Source of the DNA: Trifolium pratense
Lineage: Eukaryota > Streptophyta > Magnoliopsida > Fabales > Fabaceae
Length of the DNA stretch: 64,000 nucleotides
Direction: 5' to 3'
Assembly (NCBI RefSeq): GCF_020283565.1
Contig: NC_060060.1
Coordinates: 620,001 to 684,000, forward strand
Under the pieces are notes generated by a model, which worked only from the letters and a program-made list of their open reading frames with translations, did not search any database and was not told the DNA's origin. The position numbers and the translations under genes were made by a program. Positions 1 to 64,000 of the stretch are shown in pieces. Each line of letters begins with the position of its first letter. Position 1 is the first letter of the stretch.

Positions 1-30
1 TTGAGCATTTTATATTGTTTGAAATTATAG

Positions 31-140
31 GCTGGATACAAGATGATGGACAAGGATCATTTATGTTTAGAGTGGAAAACAAGTTTAAAGATCATTGTTA
101 TGAAACTAGTTGGGTTATGATGCATTTGGGAGAAAAATGA
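31..140 (+). CDS. Probable last exon of an unidentified gene (5' part outside window)
   Basis: After an AG at 29-30 a frame opens at 33 and encodes 35 residues, beginning WIQDDGQGSF and ending in HLGEK, then a TGA at 138-140. The composition (mixed charged and aromatic residues, Cys-Tyr-Glu-Thr-Ser-Trp) looks like real protein rather than random AT-rich translation. I do not recognise the family. If correct this is the 3' coding end of a plus-strand gene whose remainder lies left of the window. A gypsy retrotransposon begins only 56 bp beyond the stop, so it would sit in the 3' UTR or just past it. It could also be a chance open frame. Confidence 0.4.
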
Positions 141-196
141 GTTTACACCTAGGCTTAAATTTGATTGGTTTTCATTTTGATAGCTATAATATATTC

Positions 197-590
197 TGTT
201 AGAAACCAATCACAGTAAAACAGAATTTGGAAATAACAGGGCAAAATAACAGAGTTTTATTGATTCAAATGGAATGGAGTGTTACAGATTATAGGAAATG
301 CGAATGTAATATGAACTACCAGAGCCAAGCTCAGTAAAGCAAGCACTATGCTTGCTTCCACATTCTCAACAGAAGAATAATCAAAAGTACCTTCCCTTTT
401 CCTACACCTTCTCCTTATAATTTGGAAACTAACTCACCTGCCCCCTTTCTCTCTCTCCCACGTCATGAGAGTCTAACTAACTTTTGGCATCTTCCCTCTT
501 CTAGAATATACCTTCCAAACTCTAGGGCCCACTGATGATTGCACTAATGATGAGTCATTATTATTGTTGCTAACAGACTGAGTTCTATCA
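197..590 (-). repeat. 3' LTR of the gypsy element
   Basis: A 394 bp copy of the right LTR, differing at about two positions. In element orientation it starts TGATAG and ends CTAACA. The gag-pol ORF runs 118 bp into this LTR before its stop at 473. Confidence 0.95.
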
Positions 591-3500
591 ATACTCCCTC
601 CTGTTTGAACTGCCTTGTCCTCAAGGCTCAATTGAGGAAACTGACTTTTCATCATGACACTATCTTCCCATGTAGCTTCCTCAATATTCTGCCCTTTCCA
701 TTGAACCAAAACCTGCTCAATGGCTTCATTCTGCACTTGCACAATTCTTCTAGCCAACACCACTTCAGGTTCAATGACAATCCCACTTTCCCCCTCTAAA
801 TCTGGTAGCTTATCTTCTCCATGGTAGTTGCCCACAGCTTTCTTCAATAGTGACACATGGAACACAGGATGAACCTTAGAACCTTCTGGTAATTCAAGTT
901 TATAGGCTACTGCTCCCACACGAGCTACCACTGGGTAAGGACCAAAATATCTTGCTGCTAGCTTAGCATTTATCCTGCAGACAACAGATTGTTGTCTATG
1001 TGCCCTTAACTTCACAAAAACCCACTCACCCACTTCAAAGGACCTGTCACATCTTTTCTTGTCAGCAAAATGTTTCATCCTATCTTGTGCCCTTACTAGC
1101 TGCTCTCTGAGCTGTCTGAGAGCCTCATCTCTGTCTCCTAACTCTCTTTGCACAGCAGCTACCCTTGTCTCTCCTTGAACCCATCGTGTAATGACTGGTG
1201 GACTCCTTCCATACACAATTTCATAAGGTGTTTTTCCTGTAGCTGCACTATAACTGGTATTAAACCAATATTCACTCCAAGACAACCAATTAGACCATGT
1301 CTTTGGTTGATCAGAAATGAAACATCTTAAATAAGTTTCCAAGCAACGATTGACCACTTCTGTTTGACCATCAGACTCAGGATGGTAAGAAGTACTCATT
1401 TTTAACTTAGTGCCCTGTAACTTGAATAATTCCTGCCAAAAATTACTCATAAATATGGGATCCCTATCACTGACAATTGATAATGGAATTCCATGTAAAC
1501 GAACCACCTCTCTGACAAAAACTTCTGCAATAGATCTAGCTGTATAAGGGTGCTTTAAGGGTGTAAAATGAGCATATTTTGATAATCTATCAACAATCAC
1601 CAATATAGCTTCATATCCTTTGGATCTCGGAAGATTTGTAATGAAATCCATGGATATATCCTCCCAAATTCTCTCAGGAATGGGGAGAGGTTGTAATAAC
1701 CCTCCAGGAGAACTAGTTAGGTACTTCTGCCTCTGACAAATGTCACAAGCCTTCACATATTCCTGCACAGTGTTTTTCATACCCACCCAGTACAGGTTTG
1801 CAGCCAACCTTCTATATGTTCTATAGAATCCAGAATGACCTCCTTGAGGGGTGGAGTGAAATTCAGACAACATAACAGGAATTAGAACAGATTTTGCAGA
1901 CAGAACTAACCTGCCTTCATAAAGTAGCACTCCTTGCTTATATTCATATCCTGGTCTAGAATGAATATCAGCTTGTAAGTCTCTAATGATTTGTTGTAAT
2001 TGCTCATCTTTTTGATTTTCAACTTTTACTATCAACTCATCTTTCCACTGAATACAACTGATTCCTTGACATAGTTCTCCTCCTTCATCAATTCTAGAGA
2101 GAGCATCTGCTCCCCTATTAAGCTTGCCTGGTTTATACACAATTTCAAAGTCATAACCAAGTAGCTTAGCAGCCCAGTTCTGTTGATCAGCTGTCACCAT
2201 TCTCTGCTGTAGCAACTGCTTTAGACTCTTCTGATCTGTAGAGACAGTGAATTTCCTCCCAATGAGGTATGGTCTCCAATGTTGAATAGCTAACACCACT
2301 GCCATTAGCTCTTTCTCATAAGCAGACTTAGCAAGATTTCTGACCCCTAGAGCTTTACTGAAATAAGCAATGGGTCTCTTTGACTGCATCAGAATAGCTC
2401 CAATTCCACCTCCAGAAGCATCACATTCAATAATAAACTCCTTACTAAAGTCAGGAAGTGCCAAAACTGGAGCAGTAGTAAGGCTCTTTTTTAAAGATTC
2501 AAAAGCCTTGTATGCTTCATCACTCCACACAAAAGCATCTTTCTTTGTAAGTTCTGTCAGAGGCTTAGCTATCTTCCCATAATTTCTGATGAATTTTCTA
2601 TAATAACCTGTGAGTCCCAAGAACCCTCTCACACCTTTCACATTCTTTGGAATGGGCCAATTAGTCACACTCACCACTTTATTAGGGTCTACTGCTACTC
2701 CTGTACCATTAATCAAATGACCCAAATATTGTATTGATTGTTGACCAAATTGACACTTCTTTTTGTTAGCCACCAGTCCATGCTTCTGTAAAATCAGTAA
2801 TACCTGCTCCAGGTGCATCACATGTTCTTGCCATGATTCACTATATACCAATATGTCATCAAAAAAGACCAAAACAGTCTTTCTCAATAAAGGTTTGAAA
2901 ACTTCATTCATTAAACTTTGAAAAGTAGATGGTGCATTCATGAGACCAAAAGGCATTACCATAAACTCATAATGACCTTCATGTGTGCGAAAAGCTGTCT
3001 TGTGCACATCTTCCTCCTTCACTCTCACTTGATGATAGCCTGACTTTAAATCAAGCTTGGAAAAGTATTTGGCTCCATGTAATTCATCAAGTAATTCCTC
3101 TATAACAGGAATAGGAAATTTGTCAGGTACAGTAGCTTTGTTCAATGCCCTGTAATCTACACACATCCTCCAGCTCCCATCTTTCTTTTTGACTAGAATG
3201 ACAGGACTTGAGAAAGAACTAGTGCTAGGCCTTATGATCCCTGTAGTTAACATTTCCTTCACTTGTTTTTCAATTTCATTCTTGTGATGGTGGGGATATC
3301 TATATGGCCTAACATTGACAGCTTCATGTCCATCTTTCAAGGCAATCTCATGTTCTTTCAACCTTTTGGGAGGCAATCCTTTAGGTTCCTGAAACACCCC
3401 TGCACACATACTCAACAGTTGTTCCAGTTCCCTTGATTGCTCCTCATCTAAGGAATGAAAGACACCTCTATTTACCTTGTTCATTTTCCAATCCACAACC

Positions 3501-5158
3501 TCATTCCTCCATGGCTTACACACCACACTATGTAATGTCTCCATATTGCTCAACTGACTATCCACCCCCTTCATAGTGATCCATTGTTTATTGTACCAAA
3601 AGCTCATAGTTTGCTTTTGCCAGTTTACTATCATGTCTCCAAGGGTACGGAGCCATTCAATTCCTAACACCACATCAACACAACCCAAGTCAAAAATCTG
3701 TGCATCCACCCTAATTTGCAGCTCATCCATCGCAATTTCCAACTGGGTGCATACCCCATTAGTTTTGGCACATGAGCCATCACCTAATTTGATACTCATT
3801 GCAGGACCATCAATTCTTTCCCAATTCATTTTTTGAACTAATTGTTGAGAAATAAAGTTGTGTGAAGCTCCACTGTCAATTAATATCACCACTGGAACTT
3901 CGTGAATGGAACCTCTAACCTTTATCACTTGCGGTTTCGAGCTTGGTTGATGGTTAATTTGGTGCAGTTGTCTCAACTCCAGTACACTCATCTCACCATG
4001 AGCTTCTTCTTCTTCACTGTCTACTTCGACAGCTATTAGCTTCCCTTCTGATTCATCCTCATCATCATCAATCACCAACACCTTGAGATGACGTTCAGGG
4101 CATTGATGCTTGAGGTGATTCGCTCCACCGCATCGGAAGCAGAGTCCTTTCTTTCGCCGTTCCATGATTTCATTATACGAAAGAGAAGAGTATCCTCTGT
4201 CGCGATTTTGGCTGCGTCGTGGATCATTTGAATTGGGCCGGTCTTGCTTAGGCCCACCTCCTCCTTCCTTAGATCCATCACCCGATCCATTTTTAACAAA
4301 GACCCAATCAGACCGGTCCTTTTGCGAACCACTAATTCCGGTTCGGTTGGACCCATGAACCGGTTTATGTGGTCTATTAAACCCTGGTCCGTCTTTCTTC
4401 GTCTCCCTTTCAACGGCACGTGCAACTTGCAGAACCTTCGATCTCGTTAATTCTCCCACAACCGATAAACTACGCACCTTCCCTCTAATTTCTTCCTTCA
4501 ATCCATGTAGAAAATAGCCCAGAAATTGTTTATCTGGTAATCTCGGAATCTGAGCGGTGAGATACTCAAAGTCGTTGATATAATCATCAACGCTCCCTTT
4601 CTGACGGAGCTCTGTCAACTGTTCGTAAACGTCACCTTCTCCTTGTCCACCATATCTCTCCAACAACTCCTGCTTCAACGTCTCCCAATCCAATTTTTCA
4701 TTTTCATTAATCAATGAATTGAAGAAGTGAATCGTTCCTCCTTCCATACATAACTGCGCCAAGTTCACCTTTATCTCCGGTCGAGTGTTCTGAACACGGA
4801 AATACACTTCTGCTCTTGAGATCCACCCAGCTGGATCCTCACCGTTGAACATCGGTAACTCAACCTTCTTCACCGATCGACGAAATTCAGCTAAAGAATC
4901 GTCATCGAGATGATTACTGCCCGAGTGAGATTGGCGTCGCATCGATCCCTCAATGGATTTCTTTGCTGGATCTACTGCGATTTCATCTTCGACAGCAATC
5001 GATTTTCCAATACTCTTCTCAAACAGCGCTATGAGTCGCGCTTGATTCTGCTCCATATTGTGTAGAGTTGTTTTCACTCCACTCAACTCTGCTTCTAACG
5101 AAGCGATCTTCTCATCCATGTTTCGAATCAATTGAATCTGGGTTGTATTCTTAGGCAT
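473..5158 (-). CDS. Gypsy gag-pol polyprotein with C-terminal chromodomain
   Basis: One uninterrupted 1561-residue ORF starting MPKNTTQ 19 bp downstream of the primer site. Visible order with approximate residues: a coiled N-terminus and retrotransposon gag domain (about 100-250); a CCHC zinc knuckle CFRCGGANHLKHQC (about 338-352); aspartic protease with DSGAS (about 429); reverse transcriptase with YFSKLDLKSGYHQ and FFDD (about 700-770); RNase H with CDASGG (about 909); integrase with an HHCC zinc finger (about 1105-1150) and D, D, E catalytic residues (about 1173, 1231, 1265); and a chromodomain-like tail (EPEVVLARRI to WKGQNIEEATWED, about 1460-1500). All diagnostic residues are present, so the enzyme set looks intact. 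The product copies and integrates the element. The chromodomain of this clade is thought to steer integration into heterochromatin. The stop lies inside the 3' LTR. Confidence 0.95.
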   Translation of the reverse strand: MPKNTTQIQLIRNMDEKIASLEAELSGVKTTLHNMEQNQARLIALFEKSIGKSIAVEDEIAVDPAKKSIEGSMRRQSHSGSNHLDDDSLAEFRRSVKKVELPMFNGEDPAGWISRAEVYFRVQNTRPEIKVNLAQLCMEGGTIHFFNSLINENEKLDWETLKQELLERYGGQGEGDVYEQLTELRQKGSVDDYINDFEYLTAQIPRLPDKQFLGYFLHGLKEEIRGKVRSLSVVGELTRSKVLQVARAVERETKKDGPGFNRPHKPVHGSNRTGISGSQKDRSDWVFVKNGSGDGSKEGGGGPKQDRPNSNDPRRSQNRDRGYSSLSYNEIMERRKKGLCFRCGGANHLKHQCPERHLKVLVIDDDEDESEGKLIAVEVDSEEEEAHGEMSVLELRQLHQINHQPSSKPQVIKVRGSIHEVPVVILIDSGASHNFISQQLVQKMNWERIDGPAMSIKLGDGSCAKTNGVCTQLEIAMDELQIRVDAQIFDLGCVDVVLGIEWLRTLGDMIVNWQKQTMSFWYNKQWITMKGVDSQLSNMETLHSVVCKPWRNEVVDWKMNKVNRGVFHSLDEEQSRELEQLLSMCAGVFQEPKGLPPKRLKEHEIALKDGHEAVNVRPYRYPHHHKNEIEKQVKEMLTTGIIRPSTSSFSSPVILVKKKDGSWRMCVDYRALNKATVPDKFPIPVIEELLDELHGAKYFSKLDLKSGYHQVRVKEEDVHKTAFRTHEGHYEFMVMPFGLMNAPSTFQSLMNEVFKPLLRKTVLVFFDDILVYSESWQEHVMHLEQVLLILQKHGLVANKKKCQFGQQSIQYLGHLINGTGVAVDPNKVVSVTNWPIPKNVKGVRGFLGLTGYYRKFIRNYGKIAKPLTELTKKDAFVWSDEAYKAFESLKKSLTTAPVLALPDFSKEFIIECDASGGGIGAILMQSKRPIAYFSKALGVRNLAKSAYEKELMAVVLAIQHWRPYLIGRKFTVSTDQKSLKQLLQQRMVTADQQNWAAKLLGYDFEIVYKPGKLNRGADALSRIDEGGELCQGISCIQWKDELIVKVENQKDEQLQQIIRDLQADIHSRPGYEYKQGVLLYEGRLVLSAKSVLIPVMLSEFHSTPQGGHSGFYRTYRRLAANLYWVGMKNTVQEYVKACDICQRQKYLTSSPGGLLQPLPIPERIWEDISMDFITNLPRSKGYEAILVIVDRLSKYAHFTPLKHPYTARSIAEVFVREVVRLHGIPLSIVSDRDPIFMSNFWQELFKLQGTKLKMSTSYHPESDGQTEVVNRCLETYLRCFISDQPKTWSNWLSWSEYWFNTSYSAATGKTPYEIVYGRSPPVITRWVQGETRVAAVQRELGDRDEALRQLREQLVRAQDRMKHFADKKRCDRSFEVGEWVFVKLRAHRQQSVVCRINAKLAARYFGPYPVVARVGAVAYKLELPEGSKVHPVFHVSLLKKAVGNYHGEDKLPDLEGESGIVIEPEVVLARRIVQVQNEAIEQVLVQWKGQNIEEATWEDSVMMKSQFPQLSLEDKAVQTGGSIDRTQSVSNNNNDSSLVQSSVGPRVWKVYSRRGKMPKVS
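591..604 (-). other. Polypurine tract of the gypsy element
   Basis: Read on the minus strand this is ACAGGAGGGAGTAT, directly abutting the 3' LTR. It is the expected position and composition for plus-strand DNA priming. Confidence 0.75.
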
Positions 5159-5177
5159 TCACTGATCCTCTTATCAC

Positions 5178-5196
5178 GATCCGGTAGGTCGGACCA
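5178..5196 (-). other. Primer binding site, apparently tRNA-Tyr type
   Basis: Three bases inside the 5' LTR the minus strand reads TGGTCCGACCTACCGGATC. This is not the usual plant initiator-Met site (TGGTATCAGAGC). It resembles the complement of the 3' end of plant tRNA-Tyr, which as I recall ends in GGTCGGACCA. The tRNA assignment rests on memory and should be tested by alignment. Confidence 0.6.
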
Positions 5197-5199
5197 ATT

Positions 5200-5593
5200 T
5201 GTTAGAAACCAATCACAGTAAAACAGAATTTGGAAATAACAGGGCAAAATAACAGAGTTTTATTAATTCAAATGGAATGGAGTGTTACAGATTATAGGAA
5301 ATGCGAATGTAATATGAACTACCAGAGCCAAGCTCAGTAAAGCAAGCACTATGCTTGCTTCCACATTCTCAACAGAAGAATAATCAAAAGTACCTTCCCT
5401 TTTCCTACACCTTCTCCTTATAATTTGGAAACTAACTCACCTGCCCCCTTTCTCTCTCTCCCACGTCATGAGAGTCTAACTAACTTTTGGCATCTTCCCT
5501 CTTCTAGAATATACCTTCCAAACTCTAGGGCCCACTGATGATTGCACTAATGATGAGTCATTATTATTGTTGCTAACAGATTGAGTTCTATCA
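5200..5593 (-). repeat. 5' LTR of the gypsy element
   Basis: 394 bp direct repeat of 197-590. As the 5' LTR of a minus-strand element it should hold the promoter driving gag-pol. The target duplication copy TATTC follows at 5594-5598. Confidence 0.95.
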
Positions 5594-5598
5594 TATTC

Positions 5599-5775
5599 AA
5601 TTTTTATTTTAATCCAAGAAAATATTTTTGTTTCATTTTGGTATGCGATCGGTCCTTTGAAAATAAAAGAAATTGGTTTATATGAAATTTTGATTTTAAT
5701 TGTGTTTGGTGTCTATAACATGACTATTTTATTGCAAATTGGATCCTTGTCTCCAATTCTCTACATCTCTCTCTT

Positions 5776-5822
<47 letters not shown>

Positions 5823-7213
5823 TCACTCTCTCTTGGTTTGTTTATTGTTTTTTGTTGATGAGAGAGATTGAAATTAAGAGAGAGATAGAGAGAGGAAGGA
5901 GAGAGATGTAGAGAATTGGGAAGGAAAAGATTCAAGGAGGAGTTTACGGGAACAACATAAGGACAAGGATAATAATGTAACAAAATATATTTAGTTACAG
6001 TCTACGTACATTTTTTTGTTGGTAAATATAGATATATTCTGAGCGCAACTGCAAAACCCACAATAGTCTTGCTTACAAAATGGCTGCTGATATTGCTATC
6101 GAGGGAACCTATGCTACATCCTTTTATTTTTTATGTTTTTGTTTTCCTCTGCTTGAGAAATTGAGACACCGGTCGCTAAACCTCAAGGAAGAGGATACTT
6201 CTACATGCTAAAAGAGAGAAAGGATCAGGATCCTCTCCCGTCCTTCTTCTCAAGTTTTGTCTCCAATAGTTGACTGGCAAAACATAATTTGTCTTAATTC
6301 TCAATCACAAATTAATTGAAAGGCAAAGATTGCGCAGAATAGAAAACATGAGACAATAGATTGGAGAGGATATATATGCAGACAGAATTTGATTATATTT
6401 TAAATTGATTTTAATTATGAGGTCATACAATACTTATATAAGCTACTGCATATACATATATAATAAGACAACTACACAACTACGCAATAGCACTCCTCAA
6501 TATCTAACTAATAGAATATATCTAAAAGACTCCTTGAATAAATTAAAAGAGTCATTATTCTCTTAGCCTCCATGATCCTATCAATTTTCCAACATTGGGA
6601 TTGAATACTTATCTAGGATGTAGGATTTATTTAAAGTATGGCAATCTGCAAAAAAAATGCAAAAAATACTTACCTAGTGTTGGAAATATAGTATAATTAT
6701 TTGTTATATTTTATTCAGTTTATTTAATCTATTAATTAGGCCCGTTAGATATAGCATGATCATATTTATAGTTTTATACACTTCAGTAATTGTACTCAAA
6801 TTAGTTTTCAAATATATTCAGAAATTATTCCACAATTCTACACCTAGGATCTTTTTTATGATACTTTTTGCAAGATGCAAATCACACTATTCATTCTATA
6901 TCCCTGACATCATTTTTTGTGGAATTTGGTTGGAATTTTTCCTGGATGACTGCTGATTAAAAATAACATGTATTTCTTATATTTGTTATGGTATTAAATT
7001 ATTTGACTATGATCCAAAATCCATGGAATTTACTTAATATCTGATCAGAATGAGAGTTTTGGTTGAACTTGCTTATATTTTGAAAGCATGGAGGCCTATT
7101 TTTTCCCCTTTAGATTGAACTATCTGTTTTGCCGCTAAAACTTTGTATTTCATGTCAGGTTCGTGTTTCCGAGTTTAACAATATCCAGTCAGCTTAATAC
7201 CATCAACTGAACT
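5599..7213. other. Non-coding stretch with a (TC)n microsatellite
   Basis: AT-rich sequence with no gene that I can support. A (TC)n run lies at about 5779-5818, followed by GA-rich sequence near 5871-5908. At 6680 a TGTTGGAAATATAG string resembles a copia LTR start, but no partner was found. A 22 bp word CTGTTTTGCCGCTAAAACTTT near 7124 recurs just right of the CACTA element. Confidence 0.6.
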
Positions 7214-7706
7214 CACTACAAGAAATTTGATAGTTAGCGACGGTTCTGAAAGGCATTAGCGACGGTTTTGAACCGTCGCAAACCGATATTACGACAGTTG
7301 GCAAACGGCCGCAAAACCTGGCGTCGTCGCTATCTATTGCGACGGTTTTAAGAACCGCCACACAAACTGTCGTGACAAAGTTAGCGTCAGTTTAAAACCG
7401 TCGGGAAATGGAAACTAGCAAGGAATCTATTTCTGCATTTGCGACGGTTTAAAACTGTCGCTCTATCATTATTTTTTTACTTTACCGGCAGTTTGAAACC
7501 GCCGCAATCTCTATTTTTTTGGAAAAAAAATTCAGTGTTTTTTTTCCTGCAATTAATAGTTCTTTTCTTTTTGTTTTTTTTCTACTTAATGACTAAAGAT
7601 TCTGCTATTCCAGTCCTAAACCTCACCCTTCTTAACTCTAGTATAACTAAAATTCAAAGGGATATGAAGCATGATAGTTTTAAACCGCAAGAAGAGCTTA
7701 ACATAC

Positions 7707-7758
7707 CTTTTGAACCCGAGCTGTCAGCCTTGTCATTGCACTCTTCAGTCTACGAACT
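7707..7758 (-). pseudogene. Captured MRS2/MGT magnesium transporter exon (second piece)
   Basis: The reading is RVRRLKSAMTRLTARVQK, bounded by an AG acceptor (7759-7760) and a GT donor (7705-7706). The string matches, from memory, the conserved region of plant MRS2/MGT transporters that precedes the acidic segment and the transmembrane pair with GMN motif. Neither the acidic segment nor GMN is here. It lies downstream, in the same orientation, of another MRS2 exon at 8171-8321, but the family exons expected between the two are missing. Confidence 0.8.
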
Positions 7759-8170
7759 CTGTCCAAATTACAACTACTAATCTGCAGTTTAATGTAACTC
7801 AAAGTTCATAACAATTGAACAAAATAAAGTCAAGAATTTCAAAAACATAAATGAAACAGATTCCTCAAAAAGGTCAAACATGGAACTAGAACATCCACGT
7901 TTCAAGCCAAACAATAGAAATCATGTAAGTGAAAGCATTCATGATCAGAATTAACATCTCAATGATGATAAGTACAAGGAGTAAAAAGCATAAGATATCT
8001 GAACTAAAGGAAAGAAAAATCTCCTAAACCACTTTTAACGAAACTCAAACGGTGACTCTACATTGCATAATTTAGACCATTCAGATACAGGAAGAAAAAC
8101 AATGTTTGATTAGAGAGGAAAGGATGCAATCAACTATTTTTTTACATAGTTCATATTTAATCTAACATAC

Positions 8171-8321
8171 CATCTTCAGCAGCTTCAGCATCCTGTTGAC
8201 CACCAAGATACTCTTTACCATCTCCTTGTTGTTGACGGATGTCACTCAGTTTAGGCAATCGCCTCTGCAGTTCCTCAACAACAGGAACCGCGTGTTCATC
8301 TGTTGGATCTCGCAGCAATAC
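8171..8321 (-). pseudogene. Captured MRS2/MGT magnesium transporter exon (first piece)
   Basis: A 151 bp open exon with AG acceptor (8322-8323) and GT donor (8169-8170). It encodes VLLRDPTDEHAVPVVEELQR and continues RLPKLSDIRQQQGDGKEYLG to AEAAED. It corresponds to the N-terminal cytosolic/matrix domain of CorA-type MRS2 transporters (VLLRDP... EELQRRLP is familiar from that family). No stop or frameshift is visible within the exon, so capture was either recent or the coding sequence is maintained. Ends of the gene are absent, so no working transporter can be made. Confidence 0.8.
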
Positions 8322-9027
8322 CTATACCACAACTTAGTTACAGTTATAATGCAGAAGTAAAAGCCATCTCAATCTCTATGAACAAATATGCATTCCAAAG
8401 GTTTGATACAGGGATTCACAAACAAATATATAAACCGGGATAAACAACAGAGTAAAACCTATTGAGGCATGCTCTAAAGTATCCTAGGTCTATCAAAATC
8501 TATCCATTGTCACTAAATTAATAAACAAAATCATGTAGTTATATTATTGTACAAGGTAGTGATGATTTATGCTATCACATTAAGTAAAAACTTTAATACT
8601 ATAACAGAAAAATCAATCCAACAAGTAGGTTATTTGTCCTTGTACTCATTTCTTACTATGAACAAGATATCATAATTATAATATTCGTTCTAATAATCCA
8701 ATTATATGTGTTGTTAACTGCGTGGATCAAATAAGTTACTAAAAGCATTCCAAATCTACCATTCCTCTGGTCCTCACACCTCATTGCTCAATTAGTCTAA
8801 GCTTTTCAAACAAAAAAAATTGAAAAGGTAAGCTTTTCAACTATTAGTAACCAAAAGGTAAAAACTAGAAGCTTGTTGCTTGTTAAATTCATGTTGTTTC
8901 AAAGTTTTTTCTTTCCAACATATATAGGATACGATGTTATAGTGTTTCAAATCCTGCTCATTCAAAAGTGGAGACAGTGACATTATGCATTAACAAAGTG
9001 CTTTTCAACCTATTGTTCTTCATTGTT

Positions 9028-9172
9028 ACATGCTAACAAGTGCCTTCAAATAAAAGTTTTGTACTATTGAAAAGAACAATAATTGAATACAGAAATTTCA
9101 AGGCAATATTTTATATTTGATTCTTTAAACATGTGTCCTTGAGGACACTGACACTTGTTAGCATCTACCTTA
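9028..9172. repeat. Short inverted-repeat (MITE-like) insertion inside the CACTA element
   Basis: ATGCTAACAAGTG near 9029 is mirrored by CACTTGTTAGCAT near 9147, with AT-rich sequence between. The inner part also holds the palindrome TGTCCTTGAGGACA. No clear target duplication. A related word (TAACTAGTGTCC ... GGCACTAGTTAG) occurs at 32607-32634. Confidence 0.4.
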
Positions 9173-9624
9173 AAAAAATAGAAAAGGGAACATGCACTGC
9201 AATTATGTATTCTAAAATGCAGATACAAAGTGAGTTTATGCATGAAGTCTCATTGGACGGTTAGTAGTAAACACCAAAGCAAGCACCAAAACTCAGGGAT
9301 CAATCAGCACAAACAAACACAGTTTCCACCATGCAAAAATTCAAGGTTTAAATAAATATCCGTAGCTGCAATCTACGACACGACCTCAAGGTTTTCAATG
9401 TATCCGCAACTGCAAATGTCACCATGATTTAGGTCACATTCGACCACAATTATCAAGGATCCAGGTTCACTTCAATAAAAAAACACAAACCTACACACAG
9501 ATTACACCTTCACCAAATTATCTTTAAATTAGATACAACATTATTTGAGAATGAACAAAGATCAATAACTGTAGATGCAACAATGGCAGTTTCCCAGTTC
9601 TGAAAATTAATCAAGAACACATAC

Positions 9625-9754
9625 CTTGTTAACAAATATATCCCAGAAAAGGGATCCAGCAATGGAAGTTTCCCAGTTATGTAGATGCAGTAAGTCAGGC
9701 TGCTTCCCACATTTTACTATATAATCCAATGAGGCACGATAAAAGTAAGAGAAC
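9625..9754 (-). pseudogene. Captured starch synthase IV exon fragment
   Basis: A 130 bp open exon with AG acceptor (9755-9756) and GT donor (9623-9624). It reads FSYFYRASLDYIVKCGKQPD then LLHLHNWETSIAGSLFWDIF. This matches, from memory, the glycosyltransferase-5 N-terminal domain of plant starch synthase IV (FSYFSRASLDYIVKSGKQPD and HNWETAIVGPLFWD). The frame is intact, but substitutions such as SFSR to SFYR and I-to-L at conserved positions suggest relaxed selection. Just downstream at 9579-9599 a shorter, AG-preceded NWETAIVA-like string occurs, possibly a second partial copy. Confidence 0.85.
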
Positions 9755-9909
9755 CTGACGGAAGAAGATTTCACATCAAGATTGTATACATAATAGAGGC
9801 AAAAAACCTTAATTTGATCACACTTTATTTTCCACTTAATGATACGTAAAATGTAAGGTTAACAAAAATGAAAAAAAAAAGTCCAACCGGTTCCCAATTT
9901 CACACCTAC

Positions 9910-9959
9910 CGAAGAAGTCAAATCATCTGCTTTTAGTGTCTTAGCAAGTCTAAAATCCC
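9910..9959 (-). pseudogene. Captured NEK kinase exon, activation-segment piece
   Basis: With the split codon it reads GDFRLAKTLKADDLTSS, preceded by AG at 9960-9961 and followed by a GTAGGT donor-like site. Plant NEK family kinases have GDFGLAK.LKADDL..S here (recalled), so the metal-binding DFG has become DFR through one G-to-A change. It joins in phase with the exon at 10055-10097 across a 95 bp intron. Confidence 0.85.
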
Positions 9960-10054
9960 CTATATAAATATCAGGAAGTTACAGACAAATTAAGGATGGC
10001 GAATTAATCAATCATCTATCTCCAATGTAATTAAAAAAAGGTATATGAACTCAC

Positions 10055-10097
10055 CCAAGCGAACATCCTGATCCTTTGCAAGAAAGATGTTAGAACA
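10055..10097 (-). pseudogene. Captured NEK kinase exon, catalytic-loop end
   Basis: Reads CSNIFLAKDQDVRLG between an AG acceptor (10098-10099) and a GT donor (10053-10054). This is the sequence that follows HRD.K in plant NEK (NIMA-related) kinases (CSNIFLTKDQDIRLGDFG in the family as I remember it). Exon-intron structure is kept, so the source was genomic DNA rather than a processed cDNA. Confidence 0.85.
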
Positions 10098-10720
10098 CTG
10101 TCAGCAGAATTTGTCAAAATACTATCTTATTCTTCTTCCTATCTAGTAAGTTTGTATAGCCTCATAATATCCATAAGTTTGATCTTTGTATTAAATGACA
10201 CATGCTAGTATTAAGTATTAACAGATGAAAGTATGAAACATGTTATACTTCTCTTTTATAATTCATTCACATTCATATAATCAAAACTTCAAAACATCAA
10301 AATCCTAATTTCTTGCAACATGACAGAGTTTCAAAAAATTATGTGGATTCTTTATAACATATCATTCATTTTAGTAAATAATAAACAATGATCAAAAGAA
10401 GGTAAATATTCTATATCATCAAACTGAGATCAAAACTAGGTTTATCAAATTCACTATGTTTAAACAGTACCTTACTCTTGTCACTTCTTATCTCATAAAA
10501 ATCTAGACTGATAAATCTCAATAATGACAGTAAAAGAGTAAACACAGTTTCTGAAGCTCAAGGATGCATCTCTGTTTCTATATATATTCCACCTTGAGGG
10601 GAGTGTTAGAGTTCCAATTATTGGACCCTAAACCCATTATTAGTGTATATATGTATATACATTCTTGTAATCTAATCTGTAAGTAAGTAATTTTAAAAAT
10701 TTCTACATAAAATATCAATA

Positions 10721-10868
10721 ACCTAATGAAGGAGGGATTGAACCTGTTAACCTATTATTGAAGAGTTGAACTCCTCTAAGATTGATTAAAAGTCCTAATG
10801 ATGAAGGGATTGAACCACTAATTTGATTATTATGAAGACTAAGCTTTCTAAGACCTTCAAGACACCAT
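10721..10868 (-). pseudogene. Captured leucine-rich-repeat receptor kinase fragment
   Basis: Minus-strand reading [19 protein letters not shown] then [19 protein letters not shown] then [11 protein letters not shown], ended by a stop. These are two plant extracellular LRRs (LxxLxLxxNxxxGxIPxxLG). LRKLSLHNN and [20 protein letters not shown] resemble the inflorescence meristem receptor-like kinase (IMK2/IMK3) subgroup. No kinase domain is nearby. It is the most upstream of the four captured pieces in their common orientation. Confidence 0.75.
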
Positions 10869-11718
10869 AATCATTTTGAAATAGAACTGAATAACAGTCA
10901 CAAACTAGCAAAACATAACAGAACAATCACATAACTAAATACCACTTCACAGAACAATTATAAAACTCTTCAAATAAACCTTCTCTTCTTTTGAATCATA
11001 TATGAACAAAGGTATGAATATCAAAAAGGATTTGAATAAGCCTTTTCTTATCTACTCATTGGAGAGTTACAATACAAAGAAATGATGATCAATAACTAGT
11101 TTAAAATACCTAATTACCAATTTATGAAACAAAATGATGAAAAAATTGGGAAAAATAACTAAAAAATTTAACAATTAAAATTTTTAACAAATGATAAATT
11201 GAACCTGGATTGAAGGATGGACAAAACTGAATTGAAGCTTGAGAGATTATGAATCGAAGCTTTTCTTGAGAAGCTGAGAAGGATTTCATGGCTTTGCTGA
11301 GAGAACGATTCTGATGTTGAACGAGGGTTGAACGATTCTGAAAGAGAATTGAACTGAATCGAAGTTGAATGATTCTCAAGTTGAACAATTTTCACAATGA
11401 GAGAACGAATAGGAGAACATTCTGAATCGAAGTTGAAACTAGGGTTGAACGATATAGAGAACGATTTTCAGAAATTACAAATAGGAGATTTTCATTGTTC
11501 TAAGAAAATGATTCTGAAATGTGTATCGAAGATTGAAATCTGTGAGTGGAAAATAAGAAGAGGGAAAAAAGAAATGGGTAGCGCGTTTTCTTCTAGATCA
11601 GAGCCACGACCGTTTAGATAGAACAGCCACAATGTCATCTAGTATAAACAGCGGCGACCGTTTAAAAGAAACAGCCGCTATCAATCCGTCGCTATTTCCA
11701 AATTATCTTGTAGTGACT

Positions 11719-12724
11719 TTCTGTTTTGCCGCTAAAACTTTCTGTATGCCATAAAGTTGTTTATTGACTGATCATTGCTCATCGATATATATTGTTGTAC
11801 GATATTTCTTAGTGTCGACATCAATATGCACAGATTTGGTTCGACATTATTGAGATATGCTTTCCCTTGAATATGAGTATTTTCATGTATATATTTCTGA
11901 TGTAGTTAGAATTGAACATTGATTTTTCCATGTATATATGATTGGTAATATCCATATTTGTGTCTCAATTTTCACCCTGTTACTTGTTTATGGAAACACG
12001 TTGGAATGCATTAGACATGTTACACATTCAGGTTTGTGATTTTGAATATTGTCCCGACGGAATCACAGGAGAGTCAGAAGCAAGAGTTAGAGAAATTGGT
12101 GGCAGATCAGAAAAGATTGAGGAGTTCTCTATTACAATGGTCAAATTAATGATGAAACAAAGAATGCAAGTGAGATGTAGTATCAAGATTGTTAAGGATA
12201 AAAGTTGAATATCCGCCTTGGCCGATATTTTGATATGCTCACATGATCATTTCATCCCGCTTCATATATAGCGAACAAATTTCTTCAAATGTTATTATCA
12301 TTTGGTATGGTTCATCCATCCATAATCATTAGAATAAATCAAAAGTTGAGTTACTTCAGTACTTTTAGTAATGTAAAGACAGACTCATATTACAAGATAT
12401 ACAAAAATTCTGCAAAACCTTACAAATCATAACTATAGCAATAACTATAAAAGAATACACTAACTAGTAACTAATACTCACTCAGACTACTTTTTAGGTT
12501 CATTGAATAACTGATGTATGATGTATCAGTACACTCCAGATATTCAATGAATCTAAAAAGTAAATTTTTGCTTATAAGTGACCAGAGTAACAAAAATTCC
12601 CATTAGCTTTGGCAATTCTTTCTTTATTTAAGTTCTCTTTTCCTTGGTTTTTCTATGGTTTCTGAAGCAAACTTTCAAATGTTGTGTCTTGCTTCAACAT
12701 TGGACATTTTACACCTTTGCAAAG
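11719..12724. other. Spacer between CACTA element and phosphate carrier gene
   Basis: Mostly AT-rich. It begins with a repeat of the 22 bp word seen at 7124. At about 12035-12140 (plus) a frame reads ESQESQKQELEKLVADQKR and ends at a stop. It looks like the coiled C-terminus of some protein and may be a gene remnant, but I cannot name it. The 3' UTR of the phosphate carrier gene should occupy part of 12400-12724. Confidence 0.4.
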
Positions 12725-15700
12725 CTAAGAAGCAGAAACTGGAGCAGGAGTAACACCACCAGTTGTTGGCCTGATAAAGGAAAAACAATTATCAGTTCCA
12801 TAAGATTTTGATACAAAAACTAACACAATTAATATCATATATTGAAGCAACAAATTAGCATAGAGAAAAGAGAAAAAAATTGAACAAGATCTCAAAATTG
12901 AAAGTGAACTTGTTAATCAATTATGCAGTTACAATTTGCTTATATACAAGATCATGGAATAGAGAAAATAGGCGGGAAAAAACAGTTATGCAACTAACAA
13001 ACTGAAAGTAGTTATAACTAACTACTTGGTTACTTCCTCCACAAGTAACTGAGGTTTTTCTTCATCCTTTGATTTTAACATCATGTTTCAACAAAAATTT
13101 TGTATACTTTACTAAAGGACTATTTACTCTGTAATATTAATTACAGTAATTAAAAATGAAACATTAATAATGATTAAAGATATAGTAATATGAAAAATAT
13201 TATGATTTCATTGATATGGTACAATGACGTATAAAATGAGAAAAATAAACTTACAGGCCCACAGAAACTTTGAATGCATCGTAAATTCCCCACTGAGCTC
13301 CAGTTAGAGTTCCCACCATAAGAATACGAAGAGGGAGACCGCGTGTACACATACCCCATAATCCCAACTTCTTCACAGCCTGCATTACAAAGTATATATA
13401 GTGAATAACAACGATGAATTAGTCCGACTCACGTGAATTTCATCCAATAATCGAGAATATGCTAAAGGGAATATTGCTCGCATTAATCAATCAAGTAAAT
13501 TCCACAGACATCTTCCTGTAAGATTTGCACTATCAGGAGATATCTCCCGGTAGATGAGAGGAATAAGAGAAAGTGTGTGTGAAAATTTAGAGACTGAATT
13601 AAAGATTTATATACTTAGATCTAAGTAAAAATTAATGTGGCACTCACATCAGCAGCAGTTGCTCCTTTGGAACTGTTGAGGAAAGAGACAAGATTGTCTG
13701 CAGGATGAGAGACAACAGCACATAGTATACCAGCTAAATATCCACCAACAACACTCACACCAAGTTGTACGGTTTTAGTGGTTTCATCTTTTGGTGTGGG
13801 AATGGCATGCTTGTAGATCATCTCAACAATGTTTTCATAAGAAGCAAATTTCATCATTGTATCTGCAACAAACAACATCATGTTCATTATTTTGTTCAAA
13901 TATTAGACCAGTCTATTCAACCGGTTGAACGAGCCAATCTGCTGATTGGTTCTTAATCTCGTACAATCGGATCCAACTGAATTGAACTGCAGTTTGTTTA
14001 AAAAAAATTAAAAAGTATTCATTAGTCATCCGGTTCAATCAATTGAACAAAAATCCGGAGGTCTCACTCGTCGATTCCAATCTAGTTTTGAAAAAATTGT
14101 TCAAATTGATTTTCCAATTCCTAACTTCCTATTAGTATTATGTACTTAAATGCATCCAAAATCTACAAAAAGTACTATTGCATGATTGCATCTTAATTTC
14201 AGATGTATTAGGAGGAAACAGAGTCTAGCAAGCAAAACTCTGCAAGAAGACACTTTTATTGTTGAAAGTGCAAAGAATAAATAAGTGTGGAAACTTACAT
14301 GGAACCTGTCTTCCCCAAAGAGGCACAATTCCCTTGTACAACCTGAAATCATTGTACATTTCATTAAATGCTTATCCTAATATGTAAAACAAGTACCATG
14401 TAAAATTTCAAACAATGGATAACTTAAAAGAATAAGTCATTATCTTGCTCCTTAAATGTGTAACACATTGTCATTATAGTCTTAAAATTACAACAATATA
14501 AGTAAATGTGATTTTTGTTATGCATTTTAGTTCTTGAATGTGTCTTCCGTTAATTAAATTAGTATTCAAATGTGTCTTCCGTTTGTCAATTTAGTCCAAA
14601 AAATAAATAAAAAGACATTTGAAAATATGTTTGTAATTCTGATACATTTAGAGATTATAGTGACATTGTTTCACACATTTAAAGACCAAAATGACATTTA
14701 CTCAAGACTTAATTAACAACAATTACTACACATCCTTTGGTAAAAAAAAATAAATTCACTACACATTCTAAACTTTTTATAAATCTGTATGAACATTACT
14801 AAAATACCCTTTTGCATATAGCCAAACTTTTCATTTTTTAGGACAAGTAACGAGGTCATGAAAGGGAAACGGTTAAAAAAAATTGACTACATATTATTTT
14901 TAAAGTCAAAATTTCTATATTATTTCTTGAGGTGTTTTTAAGCACTCTTTAGCATTTTTCATACCGCTATAATCCGAAAAGTTGACTACATATCATTTTT
15001 AAAGTCAAAATTTCTATATTATTTCTTCATGTGTTTTTAAGGCACTCTTTAGTATAAAATTATAAAGTTAACATACCCTGAGACTCCTTCAGATCTGAGC
15101 AATTTAGGTAACCCATCAGAAAGACCTCTAGCAAAACCAGGCTGAGTTTGAACTCTAACCTTAATTGCTTCAAATGGACAAAGTGCAACATCAGCAATAA
15201 CCTCAGAAGATGCTGATCCAGCAAGGTAGATTAATGTCTTATACTTTGTAGCATAATCTGGACCAACAGCATCTGAATAGTATTTCTTGAAATATTCATA
15301 GAGTCCATATTTGAAAGCACCTTGTGCACTATAACCAAGAAATGTAGGTGCCCATCCTCTAAAAAATCCTCTAAATCCTTGTTCCTTTAGCATTACTCCA
15401 AATCCAGAAGAGATGCTCTTATACTTTGCAGGGTCAATCTGAAACTCATAATTTTAGTTAAGTAATGCAATTTGTTATGAAAGATTTAGAACACATAAAA
15501 ATATGATATTTGACCAATCAAATTATGACCGACGATACATAGGAGAATGATAATTATTATTTGTAAGTGTTACATGTTGTCATGTAAGATTATTGCGTTT
15601 CTTGCAAAGCTTCACTCATATAAGCATTTTTCTTGTATGAGCCGGGGTTCACATTTTATGTGCAGGAGCCGGGGTTCGAACCCTGGACACTCCACTTATT

Positions 15701-16379
15701 CATCTTGGTGAATTTTCTAGCCACCAGACTACTTTTTAAAAAAAATAATAAGCATTTTTCTTGTTAGTTTGTAATTGTACATGTTTTGAAAAATGACTTA
15801 ATTAAATATTTATTAAAAAAATATTAATAATATAAGCATTTAATAAATAAATTAATAAAAAATGTCTATTAATAGAGGGAAAAAATGAAGACCAAGGATT
15901 TAATATGATTATTTTTACGTATGCTTTCAATTACATCTTAGATAGATATTTGGATAGCAAATGAAAACGTTTCACAAATTAACATATAGAAAGTTATTTA
16001 GATGCATCATGCATGCATAAAAATGTTTTAACTATATAGCAAACATATAATAATTAATATTTTTAAATAATGAAAAAGTCATGGAAGTCTTCAATATAAA
16101 GGGAAAGAGACCAACCTGCATATTACATTTGACAAGATCAAGAGGTGTAACCGCCATGTGAGTGAAACCACAACATATGCTTCCACCAACGGCACAGGCG
16201 AGATAATAATCACGAGAGAACAACTTTATATTCCTTCTTCCAGACTCACTGGGAGAAGGAATCATAAATTTCGAAGATTCCATTGTCGTATGATGGATGG
16301 TGGAAACATCATCTACGATCTTTTTCTGCGGCGATGAGGTAGAGGAGTAAAGGAAGCTTGGGATGAGAGAATGATCCAT
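12725..16379 (-). CDS. MPT3: Mitochondrial phosphate carrier (MPT3 / PHT3;1 type)
   Basis: A six-exon gene of 351 residues: exons 16379-16116, 15438-15077, 14342-14299, 13862-13648, 13379-13255 and 12770-12725, all with GT-AG borders and matching phases. It imports phosphate across the inner mitochondrial membrane with protons for ATP synthesis. The three tandem carrier repeats each show the P-x-D/E signature: PLDLVKCNMQ, PFEAIKVRVQTQ and PADNLVSFLN. Also diagnostic are GYSAQGAFKYGLYEYFKKYY, FRGWAPT and LYKGIVPLWGRQVPYTMMKF. The N-terminus (MDHSLIPSFLYSST) matches plant MPT leaders. An in-frame ATG 63 bp upstream (16442) lies below a TATA box and would add 21 hydrophobic residues, so the start is not certain. 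Introns 2 and 1 hold AT-rich repeats and a SINE. Confidence 0.95.
15637..15747 (+). mobile_element. SINE fragment in a phosphate carrier intron
   Basis: Flanked by a perfect 17 bp duplication ATAAGCATTTTTCTTGT (15620-15636 and 15748-15764). It contains a Pol III B-box-like GGTTCGAACCC and ends in an A-rich tail. A related copy occurs at about 57392-57500 in the ERF intron. Confidence 0.7.
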
Positions 16380-16516
16380 GAATGAAAAGATGAAGAAAAA
16401 TATGGGAAGATGCAAAGGGTGAATTAGTTTGGGAGAAAGCAAAGGAATACAACTTTGTTTATTCTCTCTCCCAATTCCTTGGATTATGTTGGAGACAAAT
16501 TAGCTTCTTTGTTTCC

Positions 16517-16526
16517 TTTTATATGG
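16517..16526 (-). promoter_or_regulatory. TATA box candidate of the phosphate carrier gene
   Basis: On the minus strand CCATATAAAAGG lies about 140 bp upstream of the chosen ATG and about 75 bp upstream of the in-frame ATG at 16442. A start of transcription near 16490 would make 16442 the first AUG. Confidence 0.45.
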
Positions 16527-16866
16527 CTTTTTTTTGAAACAATTTTTATCTCTTGGGTTTTATATAATATATGGGAATTGTAAAACATGAAGCAAACAAA
16601 ATGTCAAATAATTTGGTATTGCTTGAGAATCTTCTAAGGTCATGGCGGCTTTGACCATTTCCCTCTAAAACTATTAATATGGCATCAAACATGATTTTTT
16701 TTTTATGAGATTAAACTTGATAAGAGAGTAATAAAGAATTAAAACATTAATTGTCCTTTTATTTTTATTTTTTTATAGAGAATTATTTTTTATTTTAAAC
16801 ATGAACTTATAATATGTTTGAAACAATTAATATTTTAAAATAAATTTTATAACAAGCTTATATTTA

Positions 16867-17078
16867 GGTCCCGTTTGGATTAACTTATTTTTGAGCTTAT
16901 CCAAACAGCTTATGCAATATAAATTAGATTTTATGCTATTTTATAAGTTCGCACTAGTAAAAATTGAATTTTTATAAGCTATTTTATAATAAACTACCTT
17001 GACATTCTTATAATAATACATAAAAATTACATAAACTGTTTGCATAAGCTCAAAAATAAGCTAATCCAAACAAGGGCC
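16867..17078. mobile_element. Tourist-like MITE
   Basis: A 212 bp element. Terminal inverted repeats start GGTCCCGTTTGGATTAACTT on the left and, complemented, GGCCCTTGTTTGGATTAGCT on the right, both running into CTTATTTTTGAGCTTAT. TSD TTA at 16864-16866 and 17079-17081. A relative lies at 24171-24394. Confidence 0.8.
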
Positions 17079-17081
17079 TTA

Positions 17082-18778
17082 GAGTATAACTTTTTTTTTT
17101 TACTAGAGCCCCTTTTCATAGGAACCGGAGAATTAAGGTAAAAAAAATAAAAAGTAGAATTTTGATTTTCTGAAAAATAGAGTAAAATTACTCAAGCATC
17201 AATAATTTTTCTTCGAATTCAACTTTAACTAAATAAATTTTATAAAATATTCCAATTTTATTAAAAGAAACATTTATAATGGTCACCCGTCGTCCAAACA
17301 CATTTAAGTATTTTTTTTAAGGACTTGACAATTATTTGTAGACCAAGCAATAAAAATAGGAGTATTAATTTATTTATTTTTGATAAAAGTAGGAGTATTA
17401 ATTTAGAAAATAACTGTAAAAAAAAAAAGATAGAAATTGGTCAAAAAAAGAACATGTCGTGTAAAAAAAAGTACAGTACTCCCTGTCAACACGACAACAC
17501 CGACATGCTCAATAATGTTGCATTGCATCCGTAATTGGATATGTCATCATCATTTTTATTGATGTCACAAGTCAATACTATTCAATTGCCATTTTTGAAG
17601 TTTGAACAATCAACTTTTGTGCATCCACTCAACATTAGAATTTTCTTTGAGTTTGGTTCTGACCTGCAATTTCAGGTACCAATACCATGAATATTATTAC
17701 GAGAATATTTTTTAAACTAGGGGTATTGCGGTAAAAAAAATAAAATTGGGGGGTACTGGAAAAAAAAATCATGAATATAGTTACAATTTATTATTATTTT
17801 TTTAAAAAAAATTTAAACATAGTATTACTAATTCTGTAATTCAAGTCAACATTATAAATAAATTTAAGATATACTCCGGTCATTTATAAATGAACCTAAA
17901 AAATCAAGTGTTTCTTATAAAAGGACCAAAGATAATATTTATGATAAATTCTCTTGTTTAGTCTTATTCATAATGTGAACAATAGAGCCAATGGTCAATG
18001 GAGAAGCTAATTGTTCTCGTCCGAATATGAGTCAACCTCGGAATCTATGGTATGGATGACCTCTATGTTGATGATGCCATCCAAGAGGAAGGTACTTACA
18101 AAAGACTTTAATTGCAGATTTAACAGTGATTATAATAATAGGATAGTGAATGGAGAACTACCTTTGATTAGGGGGCTCCCTTGTGCTTTAGATAGATGAT
18201 ATTTTTGGTGAAGGCTAACTCCATCGAGAATGAACTGATACTCTGGTATGATATATACATCCCTCTAAGCAAAGAGTTTGAAAGTCAAAAACATTTGCCA
18301 ACTCTAACCAAGTATATCGGAAGACCGAGCATATTGAGATAGATTGTCACTTTGTTAGAGTACAATTATAGCAATGCAAAATAATTCATACTGAATATGA
18401 AGGTGTTTTGAGTATACAATTTTAACAAAATTTCAAACTCCTTTCTCAGAGAAGGAGAATAAAATACTATATTGGCAAAGCTATTGAATTCTGAAACAAT
18501 TATATCCTTAGGAGTACATGGATACACTGGCATGTATAAATATTTATAGTAGCAACAACTTTAGTAATACTTCAAGCCAAAAAAGAATTGATACAACAAT
18601 CCAACTACTGCATCATTCCACTTTCGGAATCGACCAGTGCAGAAATAAATTAAGGTGACAAATTACAATCAAAAGGTGTAATAACTTGAGAACTGGTGAA
18701 TATCAACAGCCACACGAAATTTATAATCCAAAACAATGCCAAAACTTACGATGTCTGTGTGCAGCTTTTAATTAGAGA
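17082..18778. other. Intergenic stretch between phosphate carrier promoter and phosphatase 3' end
   Basis: AT-rich with A/T homopolymers. A weakly protein-like patch at about 18010-18200 (plus) has no recognisable domain. The part right of about 18500 is probably 3' UTR of the minus-strand phosphatase-like gene. Nothing else supported. Confidence 0.5.
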
Positions 18779-21700
18779 TTAGAGAAGCCTAAGATGAGCT
18801 GTATCATTAAGCTTTTTTATCTGCCAACCAGTTCTTAGAGAATGCTGCAACACCGTCACTGAAGAGTCTTCGACACAGAACTTATGTGACATTAGAGGGC
18901 TACATCCAAGAAGACCCGTAAGGAGACATTTGATTGGTACAGAATGAGTAAATATTCCTATACAAGAAACAGATGATGAAAATCTGTTGTAATTAGAATT
19001 ATGCAGGGAATTTTGGTGGTTTGTGTTGCTAGAAGGAATGTCGTCTTCGATCTCGTCTCCAGTAGTTGTCACAAATTGTAGCCTGCTCTTTCCAGATTTT
19101 TTCCTTGAGAATGCAGGTCGATTCCTGCTGAGAGAATCCCATTGGTTTGAATGGAGAGAAGTTCCGTCTTGGTCATGAATTGAGTTTGTGAGAGTATGGG
19201 AATTGTGCTGAGAAAATGTGTGGCTGTCATTTTGATTTGACGAGAAAACTAATCTCAATTTTTCATGTAATCCCAGGACAGTCTCGTTTAAAAAACGAAT
19301 CATCCGGAATTCTACTTGTCTAAGTGATTCTCCAGAAGGTGCAGTGAAATCTGGTTGAAACCTGTCAATGTAGCTCATAACTTCAGGTGTGTATGTTTCT
19401 GATCGAAGACAGCCCTCCCAATTTCCTTGGCTAATCTCGGAAAGAGCATCTGAGGATTGTATTTGTTCCTCTGAAAAATTGATTTCCTGTCCATCGGAAC
19501 ATTAGTCATGCGGGTCAGATTTATTGCACAAAGTTCTGAGATGTAATAAATCTATTTGTCATAAGCAGTTAATGCAACCATTAGAAGTGAAATTCTGAAG
19601 AAACATGAAGTTCAGCGTAAGACAATCACGCTACTACTTTCTACAAATATAAACACATTTCTGGCTTTATCTATACCATATTTTATTGTGCTTTGAACTA
19701 GAAGGAAAATGAAGGGTTCTCTATTTACTATATTGAAGGAGATGCTACTGTGCTAAATTCCCTTCATATCATTTACAATAGAGAGGTCAAAGGAAAATGA
19801 AGGGTTCTCTATTTCATAAATGAAATTACTCATTCAATCTATTAATTACTCTATTTCATATCATTAATGAACAAAATTGATAGTGTATTAATTAATATAT
19901 TAAAATGTACTATGTACCCATAGCATACCGACAATGTATAGCCTACATAATATTTGTAGGGTAGGGTACTGCAAACCCGTACCAAATAGAAAATTGCGAA
20001 TATGGAGGTAGCTATGGTTGGAATTTCATTTGTGTGATATTCTCTAGCCCTAGTCCAATGGACAATCCAGGTTAAGCAGAGAAAAAATGACTGCAGAACT
20101 GTATCCACCGGACTCGAGAACTTGTATCTCCCTCAACGAGTCAATAACCAACTAACTCCCTCCATCTATTTTCTCTCTACATCTAATTATAATAGCCTAA
20201 CAAATAAATTAGTATAGAATTACAAGGATAGCACACAACTAACAAGGACTACGTAAAGGTTAACACACTTGATCCATTGGGCACACCTTACTCCTCCTGT
20301 TGTAAACCTTCCTAATTGAGGCTTTTCTGCTAAGAATATAGCCCCAAAAATTTCCGCACAAGACAAAGAGTTGGGTAAAAGCTACTGACTCCGTAGAGTT
20401 GTTGAAAATTTATACCATCCACTTGATGTCTCAATCAGCACTGCAATAGTGTTAATAGGTTCTCCACCAATGTCTAAACCAAGAAAGCTAAAAACACCCC
20501 ACCTGCATCTCGTGGCTGAAAGCATAAAGACAAATCACCCGACTCTGCCTTGAATGCCTGTGCAGATTGCATCCCACACTCTGTCAGCAACCATTTAGCT
20601 GTTTGCCCCCAGCCAACATACATGGAGTTGAGTCTGATGTTTATGGCAGTGCTTGCTTCTTTTAGCCTCTATTCCTTAAAATCATATCCACCCACATGAG
20701 CAACAAAGAGATCTAAAGTTGCTTCCCTTATACTAATCGCCCTGTGTGTCCTTTAAACACAACCTTCTTGATTTATGCCAAGATTTGAAGCCTTCTGATA
20801 AACCAAGGCATCTTCAATTGAACTTTGAACTCATTTTCCTAGTCTTTGATTTCTACTTCACCGGTTATTCTTGGTTGGCTTCTATACAGCAATGGCTATT
20901 TCAATCCATTTACATTCCACCATCGCCAAAACACATGGACCCTTTCCTGCACCATCCTTTTTGTTTTGTTAAACGAATATGGTCTTCCTATCCCTATTCT
21001 GCACTTTTCTCCCTCGTGTACCAATTGTGTTTACTTATCCATCTCAATGTTCGTTTTACTCACTGTGTTTGCTACCATAAAATCAGATTTTTATCTATGC
21101 TTATCCTTCAAACCTTCATCTTTCATCCTATTTTCTAGTTCCAAAATCAAAATCCTGCATCACTGACCAAACTGGCAGGTCCAGTACCTACTTGAGTTTA
21201 AACTTCTGTTTGAGCACTACCTTTCGAAAGCTTTCCCACATTGCATAAGGACTGTTATCATCCAGTTTTGGAAAGAAGATAAGGAATATGAAAAATAAAG
21301 GAAATGTGTATTATTGGTACAATTCAGAAAAAAAAAATGTGAACTTACACCTTAAGAACCTTAAGAAGGTGAACACACTTTACACAGTGACTTCTCAGAT
21401 CCAGAAAATTGATAACACGATCATGAACCAGCCCAATTCCTATTTTTATTACTCTCTTTCCAACTGTGTCTCCTAAATTTTTGGTTGGGCCTTCACCTGC
21501 TTCTTTTGATGCGCCAGTGATCCTAATTACTAACTGGTACCGATGGCTAGCACATGCTTCCAGTGCTTCTGCTGCCAGCTGCAACTTCCTTCCGTCACTT
21601 CTCCATGTCAAACTCCAGCTCGAATCGAATGAACAGCACAAATGTAATATCTCCTTCAAAATACAAGAATCCCTTAAGTTTCCTCTCTGAATGCATTCTT

Positions 21701-24700
21701 GACCTTGGAAGTTGGAAGCTCTATCTGAAATTATTCAAGCAATTGTTTTGCTTCTCAATTCCTATTTTTATTGTCTTGCAAACTATGAGAAACTCTCTGG
21801 AGTTGGGAGTTCTCATACCCGTAGATAAAATTGGTTTCGAGATTAGGAAACAATTAGTAAGAGAGTTGTCGAGTTTTATTTGTGTTCTCTGGAACAACTG
21901 AGAACCCAAATTAGGAGAAGTAATTACTTAATGCTGTATATGCAGGATTCGAGAACCTGGTCTCCTTCACAAATATCACTACCCACTACCTAATTCCCTA
22001 TACCTTCACTGCATCACTACTCACTACCTAATTCCCTCTACCTTCACTGCTCTAGCTTAACCAATTAACTTCAGTAATAGCTTACAAGGTCTGCCTCTGA
22101 ACTAGCAAGGCCAGATTAACTGGGCTGGCCCATTTGATTCCTTGGACTCACTTGTATCCTTATTTATCCTGTTTTAAGTCTTTCAAAGGATTCTATAAAT
22201 TCCTTCCCACAATTTTATAGTCTATACCATCATCAACAATTTTCTATGAAGCTTTTAATCATTAAGTCAGCATTCAATGCAAACCAACAATATCAGTCAG
22301 ATGTGGCAACTGGTTTATTTTGCACAATTTAAAACTACAAAGCTAATGTGGATGCATTAGTGTTTTCAGCTCAATATCAAAAAGCAATAAGATAAATGAA
22401 TTTTGTAAGTATAAAAAATCACTTCCAGCCATTACTATTAGAACAATCACATTAAGCAAACATCTTGAAGATAAGGTCTGCTAACCTACTTGTATGTTTA
22501 CAATCTCAGGTTTAGCCTACCAAACTATCTGGTAGCTATAAACCGATGTAAAAATACATCAACAAATCATGTAAATTCAAAGGAAAAATTTGAATTTTAT
22601 AGACTGCCAAACTTTTCTTTTTGTTATTTTTCAACTCTAGTTTTATCTACTGTTCATTAAGAAATAAAGTTACCAAAAATTCCGAATCCCAACAATGGAC
22701 ATGAGATCTATGCTAAATTTCATGTAATAATCGATTTTTAGGTAATATAAATTTGATAAATGTTAGCGGTGAAAACTAATAAAATTGGGGCCAGAGAATA
22801 TGCTCAACAGATAACTTCTTCCATCATCCTAAAAGTTAGCACAGTTCCATGGAACATACTAGCATGAATAATAATCAAAACCAGTACTGATAAAAAGCAG
22901 AGGCGGCCAATCGCTCCCAATTAAAAAAGTACAGATGAATGACATGTAAATGTAATCATCAATGATAAGATTCCATTCATCATGAGAAAGGAATCGTAAG
23001 AAAATAAATCATGTTAATATAGGAAAACAACAAACTAGTACAATCATTGTTAAACTAAAAATGGATTCAAAGAGCAATAATAACAACACGGTTCACTTTA
23101 AAAGAGCCATAAGTTTAAGAGGAAACAACATTGACATATTTCAAATTTTGACAACCAGAACCTAAGTTGCTATCAACATTTATGATCAGTCAAGGAATCA
23201 GATCTACTATTTTCCATCTCAACTATACTTATATTTGTAAATAAAACAGCATCACCTCGGTTTCAACTTCTACCATTCAACAGAGTATCAAAGTTTTAAA
23301 TTGCAGTTAACGACCAACCACAATTAGGACCACAACATCGATGTTTTAGAAGTTTCCTCAACTGCATATCCATTACACTCACAGTTATCCCTACCTTCTC
23401 ACGATATTATGAAACGTAGCACAACCACAATAACAATTTAACAAATCTGACAATTCAGAAAGTGAACAACTTTCTTTAGAGTGTTATATAAGTCATATCA
23501 ACTATTAATAAATAAATAAATAAATAAATCATTGGTTGATATTACATTACATGCATACGCAAAACAAATCATGGTTGCATTCAGTGGCTATAGCATAGTG
23601 GAATTTGAACAAATCGCTATTATTCTGCAATACACTTAGTACAAAATAGCAAATTATAGCAATATTAAGTATCGGAATTTGAACAAACTGTTATTTTTTG
23701 TTTGTGATCAGTGACCAACAACACTCATTGCATTAAATTACAAATCCTCAATTTTCTCATTACTAGTTGAGATTACTTAACTCTACTCAGTACTCACTCA
23801 CGACAAGTCCGTTTTAGTGCAAATTTGGAATTGCAGTGAGTTTAACAAAATCATGGCGACACCGAGATTTTGTTGAAACTTTCAAATGTAGTTTTTTTAG
23901 TCAAAGTCACGTTATATCATTATCACTCCATAATTACACCTAGCTCACCGTCGTATAAAGCACAGACACGACACTAATAATAATATGAGAAACTAACATA
24001 ATTCAATGTAATTATATGTGTCGATCACCCGAACACGCCTAGTCCGAAGAGTGTCTGTGCTTCATAGTCGTCGTCAATCCAAACATTCACTTAATTTAAT
24101 ACATTTCATAACACAATTGAACTCGCACAAACCAAATCACATAGAACTTAGTTCTTCCAATTCATATATAGTGCCCGTTTGGATTTGACTTATTTTTTAG
24201 CTTATGAAAATAGTTTATGTAAGTAAATAAATAAACTTTTATGTTAATTCATAAGTTTTCACCTACAAACATTGCATCTTTATAAGATGTTTCGCATAAA
24301 CTACCTTAAAAAACTTGTAATAATACATAAAAGCTTATTTATTTGTATAAGTGTTTTCTCATAAGCTCAAAAATAAGTCATTCCAAACGGACCCAAAATC
24401 TACAACAAAAAATCATGGAAACTGAGCAGAATTGAGAAAACTACCTTACACACCGAAACCGCGGTCGACCTAGCTCGATCCAACTGCGAACAATAAACAG
24501 CATTAAACCTCACACCTTGAGATTTCAAAAACACAGCCAAAGCCCTAGCTTGCCGTTTCCCATTCGGCGTCAACTCCGCCGCAGAACATCTCCCACCAAC
24601 CAACTCCGGCGCCAAATTCAACTCACACTCACCATGACAAATCAAAAAAACCTCAACAACCTCATCATCACCACTAACTCCACTCACCGACGAAAAACTC

Positions 24701-25032
24701 CTCGAAAACATCATCCCAGACGGCGGTGACTGCAACGGCGGAGATTGCAACGGAGTCGGCGGAGCCAAAACATTATACGGATCCCATACTTTAATCGACG
24801 GACCTAATCTCGGCGTACCGAGAGATGACAGTTGAGGAGAAAGCGGAGATGCTGACGCGTGGCATGGTAGCATTTCTGGTTCTTGTTCTAGAACCTTCTT
24901 TGCCACGTGATGATGATGATGGTGATTACGTAATTGAGTTCTTCCGTTTATGTTAATGTTTCTTTCTTCTTCTTCTTCTTCTTCTTCTTCGTCGCTATCT
25001 TCAATACCTTGTGATGAATGATTTGCACCCAT
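18779..25032 (-). CDS. Histidine phosphatase / phosphoglycerate mutase-like protein
   Basis: Two exons, 25032-24445 and 19486-18779, joined in phase across a 4958 bp GT-AG intron, give 431 residues. The N-terminus MGANHS fits an N-myristoylation signal, followed by an acidic run (about 14-23), six histidines (about 37-42) and a proline/serine-rich linker. The phosphatase core starts VFLICHGECELN (His at about 133). Then come GGRCSAAELTPNGKRQARAL, YCSQLDRARST, ALSEISQGNWEGC, DRFQPDFTAPSGESLRQVE and the second catalytic His in GIFTHSVPIKCL. The C-terminus ends NDTAHLRLL. It resembles the Arabidopsis At3g05170-type family (recalled). The canonical RHG triad reads CHG here, while both histidines are kept. 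Substrate is unknown; glycolytic mutase activity should not be assumed. Confidence 0.9.
19925..22230. repeat. Possible decayed LTR-type element in the phosphatase intron
   Basis: Two stretches about 1.8 kb apart share diverged words in the same order: CATTTGTGTGATATTCTCT with GGACTCGAGAACTTG near 20028-20130, and TTTATTTGTGTTCTCT with GGATTCGAGAACCTGG near 21873-21960. Between them (20400-21650) the minus strand shows protein-like but stop-ridden patches. This looks like an old non-autonomous LTR element, without clear ends or a named domain. The rest of the intron (22231-24170) is AT-rich and featureless to me. Confidence 0.3.
24171..24394. mobile_element. Tourist-like MITE, second family copy
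   Basis: Ends GTGCCCGTTTGGATTTGACT and, complemented, GGGTCCGTTTGGAATGACTT, both continuing into TTATTTTTNAGCTTATGA. Same family as 16867-17078. No clean target duplication seen. It ends 51 bp from the donor site of exon 1 of the phosphatase-like gene. Confidence 0.7.
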
Positions 25033-25529
25033 TAAAACGACGTCGTTTGGTGAGATTTGAAATGTGTTTTGAGAGATCTAAGTTAATGAATTGAAGTGAA
25101 GAGAAGTAGATCTGGATTTTGATAATTAATTAATTAAGTAATTATTTTGTAACGTATTTTGGAGAAATGAATGTGTATGTGTTTGTGTGTAAACGGAGAA
25201 GAAGATGAAGAGAGTTGAAGACAATACACTCAAAGTTTTTAAGATTGTTTTTGGATTTTTTAAGGAAATTGATAATTCTTCGACAGTAAAATAACTAAAA
25301 TTTAACCAACAATAAATTGGTACTATAGGTTCTATTTTTGGCTCTAGAAAGAATTTAATAGAGAGAAGAGAATTTATTCTGTGTGTCAACATGTTCTTTG
25401 ATTGACGTTAATTTTTATTAATAGAGATAAAAACTTCATACTTATATAATAATAACTTAAAAAAAATTGATAAAAAGTTGAACTCGGGTTCTCACAATAT
25501 AACTTACAATTTGTGTCTCTATAAAATTG
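25033..25529. other. 5' leader and promoter region of the phosphatase-like gene
   Basis: Upstream of the minus-strand ATG at 25032. Contains GA-rich sequence at 25060-25220 that is plausible 5' UTR. No convincing TATA box chosen. Confidence 0.4.
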
Positions 25530-25680
25530 TCTTTTTTTTTTGATACAAAAGGGGCTAAAGCCCAAAAGAAAAGAAACTACAGCGAGATGACTCTAGGGGT
25601 AGTTATCCCCATAACATCAGCTAACAACAATGAGCTCAGACTCACATTACCCTATTCTCTTAAGTTAACATGTAATTTTT
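25530..25680 (-). mobile_element. 3'-end fragment of a LINE
   Basis: The plus strand begins with a T-run, then GATACAAAAGGGGCTAAAGC. Read on the minus strand this is a tail ending GCCCCTTTTGTATC followed by poly(A), as at 3' ends of plant L1-type LINEs. No coding part remains. Confidence 0.4.
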
Positions 25681-25857
25681 GAATTTTTTTTTGAATTGTT
25701 AGGTAACAGTACCCCGGATACTAGTTAAACATATAAAAAAATGAAATCAATAATAAAATTAATGATGAGAGATGATATTTTTTTTTACATCTTTAAGATA
25801 TTAAATGCACAATTTACAAGATAAAATTTTCATTTTGATATCCTTAACCAGACAAAA

Positions 25858-26270
25858 GTTATGGTGCATAAGTAACAAACTTATGCATGGTGCATAAGTG
25901 AATGTCCACCATCAGATCAAATAACACGTGTAATAATCCCCCCCCCTCTCAGCTCACACTCTCTCAGGTCTAAGCATCACGCATCATCTCGCCAAATTCA
26001 TTGCTACTTGTTTATGCAATTCATCATCCATTTCCCCAAATTCTAGGTTTGCGATTTCAATTTCAAATCTGAACCCTTTTTTTCCATCTTTGAACGAAGG
26101 AACTCGATTGCGACTGATTTAGGTGTAGATTGGTGAAATCGGAGCACTTAGATAAGAAACAAGTGACGGCGATAACATCATTGAGCTGAGAATGTGAAAT
26201 CCTAGACGATCCGGCAGAGAGATACTCCGGTTATGGTGCATAAGGCATGTTTATGCACCATGCATAAAAT
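25858..26270. repeat. Inverted-repeat-bounded segment (possible MITE or foldback element)
   Basis: The left edge holds GTTATGGTGCATAAG and ACTTATGCATGGTGCATAAG (25858-25900). The right edge holds the mirror pair, GGTTATGGTGCATAAGG and TTTATGCACCATGCATAAA (26229-26268). The interior (25910-26220) is C/T-rich, then GC-richer and resembles a plant 5' UTR more than a transposon. Ends and target duplication are not resolved. Confidence 0.4.
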
Positions 26271-26272
26271 CC

Positions 26273-26466
26273 CAACATAATTGCTTCGTACACCCCAGCC
26301 CATTTTGTCATACACCCCAACATAATTGTTTCGCACACCCCAACTCATTTTGTCATACGCCTCCCCCCCTCAACATAATTGCTTCGTACACCCCATCTCA
26401 TTTCATCATACACCCCCCAACATAATTGCTTCATACACCCCATTCCATTTCGTCATACACCCCCCA
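26273..26466 (+). repeat. Minisatellite, four copies of a 45-53 bp unit
   Basis: Units start CAACATAATTG at 26273, 26318, 26371 and 26418. Each continues TTCGTACACCCC, then CATTTTGTCATACACC. The array directly abuts the inverted-repeat segment. Non-coding. Confidence 0.85.
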
Positions 26467-26677
26467 AGCCCATCTCCAAACTAGTTGCAACTAACGATTA
26501 TCATTTCTAATTCACTTTTCTGTCCAAAACCAAACCAACACAAACAACAACACGAAATCATCATTCATCACCATCACAAAAATCATCATCATCACCGTCA
26601 TCGAAATCATCATTTATCACCAAGTTTGAGATTAGTGATTGAAAATGGTTTCTTAATAGTATATCAATTCTTAATAA

Positions 26678-27495
26678 TCTATATATATAAATCCTAAATA
26701 GTTCTCCTACCACTAATCTTAACCCTAATTATATTAACCAATCATAGCTTTTAAATCATTTTCTTTAAAAAATAAATAATAAAAAAATTAACAATTGTAA
26801 TTAATTGTTTATTTAGCCACATGCCACATTATTTCTAATGATTTGTCATATGTCACATTTAATTTGAAGCATTCATATGTCTTTTCATTTCTATTCATAC
26901 ACCATTATCCTTTTCATATGCCCATTTTAATTACCAAGAAATCTAATGGTTTCCGATGAAAAGTTTTTTTAAGCAATGAAAAGTTGTAAAAATTTAATTT
27001 CATATAAGCACCTATCTTTTCGTTGGACATTATAAATACTTTTTTATTTCTTTGTTTGTTTTTCAATTCTTTCCACCACCTTAGTCATTTGAAAATAATT
27101 GATTTTCTTCTTTACCTATGTTTTTTTTATCTTCCTTTCACATTCACCTCTTCATCCTTCTTATTTTTTCATGTTGTTCCTTTTTTTTTTTTGGTACAAT
27201 CATGTTGTTCCTTTTTAATGTGCTTGCTCATGGTATTAGGTAATAGTTCGTCATTTTAACTATTTTCGTTTCCTCCCTTAATTACTTGCATTCAAGATAT
27301 TTACAGCGGTAGTTTTAATTCATATGCTTTGAATATCTATAAAATCTTTTGTTTTGTAGATATACTAATTTACATTGGTTGATCTAACAAATACTTTATT
27401 TTAATTTTTGTCCAGGTAGATATTACTATCATCATGGAAGTAGGACTTGGTGTGGTTGCTTATATATTTATAATGTAATACTACTATTATGCAAT

Positions 27496-27568
<73 letters not shown>

Positions 27569-28354
27569 TACCACTAATCTTAACCCTAATTATATTAACC
27601 AATCATAGCTTTTAAATCATTTTCTTTAAAAAATAAATAATAAAAAAATTAACAATTGTAATTAATTGTTTATTTAGCCACATGCCACATTATTTCTAAT
27701 GATTTGTCATATGTCACATTTAATTTGAAGCATTCATATGTCTTTTCATTTCTATTCATACACCATTATCCTTTTCATATGCCCATTTTAATTACCAAGA
27801 AATCTAATGGTTTCCGATGAAAAGTTTTTTTAAGCAATGAAAAGTTGTAAAAATTTAATTTCATATAAGCACCTATCTTTTCGTTGGACATTATAAATAC
27901 TTTTTTATTTCTTTGTTTGTTTTTCAATTCTTTCCACCACCTTAGTCATTTGAAAATAATTGATTTTCTTCTTTACCTATGTTTTTTTTATCTTCCTTTC
28001 ACATTCACCTCTTCATCCTTCTTATTTTTTCATGTTGTTCCTTTTTTTTTTGGTACAATCATGTTGTTCCTTTTTAATGTGCTTGCTCATGGTATTAGGT
28101 AATAGTTCGTCATTTTAACTATTTTCGTTTCCTCCCTTAATTACTTGCATTCAAGATATTTACAGCGGTAGTTTTAATTCATATGCTTTGAATATCTATA
28201 AAATCTTTTGTTTTGTAGATATACTAATTTACATTGGTTGATCTAACAAATACTTTATTTTAATTTTTGTCCAGGTAGATATTACTATCATCATGGAAGT
28301 AGGACTTGGTGTGGTTGCTTATATATTTATAATGTAATACTACTATTATGCAAT

Positions 28355-28415
<61 letters not shown>

Positions 28416-28778
28416 TTTTATTTATTTATACTTTTTTATGTTTGCATTATATATATTTTGCTTTTAATTTAGAGATTGATGTACTTTATCTATATGTATA
28501 ATTGTGTTTCTCCGAGTAATTGACAATGTTTATGCTTAATAATTGATTTGTTTGTTTGATTTTTGGTTACAAAGTTGGAAGAACTTGAAGAATTATGTTT
28601 GTACCAAAAAAACAACTTATGAACTATGTATGTCATTGCCTAAAAAAAATGTATGTTCATGATTTTTTTTTAATTTCAAGTTTCAACTATAGGTCATTCC
28701 TCCTTCAATTATTTAAATTTTTTAGTTGACGTTATATTATAAACAACAAATAACACCCGTGGACGGGTAAGGGTCTAG
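26678..28778 (+). mobile_element. Non-autonomous Helitron with internal tandem duplication
   Basis: The 5' end is A|TCTATATATATAAATCC. The 3' end has a short hairpin CCCGTGGACGGG followed by TAAGGGTCTAG|T. Insertion between A (26677) and T (28779) without target duplication is the Helitron rule. No Rep/helicase coding sequence is present. The same termini recur at 58924-60411, which supports both ends. The body is dominated by two near-identical 0.85 kb copies. Confidence 0.9.
26706..28412 (+). repeat. Direct tandem duplication inside the Helitron, period 861 bp
   Basis: Copy 1 (26706-27566) and copy 2 (27567 to about 28412) both begin CCTACCACTAATCTTAACCC and both end in long (AT)n runs (27499-27566, 28357-28411). 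Visible differences are mainly a poly-T length (near 27180/28041) and the (AT)n length. The duplication starts 28 bp inside the Helitron 5' end. Confidence 0.92.
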
Positions 28779-28866
28779 TATATGATCAAAAACCATATAT
28801 TGCTTGCTTCATGTAAAAGAAAATATTCTATTTGAGCTATGTTTTGAAGGGCTTGTGTTATTTATT

Positions 28867-29062
28867 AATTTTTGAAAACTTGATATCCGGCCTTATCAAT
28901 TCCACCGCTTACTTGCGGGGCCCTATTTAAAGCCAGAGTTTTTTTGCTCTGTATGGACTTAGGCCACCGAAATTGGCACCAGTGAGAATCGAACCTGAGA
29001 CCTTGAGAGGAGCATACTTCAAGGACCCAAGCCAACACCACTAGACCAAACCCAAGTGGGTT
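28867..29062 (-). mobile_element. Au-type SINE
   Basis: A perfect 17 bp target duplication GGCTTGTGTTATTTATT at 28850-28866 and 29063-29079. On the minus strand it starts near GGTTTGGTCTAGTGG (A-box) and has GGTCTCAGGTTCGATTC (B-box), then a tRNA-unrelated body. This is the layout and wording I know from legume Au SINEs. Confidence 0.9.
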
Positions 29063-29079
29063 GGCTTGTGTTATTTATT

Positions 29080-29844
29080 GATGTGTTCTCGTTTTTTTCC
29101 TAGCCATAAGCTAATTAGAACTTAGGCTTTGTTTTGAATGACCATGGAAAAGCCACCGCGTCTCCACCTTAAATGGTGGCTGTGATCCAATCAGAAGCAT
29201 CTTTTCAAATCCATACTTACAATCCGATTCCATCTTCTGAAGAGATCCACAAACCTTTTTCCAAGCTTTATGAGGAATCAGTGTTCTCGTCATTGTATTT
29301 GTTGTCACAGAATTAGAGAGTATTTCTCTTGATCATACATGTCCCAGAATCCTGTAAGTCAAAAGGTGGTGGATTTAAATTAACAAGATATCATAATCTT
29401 GTTTTATGGAATCCTGACATTGTTTGCAACAAATTTCATAGTAAGATTGGAAACAACTCAGGTCCAATTATCCTATAGAATTTTACATACAAGATTGTCA
29501 GATACATATATGATTGTTAGAATTGGTTCAAACATCATATGCAGTTAGGGAGTGAAACTCTTACAATTAAGGTGGAGATTGTTGGGGTTGATAGATAAGT
29601 TTCACATTGTCCAATCTCTTAAATAGAGAAGTTAAATATAAGCTATGGGAGAAGTCTTACATTGCTTAGTGTGGCGAAGCAAAGGAGAGACCAAAACTAT
29701 ATAGTACCAGTTTCACTAGCAGGGATACCGTCCCCCCTAAAACACAACATGTTTTGGCGAATGCTATGTTTAGTAAAATTGTTAAGGACATGAAAGTTAA
29801 CTTTCAATTGACTACCAGACAGAAAGCAGTTTTTGGATGTTTGT
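29080..29844. other. Spacer with LTR-like remnant
   Basis: No gene supported. GGTGGAGATTGTTGGGGTTG at 29571-29590 looks like a copia polypurine tract joined to an LTR start, but no second LTR or domains were found. A 65-residue minus frame at 29111-29308 has no recognised family. Confidence 0.4.
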
Positions 29845-30640
29845 AGGCTGCCCATGCTCAGGATTTTCTTCTACTTATCTCAATCGAGGGATTAGACCAA
29901 CATATGTCCCCGATAGAGTATCGCACTGTCCCCAAATATCGTTTGATGATTCCTTTATTTCCTGTTGATGAGGTATGCCATATCTATCGTAAAGCGTGTT
30001 TGAATAGATTTGGGGAGCATCCAGTCCATTGTCGAGAGCTTCCAGACTTCAAATACAAACACGACTTTGTTCGGGATGTTCTTTTTGATGTTTTTACATG
30101 TGCAGGAGTATTTGTGAAGAAAGAAGCGCTTGTGAACTTCTTGACGGACCCATTAGTCCTTTCGGTGATGCCAGAAGTCGTTTCGATATACGATTTTATC
30201 TAGTTTCTATTTTATTTATTATTCCTGATCCGGAAGTAACCTTTTCCTTTCCTTGGGCGGGGAGATCTACATTGAGGTCAGCCGATGTTCTGGTGTATGG
30301 ATGGGTAGGAGGAAAACATGCATGTGTGGACTTGATTGGAGTTTCCCCACTTGTGGGATTGACGACTGAGAATTTTACTGTAGGACAGACGACTCTAAAA
30401 GTTGCTTCAAGCAAAGTGACCAAACATGAGAGAGCGTGTTCTGACAATCAACATACATTTATACCATTTGCATTTGACACTTTTGGTTTACTAGCACCAG
30501 AGGCTGTGAATATTTTAAAAAGAGTTCAAAAAGTCATGCATATCAATATGGTATCTCATATGTCTCTAGATGTAGTATTTAAGAAGATTGGTTTTGCCAT
30601 CCAAAAATGATTACAGACACAACTTGTTGCCCGTTGGCAT
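29845..30640 (+). pseudogene. Broken remnant of a reverse-transcriptase-associated plant protein
   Basis: The reading starts AAHAQDFLLL near 29848 and continues MSPIEYRTVPKYRLMIPLFP, CRELPDFKYKHDFVRDVL, then in another frame [40 protein letters not shown] and IGFAIQK. It matches from memory the C-terminal domain found in plant proteins annotated as putative reverse transcriptases (AAHAQDW ... RHN..RD ... PAD.L...W.GG...CVD). The frame breaks after about 30150, where roughly 100 bp of non-matching AT-rich sequence with a stop interrupts the match. Not functional. Confidence 0.65.
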
Positions 30641-31653
30641 TCCATTCAAGTATAATTATCTTATATATATAATATCTCCATCTTCTTCCTCTTCAAATTG
30701 AATTTTTTCAATCATCGTCTAGAGATTAATGAGATTGCAGCTACTGAATGCTATTAGATATCAACTAAAACTAATTATGTGCCATATGATATTGATGATG
30801 GAGGGAAGGGGCTTTTACTTATGTCTCAGTGAAAAACTTGCTTTGGCTTTTGGACTATTAAGTACACATGTTTGGTTCCACTATAATGATGAAGAACCCT
30901 TAGAGTTTTAATTTTAGTTTGGGGATGATTTTGATGTTTTTATCTTTTTTTTGTCGTTTTAGTTCCTCGATTTTTTTTTTCACTTTGATTCCTAACTACG
31001 TGGCATGAGTTTTTAATGTCAAATAACACGTCATGGTCAACATAGTCAAGCAATGGTTCACGTCAGCAACAATAAATCGTTTTCTGTTTCAAGTTAACAT
31101 TAGGGGACTTCAATGATTAACGAAAAATAAATTTAGAGACTTTAAAATATTTTTTTTAATGATATGGCGATTATTATGACAACGAGTGACACTTTCAAGC
31201 ACTAACATGATTGTTTACTCGACTAATTTGTTTTATTGTTTTGTTTTTTTTATTTCCATTTGATAAAAAAAATCAATACCGATTGTATTTGTTGTCAAAA
31301 TATATAATAAAAAATCATACATACCACATGGTAAATATAATAGTCCTTGCAATATAATAGTCCTTGCCTTAAAATATGTACTATGTAATAGCTCAGCACT
31401 GCATGATTAACCTATAATATAATAATAATAATAACGTATTTTATAAAAATAAAAACGTACAATAATGTAACTCGCGAATGGAATTGGAGAATATTTTAAT
31501 TTTTTTTTGAGCAATATTTTAATTTTTTTGATGAACCGGGGAATATTTTAATTGACTTTTTTTTTTATCTATATTTATCTATATATTTTTTTTGGTTACA
31601 TAAGAGAAAAAAGAAAAGAAAAAAAGAAAAGAAAAAGAAAGACAACAATGGGA
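30641..31653. other. Non-coding stretch
   Basis: AT-rich sequence with homopolymers. At 31490-31550 the phrase AATATTTTAATT is repeated three times. The part 31560-31650 is probably the T/A-rich tail of the minus-strand LINE remnant that follows. No gene seen. Confidence 0.5.
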
Positions 31654-32095
31654 TTACTCCCTAATAAACTCTATACCCCAAGCATCCTCCAAAAGAGGTC
31701 TCAACAGATCATTAGGCGGAGTAGAGATCTTCATCAAAGGCGAGTTTGAGATATCACCCATTTTTGCCAAAATATCCGCACAAACATTTTCCTCACGTAG
31801 CGTGTGAATAATAACCACCTCCCAGTTATTTTCTAGCATCCTTGGGATACTATGAATCTCATTAGCAAAACAGTGATGCGCTGTGACCCCTTGCTTGATT
31901 AAATTAACTGCGAGCAACGAATCCGAGCAACAGAGAACTTTACGGTAACCATTCTCCCAACACAACTTTAATCCTTGCCATATAGCCATGATTTCAGCAC
32001 ATAAAATATTTTTTTACTGTTGCAGCTCCATGATAACCCCAAATAAAATCACCATGGTTGTCTCTTAGCAACCCGCTATAACCTGCAGAATTTAT
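31654..32095 (-). pseudogene. LINE remnant, RNase H-like (RVT_3) domain
   Basis: Minus-strand reading AEIMAIWQGLKLCWENGYRK, SDSLLAVNLIKQG, IIHTLREENVCADILAKMG: the RNase H-like domain at the end of plant L1-type LINE polyproteins. Upstream (32000-32090) GYSGLLRDNHGDFIWGY belongs to the same domain in another frame, so there is at least one frameshift. Confidence 0.75.
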
Positions 32096-32722
32096 CAAAT
32101 ATATAATATAATATAAGTTCCTCACTAAAAAAAACTCTTAATTGACTTTGCTCTCTCATAAGAATAATAGTTTCTCTCTCATAAGAATGAGTCTGACACT
32201 TTTCTCTTAACTTATAATTTCCTTATCATTTCTAATGTTAATTATAACATAATTTTTGTTAGAGCTGCTATAAAAAATTTGCTGTTGAGCCAGGTCAATT
32301 AACCACGGTTGAACCATGGCTACCTTATAAAGGACCTATCGTAACACACACTTTTAGAGTTTTAGTGATGCCTTTGTCACTGGATATCACTTTTACCTAC
32401 AGTTATCTTTAGCTATCACTTTTCATATTTTTGGAAAAAAAAGAAAAACATGAATAGTTTTTGGATCTTGCTTCATGAAACTAAAAAGTTAAGAACTAAA
32501 AAAGAAAGAAAAGAAAAAAATATGCATTAAAAATACCAAAATTTATACTTTTAAGATGTTAATGCACAAGTTTTAAGATAATTTTATTATTTTTAGTTAC
32601 TTTAACTAGTGTCCCGAAGGCACTAGTTAGCATTTGCCATAGTTTTTTACTCTTTCTAGAAAATAAATTACTTTCTTACCAAAAAATATAAAAATAAATT
32701 ACTCACTAACAAAAAAAAACTC

Positions 32723-32846
32723 TCAGGTCAACTGACAGAAATGCTGAAATTAATAGTGTCGGACGTCAGGACCGGGGTTCGAACTCCGGTCACTTCATTT
32801 TGTGTGAGTTTTCAAGGACTTTGTCATTTCGTCTATCAACAACAAC
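32723..32846 (+). mobile_element. tRNA-derived SINE
   Basis: Body with B-box-like GGGGTTCGAACTCC at 32774-32787 and an (AAC)n/poly(A) tail. It is flanked by imperfect copies of AACAAAAAAAAACTC (32708-32722 and about 32847-32862). Edges are approximate because the duplication is A-rich. Confidence 0.6.
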
Positions 32847-33799
32847 AAAAAAAAAAAAACTCGAGCAGAATCGCATTTCTCTTCAAATCGCTTCCATCTT
32901 CAAACCACCGATTATCACTTCTTCTCCAACTACCGATAAACACTTTCTCTTCAAGCGCCAATAATCGTTTTCCTTCCACACTGATCGAAAATCATTTTCC
33001 TTTAAATGGCTAAAAACTATTTATCATTTTGATCATCTATTGAAACTTGTTAATCGTTTGCTGCAGAGGGAATTTTGTTTTCGTCACAAAAATCGGTTGT
33101 TTTTTCTTAAATCAGGTACATATATGCTACCAACGCTTTCTTAAAGGTTGGAGTTATTTTCTTGACTTTCTTTTGTTTTTTTATTCTTATACTTTAGGAT
33201 TGAAATTTGAAGAGAGCACTTTATTTTGGTACAAGAGAGCACTTATAAATTCTAATAATATATTTTTTTCTCAAGTAATTTAATAATTAAAATTACACTT
33301 AAAAAAAAAATTTAATAATTAAAATTTTATCTTTAAATATGAATAATTGAAATGTTCGAAATTAAAATTTCAACTTTTATATGTAAAATATGATATCGTT
33401 GAACTTAAATCTCGTGAACACTTTTTTTAATTGAACATTCTGTGATCAGTTTTCTTCCAATACCAATTGCTACCCAAAATGTCATAATCCGTAGTCAATT
33501 TCAAATTTTCCTTTTGTTGATATATTGTCAATATCAAATTCTTAATGTGTGTAGTTGGACTTGGTTCCACTCATTCAATTAAATTCATTCACTAAAAATA
33601 TAAAAACCTTGGGACCATACCAATATACCATCAACCACAAAAAGGATATTTTTCTTAAAATAATTTAGTGGCTAAATTTATACACCATATTATAAAAAAA
33701 TACATAAAAAAAACTCTACCTTTAAGTGAATAATACAATCATGCCTATACAATACAATATCTATACCAATTAAATTAAGTTCACACTACACTATTTATG

Positions 33800-33953
33800 A
33801 TTTTTTTTTAACTATCAGTTTAATCGAGTTCGGAGTCAGTTTTTGCTTCAGGTGGTTCTAGCCTCCTCCCAATCGCAGCTACAGAGGATTGAATCGCGAT
33901 CCTCCTTACTGAATTTAGCCGATCACCATTAAATCGACTAAAGATTGATATAG
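33800..33953 (-). mobile_element. SINE with T-tail on plus strand
   Basis: Flanked by ACTATTTATG (33790-33799 and 33954-33963). On the minus strand it has GATTTAATGGTGATCGGCTA (A-box-like), CGATTCAATCC (B-box-like) and ends in poly(A). A clear relative lies at 42377-42523. Confidence 0.7.
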
Positions 33954-33966
33954 ACTATTTATGTTT

Positions 33967-34425
33967 TTGTTTTTGAAGCAAACACAATCAACTCATTTCA
34001 TTAATAATAAAAGGTTCAATACAACGAGGAACATAGTTAAAGAACATTCGACTAGACCATGAAATGACCGCCATAGCTAAAGTGTGAGCCGCCACGTTCA
34101 CTTGTCGCTTAGTGAACTTGATCTCAAAGTTCGAATTACATTGTAACAATAGCTTAATAGATAAAATAATAGAACTCAACTCCGAAATACCATGATGATT
34201 GGCTTGTATTGCACCAACCACAACTTTGGAGTCGCTTTCGAACACAATGTTGGACCAACCTCTTGAAGTGGCATGACGCATAGCCTTCAAGATAGTCATG
34301 GCTTCACCTTCAACTACAACAAGTTTATGCATACTCATATTTGTACTTGATGCAACAAACACACCTTGTGAATTGCGGATACACCAACCCCATCCCGTTT
34401 GAATGGAGGCTTGTGAAAAATTTGC
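33967..34425 (-). mobile_element. 5'-truncated LINE with RNase H-like domain
   Basis: Flanked by a 17 bp duplication ATAGACTATTTATGTTT (33950-33966 and 34426-34442). The minus-strand frame reads ASIQTGWGWCIRNSQGVFVA, EGEAMTILKAMRHATSRGW, FESDSKVVVGAIQANHHG, with a stop at 33988. This is the RVT_3 domain at the LINE C-terminus. The poly(A) end lies at the low-coordinate side. No stop inside the remaining domain, so it is fairly young. Confidence 0.8.
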
Positions 34426-34598
34426 ATAGACTATTTATGTTTATGAATTAATAAAAATTGTAATGAATCCTAAATGTAAAAAAAATGTAAAATGTGCTTT
34501 TATTGATTTATTGACTATCACTATAAGAAAACATTTTAGAAGAGTGTGCCGCCGCGTCTCTCAAATCACAACAACTCTTTCATTAATATCACTGTCAC

Positions 34599-34600
<2 letters not shown>

Positions 34601-34641
<41 letters not shown>
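34601..34641 (+). repeat. (CT)n microsatellite in the aspartokinase 5' leader
   Basis: A pure CT run of about 20 units, 240-280 bp upstream of the ATG. CT-rich leaders are common in plant genes. A possible 5' UTR intron (CCCAG|GTTCTC at 34682 to TTTCGCAG at 34801) follows. Confidence 0.85.
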
Positions 34642-34645
<4 letters not shown>

Positions 34646-34883
34646 CCATTTCCACCTTCTTCTGAAGCTCTTCCTCTCCCAGGTTCTCTCAATCATTCCT
34701 TCATTCATTTCACTTTTTTTCTTCATTCTTCCCTAATTACCCCTCTTTCATTTCAATTTTAATCATAATCATAATCATAACATTTTCTCTATTTTTCGCA
34801 GATCGAGCTTCGGAAGCAAAAAAAAAAAAAAATCAAAAACAAAAAATAATTTAGATTTGATTTTTCAATTTCTTCATTCATTC

Positions 34884-37800
34884 ATGGCAACATCATCATT
34901 AAATCTTCATTACAATGTTTTCAATGCGAAACTGAATCTGAGAAACACTTTCAGTTATGAAATTCCGAAACGATTTCTTTCAACAGAAAACGGTTACAAT
35001 AAAACGACGTCGTCGTTATTGAAGGTCACGTGTAAGTTAACGAGTGATGTGTTGGAGAAGCACGTGATTGAGAATGGAAGAAACGTGATTAGTGAAGTTG
35101 AAAATGATGATGAAAAAATTAGTTATACTTGTGTGATGAAATTTGGTGGTTCTTCAGTTGCTTCTGCTGAGAGAATGATGGAAGTTGCTAGTCTTGTTTT
35201 GAGTTTTCCTGAAGAAAGGCCTATTGTTGTTCTTTCTGCTATGGGGAAAACTACTAACAAGCTTTTGCTGGTATTCATATCTTTAAACTTTTCTTTTTAT
35301 TATTACTAGTGGCCGAGTTCCATGTCTGTCTATGTGATCCATATCTTCTATTACACAAACTTATTTGGTGAGTTTGTTAATAAAAGATTTTTGCGCTAAA
35401 AAAAGCAGCGGAATTAGTCTCTGACTTTGTATGACACTCTCGAATAGGTCTATGAGACTATGAACTATGAATCACGGATACACACATATAGGTCGACACT
35501 GATAATATTATGAGAAAATGACATAATTCAGTGCAATCATAAGTGTCGGTGCACGTGTCCTGGTGTGAATTTCAATTTGATCCATATATTTAACAATTTA
35601 TTGTTAATTTAGTCCCTAACAACTTACTGTCAATTTGTAGCCTATATTTGACCACTTATTGTCAATTTAGTCCCTGATATATTTTCTGCAGGACTAGTAT
35701 GAGTAAAATTTGACAAAGTTAGAGACCTTTTTGAAATATTTTTAATTTAAGGGATCTATTTGAGAGTGTTCCGATAAAGTCATGAACGAAATTGGTAGTT
35801 TACTCATTATTATATTTGTATCTATGTAGCGCTGAGACTTCAGATTGAAGGCATGTCTAGTGTCAGATATGTGTCGTCTTTTGAAATTGACACGACATTG
35901 ATACGTTTGGTTACATTAAATCACTTCAATTTGTTTATGGATGTCTACGTGTCAATGTCAGTATCTTCTTAAATGTATTCCAACATAAACCATTTCACAT
36001 CCAAATAGTGTCTCATAGAGACAGAGATTTATTCAAATTCTGCTATGATATAGCGCTGATATTTGACAATACTGATCCTAAATAAAGATTACATTTTTCA
36101 ATGATTTTATGTTATTGATTCTTTGTTTTCTCATGTTAAAGTATTCTTCTCAAAGAAATTATGTTGGTTTTGTTGTGTTATTAGGCTGGAGAAAAAGCTG
36201 TGAGTTGCGGTGTTACTAATGTCTCTTGTATTGAAGAGCTTAGCTTTATAAAAGATCTGCATTTCAGGTGAGAGCAATGAGGTTCATTTATCCTGTTTTA
36301 TCTTTTACAATTATGACAAAAATGAAGTATGGAAGAAAATCAATGAAAGTTCATATTTTTTTTGAAAAATATGAAGTTATAGTATTTTCACTTGATGTTA
36401 TGTTCCTACCTTCATCTCAGGACTGTGGATCAGCTTGGAGTTGACAGATCTGTTGTTGAAAGTGAGTCATTTCCTCAGTTCACAGTATAATTCATTTGAT
36501 TGTTACATTGAATATGAGTTGAGTATTTGTTAGATTAAAATGTTCTTTTCAGATCATATCAACTGGTATGTTCTATTGTGTGTAGCAATAGTACTTGTAG
36601 GCTCATGGCTGCAGAAAATGTATTTGATATTTTTCTTTGTTAAAAAGTAGTTGTATATTTGTTAATATTGTGTTCACTTCTTTAATTTTGTCGAGGGTCT
36701 CAAATTGGATGAAATATGTCATGATAATGTTTTTGTATGTGGGGGGCATTCCTCGCCTTCCAAACTGATTTTACAGGGTTAAGTTAGGCCAAATCCAAAT
36801 TTTAAGATAGTATAAGAGTCTATCCAAGATCCACTCGGCCACCCGCTGTTGAGGCAATTGAGTGACACTCCAGATGTATTGTGCTAGGCATGAAGGGTGT
36901 GTGTTGAAAGTCCCACATTGATATAGTATGTCCTTAACATGTGTTCATAAGTGGGAGGCATCCCTTATCTTACAAATCGGTTTTGTAGATTAGAGTTAGG
37001 TCCTACTCAAATTTTAAGAAATTTAATAATTGTCTTGTTTTAAAATTATGATACCAACAATAAAGTCATATCACTGTAGCCAGAAATTTGTAAATTGAAG
37101 AGTTTATCTTGTGTGTCTGATATGATTGCTTGGTATCTAATATGTCAGCCCGTATGAATGCTTATATTCATATGTTATTTTTACAACCTAAAGCAGCAGC
37201 TACATTTCTATATGCACTAGTTTGCATGATGAGTTTCACCATGGCATGAGTGACATGAAACTATATACCATAATTCTGTTTGCTGTCTCAGAAGTAGAAG
37301 TAGAAGTTAGAAGTGTATAGTATGAGCTTGTGATGTCATACAATTTCAAGATGGACTATGGATATTTAAATGGTCCAGACAACTTTTTATTGTTGATGGT
37401 TGATACAATAGATCATAGAAATAGAATTGCTTATGTTAGTTTACCTGGATGAGTCAAAAGGTGTCAACTATCAAATTACAGGTTTTAATTGTATAAATCC
37501 AATTATTGGCTTATACGATTTATAATCTGCTGAATTTTATCCATAACTCATGGAAGATTGTGGAGTTAATGAAATTTGCAATTGATATAGAAAGAAATCA
37601 CATGGACATCTGGGAATCCATCTATCATTATGTATGATCTCAAACTAAGAAAAATCATACACCCAGTTTTTTATTATAATTGTAACATTAACAAGTTGCT
37701 GAATGTTTTTCATTTTGTTTTTATTATATATTTCTACTCATTTTTGTTGTTAACTTGGTTTATGTATGTCGAAATATTTCCAGAGCATCTGGTAGAATTG

Positions 37801-40800
37801 GAGCAACTTTTGAATGGGATAGCAATGATGAAAGAGCTAACTAAACGAACTCAAGACTATTTAGTTTCTTTTGGAGAATGCATGTCCACTAGGATCTTTG
37901 CTGCATATCTTAATAAATTGGGTGTCAAGGCCCGCCAAGTACGTGTTCTTGTTGTTTATTTAAATCTAGTACATGCTGTAACTAAAAGGCTGTTAGTTTT
38001 TTTTTGCTAATCATATAGTTCAACTCTGACTAAAGTCACCAGTTTTTGATTTGTTGTTCCTGATTATAGTTTGTTGCTAATTTATTGGTCTGGCAGTACG
38101 ATGCATTTGAGATGGGTTTTATAACAACTGATGACTTCACAAATGCGGATATTTTAGAAGCAACTTATCCGGCTGTTGCAAAGAGATTGCATGGAGATTG
38201 GCTTGCTGATCCTGCAATTGCAATTGTTACTGGCTTCCTTGGAAAGGTAATCGCGCTATCATGGTTTTCCAACCCTTCTTATATTTTCTTCAGGATTTTG
38301 TGTAACTAAAATAATAATTTTCTGATGAAAAAAAATGGAACTTGTTTTTCTTCTTGAAGGCCCGAAAATCATGTGCAGTGACAACACTAGGTAGAGGTGG
38401 CAGTGATTTGACAGCTACAACAATCGGGAAAGCACTTGGGTTGCCCGAGATCCAGGTTTGTGCATAATAACACAGTTGGGCATTTCAAATTGGAGACAAA
38501 AAAGAAAACAATTAATTTCAATCACGTACACAGGTATGGAAGGATGTTGATGGTGTCTTAACCTGTGATCCGAATATATACCCGAAAGCAGAACCTGTCC
38601 CTTTTTTGACATTCGACGAGGCTGCTGAGCTAGCTTACTTTGGTGCTCAGGTATTATAACATTCACTGATTCACTTATCTAGCTCTTATGACAAAGTACT
38701 ATACAATATCTCTCTTATGGTTTGAAAAATAACCTTTGATTTACTGGAGATACGTGTTGGAATTGCATGGGATTAGATGCTTCATCCCTGGAGAGTTGTT
38801 GAATATCGATCTCCGATCATAATTGGATATTGTTAAAAATGCTAGCTGTACCTCTTTTTTGGTATGCAGTTATATTGACAAAAAGATATTATTTTGGGCT
38901 AATATAAGCTCTTCAAGTAATAAAGAATTTTTTTATGTTAATAATCTTGTATATATCAATATTTCTATGTTATTATCAAATTTATTAGCGAGTGACCCCA
39001 GTACAAGGGATGTTATCTTTTATTATCACCTGTTATTATCAGAATTATCTCAATTAGGGTGACTCATTTATTCCCTGATTCACAGGTTCTGCATCCACAG
39101 TCTATGAGACCTGCTAGAGAAAGTGATATTCCGGTTAGAGTTAAAAATTCCTACAACCCTAAAGCTCCCGGTACTCTCATCACCAAGGAAAGAGATATGA
39201 GCAAGGTTCGTAGATTTTGTTTTGTAATAAAAAAATTTAAGAGTTGGACAATATTTAAGTTCTCCATTTTCATCTTGCAGGCAGTATTAACAAGTATTGT
39301 TTTGAAACGTAATGTGACCATGTTGGATATAGTGAGCACTCGCATGCTTGGTCAGTATGGTTTCCTTGCTAAGGTGAGCGTTAATGTCTGTCAGATCTGT
39401 CATAGTTGTGGTTGAATGCCCCTTCCGGTTTTCATACTTTTACATATATATATACAGGTGTTTTCAATCTTTGAAGATTTAGGCATATCAGTTGATGTTG
39501 TTGCTACAAGCGAAGTAAGTGTTTCCTTGACGTTGGATCCATCAAAGCTATGGAGCAGAGAGCTTATACAACAGGCAAGTGTAAGGCATTTCTATATCGT
39601 CGATCAGTTTGTTGATGAGTGAAAATGTTGTGGTATCTTAGGGCCAGTTCACCTTCTAAAAACACTTTCAATTTTCATTTTCAATTTTTACCTTGTATGT
39701 TGGTGGCTATAATGACATTTTGTTATGAGTAGACAAATGCCTGGCCGATCAGGTATTAGGCGCAATATAGTGAATAAACATAAATTTAATTGTATATCTT
39801 CCTTTGTTTTTAAGCAGGAACTTGACCATGTTGTTGAAGAACTAGAGAAAATTGCTGTGGTGAATCTTCTACAAAATAGATCCATCATCTCTCTCATTGG
39901 AAATGTTCAGAAATCATCATTGATTTTGGAAAAGGTTTTGTACTATGCTCTCTTATTTAAATTTAATTCCCACCCTTAACTTTTGTTTATTGATATTTTT
40001 AGACTTAATTGCTTTTTTATAGTATCATAATCATCTGGTCCTTTTTGTCTCTACCTTTTGCTCTATGTGGGGAATGTCATTTTGTTTTTGCCCTGGGTCC
40101 CTTGAGGCACCGTTGATCTTGGAATAAAATCCACAACTTGAATAATCTGTTTTTCTTGAAAAAGTTTATTCATGTTAACATCCAAGATTAAGTTCTTCTG
40201 CAATCAATCTGTTACAGGCATTTCGTTTAACTATTTTTGTTTGGTCACATAAGAAAACCACTGATTAACATTCTTTTACAGGCTTTTCGTGTTCTTCGAA
40301 CCCTTGGTGTCACCGTTCAAATGATCTCACAGGGTGCATCTAAGGTATCTACTTAATCAACTCTATATTATTCTTCCTAATATTTGTTATACCGAACTAT
40401 ATCCTTAGACACAAAGAGATTCTGTGTATACTTGTACGGATCTAGGAAGATTTTATTTTATTTTGTTATGTGATTTGTTCCCTAGTACTTGATTTGTATT
40501 TGTATTTGTTTCCTTTCATTATTAGTCCCAATTATTGGACTGGAATTATTATAATCTCTCTGATATAAATAGTCATAGACAGTAATAGAAAACATGAAAG
40601 TATTTTTCCTATTACTTTCTGCACCGTATTAAAATCTCTAGGCTCTACAATTTATAGGATTCAAGACTGGGGTTGATCGAACTGTAAGGGATAATACATC
40701 TTAATCATTCTCAATTAAATGAAAATAATTTCAATTTCAAAATCATTCTCGTTGTTCGTAATATTCAGGCTGAGTATAAAGTAGACTTTTACATACAAGA

Positions 40801-40998
40801 CTTCAAAATAGTTTCGTTTTCTCACATTCTTTATGTTCTCTGTTTTCTTTTTGCCAGGTGAACATCTCATTGGTTGTAAACGATAGTGAAGCAGATCAAT
40901 GTGTCAGGGCTCTCCATGAAGCTTTCTTCGAAAGCGAGTACTCCAATTTACATAAGGAATACACAAGTGGAAACGGTTCAGTTGCTAAATCATCTTAA
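34884..40998 (+). CDS. AK: Aspartokinase, monofunctional, chloroplastic
   Basis: Thirteen exons (34884-35270, 36185-36267, 36421-36461, 37784-37938, 38097-38246, 38360-38455, 38534-38650, 39086-39205, 39281-39373, 39458-39574, 39818-39934, 40282-40344, 40858-40998) join in phase into 559 residues. The enzyme phosphorylates aspartate, the first step toward lysine, threonine, methionine and isoleucine, in plastids. Residues 1-80 are Ser/Asn/basic-rich, a likely transit peptide. Then [15 protein letters not shown] (ATP site), [51 protein letters not shown] and [13 protein letters not shown]. The C-terminal third holds two ACT-type regulatory domains ([47 protein letters not shown]). Lysine feedback inhibition is known for such plant enzymes. 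No homoserine dehydrogenase domain follows, so it is monofunctional. Intron 10 starts with GC. Confidence 0.96.
36735..37020 (+). repeat. LTR-like repeat fragment in aspartokinase intron 3
   Basis: Two partly similar halves: GGGGGGCATTCCTCGCCTTCC ... GATTTTACAGGGTTAAGTTAG, and GTGGGAGGCATCCCTTATCTT ... GGTTTTGTAGATTAGAGTTAG. TGTTGAAAGTCCCACATTG at 36903-36921 is a common start of short plant LTR/TRIM elements. No full element outlined. Confidence 0.4.
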
Positions 40999-41718
40999 AT
41001 GAACAATTGTGAGCCTCAATTCTTTGATCTGGAATATATATTCCAATCTTAAAATGCTATTGTCAACCAAGCAATTTTCATCTCCTCCTAAGTTTTAACC
41101 TTGTGTGATTGAGATGTAGTAATGGCAAAGCATAAGTGCATACTAGTCTAGTATTGCTAGAGAGTAGACATGTTAATCAGATAATTAATAAAGTTTAATC
41201 AGCTGAAATCACATTACTATTTATTATATTTTTCTGAAACCATGGTTTGCAAGAAGCTCCAGAAGTTGCCTTCACGTCGCCTGCATGAGAATGTATTATA
41301 AGGTTCTATTTTTGCAGATATTAACATTATTGATGTAACTTATGTTATTGAGTTGATAGAGTTTGGGTCTATGAATCTTGTAGTTTGAAATGGCCTTCTT
41401 TTTTTTTTTTAATCTTTTGTTCACCATTGCCTGCTGCTACTATGTGAAGAAGAAAAAATTGAGTTGAAGATTGAAATCGTGCTCAGGTTTTTAATGGGAA
41501 AATTTGATCTTGAAAATATCAATCCATGCATTGTGGAAATATTAAATCTTTATGAATTGGGTCTATAAGCTTGGTCTAAAATTCCAGAAAAATTATTTTT
41601 TATGATTACATCGGCAATAATGTGGCAAAAGGGGATTGTTTAGAGCGGGCTCAATGGACACTGATGATGGAATAGCAGTTGATTAGTTTTTTGAAACATT
41701 TCCTAGATAGAATTGACC

Positions 41719-41773
<55 letters not shown>

Positions 41774-42376
41774 TTTTCCTTTCTTTCATTCACCATTTTT
41801 TTTTTTGAAATACTACACCATTGTTGAAGTCTTGAAGAAGAAGGAAAAAAAAGTAACTCTTAATTTATTTATATAAAAAGAAAGTGAGAATCATGTGGAG
41901 TACGTATTATACATTTTCGAAATTTTTTAAAAGAACACTGATTCTGATTGTACTTGATCTCATTGAACAGTTAAAGTACCCATTATACATTTTCTAATTT
42001 TATTTTGTAAAGTACTAATTGTACTTCATCTCATTGGTCGGTTGTACCTATTATACATTTTCTAAATTTTTAGATAGAGTACTACCAGTACTGATAAAGG
42101 AGTACAAGTACAAACTATGACACACCACTTGGGATTAGTTGCCAGTTCCAAAATTTAAATTTGAGGAAGTGATGCACAAATGATGAAAAGGTGGACAAGC
42201 TAGTGAGAGAGAATCATGAGTGATGATGATACTCATACAGCCGCAAATGTTGAAGCATCACGTATTTGAGGATGCAGCCTAAAGCATATGATACTCCTTT
42301 TAGCAACAATTTTTTGTTCAAAAACATTAAGAAACTTTTAATAAAACTTACAAATATTAAGAAAATTGTTTGAATA
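40999..42376. other. Aspartokinase 3' flank and spacer
   Basis: 3' UTR of aspartokinase for perhaps 200-300 bp, then AT-rich sequence. A (TTA)n microsatellite occupies 41719-41773. No further gene seen. Confidence 0.6.
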
Positions 42377-42523
42377 ATAATGTTTTTTTTTTAGTTTTCA
42401 CCGATATCCGGCCCACTAGACCGCCTAATCTAGTTCAGTCCCTCTCGATCGCAATTGCGGAGATTGAACTGTGGTACTCCCTATTAAGTACAACGTTAAA
42501 CACCATTGAATTAGGTTAGTTAG
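42377..42523 (-). mobile_element. SINE, relative of the copy at 33800
   Basis: Flanked by TGTTTGAATA (42367-42376 and 42524-42533). On the minus strand AATTCAATGGTGTTTAAC and CAGTTCAATCTCCGCAATTG align with the 33800-33953 SINE. Plus-strand T-run at its low end equals a poly(A) tail. Confidence 0.7.
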
Positions 42524-42679
42524 TGTTTGAATACATAAATTTGTTTTAAAAATGTGTGACTATTACTAAATTATTCATAGAAACTAATGAGTTAAGATTT
42601 TTACTAAATTATCTATAAAAACCAATGGCTTAAGATTTTGGCTAAAAATATGGTGTATAACTCATTTGTATGATTGATT

Positions 42680-42990
42680 TTAAGTCTGATGTAGATGATT
42701 CTCAGAATGACAAGATAAGATGTCAGCACACGAATTGATCTCGCGATAAGAATGACAAATCTTCGCTTCCCAATCTAACTCGAGCAACCCTCTAATTCTT
42801 CGAATCAACATCATACCACCACTAACATACTTCACCACTACTATTGGGCGTTGTTGTAGAACTAAAATGTTGTAGTTCAGATAGTAGTACTTTCTCGTGA
42901 GCATTATATTTCTTGTCTTTTTTTATTATAAAAAATGATGAATGGTACGACAATCTTCTGTCGCCAAAATTGCACGAACGAGTTTATGCT
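42680..42990 (-). pseudogene. LINE remnant, end of RNase H-like domain
   Basis: Minus-strand IRGLLELDWEAKICHSYREI then NSCADILSCHSE fits the last helices of an RVT_3 domain (normally HxxREaN..AD.LA). Upstream sequence is degraded. Not functional. Confidence 0.55.
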
Positions 42991-43132
42991 AGCTTTTTTA
43001 TTTTCATCTTAATTTTCATTTGACTCAAAATGCTGAATTTTGTCACTAACAAACTTTGAATGAGAAATCTGCAACCCATTCTCACCATTGATTGTAGAAC
43101 GGTAAATATCATTACTAGTAATATTTCTTTGG

Positions 43133-43137
<5 letters not shown>

Positions 43138-43228
<91 letters not shown>

Positions 43229-43230
43229 TA
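43138..43230. repeat. (TA)n microsatellite, insertion site of the Sirevirus
   Basis: About 45 TA units with one G. A short (AT)n continues at 55506-55528 on the other side of the element, so the copia element landed inside this microsatellite. Confidence 0.9.
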
Positions 43231-44353
43231 TGTTGGAACAAAATTGATTTAAAAATGTTTGCCCCTAAATCTATAAAGGTTTTGATGATAACAAAGTATT
43301 AATAAACAATTGGAAGGACTAAAAATTTATTTTAAGTGCGCAGATATAAGCATCATATAAGCTCTGAGTGAAGTTCAGAGGATGTGAATTCAGAAGTTCA
43401 CAAGCGCTCAGAAGATGTTGGACTTCAGAGGTTACAACGTTCAGAGGATGAAGACTTCAGAACTTCTTGTCTGTCTACAAGCTTCATCAAACTCTGAAGA
43501 TCTCTTTGAAAGCTGTGAAGATTCTCTTTACTAGTCAACTCTTCTTCCAATGAAGAAAAGGACCTTTCAAGTCTGATCAGCTCAGCTACCTCTGTTTTGT
43601 CTGTCCTATCTTGAGAACGTGGGTCTTCAGTTTTGTTAGCTGAATAAGGAAAGTCCACTCTGCAGTAGTCAAAGTAACTGAAACTCTTTCTTAGTTTTGG
43701 ATACAACCAAACTGCATCAAGACAGACTGCTTGAAGACAAAAGGTTATCAACTCCAACGGCTCCTTTGCAACGACTCTTTTCTAGTGGTATATATACTTG
43801 AAGGATCAGCTGCAACAATATAACAATTATCAAGAATTGAACGTGCGCTGAACAAACTCTGAACTCTGTGATATACAAGCTCTGAACCTTTCTCAAGTGT
43901 TTTTGCACTTTAGCCAAATACTCTGTACTATTTGTATTTGCTCACCTTAGGTTCATCTAAGAGCATTTGTATATTTTTATATACTTTACCATTACTTGAG
44001 GAAACTTAAGCTTGTGTGCTTAAGTGTGTAACTTAAACTTGTGTGTTTAAGTGTGAAGTCTTAAGCTTGTGTGCTTGAGCATAGTTGTGAAGTCTCTTGC
44101 TTGTGTGCTTGAGCAGGTGTAATCTTGTGTGATTATAGTGAACTCCCTTGGAAGTGCAAGGGGACTGGACTACTCTCGTTTTGTGAGAGGAACCAGTATA
44201 AATTGCTTGTGTGATCTCTCTCTCTATCTCCTTAACTTGTTATTTATTGTGTTACTTTTCCGCTGCTAACGTAGTTGAGTTAAGAACTTGAAAAAGTTTT
44301 AACTTAGCTAAAACACAATTCAACCCCCCCCTTCTTGTGTTTTCACACCTTCA
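43231..44353 (+). repeat. 5' LTR of the Sirevirus
   Basis: 1123 bp. Dense in CTCTGA/TCAGAG words in its first third, with repeated CTTGTGTGCTTAAG/GAGC units at 44011-44115. Drives transcription of the genomic RNA; CACTTTACC and TATATATAC (43793) are TATA-like options. Confidence 0.95.
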
Positions 44354-44355
44354 AT

Positions 44356-44373
44356 TGGCATCAGAGCACCTGG
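44356..44373 (+). other. Primer binding site, initiator-Met tRNA type
   Basis: TGGCATCAGAGCACCTGG starts two bases after the LTR. It is one base off the common plant TGGTATCAGAGC. Confidence 0.85.
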
Positions 44374-44423
44374 TCTGTTACTTTCACTTAACAGTGAGAC
44401 AGTAAAGATCTTGTGAGAACACT

Positions 44424-46823
44424 ATGTCTGGAGGAGATGATAGTAGTACTAGAACTACTAGTGAAGGTGAGGCCAGTGGTGCTGGTGGTGGTCCTAGAAA
44501 TGCTTTTGGTTATGACTACTTAAGTAATGAATCACATGAACATAGTGGCAATAGAAAAGCCCCTATATTCAATGGTGATACTTCATTATTTGAGTGGTGG
44601 AAAGAGAGACTGTATAGCAATATTACTGCTATTGATCATGAGTTGTGGGATTTGGTTGAGTTGGGAGTAACTTTTGAAAACTTGAATGAACATGGTAGGT
44701 TGTCCATGGAGAATAGAAAGTTACTCACACCAGCTAACCTAAAAATCTACACAAAACATCATAGAGTAAAGGACATTGTTGTTGGTGCTATTAGACATGA
44801 GGACTATGTCAGAATAGAGAACAAGTCTACTGCTAAATCTATCTTTGATTCTATGTGTGCTACCTATGATGGTAATGAAAAGGTTCAAGAGGCTAAAGCT
44901 AGTCTTTTGATAAGACAATATGAACTTTTCACTATGCAACAAGATGAAAACATTGAGACTATGTTTACAAGGTTTCAAATCCTTGTATCTGGTCTTAAAG
45001 CTCTTAAGAGAAGTTATTCTACCTATGACCATGTTCAGAAGATTCTGAGAAGTCTTCCTATTGCTTGGAGACCCAAGGTCACTGCAATAGAGGAAGCTCA
45101 AAATCTCAAGACTCTGAGTCTTGAAGCTCTGATAAGCAATCTCAGAAGCCATGAGATGGTTCTGGATGCTGACTCAGAAACTAAGAAGAAGTCTAAGTCA
45201 GTGGCTTTACAGTCAACTAAGACTACTTCTAAGGCTCTTAAGACTCAGCTTCTTGATATTGAAGAAGAATCTTCTGCTGATGGTCAAGAGGATGAGATGA
45301 ATGAGGATGAGTTTGCGTTATTCACCAAGTTTCAGCAATGGAACAGATTTAACAAAAGAAATTTCAGAGGAGGTAACAGCTCCAGAAATTTTGTCAGCAA
45401 AAAGGATGATCAGAAGAACTGCTTCAACTGTAAGAAGCCAGGACACTTTATTGCTGATTGTCCAGAAATGTCTGCTAAAGACAAAAGCAAAAGATACAGC
45501 TCAAAGAAGCAACAATTCAAGAGTAAATTGAGAAAGAGTCTGATGGCTACTTTTGAAGAGCTATCATCTGAGGAAGAAGTTGAGGAAGAAGAAGAAGCAA
45601 ATCTAGCCCTGATGGCTTCAACTGACTCAGATGTAGACTCAGACGATGAATCAGAATCAGATTCAGAAGTAACTGATGAGGTATTTTCTGACTGTTCTAA
45701 ATCTCAACTTATAACTGCACTTAACAAGGTCATTGAGAAACATCTCAGAGTGTTAAGTAAACAAAAAGTTTTACAAGAAAACCTTAACACTCTGACTGAA
45801 CAAGCAGAACATTTTCAAGGTCTATATCAAGAAACTCTGAATAGAGTAAATGATCTTGAAAAGGGTTGTGCTGTGTGTCACAAACCTACTGATGAGCAAG
45901 AAATGGCTCTTCAACAGTTTGTGCATCTCAACCTTGGTAAGAGCAAAGCTGCTAATCTTGTTTATAATGTCATGAGACATAGAGGAGAGGGACTTGGCTA
46001 TGAATATGGTAGAACATATTCAAAGCTAAAGACCTATCCCAAAAAGGTTGGAAAATCTTGGGTTTACTATGTTGTACCTCAGAGTGAAGAAGGAAAGAAA
46101 TTTGGTACTCTGAAAGATGAGGATAATAATCTGAGAGATTTGGGAAATGACAACTCAGAGGAACCAAGTTCCTCAGGATCTGGGAAGAAAAGCTCAGAAG
46201 ATAAAAGCTATTCAGAACTTGACAGTATCAGTTCAGATGTTCTGAAAGTTTCAAAATCTGAGGCTTCAACTTCTGGAACCAGAGGAACTCCAGTTCATGA
46301 GAAAAGTCAACCTAAAGACTCAGAAGTTTTTAAAAGAAAGTCAAACCTCAAACCTCAGAGGCAACATAGGACTAAGGTTATTTATGATTCTAGAGTCAGT
46401 AAGTATAACCAGTCAAATCAATGGACTGGTGATAAATACAAATTCTGGGAGCATAAACAATCCAAGTCCTGGAATAATAACAGAACTCAAACTAAGAAAT
46501 ATTTTCAAAAGAGTTATTATTCCAAACCAAAATCTTTCTCTCACACTCAACAACACAGTAATCATTTGTGGACTAACAAGCGTGGACCCAGAAGATGGGT
46601 ACCAAAAGCTGAAATTATGTATCATTCAGATTTACCAACTAGGAAAGGATATGTCCTACCTAGAGTTTGGAAACAAGTTCTATGCAAAGGAAGAAGGGCT
46701 TATGTCCTTGACCAATGGCTGACAAGTTCTCAAGTGAACAATCAGAACTTGATCAATGAAGAGGAAGAATATTGGGATGACTTTATCATTAACTGTGATA
46801 AAGAGTTCCATTGTAGTGATTAA
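44424..46823 (+). CDS. Sirevirus Gag with long C-terminal extension
   Basis: 799 residues from ATG to TAA. The N-terminal copia-type gag (UBN2-like) reads [20 protein letters not shown]; a CCHC zinc knuckle [14 protein letters not shown] lies at about 333-346. It then runs on for some 450 residues: acidic runs (about 375-425), a coiled segment ([20 protein letters not shown]) with CAVCHKP, a Ser-rich part and a basic Trp-rich end ([18 protein letters not shown]). Long gag tails are known in Sireviruses. Gag forms the virus-like particle and binds RNA. It stops six bases before the pol frame, which lies in the -1 frame. Confidence 0.93.
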
Positions 46824-46825
46824 AG

Positions 46826-49800
46826 TTGTTTCTCATACAGCCTATCACTCAAAGAAGTATCATGAATCATTCATGGTATCTGGATAGTGGGTGTTCAAGG
46901 CACATGACTGGTGACAAACAACTGTTTTCCAAGCTAACCATGAAAGAAGGAGGTTCTGTTGGCTTTGGAGGTAATCAGAAAGGAAAGATAATAGGTACAG
47001 GTACAGTAGGTAATTCCTCCCTATCTATTAATGATGTTTGGTTAGTTGATGGACTTAAGCATAATCTATTGAGCATAAGTCAATTTTGCGACAATGGTTA
47101 TGTAGTTGTCTTTAATAAGGAATCATGTACTGTGTCTAAACAATCTGATAACACCATGATTTTCAAAGGTCTGAGAAAGAACAATGTTTATAAAATTAAT
47201 CTTTCTGATTTGAATGAACAAAAAGTGATGTGTCTTTTGACCTTGAGTGAAGAAAAATGGATCTGGCATAAGAGGTTAGGCCATGCTAACTGGAGGTTAA
47301 TCTCTAAGCTTAGTAAGCTTGACCTTGTCAGAGGTTTACCTAAAATTAAATATCACTCAAACACACTTTGTGGTTCATGCCAAAAAGGAAAGATTACAAA
47401 GTCATCTTTTAAACCTAAGAACATTGTCTCTACCTCAAGACCATTGGAACTTCTTCACATTGATCTTTTTGGACCAGTTAACACTGCTTCAATCAATGGA
47501 AAGAAATATGGATTAGTGATTGTTGATGATTACAGTAGATGGACTTGGGTAAAATTCCTAAGAACAAAAGATGAAGCTTATGATGAGTTTAGCATCTTCT
47601 GCAAACAAATTCAAAATGAAAAAGGCTACACTATTTTAAAAGTTAGAAGTGATCATGGTGGAGAATTTGAAAATGAACCTTTTGAAAACTTTTGTGAAAA
47701 ATTTGGCATTCTGCATGAATTCTCTTCTCCTAGAACTCCTCAACAAAATGGGGTTGTAGAAAGGAAGAATAGAACTCTGCAAGAAATGGCCAGAACCATG
47801 ATGCATGAAACAAATGTAGCAAAGTTTTTATGGGCAGAAGCTGTAAACACAGCATGTTATGTTCAAAATAGAATCTATATCAGATCTAAGTTGAACAAAA
47901 CTGCTTATGAATTGTTCAAAGGAAGAAAACCTGATATTTCTTATTTTCATCAGTTTGGATGTACGTGTTACATCTTAAATAACAAAGTCCATCTAAAGAA
48001 ATTTGATGCTAGGGGTTATAAGGGTATCTTTATAGGATATTCTGAACGCTCAAAAGCATACAGACTATATATTTCTGAAACACACACTGTGGAAGAAAGT
48101 ATGCATGTCAAATTTGATGACAAAGAGCCTGACCAAGTGTCAGAGCTTGTGGAAGGTTTATCTAGATTTCAGGTATCAGAGGATCAATATTCAGATATTC
48201 CAAACTACTCAGAACATCCATTCTCTGAAGTACCTCTGAACACAATAGTTCCTACAGACTCTGAACAACCAAGAACAGAAGCATCTGCTGAACCTGATGT
48301 TGATGAGTCTGAAGATGATGAGCCCCCAAGAAATACTTTCAAATACAAGTCATCACATCCAGAGGAACTGATCTTAGGCAACAAGGATAGTCCAAGAAAG
48401 ACAAGATCTCAACTGAGAAATGAGGAATCATTAGTTGGTCTTATCTCAATGATGGAACCTTCAAAGATTGATGAAGCTCTGAAGGATGATGCTTGGATTG
48501 TAGCAATGCAAGAAGAGCTGAATCAATTCCAAAGGAATGATGTATGGACTCTAGTGCCTAAACCTTCACACAAGAACATTATTGGAACAAAATGGGTATT
48601 CAGAAACAAGCTGAATGAACAAGGTGAAGTGGTAAGGAACAAGGCTAGATTGGTTGCACAAGGTTATAGTCAACAAGAGGGGATTGACTATACTGAAACC
48701 TTTGCACCAGTTGCTAGACTTGAAGCTATCAGGTTACTTCTATCTTATGCTGTTAATCATGGAATAACCTTATATCAAATGGATGTTAAAAGTGCCTTCT
48801 TAAATGGTTTTATTTCTGAAGAAGTGTATGTTAAGCAACCTCCTGGTTTTGAAGATGTCTCAAACCCTGAACATGTTTTTAAACTGAAGAAATCACTGTA
48901 TGGTCTGAAACAAGCTCCAAGAGCTTGGTATGACAGACTCAGTAATTTCCTTCTTGAAAAAGGTTTTGAGAAAGGAAAGGTTGACTGCACACTCTTTAGA
49001 AAGACAACCAAAGAAGACATCTTAATCATTCAAATTTATGTTGATGATATTATTTTTGGTTCAACTAATGCTGCTTTGTGCAAGAATTTTTCTAAGATAA
49101 TGCAGGATGAATTTGAAATGAGCATGATGGGAGAGTTGAAGTTCTTTCTTGGAATTCAAATCAATCAGAAGAAGGAAGGAACTTATGTTCATCAATCTAA
49201 ATACACTAAAGAACTTCTGAAGAAATTCAATCTAGATGACTGCAAGATAATGAATACTCCTATGCATCCAACTACCAACATGGGCAAGTCAGATGATGAA
49301 GGAAAGGTAGATCAAAAGGTCTACAGAGGTATGATTGGTTCCTTACTCTATCTGACAGCCTCTAGACCAGATATTCTATTCAGTGTTTGCTTATGTGCAA
49401 GATTCCAGTCAGATCCCAGAGAATCTCATCTTACTGCTGTAAAGAGAATCTTTAGGTATCTGAAAGGAACAACTAATCTTGGACTTCTCTATAAGAAATC
49501 CAATGATTATGTGCTAAATGGATTCTGTGATGCTGACTATGCTGGAGATAAAATTGAAAGAAAATCCACAAGTGGCAATTGTCAATTTGTTGGTGAAAAC
49601 CTTATCTCCTGGGCTAGTAAGAGACAAACTACTATAGCTTTGTCTACAGCAGAAGCAGAATACATTTCAGCAGCTAAGTGTTGCACACAACTACTCTGGC
49701 TAAAATATCAGTTAGAAGATTATCAGGTAAGCAGTAACAATATTCCTTTATATTGTGATAATACTGCAGCCATTCATTTATCTAAAAATCCTATTCTACA

Positions 49801-49984
49801 CTCTAGAGCCAAACATATTGAAATTAAACACCATTTTATCAGAGATTATGTTCAGAGAGGCATTATAGATATTCAGTTTGTTGATACTGAAAATCAATGG
49901 GCTGATATATTTACTAAAGCTTTATCTGTTGAAAGATTTGATTTTATAAAGAAACATCTGAACATGTTTTCAATCTCTGAATGA
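46826..49984 (+). CDS. Sirevirus Pol: protease, integrase, reverse transcriptase, RNase H
   Basis: The open frame runs from 46820 to 49984 (start codon uncertain; first ATG at 46861, [10 protein letters not shown]). Domains: aspartic protease [11 protein letters not shown] (about 20-30); gag-pre-integrase [10 protein letters not shown] (about 148); integrase core with HIDLFGP, SDHGGEF and the Glu of [20 protein letters not shown] (about 210-320); RT from [20 protein letters not shown] to [10 protein letters not shown] (about 575-745); and RNase [30 protein letters not shown] (about 901-960). Integrase before RT defines copia. All catalytic residues seem present. It is out of frame with gag by -1, with almost no overlap (GATTAAAG, 46818-46825), so expression needs frameshifting or reinitiation, or this copy carries a frameshift. 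Confidence 0.95.
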
Positions 49985-50436
49985 AAAATTGTTTTTGGCA
50001 ATTAAAGTGTAAGAGGTTATGTATATCAGAACTTATGATTCAGAACATCTGAAACACAAGCTCTGAAGTACTTGACTCTGATAGAGAATTTTAAATAACT
50101 CAGAGGCTCTGAATTATTTTAGTGGGAAACGTTCAGTATTCACTGCTGAACAGTTGTCCATTAAAATAGCAGTTACCGAGTAAATTTTCTGCACGTGGTC
50201 TACATGTGTCAGGTAGTGGGTGGTTAATGATGATTTTTGGTATTCAACTTTCTGTCAATTAGCGTAACTTCCCAAATTTGCTATTTTCGTGTTAACTGTA
50301 CTCATTTAAATAAACTTACACAATACACTTGCACACTATTCACTTTCACAACCTACACTTTCATATTCTCTCTAAACCTCCAACACAATTTCTTTCTCTC
50401 TCGTTAGTCTTCCAAACCTTACCCTAATCTCCAACA
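49985..50436 (+). promoter_or_regulatory. Spacer before the envelope-like ORF; leader and possible splice acceptor
   Basis: The first part is rich in CTCTGA/TCAGA words. From about 50340 it turns into a C/T-rich leader typical of plant 5' UTRs, with TTTCTTTCTCTCTCGTTAG at 50389-50407 resembling a strong 3' splice site 30 bp ahead of the ATG. This suggests a spliced subgenomic RNA or own promoter for ORF3; inference only. Confidence 0.35.
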
Positions 50437-53205
50437 ATGGCTGGTGCTTCGTCTTCTTCTTCAAAAAGGATTCCACCGTTCATATTCAAGAATCTTCAGA
50501 TTGTTGGGAATGAGATGGAATTCCCAGAATCTGAACTTACTTTTCTTTCAGAAAAGATGGTTGATTTCGATGATCTACAAGCGAATGGGTTTGATGTTAA
50601 AAAGTACTTTATCGCTCAGGGATGGGATAAGTACTTCGACATGCTTAATGGTCCCATTTATCCAGATTTGTTGAAGAAATTTTGGATGAAAGCAAAGGTA
50701 TTTGATAAGCATGAAGCTAAGAAGGAAGAGCTTGCTGCAATAGAAAGAGATCCTAGTCTGAAAGGTAAAACTAGGAAGGAAATGGGTTTGCTGGATTATA
50801 CAGGTGTACAGATTAGGTCAAATATCTGTGGGATGAACATGGCAATCTCGCCTATTCATTTCAATGCTCTTCTTGGTCTACCTAACTCTGGGATAGAGTT
50901 AGATGTGTTTGAAAAGGATACAAGATACAGGGATGATCTTCTGCATCTCATCTGCACAGATTTCTCTTTAAAAGGGAAAGTAAAGGGTCTGACTGATGAA
51001 TGTAGAGTTCTTTTCAAGATCATCCTAGCAGCTATCAGTCCAAGGGTTGGTGGGACTGATACTATCTCCTGGACTCATCGTCATCTGCTGTATTTTCTTC
51101 TGACTGAAAAGAAGGTTAATCTAGGAGATTACTTTTTTGAACGTATTTGTGAAGCCATTTTTGCAAGTAAATCTCAGAGGAAAACTACTATAGTTTATCC
51201 TAGGCTGTTGTCTGACCTTCTGCATCAAGGTCATGTTGTTCAGAACTTGAGGAAATTCCACCCTGAATTAGTTGAGAAGAGGTTCTATCCAGAAATTCTG
51301 AACGCTAACTTTCTGTCCAAGATGCGTTTGATTGCATCTAAGCCTGTTGCTCCCCCACAAGAGTTCACTGTTAGGCTTGAGGATCGTCTGTATGTCGCAG
51401 GCTATCCACTTATATCTGAAGCTGATGCTGAGCATGTAATTCAAGGCTACTTGGAAGTGCTCAGACAAGAAGGTTTTGTTGTTGATAGGAGTATGATTCC
51501 TCCTGCTCCTGTCAATCTGTATAACCCTAAGAGGAAACCAAAGAGAAAAGCTGATTCTCAGGATGAGCAAGTTAAGCCAGATCTTCTTGCTCAGAAGAAG
51601 GTTAAGGTTGAGCAATCTATGGCTGAACAGAGAACTAAGAGGAAGCATGAAGAAACTGCAAACAAGGCTGCTGAGGGAGCTTCTAAAAAGCCTATTGTTA
51701 TTGAGGAAGATAGTTCAGACAGTTCATCTGAAGGATCTACGTCAGAAGATGAGACTGAATCTGATGAGGAGACTCTTGCTACTCGTTTGAGGAAAAGACC
51801 TGCTCCTACTCCTAAAGATAAAGGTAAGTCTTCTAAGTATGTCTTTAATGAAAAAGAGATTGGATTAGGTTACACCAAACCTCTCAAAACCATCTTACCA
51901 ACCTCTGATATTTCAACCTCTGATAACCCCCTATCTGAACTTGACAAACATCTGAGCCCTGACCCTCTTAATAATCACCCTTTTTCTCATGAAACTCAAC
52001 ACAAATCTAGCTCACCTCCAAAACCTACATCACCTCAACCTGCACCTCAACCTGACATTCCACCATCTGAACCTCAACCAGATATTCCTGTCACTAAACC
52101 AACCTCTCCCACAAAACAATCCTCTCCACCTCCTGAACCAACCCCTGCACACAAATCTCCTGAACCAACCCCTGAACAAATTGCTCCTAAACCAACTTCT
52201 GAACATAAATCTCCTGAACCATCTCCTGAACATGTTCACCCTGAATCCACTTCTGACATCTCATCATCTGAACCAACCCCTGAACCCCATCCTAACCCAA
52301 GTGCTGAACATGCTTCTCCTGAGCGTATTCACACTTGTGCTCCCAAGCCTTCAGAGGTAGAAGTTGTGATTATTGACAACCCTACTCCTGAAATACCTAC
52401 TCTCTCTACCATTCCCAATCCTTCACCATCATCATCCAACACTTTTAGAAATCTATCCACTCAATTTCATGAAGACTTGCTTAGATTATCTACAATAAAG
52501 GACAGGTTCTTAGTTTGTCCTTCTGATGTGGATCTTGAAGTATCAAGCATTAAGGCAAGGATTTGCAATGCTTTGGATGTTGCTGCTGCAAAGGTTAAGG
52601 CTGTTATTGGTAAGCGGGATCTGGAAGGTATAAGCTTCATGAGGGACAGTCTGGCTAGGGCTGAGTTGAAAAGGTTAACGCCATTCAATCATGAAGAGCA
52701 TGAGCGTGCTAAGCTTGTTGCTATAGCTGCTGCTGTGAGGCGTATGTCTGAATTCAAAGATTGCTGGGTTGATTCTACTCTTATGCAACGTCTTGAGGAT
52801 CAAAGGATTGAGACTGCACGTCTGGACGAAGCTGCTGCTAGAGTTGCTGAGTTAGCAAATGAGCTACATAATGAAGATGCCACAGAAGAGGATGTACTGG
52901 ATGTGCTTGCTTCTCAGGATCAAGAGGATGTGCTGATGATAGACTATCCAGAGGAAGGTGAACCCTCTGATAAAGGCAAGGCACCTTTGATTGAAGAACC
53001 AGAACCTGTGATTGAAGATCAAGCTCCTGCTATGGCAGATCAGTTGCAGATTTTTCAAGAAGCCCTGAGGGAACAGCAAGAAGGTCTAGAACGTCAAAGA
53101 GCTGCTCAAGAGACATTGGAAACCAAGGTGGATGGTTTAGTTTCCAATGTGGGATCATTGAATGATAAATTTGACCAACTCTTAGCCTTTCTTAAGAAAC
53201 CCTAG
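50437..53205 (+). CDS. Sirevirus envelope-like ORF (third ORF after pol)
   Basis: 922 residues from MAGASSSSSKRIPP. Residues about 15-340 form a globular, mixed-composition region (QGWDKYFDMLNGPIYPDLLK, YTGVQIRSNICGMNMAISPI) of the kind annotated in plants as putative transposon protein. Then come a basic patch (NPKRKPKRKAD), an acidic/serine stretch after PIVIEEDSSDSSSEG (about 417-445), a long Pro/Ser/Thr repeat with PEPTPE-like units (about 515-640), an Ala-rich helical part and a C-terminal coiled coil (about 865-918). I see no clear signal peptide or transmembrane segment, so envelope-like describes position and family, not proven function. Fully open. Confidence 0.85.
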   Translation: MAGASSSSSKRIPPFIFKNLQIVGNEMEFPESELTFLSEKMVDFDDLQANGFDVKKYFIAQGWDKYFDMLNGPIYPDLLKKFWMKAKVFDKHEAKKEELAAIERDPSLKGKTRKEMGLLDYTGVQIRSNICGMNMAISPIHFNALLGLPNSGIELDVFEKDTRYRDDLLHLICTDFSLKGKVKGLTDECRVLFKIILAAISPRVGGTDTISWTHRHLLYFLLTEKKVNLGDYFFERICEAIFASKSQRKTTIVYPRLLSDLLHQGHVVQNLRKFHPELVEKRFYPEILNANFLSKMRLIASKPVAPPQEFTVRLEDRLYVAGYPLISEADAEHVIQGYLEVLRQEGFVVDRSMIPPAPVNLYNPKRKPKRKADSQDEQVKPDLLAQKKVKVEQSMAEQRTKRKHEETANKAAEGASKKPIVIEEDSSDSSSEGSTSEDETESDEETLATRLRKRPAPTPKDKGKSSKYVFNEKEIGLGYTKPLKTILPTSDISTSDNPLSELDKHLSPDPLNNHPFSHETQHKSSSPPKPTSPQPAPQPDIPPSEPQPDIPVTKPTSPTKQSSPPPEPTPAHKSPEPTPEQIAPKPTSEHKSPEPSPEHVHPESTSDISSSEPTPEPHPNPSAEHASPERIHTCAPKPSEVEVVIIDNPTPEIPTLSTIPNPSPSSSNTFRNLSTQFHEDLLRLSTIKDRFLVCPSDVDLEVSSIKARICNALDVAAAKVKAVIGKRDLEGISFMRDSLARAELKRLTPFNHEEHERAKLVAIAAAVRRMSEFKDCWVDSTLMQRLEDQRIETARLDEAAARVAELANELHNEDATEEDVLDVLASQDQEDVLMIDYPEEGEPSDKGKAPLIEEPEPVIEDQAPAMADQLQIFQEALREQQEGLERQRAAQETLETKVDGLVSNVGSLNDKFDQLLAFLKKP

Positions 53206-53436
53206 GATTCTCTGCACATGTTTTATGCATTCTTTTTATTCTCTGTTTTATCCTCTGAACAATTTTCTTTCTTATTATGTGGTTTATTATATGTTTTGTT
53301 TGTTTTGCTTGTGATTCTTTTCTTTGTTAAATTAGAACATAAGAACACAAGATGCTTTTAAAAACGAAAATTTTTATTAATGATCTGATAATGTAGAGTA
53401 CATTGGTAAACAGAAAAAGAAAAAGACAACCTAATC

Positions 53437-53802
53437 CTAATCAGATGGATAAAACTCAGAAGAAATCTCTGATTTCTCCTCAGCATCCTCTGATGATATT
53501 TCAATGGGATCTGGGTTTTGCTCTTGTTCTTCTTCTTCTTGTTCCTCTTCTGGAACATAGCTAGCCAAGAACTCCACATAGTCAGCATCATCTTCATTCT
53601 CTTCAGCTTCAGAGTCTGATGAGATGATTATTATCTCAGCATCTTGTGGTTTCTTGTTATCTTTTTTATCCTTCTCTTCGTCTTCGCGTTTCTCTTCGTT
53701 CTTCTTTCTCTTAAACTCTGCGATGCGTAAACTAAATCTTTTAATTATTCCTACCTTCTCTTGCTTCACTTGTTTCTTCTTGTTTTTACGTGAAGCAGGC
53801 AT
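53437..53802 (-). CDS. Antisense ORF of the Sirevirus, 121 aa, charged
   Basis: Begins MPASRKNKKKQVKQEK and runs 121 codons opposite to gag-pol, between the envelope-like ORF and the polypurine tracts. The N-terminal 52 residues are strongly basic (nuclear-localisation-like), the rest strongly acidic. EIIIISSDSEAEE (56-68) and PIEISSEDAEE (99-109) look like SUMO-interaction motifs: a branched hydrophobic core followed by Ser/acidic residues. On its strand TATAAAA lies near 53905-53912 and TTTATAAAAAGG near 53816-53827. No family recognised. Length, codon-like composition and TATA boxes favour a real gene, but an accidental frame in a CT-rich region cannot be excluded. Confidence 0.5.
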   Translation of the reverse strand: MPASRKNKKKQVKQEKVGIIKRFSLRIAEFKRKKNEEKREDEEKDKKDNKKPQDAEIIIISSDSEAEENEDDADYVEFLASYVPEEEQEEEEQEQNPDPIEISSEDAEEKSEISSEFYPSD

Positions 53803-53936
53803 GTTAACTTGTTCCTTTTTATAAACCCTTGAGCGCGTTGGTTTTTGTTTTTGAAATTAATTCACCTTTGTAACAACCACTCTTTCTTCTTTGACTGTCT
53901 TGGTTTTATAACTTTGTTTTACTTTTTGATAATGAC

Positions 53937-54380
53937 AAAAGGGGGAGTAGTTACGCATTAATTGATATACTCCAAAACTGAAACCACGCCTTTTATCTCG
54001 CTTTTATCTGTTAAATTAAAAGTTGTTTCTTTTAAGTTGTCTTACGTATTTCAATGCGGAGACTAAGTTAGTTGAAACTGAAATAAATTTCATAAGTAAG
54101 GATAAGTTAAGAGTGCAATTTTAACTTAGCCTTATGAGACTTAGGGGGAGAGCTTGCAAACCTCTCACTCTGAAGAAAGATATGAAATTTGTTTTATTTC
54201 AAAACATCTTAATCTTATACTAAATTAAAATATCATGGATAAAACATAAAGTTCAGACTTTATGGAGTATCAATCTTAGGGGGAGCTTGCAAACCTCATA
54301 AACCTAAGAGAAACATGATAAGTTAATTTAACAACAATTGTCAATTAATACTTATGTTTGTCATCATCAAAAAGGGGGAG
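53937..54380 (+). other. Multiple polypurine tracts of the Sirevirus
   Basis: GGGGGAG occurs four times: 53941-53947 (AAAAGGGGGAG), 54144-54150, 54279-54285, and 54374-54380 directly before the 3' LTR (AAAAGGGGGAGAT). The two middle ones lie in repeated CTTAGGGGGAG...CTTGCAAACCTC blocks. Only the last is the standard plus-strand primer; arrays like this are a known Sirevirus feature. Confidence 0.8.
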
Positions 54381-54382
54381 AT

Positions 54383-55505
54383 TGTTGGAACAAAATTGAT
54401 TTAAAAATGTTTGCCCCTAAATCTATAAAGGTTTTGATGATAACAAAGTATTAATAAACAATTGGAAGGACTAAAAATTTATTTTAAGTGCGCAGATATA
54501 AGCATCATATAAGCTCTGAGTGAAGTTCAGAGGATGTGAATTCAGAAGTTCACAAGCGCTCAGAAGATGTTGGACTTCAGAGGTTACAACGTTCAGAGGA
54601 TGAAGACTTCAGAACTTCTTGTCTGTCTACAAGCTTCATCAAACTCTGAAGATCTCTTTGAAAGCTGTGAAGATTCTCTTTACTAGTCAACTCTTCTTCC
54701 AATGAAGAAAAGGACCTTTCAAGTCTGATCAGCTCAGCTACCTCTGTTTTGTCTGTCCTATCTTGAGAACGTGGGTCTTCAGTTTTGTTAGCTGAATAAG
54801 GAAAGTCCACTCTGCAGTAGTCAAAGTAACTGAAACTCTTTCTTAGTTTTGGATACAACCAAACTGCATCAAGACAGACTGCTTGAAGACAAAAGGTTAT
54901 CAACTCCAACGGCTCCTTTGCAACGACTCTTTTCTAGTGGTATATATACTTGAAGGATCAGCTGCAACAATATAACAATTATCAAGAATTGAACGTGCGC
55001 TGAACAAACTCTGAACTCTGTGATATACAAGCTCTGAACCTTTCTCAAGTGTTTTTGCACTTTAGCCAAATACTCTGTACTATTTGTATTTGCTCACCTT
55101 AGGTTCATCTAAGAGCATTTGTATATTTTTATATACTTTACCATTACTTGAGGAAACTTAAGCTTGTGTGCTTAAGTGTGTAACTTAAACTTGTGTGTTT
55201 AAGTGTGAAGTCTTAAGCTTGTGTGCTTGAGCATAGTTGTGAAGTCTCTTGCTTGTGTGCTTGAGCAGGTGTAATCTTGTGTGATTATAGTGAACTCCCT
55301 TGGAAGTGCAAGGGGACTGGACTACTCTCGTTTTGTGAGAGGAACCAGTATAAATTGCTTGTGTGATCTCTCTCTCTATCTCCTTAACTTGTTATTTATT
55401 GTGTTACTTTTCCGCTGCTAACGTAGTTGAGTTAAGAACTTGAAAAAGTTTTAACTTAGCTAAAACACAATTCAACCCCCCCCTTCTTGTGTTTTCACAC
55501 CTTCA
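54383..55505 (+). repeat. 3' LTR of the Sirevirus
   Basis: Same length as the 5' LTR (offset 11152 bp) with no difference noted on visual comparison. Minus-strand frames of 110 and 66 codons recur in both LTRs simply because the LTRs are the same. Confidence 0.95.
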
Positions 55506-55528
55506 ATATATATATATATATATATATA

Positions 55529-56745
55529 TTTGACAAAACTAGTGATAAGCTACCAAAAATTCTAATAACAAATCAAATTGCGTGATCATGCGCAAAATCA
55601 CTTGTGCCATATATAGCACTACTCTTTTATTATAAAGCAAACAATAACACCCATTTAGCATTCATTAGAGACAATGCTTGTATAATATAACCATCATATC
55701 TTAGTAGCAATCTCTCTTATTTTTTTAATAGAGATAGATAATAAGCACTACATGCTATTAAACAAAAAACTCCTATTGAGGATGCTTTTAAAGAGCGCAT
55801 GTTAAAATAAAAATCTACGTATAATAAATTTATCTTAAAATTTATATAGTCAATTTTTTAAAAACTTAGCACAATAAGATTAATTTTTTTTTTTTTTACA
55901 GTCATAAGATTAATTTTCTAAACAATAGGTTATATCATGCTATAATTTTTGGAATATAAATAGGATATTATATGTCACAAGTAATAATAGTGCTGAAACC
56001 TTGACCCAAAAAAAATTAAAATGATAGTGCTGCAACTTGATAGGTTTTGTATTCATTTCGGTATCTTTCTTCTCAACATCTAATTGGTTTTGTATTCATC
56101 TTCAGTTCTCTAAAACCCCACCTAAACCCTTAATTAAAAACACAGAAATTTAATTAATTTATGATAAATAAAAAATTATATAAATTTGATATTTTTTTTT
56201 TATGTTTAGTCAAATTAGCTATTTTAAGAATAAATTAATTTTATGGGCATTAATATATTCTGGTTCCAATTATTTGACCAATAATATTCAAGATTACTAG
56301 TATTAAATATATTGAAATGTGTTTTTATTTGTTAGTTTAACAATCAAATGAGTTGAGTCAAGAAAAAGATCATTAAAAAATATTCTACTCTAATGATAAA
56401 TTTTCTGTGAATTGTTATATTTTTTTTGTTACCGTATTATTGGCATGAAGTATCTAAGTAGATTTTTTTCTCCTAACCCAATTTTTTCATTAAAATTTGA
56501 AATACATGAAAAGGATAGAAAAATGTGACTAGAAATTTGACATACTTTATAATAAAAAATAACACATGGCATATATACTCACCCTCTCCCGGCTATTGGT
56601 TAAATATCGGACGAATTTATTTAATTTTGAATTCTCTTTAAAAATCAATTTGTAAAAAATATAATATGAATTGTCTAATCTCTTTATAACTGCTGAGATT
56701 TATTGACCGTAATATTTGATATTGAGAGTTCGAGTCATGTAGAAA
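55529..56745. other. Intergenic stretch left of the ERF gene
   Basis: AT-rich, no gene or clear repeat found. The last few hundred bases are the expected 3' UTR of the minus-strand ERF gene. Confidence 0.5.
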
Positions 56746-57981
56746 CTATAATCCTCTCACGTTCCTTTCATCAAAACCACGACGATCTCCAACTCTAGGC
56801 ACAACATCATTAGAAGTAGACGACGGAGACATTGTTGATGGTGTTGAGAAGAATGGCGGCAAATTATAATAACGAAATTGCTCATTATTGTTATTGTTGT
56901 GATGGTGAAAACTATTATTGTAAAGACTTGAAGCAGCACGTCGAAGATCTTCGTCGTCCTTACTACAAAGTACTTGAGCATATTGCATTAGGTTTGGGAA
57001 CACTTCTTCCGTTGTTGACAACGGAAAATGAGATTTTGGTGGAGCAAACTGCGAAGAAGAAGATGAAGCAGTATTGTTTTTACGCGGTGGCGATGGATTT
57101 GAAGGCGAATGAGAAACGGGTTGAGGGAAATTTGTTTTGGCTTTGTTTCCTTTGAACTTTATGGCAGCTTCATCATAAGCTCTTGCTGCACCTTCAGCTG
57201 TATCAAAGGTGCCAAGCCAAACTCTTGCTCCTTTGTTAGGATCTCTTATTTCAGCTGCCCATTTACCCCATGGTCTCTGCCTCACACCTCTATAATGTTT
57301 TTTCTTTTCATTACCTTCAAATCAATTTTTATATATAATTGGTTAGCACATTTTTGTCCACTTACTTATACATAAATTGTTATATAAAATAAAAATAAAA
57401 TACTGGGATTCGAATCCAAATATATCTATTTATTCATCTTAAAAGGTGAAATTATATTTACGTACTGTACTACTTAAAAAAAAAAACAAAAAAAAAAAAT
57501 TCAATGGAAATCACACACTCAAACACTAGACACATCTTTTCAAAAAAGAAAAATGTCAACATCATACAAATAAGATAAAGATATAGGATAACATAAAAGC
57601 ATAAAATTGTACATAAGAACCAATAATACACACACACACACACTAAATGGGGATTTTTGTGAAGGAGAAAAAAAATAATCTTCAAATTTGTTGCTTTTTT
57701 TCTATTGAAGAGATTAAATATCTTTATCAATATATGAAAAGAAACTTTGAGCAAACTTTGATCAAGAAATATCCTAATTATGTAAATAGACTAAATATGA
57801 ATTTAAAAACTGAAGAAATATATAAAATTATAAGAACTTGATCAATTCAAGATTATTATGAGTGGATAGTATATAACAAATCAACAACATCTTCCAAATT
57901 GATAAAGGAATGGAAGAGAATAAATGAAAATTGTAACTATTTACCTTGATTTGTAGGTTGAGATGGTTCTTGTTTCTCCAT
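56746..57981 (-). CDS. AP2/ERF transcription factor
   Basis: Two exons, 57981-57945 ([12 protein letters not shown] plus one base) and 57314-56746, joined in phase, give 201 residues. A single AP2/ERF DNA-binding domain starts almost at once: [55 protein letters not shown] (about 19-76). Ala and Asp at the usual B-3 recognition positions mark an ERF (GCC-box) rather than DREB factor. The tail is Ser/Pro/Asn/His-rich with a His-Asn run and ends NVRGL; no EAR repressor motif seen. The short acidic N-terminus and one intron ahead of the domain fit ERF group X (ABR1/RAP2.6 relatives), tentatively. It likely works in nuclear stress or hormone responses by family. Confidence 0.92.
57392..57500 (+). 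mobile_element. Degenerate SINE in the ERF intron
   Basis: TGGGATTCGAATCC (B-box-like), TTATTCATCTT then GGTGAA and a tail of A runs. It parallels the SINE at 15637-15747. No target duplication recognised. Confidence 0.45.
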
Positions 57982-58923
57982 AAACAAAGGTGATTGTGAA
58001 GCTTCTTCCTTTTGATCTCTCTCTCTAGTACCTTTGATTTTTCTACTCTTATATATGTTTATATATTTATATACTTACTATGTTGATGAGCTTTGAAAAA
58101 CCTTGATAAAAGCAGATCTAAGATTTCTCAAAACAGTGGATCATTGATTTGAAGATGAATGAATGAAAATAAAACACCAAGATCAAAAGAGAGGATTCTG
58201 TTTTGCTTCTTTTTTAAATAAGAAAGAGAATGACAATAATAAAAAAAAGAGGATTATAATTAAATTAATTAAAGAACAAGATAACATTAACTTGGACTTT
58301 AACTTATGAAGATGTCTCTCATTTCGGTGCTATAATATTAAGAAAAGAATAATTATAAAAAAAATATTAAGAAAAGAATAAGAAAATTAATTGTACATCA
58401 TTAAATTTCTTAATATGGTGAAAAGCAAATTAATTTTTTTTCATATATATAACATGGACTTGTAGAGTTGTCAATGTTTGCTATAGGATAAATTTGTTGA
58501 ATATCAAAGTACCCAAGCTGATTGAACTCACGTGGTATGAGAATAAGAGAAACTCTTGTGTTCAATTTAGTCATTCTCACAAAATTGATAAAAAGTTGAA
58601 AGGAAAAAAATTAAATAATATATCTTTTTTAAATAATTAAATATTATGTTTGTCAAAAAAAAAATAAATATTATATATTTTTTTGTGAGTGCGACATCAA
58701 AATCCCATAATCAAACACTTGTGACTATTCAAATATTTTTTATGAGGACAGTTGAAACTTTTTAATCGATCCGAGTTGAATTTCTTATTGAAACGAGTAT
58801 TAATCATATTTTATTTATCTCTATATTTATTTTGAATTATCAAGACTGTTTTCTTCTAAAATCAGAAAATTAATTAGAAAAAACAAAGTATTTATTTTAT
58901 TCATGGGCATTGGGCAGCATATA
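57982..58923. other. ERF 5' leader/promoter and spacer
   Basis: Minus-strand upstream of the ERF start. TATATAAATATATAAAC near 58045-58070 offers TATA boxes about 70-90 bp above the ATG. A GA-rich patch at 58012-58030 is probable leader. The rest is AT-rich with nothing else seen. Confidence 0.45.
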
Positions 58924-59052
58924 TCTATATATATAATTCCTAAATAGTTCTCCTAACCCTAATCCACTTAGACCAATCAAATTGTTTTATTTAGCCACAT
59001 CATCTATTTAAATTCAATTAATCACTCTACAATGCCACATCATTTCTACTTA

Positions 59053-59124
<72 letters not shown>

Positions 59125-60411
59125 CATCTCTATACTTTTCATATTCTACATTTATATATTTATGGCTTTTTAATATGCGCTCACTCAAACCTTTACGTAG
59201 CCTTTACTTTTTTTTTTGTCTAATATAATAATTTTTGCTTACTTAATAAAGAGAATACAAAAATACACACTAATTAACTTTGTAACTCCCGGTAATATAT
59301 TTTTCATCTCTTAAATCACCATTCAATTTTCATCTCTTGGACTCTTCTACCAATATTTTAATATATATGTTACAATTGTTTTAATTTATATCCTATTCAT
59401 ATTTTCCTAACTAACCATTACGAATGTTAGAAACAAATATTTTCATCCCTTAATGCTCAATCATGTGCTTAACAAGATTACCATTTGTTTTTTCGGTTGA
59501 ATGTGAGAATAGATTTTTTCATATCTTATATGTGCAATTTCTTTTTCGATTATCTTGCCTCTTCATCTTTTGTGCATCAGGTATAAATACTTATGTTATT
59601 TTCTAAAACCATGATTTGTTGTAGTTATTTTATTTTTTGCAAAAATTAACTTTTTGCATAACAAATAAAATTAAGAGAAATTGACATTTTTTGTTTGTTG
59701 CAGATCATACATTCAACTTTTGTGTTACACATCATTTATAGGTTTAGTTAAGTGTTACTGTGTACTCATATTCTATTATGATACAAATTAAATAATATAT
59801 ACTTTATTTTTAATTGAATTATGTAATAGTTGTTTTACTTTCCTTTCCTTTACTTTTTTTTTTTTATTTTTTTATTGATATACTTATTTTTATAATTTTT
59901 TATTTTAGGATTTATGTCATCATCTCTTACTCAAACGAACTGAACTGTGAGGTTGATGCTCTTCACATATGTCCCTTTGGAATATTTTTAAAAGGTATGT
60001 ACCCTTTAATTTTATTTGTTTTATTTGAGTTTTTCTAATTCTGTCACTATTTATATGTCAATTGTGTGACTTAGATTTTGTCACATCTCTTTTCATCTAA
60101 TCATTTGTGTGTTTTGAAATAGATTTATATGTTGTGCGGAGATATATCATATTACTCCTGTATATATAAATTTTAGATAGTTATTCTGTTACTCATGTAA
60201 AGTAAACCATAATCCTTAAACCAATAATATTTCTTCATTTAACCACTCACTTACAATGCCACACCACTTCTCCTTAGAAAATAAATCTTTTGAATATTGG
60301 ATTATCTATTTTATTATTATTATTTTGATAATATTTAATGTTTCAGTTTTATGCAATTGTAAAATAAAAACAATCGCATCACACCCGTGCATCGCACGGG
60401 TAAGGGTCTAG
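58924..60411 (+). mobile_element. Non-autonomous Helitron, second family member
   Basis: The 5' end A|TCTATATATATAATTCC matches that of the Helitron at 26678. The 3' hairpin CCCGTGCATCGCACGGG is followed by TAAGGGTCTAG|T. A (TTA)n microsatellite (59052-59123) lies near the 5' end. From about 60156 to 60270 a diverged second copy of the 5' terminal sequence occurs, as if a shorter Helitron shared the same 3' end. No coding capacity. Confidence 0.9.
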
Positions 60412-60540
60412 TTTTAACAGGTGACAATCCAGTTAGGAAAAAGTAGGTTTGGCATATATAGATTTTACATGTGGTTGCTTATGTCTTGTGTGGCTTTCTT
60501 GGTATTCTATAACTTGTTGGGATTATAATATTGTATACTA

Positions 60541-60807
60541 CTTCCTCCGTCCCAAAATATAAGTATTAGTTTGAATAATGTATATATGGTAACGTACAAT
60601 TTTGATCACTAATATTTTTAATTCTCTATTAGCAAAGATTAAAAAAACTTAATATTTTGAAAATACTCATAAAAACAAATCAAACAAGATCTTATATGCT
60701 AATATTTATATTTGTATTGTATATTATTAAAAAAAATATGGTCAAAATAACATAAATGAGTAATGTCATTTTGTCAAAGTAGCTCTTATATTTTGGGACG
60801 AAGAGAA
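60541..60807. mobile_element. Stowaway-like MITE
   Basis: The left end CTTCCTCCGTCCCAAAATAT and the right end, complemented, TTCTCTTCGTCCCAAAATAT are inverted repeats of the well-known CTCCCTCCGTCCC type. A TA duplication sits at both sides (60539-60540, 60808-60809). Confidence 0.85.
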
Positions 60808-61179
60808 TATTATAATATATAATATTTAATTGTTTGGATCGCGTAAAGTAAGTGGTGTGGGGTATAATACACTGAATCTATACATACATTTTTGTTTTCC
60901 GGAGAGTTCCATTTTTGGACTCAATTGTGTTTGCTTCATACTTTTTAGTTTGCATCTTATATCATGGAGAAATTGATTATACCTCTTTATGAAGTTAGTT
61001 GTAGGCATGGCTATGGGAAGAAGCGGGGGGATTTTACCATTTCTAAATACAAACTTATAAAATTCGAGTTTTTCTAAATCCGTCCTAATTTTTAGCGGGT
61101 ATAAAAAGTTGAACCTCTCAAACCAATATAAGTGTTGTTTGATGTTGTTTTGCATATATTAACCTTTTATATTTTTTTC

Positions 61180-61873
61180 TTTATAATCGCTTTATTCTGT
61201 CTCCTTTGATTGGTTTGAGTTCATCTGAGACAATTGCTAAAGTGTGGGATAGTTGGGCACCGACAAAGGTTATTGTTTTTTCTTGGCAAGCTCTTTTGGG
61301 AAGGATTCCTACGCGGGTGAATCTAGCTCGTCGAGGAGTAATTCCTTTGGACGAGCCTTTATCTTGTATTTGGTGTGACTTCGTCGAGGAATCGGAGAAT
61401 CATCTTTTTGCTTCTTGCTCTTTGGTGTGGGCGGTGTGGTCGAAGGTATTTAGATGGTTTGGGGTTTCTACGGCTTTACCCCACTCCATGCTTTCAATAT
61501 TTGAGACTTTTAGTGGCTTATGTTGGAAAAAGAAACATGGTAGAAAAGGTGTTCTTATGGTTTGACATGCGGTCATTTGGACTTTATGGCGCTCTCGGAA
61601 TGATAGGATTTTTTTGGGGAGAATTGTAGAGTTACAAGAGATGGTGGATATAATTAAACTTGTTTCTTGGAAAGATTGGTACACCTTGCTTGTTTTATGA
61701 GTGGTGTACGAATCATTTTGATTGTATAGCTAGATAGTTTTGGGTATGATTTTTTCGGATTGGGTGGAGTACTATTTGTACTTTTTCTTTAGAAGTGGAT
61801 TGAGTACCACTTGTACTTTTTTCCAATTCGTTTTTTATATATAAGTATCATTTTGCCGTTAAAAAAAAAAAAA
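61180..61873 (+). pseudogene. 5'-truncated LINE with zinc-binding reverse-transcriptase (zf-RVT) domain
   Basis: Reading SSSETIAKVWDSWAPTKVIV, FSWQALLGRIPTRVNLARRG, CIWCDFVEESENHLFASCSL, VWAVWSKVFRWFG is the zf-RVT domain with its C..C...H..C pattern. The frame continues after a stop at 61563-61565 (TGA in place of the expected Trp of WHAVIW): TLWRSRNDRIFLGRI. It ends in a 3' UTR with TTTTGCCGTT plus poly(A) at 61860-61873. So it is a truncated, stop-bearing LINE in plus orientation. Confidence 0.8.
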
Positions 61874-62752
61874 TTGTAACAATTTTACAAAATTGTTTCT
61901 AATAATTATTTACTGTTGGAAATTTTGAATATTTCAAAAGTTTATTGTAGTCCAAATCTATTTTACATTTTATTGTGATCTATATAATTAATTTTAATTT
62001 GAGTAACTCTTTAAATGACTAATAACTAAAGGGGCAAGGCAACTGATTTTCACATGTTTTATTTTAATTATGCTTTAGCTTGACTTGGTCTTGAAATTGC
62101 ATCACACGTTTTTCTTTTATTGCTATTTTAACTCAAATGAATTGTAGCTATTTACTTGTGCTTACTGTTTTTACCGTTTTCTAATGCTAATTAATAGGGA
62201 TGGTATTGTTTTAATTGAGAATAAATAGCTTACATAATGACTAATTCATTGACAATATATAAATGGGAATTAGTGTGTTACAACCAGTTTTTTAACAGAA
62301 GAAAAATAACTTTACTTCCATGGCTATGGTTTTCTTGTGAACAAAAATAGAAAAATAATTTCACTAAGTGTCTGAGTTACCTACCTTGTGACATTCTCGT
62401 GTCTTGATAGCCTCGGTATGCTTATCACCGAGAAGAACCGGTTGTATTCTGGGGGAGTTGCGCAATATCTTGGGGATAATTCCTTAGTTCAGTGACTACA
62501 CGCCTCCGGTTATTTGTATTTCAGCCATCCGCGCCAACATTTACTACTAATAATCAGGTAATATGTGATTTTAGTCCCCGTAATGTGAACAAATTTGAGT
62601 TTTAGTTCCTAAAAAATCTGTCTGTTTTGCCCATGTAAAATTTAATTTCATAAGTTTTAGTTCTTAATGAGATATGTCATAATTTTAGACCGTGACATAG
62701 TATGAGTTCAGTGACTTGGCATGACACGTGGATTAGTGTCTTGGCCAGGACA

Positions 62753-62756
<4 letters not shown>
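61874..62756. other. Spacer with unidentified repeats
   Basis: AT-rich up to 62340, then a GC-richer block (62380-62550) of unknown origin. From 62570 comes a dispersed-repeat phrase (GATTTTAGTCCCCGTAAT ... TTTTAGTTCCTAA) common in legume intergenic DNA. No ORF supported. Confidence 0.4.

Positions 62757-62793
<37 letters not shown>
62757..62793. repeat. (AT)n microsatellite
   Basis: Uninterrupted AT run directly left of the palindromic pair. Confidence 0.9.
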
Positions 62794-62797
<4 letters not shown>

Positions 62798-62798
62798 T

Positions 62799-63074
62799 TT
62801 GCTAATGTACACCCACTTGTTTTTTAGAAGGTGTGTATTAGCAAGTCATAACTAAAAAGTGGTAACATACACCTTGAGGTGCATGTTGCTAAAACACTCC
62901 TTCTAAAAAATAAGTGGGTGTACGTTAGCAACTCCTATAAGCATTTGCTAGAATACACCCACTAATTTTTTAGAAGGTGTGTTTTAGCAACTAATAACTA
63001 AAAAGTGATTAAATACACCCTAAGGTGTACGCTGTTAATGCACACCTTCATAAAAATGGGTGGGTGTGTTATAC

Positions 63075-63079
<5 letters not shown>
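62799..63079. repeat. Tandem pair of palindromic (MITE-like) repeats
   Basis: Unit 1 (62799-62931): TTGCTAATGTACACCCACTT at the left is mirrored by AAGTGGGTGTACGTTAGCAA at the right. Unit 2 (62943-63079): the same arms, more diverged. Arms contain TTTTTTAGAAGGTGTGT. Each unit could fold into a long hairpin. Sits between two (AT)n arrays. Confidence 0.8.

Positions 63080-63083
<4 letters not shown>

Positions 63084-63159
<76 letters not shown>
63084..63159. repeat. (AT)n microsatellite
   Basis: Long uninterrupted AT run directly right of the palindromic pair. Confidence 0.9.
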
Positions 63160-63163
<4 letters not shown>

Positions 63164-63729
63164 TTAAGATCAAATGACACCAACTAGTTTGACACTAAAT
63201 ATTACACCTCTCAATAACTTTTTAACCGATATAAATTTTATAAAATCCACCGCTGGATTGAAAGTTTATATCATATATCATTTGTGTAAAACTTCAGACA
63301 AATCCAAAATCATGCTAATGCGACACATAAAAATTAACGGCATAATACTTTTATTAGTTGTAAAGACTATTTTTCACGTATGTGATCTTATATTACATTA
63401 GTTCACGTAAAAACATTTAACTTATATTACATTCACGAACTATTGAAATCACATGGAAACATGAAATCGCATGGAAAAAAAAATGTCATAGAATTGAAAA
63501 AGTATAATATAAATTCACTGACTTATACAATAAAATGATGAAAAACAGTTTTTAGAAATAGAAGGACAATTTTGTTATTATTATTAAATTTTAATGAAAA
63601 TTGGGTGTAACTAGATTTTTTTTGGTGTGTGACTAGAAAATTTCATTTATTTTTTAATTTTTTAATTTCTGGCCCAAATTTCATTTATTGTTGTTGAACT
63701 CTTATGTAGGGTTTAGGGTTTACCTATTC
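63160..63729. other. Non-coding stretch
   Basis: AT-rich; I see nothing with support. It would contain the 3' flank of the minus-strand repeat ORF that follows. Confidence 0.5.
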
Positions 63730-63957
63730 TCAAAATTCCTTTTCAACAATGGGAACGACTTTTATTTTTTCATTGATGGTAACCTCATCTTCTTCATCGA
63801 AGTATTCTTCGTCGCAAACCTCATATTCTTCCTCGAAGTATTCTTCGTCGCAAACCTCATCTTCTTCATCGAAGTATTCTTCGTCGCAAACCTCATATTC
63901 TTCGTCACAATATGGAAAAAAGCGATCCCTCAAGAACACCAACCCTAAACCAGCCAT
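63730..63957 (-). CDS. Short acidic repeat protein of unknown status
   Basis: 75 codons from MAGLGLVFLRDRFFPYCDEE to a stop, dominated by a tandem 12-residue unit built on EVCDEEYFDEED (36 bp unit, about 3.3 copies at 63784-63904). The leader upstream (63958-63990) is TTC-rich on the minus strand, like a plant 5' UTR. I do not recognise it. It may be a tiny gene, the first exon of a gene running into AT-rich sequence, or merely a GAA/GAT-rich minisatellite that happens to stay open. Confidence 0.35.
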   Translation of the reverse strand: MAGLGLVFLRDRFFPYCDEEYEVCDEEYFDEEDEVCDEEYFEEEYEVCDEEYFDEEDEVTINEKIKVVPIVEKEF

Positions 63958-64000
63958 GAAGAAGAAGAAGAAAACAAAGATGAACCAAACGGCCCTAACA

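Follow-up and report, generated by a model that had tools for sequence, protein, structure and literature searches.

A non-autonomous CACTA transposon of Trifolium pratense carrying pieces of four host genes

How DNA transposons pick up pieces of several genes is an unsettled question, and it is raised by positions 7214-11715 of a 64-kb Trifolium pratense window (the whole stretch of DNA analyzed), where an earlier note had described a CACTA transposon holding fragments of an LRR receptor kinase, a NEK kinase, starch synthase IV (SS4) and an MRS2 magnesium transporter. This 4.5-kb stretch is a non-autonomous CACTA element, and the CACTA ends, ACT duplication, subterminal repeats and missing transposase that the note had reported were all borne out (Table 1). 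Both termini start with CACTACAAGA (10 of 10 bases), ACT is present twice, and the motif CCGTCGC/GCGACGG occurs six times in both orientations, with five copies on the left and one on the right; all of its copies lie within 300 or 150 bases of the ends, and the rest of the window has none. When the ends were subjected to 500 mononucleotide shuffles, the count of the top 7-mer had a maximum of five, which was reached once. Stop-to-stop frames within the element reach 131 amino acids at most, so that it lacks a transposase of usual length.

The ends and the cargo blocks are repeated in the host genome. Perfect 3-bp duplications flank 14 of the 15 elements with both ends delimited (the window element, L009, L010, L011, L013, L014, L015, L016, L017, L021+L022, L023, L024, L033, L034 and L035), the exception being L009. 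L025, L027, L028 and L032 fall outside the 15, as they could not be delimited at each end. The left ends of L013, L015, L016 and L017 are ~92-93% identical to that of the window element, and the right ends of L021, L023 and L024 are similar to its right end. A radish CACTA element with the TIR CACTACAAGAAAA has been reported (PMC7210773), and an IMG/VR scan with the left-end pattern returned 0 matches. The 13.2-kb relative L021+L022 was considered as an autonomous partner and rejected, because its length seems to derive from a nested retrotransposon, judging by eye from its ORFs, of which those longer than 150 aa look retrotransposon-like.

Table 1. Positions of features of the element within the window
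Feature	Position	Strand	Remarks
Left ACT, 3-bp target-site duplication	7211..7213	.	
Left CACTA terminus	7214..7601	+	TIR CACTACAAGAAA plus subterminal GCGACGG/CCGTCGC repeats
MRS2 magnesium-transporter segment, exons and introns	7690..9257	-	parent G000:C1 ~17,101,180-17,102,934
MRS2 exon B	7707..7781	-	AG/GT borders
Internal ~200-bp deletion junction, MRS2	8038..8039	.	most of exon between A and B gone
MRS2 exon A	8171..8321	-	AG/GT borders
Second, partial SS4 exon copy, 30 bp	~9578-9607	-	93% to parent exon
SS4 segment with intron ends	9598..9836	-	parent G000:C2 ~17,792,465
SS4 exon	9625..9754	-	AG/GT borders
NEK5-type kinase segment, two exons and intron	9884..10119	-	parent G000:C7 ~48,004,573
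NEK exon 2	9910..9959	-	AG/GT borders; DFR replaces DFG motif
NEK exon 1	10055..10097	-	AG/GT borders
Block ~98% identical in family-B CACTA L009, L010, L011	10084..11014	+	later part also in L013 and L014
Stretch of unknown origin	10120..10715 (element 2907-3502)	.	two short genome matches outside these CACTA elements
LRR receptor-kinase exon piece, 146 bp	10716..10861	-	parent G000:C4 ~24,776,015
Right CACTA terminus	11090..11715	-	TIR CACTACAAGATAA plus one GCGACGG/CCGTCGC motif of six
Right ACT, target-site duplication copy	11716..11718	.	

All four genes have parents in the host assembly, on four chromosome-sized contigs (C1, C2, C4 and C7 of G000), and the gene identities first proposed from the sequence are upheld by protein or domain matches together with a parent locus for each. 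Identity to the parents is 145/146 bases for the LRR kinase, 222/235 for the NEK5-type kinase, 186/205 for SS4 and 1424/1521 for MRS2, ranging over the cargo from 99% down to 84-91%, with 11 replacement and 9 silent differences. The introns of the MRS2, SS4 and NEK segments match the parents as well and, thus, point to copying from DNA, in agreement with the proposal of serial capture from genomic DNA.

The LRR piece has a Pfam LRR match and shares 48 identical residues with an LRR-kinase ORF of the host; its parent is presumably of the IMK2 type. A protein search with the piece ranked matches by summed repeats and named no subfamily. For NEK, matches were obtained to 81 of 81 protein candidates; a kinase domain is present in 80, and those with descriptive names were mostly Nek5; in a PDB search, NEK1 and NEK2 ranked first, at E values of 0.06-0.1 only. 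The SS4 exon matches PDB 6gne (E 3e-11). Among 937 MRS2 protein candidates 851 matched, the best from Medicago truncatula (44/50 and 23/25 residues), and the PDB search with the MRS2 pieces found no relative.

Both of the MRS2 exons previously reported are real, but they are not neighbors, because the exon between A and B is mostly deleted. L015, L016 and L017 retain this middle exon, the deletion being absent in all three. The outer border of the MRS2 segment and derived bases within it are common to these relatives and the window element, which suggests that the MRS2 capture was probably a single event. An 8-bp overlap at the deletion in the BLAST table proved to be an extension effect, and the junction shares 1-2 bases at most.

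The four-gene set is complete only in the window element, among the 40 scored of 137 candidates, and relatives with the same left end carry parts of it. Furthermore, a search for other copies found partial cargo in a second CACTA family, family B. The SS4/NEK-remnant/LRR block is present in L009, L010 and L011 and shortened in L014; of the 10084-11014 stretch, L013 and L014 share the later part, from 10175 and 10417, respectively. In L009, the block runs on into sequence that belongs natively to the right part of L013, L015-L017 and L032. Three other family-B elements (L033, L034 and L035) are without the block and have ~472 bp in its place. Junctions in family B show 2-4 shared bases and a backward jump within SS4. 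Partial sets in the relatives, along with the block in a second family, indicate that cargo moved from one CACTA family to another and lost parts to deletions, the block having presumably been transferred in the direction A to B. The part of the window element from its position 3801 onwards, together with the right end, has a history unlike that of the left part. A piece common to family B and loci on C3 and C2 looked transposase-like by eye and was set aside.

The account that fits these observations best, and that is very probably correct, is that of a Pack-CACTA element whose host-gene pieces were copied from DNA and reshuffled by deletion and block exchange, and whose cargo is now decaying. 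The interior of a CACTA transposon would have been replaced by the copied pieces, which were probably captured at different times, since parent identities differ. Copying likely occurred while gaps or breaks in the element were being mended by error-prone repair, the polymerase switching template at a few matching bases, as suggested by the family-B junctions. Internal deletions and exchange of blocks and ends among CACTA elements would have followed, processes that the relatives show and whose direction is presumed. The element itself would be mobilized in trans by a CACTA transposase encoded elsewhere. At present the cargo would be passenger DNA in decay, as indicated by the change of the NEK DFG motif to DFR and by the 11 replacement against 9 silent differences from the parents. 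Because splice sites are intact and all in one sense, a transcript crossing the element could take up pieces as cassette exons, by analogy with soybean Tgm-Express1. Against this account, identity to the MRS2 parent is uneven (587/600 in the left portion and 837/921 in the right one; p 1e-8), a pattern not expected from one undisturbed capture. The differing history of the right part and the failure to find a source for 10120-10715 weigh on the same side.

Other explanations of the cargo differ greatly in their probability. A functional chimeric gene, in which the minus-strand exons would be spliced into one mRNA encoding a new protein, is in keeping with the AG and GT borders on 5/5 exon pieces of NEK, SS4 and MRS2 (the parent also has a splice flank wherever the alignment reaches, at 8 of 10 borders) and with the frame kept at the NEK1-NEK2 and SS4-MRS2A joins. 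The splice sites described earlier as flanking most pieces therefore stand for these three genes, but not for the LRR piece, which is exon interior without splice sites; nor are all frames open, as had been claimed, because the LRR piece encounters a stop immediately. The NEK2-SS4 and MRS2A-MRS2B joins, two of the four, are out of frame, the middle MRS2 exon is mostly gone, and the glycine of the kinase DFG motif, kept in 81/81 NEK matches, is an arginine. In all 120 listed MRS2 matches (of 851; 240-619 aa), 29-44 residues separate the two pieces, so that none of them is a product without the middle exon. A stable chimeric protein is unlikely, judging from these sequence features, and a functional chimeric gene would be most surprising. 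A regulatory role, whereby the cargo would give rise to antisense transcripts or small RNAs that silence or tune the parent genes, is improbable to a lesser degree. Near-identity to the LRR parent (146 bp) and to the MRS2 parent (several hundred bp) suffices for matching small RNAs, and PMC2528002 considers how captured pieces might act in regulation; against this, only a single four-gene copy was found among the scored candidates, and the identified cargo is all in one sense, such that one sense transcript by itself yields no double strand.

A stronger competitor, though still on the unlikely side, holds that the mosaic arose by fusion of neighboring CACTA insertions that re-mobilized as one, as in the Catoni/Pack-TYPE model (PMC8903248, section 9), rather than by template switching in repair. 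Related left ends are indeed joined to two different right ends, one in the window element, L021+L022, L023 and L024 and the other in L013, L015, L016 and L017, with clean duplications in each. Small internal pieces (146-236 bp) with other DNA on both sides, the ~472-bp replacement in family B and the backward jump within SS4 require no end fusion, however, and resemble template switching; neighbor fusion and template switching may both have acted. Finally, an origin of the pieces by retroposition or by one ordinary segmental duplication is practically negligible, as no supporting evidence was found, the MRS2, SS4 and NEK segments contain introns, and the parents lie on four contigs.

All four captured genes lie on the minus strand, and two further host genes in the interior of the relative L015 have the same sense, making 6/6 oriented genes. 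This count comes from five loci followed among 56 listed matches to the L015 interior; L036 and L040 were counted, whereas three were left out: L037, to which no gene could be assigned, L038, which resembles a transposon by eye, and the CACTA-like L039. L041, a weak match to the window element, is outside the analysis. The uniform orientation pointed out before is real and, with the two additional genes, slightly stronger than the 1 in 8 assigned to it, but other elements have it too. In Tgm-Express1, one transcript includes all five fragments as spliced exons, with native introns removed properly in two (PMC1947982). One sense is clearly supported there for two of the five genes only, and orientation is nowhere addressed in the paper's text (0 occurrences; PMC1947982). 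In a grapevine CACTA element described in PMC2528002, a gene piece lies opposite to the transposase, which argues against a general orientation rule. It is conceivable, and suggested here with considerable reserve, that CACTA elements of this genome draw on a common exon pool, host exons being captured by one element and the block then copied from it by families with unrelated ends, and that they retain one sense, capture or survival being tied to the direction of transcription or splicing. If one sense were retained family-wide as it is in 6/6 genes, then capture or later survival would depend on that direction.

The direct precedent of the window element is Tgm-Express1, which presumably has the Tgm TIR, unlike the ends described here. 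It too belongs to the CACTA class, is comparable in length (5.7 kb) and contains exonic and intronic fragments from five unrelated genes of its host, each of the five appearing as cassette exons in transcripts of the host gene (PMC1947982). It differs in that its genes are others and in that it sits in an F3H intron and is transcribed (PMC1947982). Pack-CACTA and other Pack-TYPE elements are also non-autonomous TIR elements that contain coding DNA of the host while the parent gene survives at another locus (PMC8903248), and host coding DNA with four parent loci elsewhere was found here; signs of fusion and stepwise gain are further likenesses (PMC8903248; Catoni 2019, via PMC8903248 and PMC13317346). 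In comparison with Pack-TYPE elements (PMC8903248), the window element contains pieces of four genes, and its cargo block is shared by two CACTA families whose ends differ.

Gene-shuffling elements of this type are, thus, already known, and here the history of cargo trading between related transposons is unusually readable. Helitrons, another transposon class, have no TIR and no target-site duplication. Those of maize resemble the window element in having gained several gene pieces stepwise (PMC3288121). The steps can be read from four parents at differing distances, relatives with and without the deletion, second-family copies with and without the block, and junction bases, so that the template-switch repair and neighbor-fusion models become directly comparable and the one-sense idea becomes testable genome-wide. 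For annotation there is a warning, as four seemingly genic fragments in the window are transposon cargo.

The source of the stretch between the NEK and LRR pieces was not found in a genome search with 10113-10723, in which very common words were skipped; two of the 9 matches lie outside the CACTA set, neither covering 10597-10700. Judged by eye, 10597-10700 may be the polypurine tract and LTR start of a copia element on the opposite strand; such a putative LTR fragment, if real, would break the uniform orientation.

CACTACAAGA, read directly in the sequence, opens both termini of the window element, which is flanked at left and right by the trinucleotide ACT and carries six copies of CCGTCGC/GCGACGG in its ends, five of them on the left and one on the right; in 500 mononucleotide shuffles of those ends the commonest 7-mer never exceeded five copies. 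Because no stop-to-stop frame exceeds 131 aa, the element has no transposase of the usual length. The CACTA ends, ACT duplication, subterminal repeats and missing transposase of the earlier note are thus all borne out. A genome search with the element, in which 40 of the 137 candidates were scored, gave at least 60 matches; all counts from it are thus minimum values. For comparison, 33 stretches of the host assembly were taken. Among 15 elements delimited at both ends, including the window element, 14 have a perfect 3-bp duplication (L009 is the exception). Four elements (group A: L013, L015, L016 and L017) match the window element at the left end (about 92-93%) and have a different right end, whereas L021+L022, L023 and L024 resemble it at both ends (76-86%); related left ends therefore occur with either of two right ends, and both combinations are mobile forms.

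Read from the right end on the minus strand, the cargo comprises an LRR piece, two NEK exons, a starch synthase IV (SS4) exon and two MRS2 exons, and all four proposed gene families were confirmed. The LRR piece was identified by Pfam LRR_1, and the SS4 exon matches PDB 6gne (E 3e-11) and Pfam Glyco_transf_5. The NEK pieces matched 81 of 81 candidates, with a kinase domain in 80; an R of the window element is G in all 81, and DFG is kept in 80. The MRS2 pieces matched 851 of 937 candidates, the best being a Medicago truncatula protein (44/50 and 23/25 residues identical). Splice sites, expected beside most pieces, are present as AG and GT borders on all five NEK, SS4 and MRS2 exons. A search for other copies with the same cargo found all four genes together in the window element only, among the matches listed.

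The assembly searched for parents comprises 413,558,439 bases in 90 contigs, with the window on C2, and the proposed search for four donor loci succeeded: those tabulated are the best matches of the cargo pieces. We infer that each is the true donor, least firmly for SS4.

Putative parent loci and features of the window (C, contigs of the host assembly; L, stretches taken from it; other coordinates, window)
Feature	Location	Description
MRS2 parent	C1	Exons of nearly the whole protein, in order; trimmed identity 1424/1521
SS4 parent	C2	Trimmed identity 186/205, dropping to 84% once gaps are counted
LRR kinase parent	C4	578-aa ORF with LRR and partial kinase domains, presumably IMK2 type; trimmed identity 145/146
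NEK5-type parent	C7	Trimmed identity 222/235
CACTA element	7214-11715	
Element interior	7602-11015	AT skew +0.12, GC skew -0.15
Direct repeat around element (~30 bp)	7119-7148, 11716-11747	Right copy begins exactly at the target-site duplication
MRS2 stretch against parent	7690-9257; L012 4681-6435	Identity declines from 98% to 91%
Further captured pieces, sister element	L015 1300-3940	Include both phosphatases; different from window cargo
Copia-like polyprotein frame (by eye)	L018 2-1930	Long; near LRR-kinase parent, opposite strand
Gypsy-type element (by eye)	193-5593	LTRs 99.2% identical; one 1561-aa frame; 1.6 kb from CACTA element
Tandem duplication	26674-28411	~880 bp, 98.75% identical
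Copia-type LTR retrotransposon (by eye)	43231-55507	1125-bp LTRs identical
Its third long ORF	50428-53205	After the polyprotein frames

Because intron sequence aligns alongside exons for the MRS2, SS4 and NEK segments, the cargo was copied from DNA; its pieces differ in identity to their parents, which argues for captures made at different times. Both points agree with the serial genomic capture suggested earlier. MRS2 was probably captured once, since L015, L016, L017 and the window element have a common outer border (element coordinate 477, counted as window position minus 7213) and derived bases. The window element retains about 0.9 kb more of the gene than these three, and a deletion of about 200 bp took most of one exon that they still have. 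Identity to the parent is uneven (587/600 left, 837/921 right; p 1e-8), which two captures would explain; under a single capture, it perhaps reflects later conversion from the parent.

Part of the cargo also occurs in a second CACTA family with different ends (family B: L009, L010, L011 and L014; 98.8-99.5% like L009). Element positions 2871-3801, which include the LRR piece and the final 36 bp of the NEK segment, are present in L009, L010 and L011 (915, 914 and 913 of 931 bases), as are positions 2470-2572; L014 has a shorter form of the block. Three more family-B copies, L033, L034 and L035 (duplications TAA, AGT and ATT), carry about 472 bp where the block would be. Because L009-L011 carry the block, which in L009 runs on into sequence that belongs natively to the right-hand part of group A, and L033-L035 are without it, family B appears to have acquired it from a group-A element. 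The junctions, with two to four bases in common and a backward jump within the SS4 piece, are what repair with template switching would be expected to leave.

The uniform orientation of the cargo held: all four host genes lie in one sense, and two further captured genes orientable in L015 are both in the MRS2 sense. One, a low-molecular-weight phosphatase, matches Pfam LMWPc at E 5e-14, and its captured stretches (75-93% identical) are by eye largely intronic or flanking; the other is a PAP2-type phosphatase exon with AG/GT borders, whose Pfam match (E 0.0018) falls short of the curated cut-off. Six of six in one sense has a chance of 2 x (1/2)^6 = 1/32, calculated after the fact on few loci and leaving out L037, L038 and L039. 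A separate sign of one-sense cargo is the skew of the element interior: of the 263 overlapping segments taken from the rest of the window, none reached both values, in either direction, and 28 reached the AT skew alone. Against one sense, element positions 2907-3502 have almost no AT skew, GC skew is positive in the LRR piece, and an LTR-like part (by eye) would be in the opposite sense; furthermore, a CACTA element of grapevine contains a gene piece that lies opposite to its transposase (PMC2528002).

A chimeric protein is unlikely, because two of the four joins between the exons, chained in order, break the frame, the LRR piece reads into a stop codon, and the differences from the parents are 11 replacement and 9 silent changes. 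Spliced or small RNAs may be produced. Soybean Tgm-Express1, a 5.7-kb CACTA element, carries fragments of five unrelated genes, against four here; the cotyledon cDNA wp-12c has all five cassettes spliced correctly, and wp-6c has five with two splicing errors (PMC1947982). Because the native CDC2 and FPK introns were spliced out (PMC1947982), these two at least would lie in the sense direction. Earlier work also describes Pack-TYPE elements, a neighbour-fusion model and stepwise gain (PMC8903248, PMC13317346), stepwise gene capture by Helitron (PMC3288121), CACTA capture in grapevine and Chenopodium (PMC2528002, PMC8978399) and capture by Ds (PMC3260210). In titles and abstract openings, with few subscription journals, no description was recognised of this element or of cargo transfer between CACTA families, an absence that is weak evidence of novelty.

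The direct repeat around the element (alignment score 48; maximum 28 in 300 shuffles) stems either from an older duplication of local sequence or, as a by-product, from the insertion itself. Elsewhere in the window, the identical LTRs of the copia-type element indicate a very recent insertion, and we take its third ORF to be as in SIRE-type elements.
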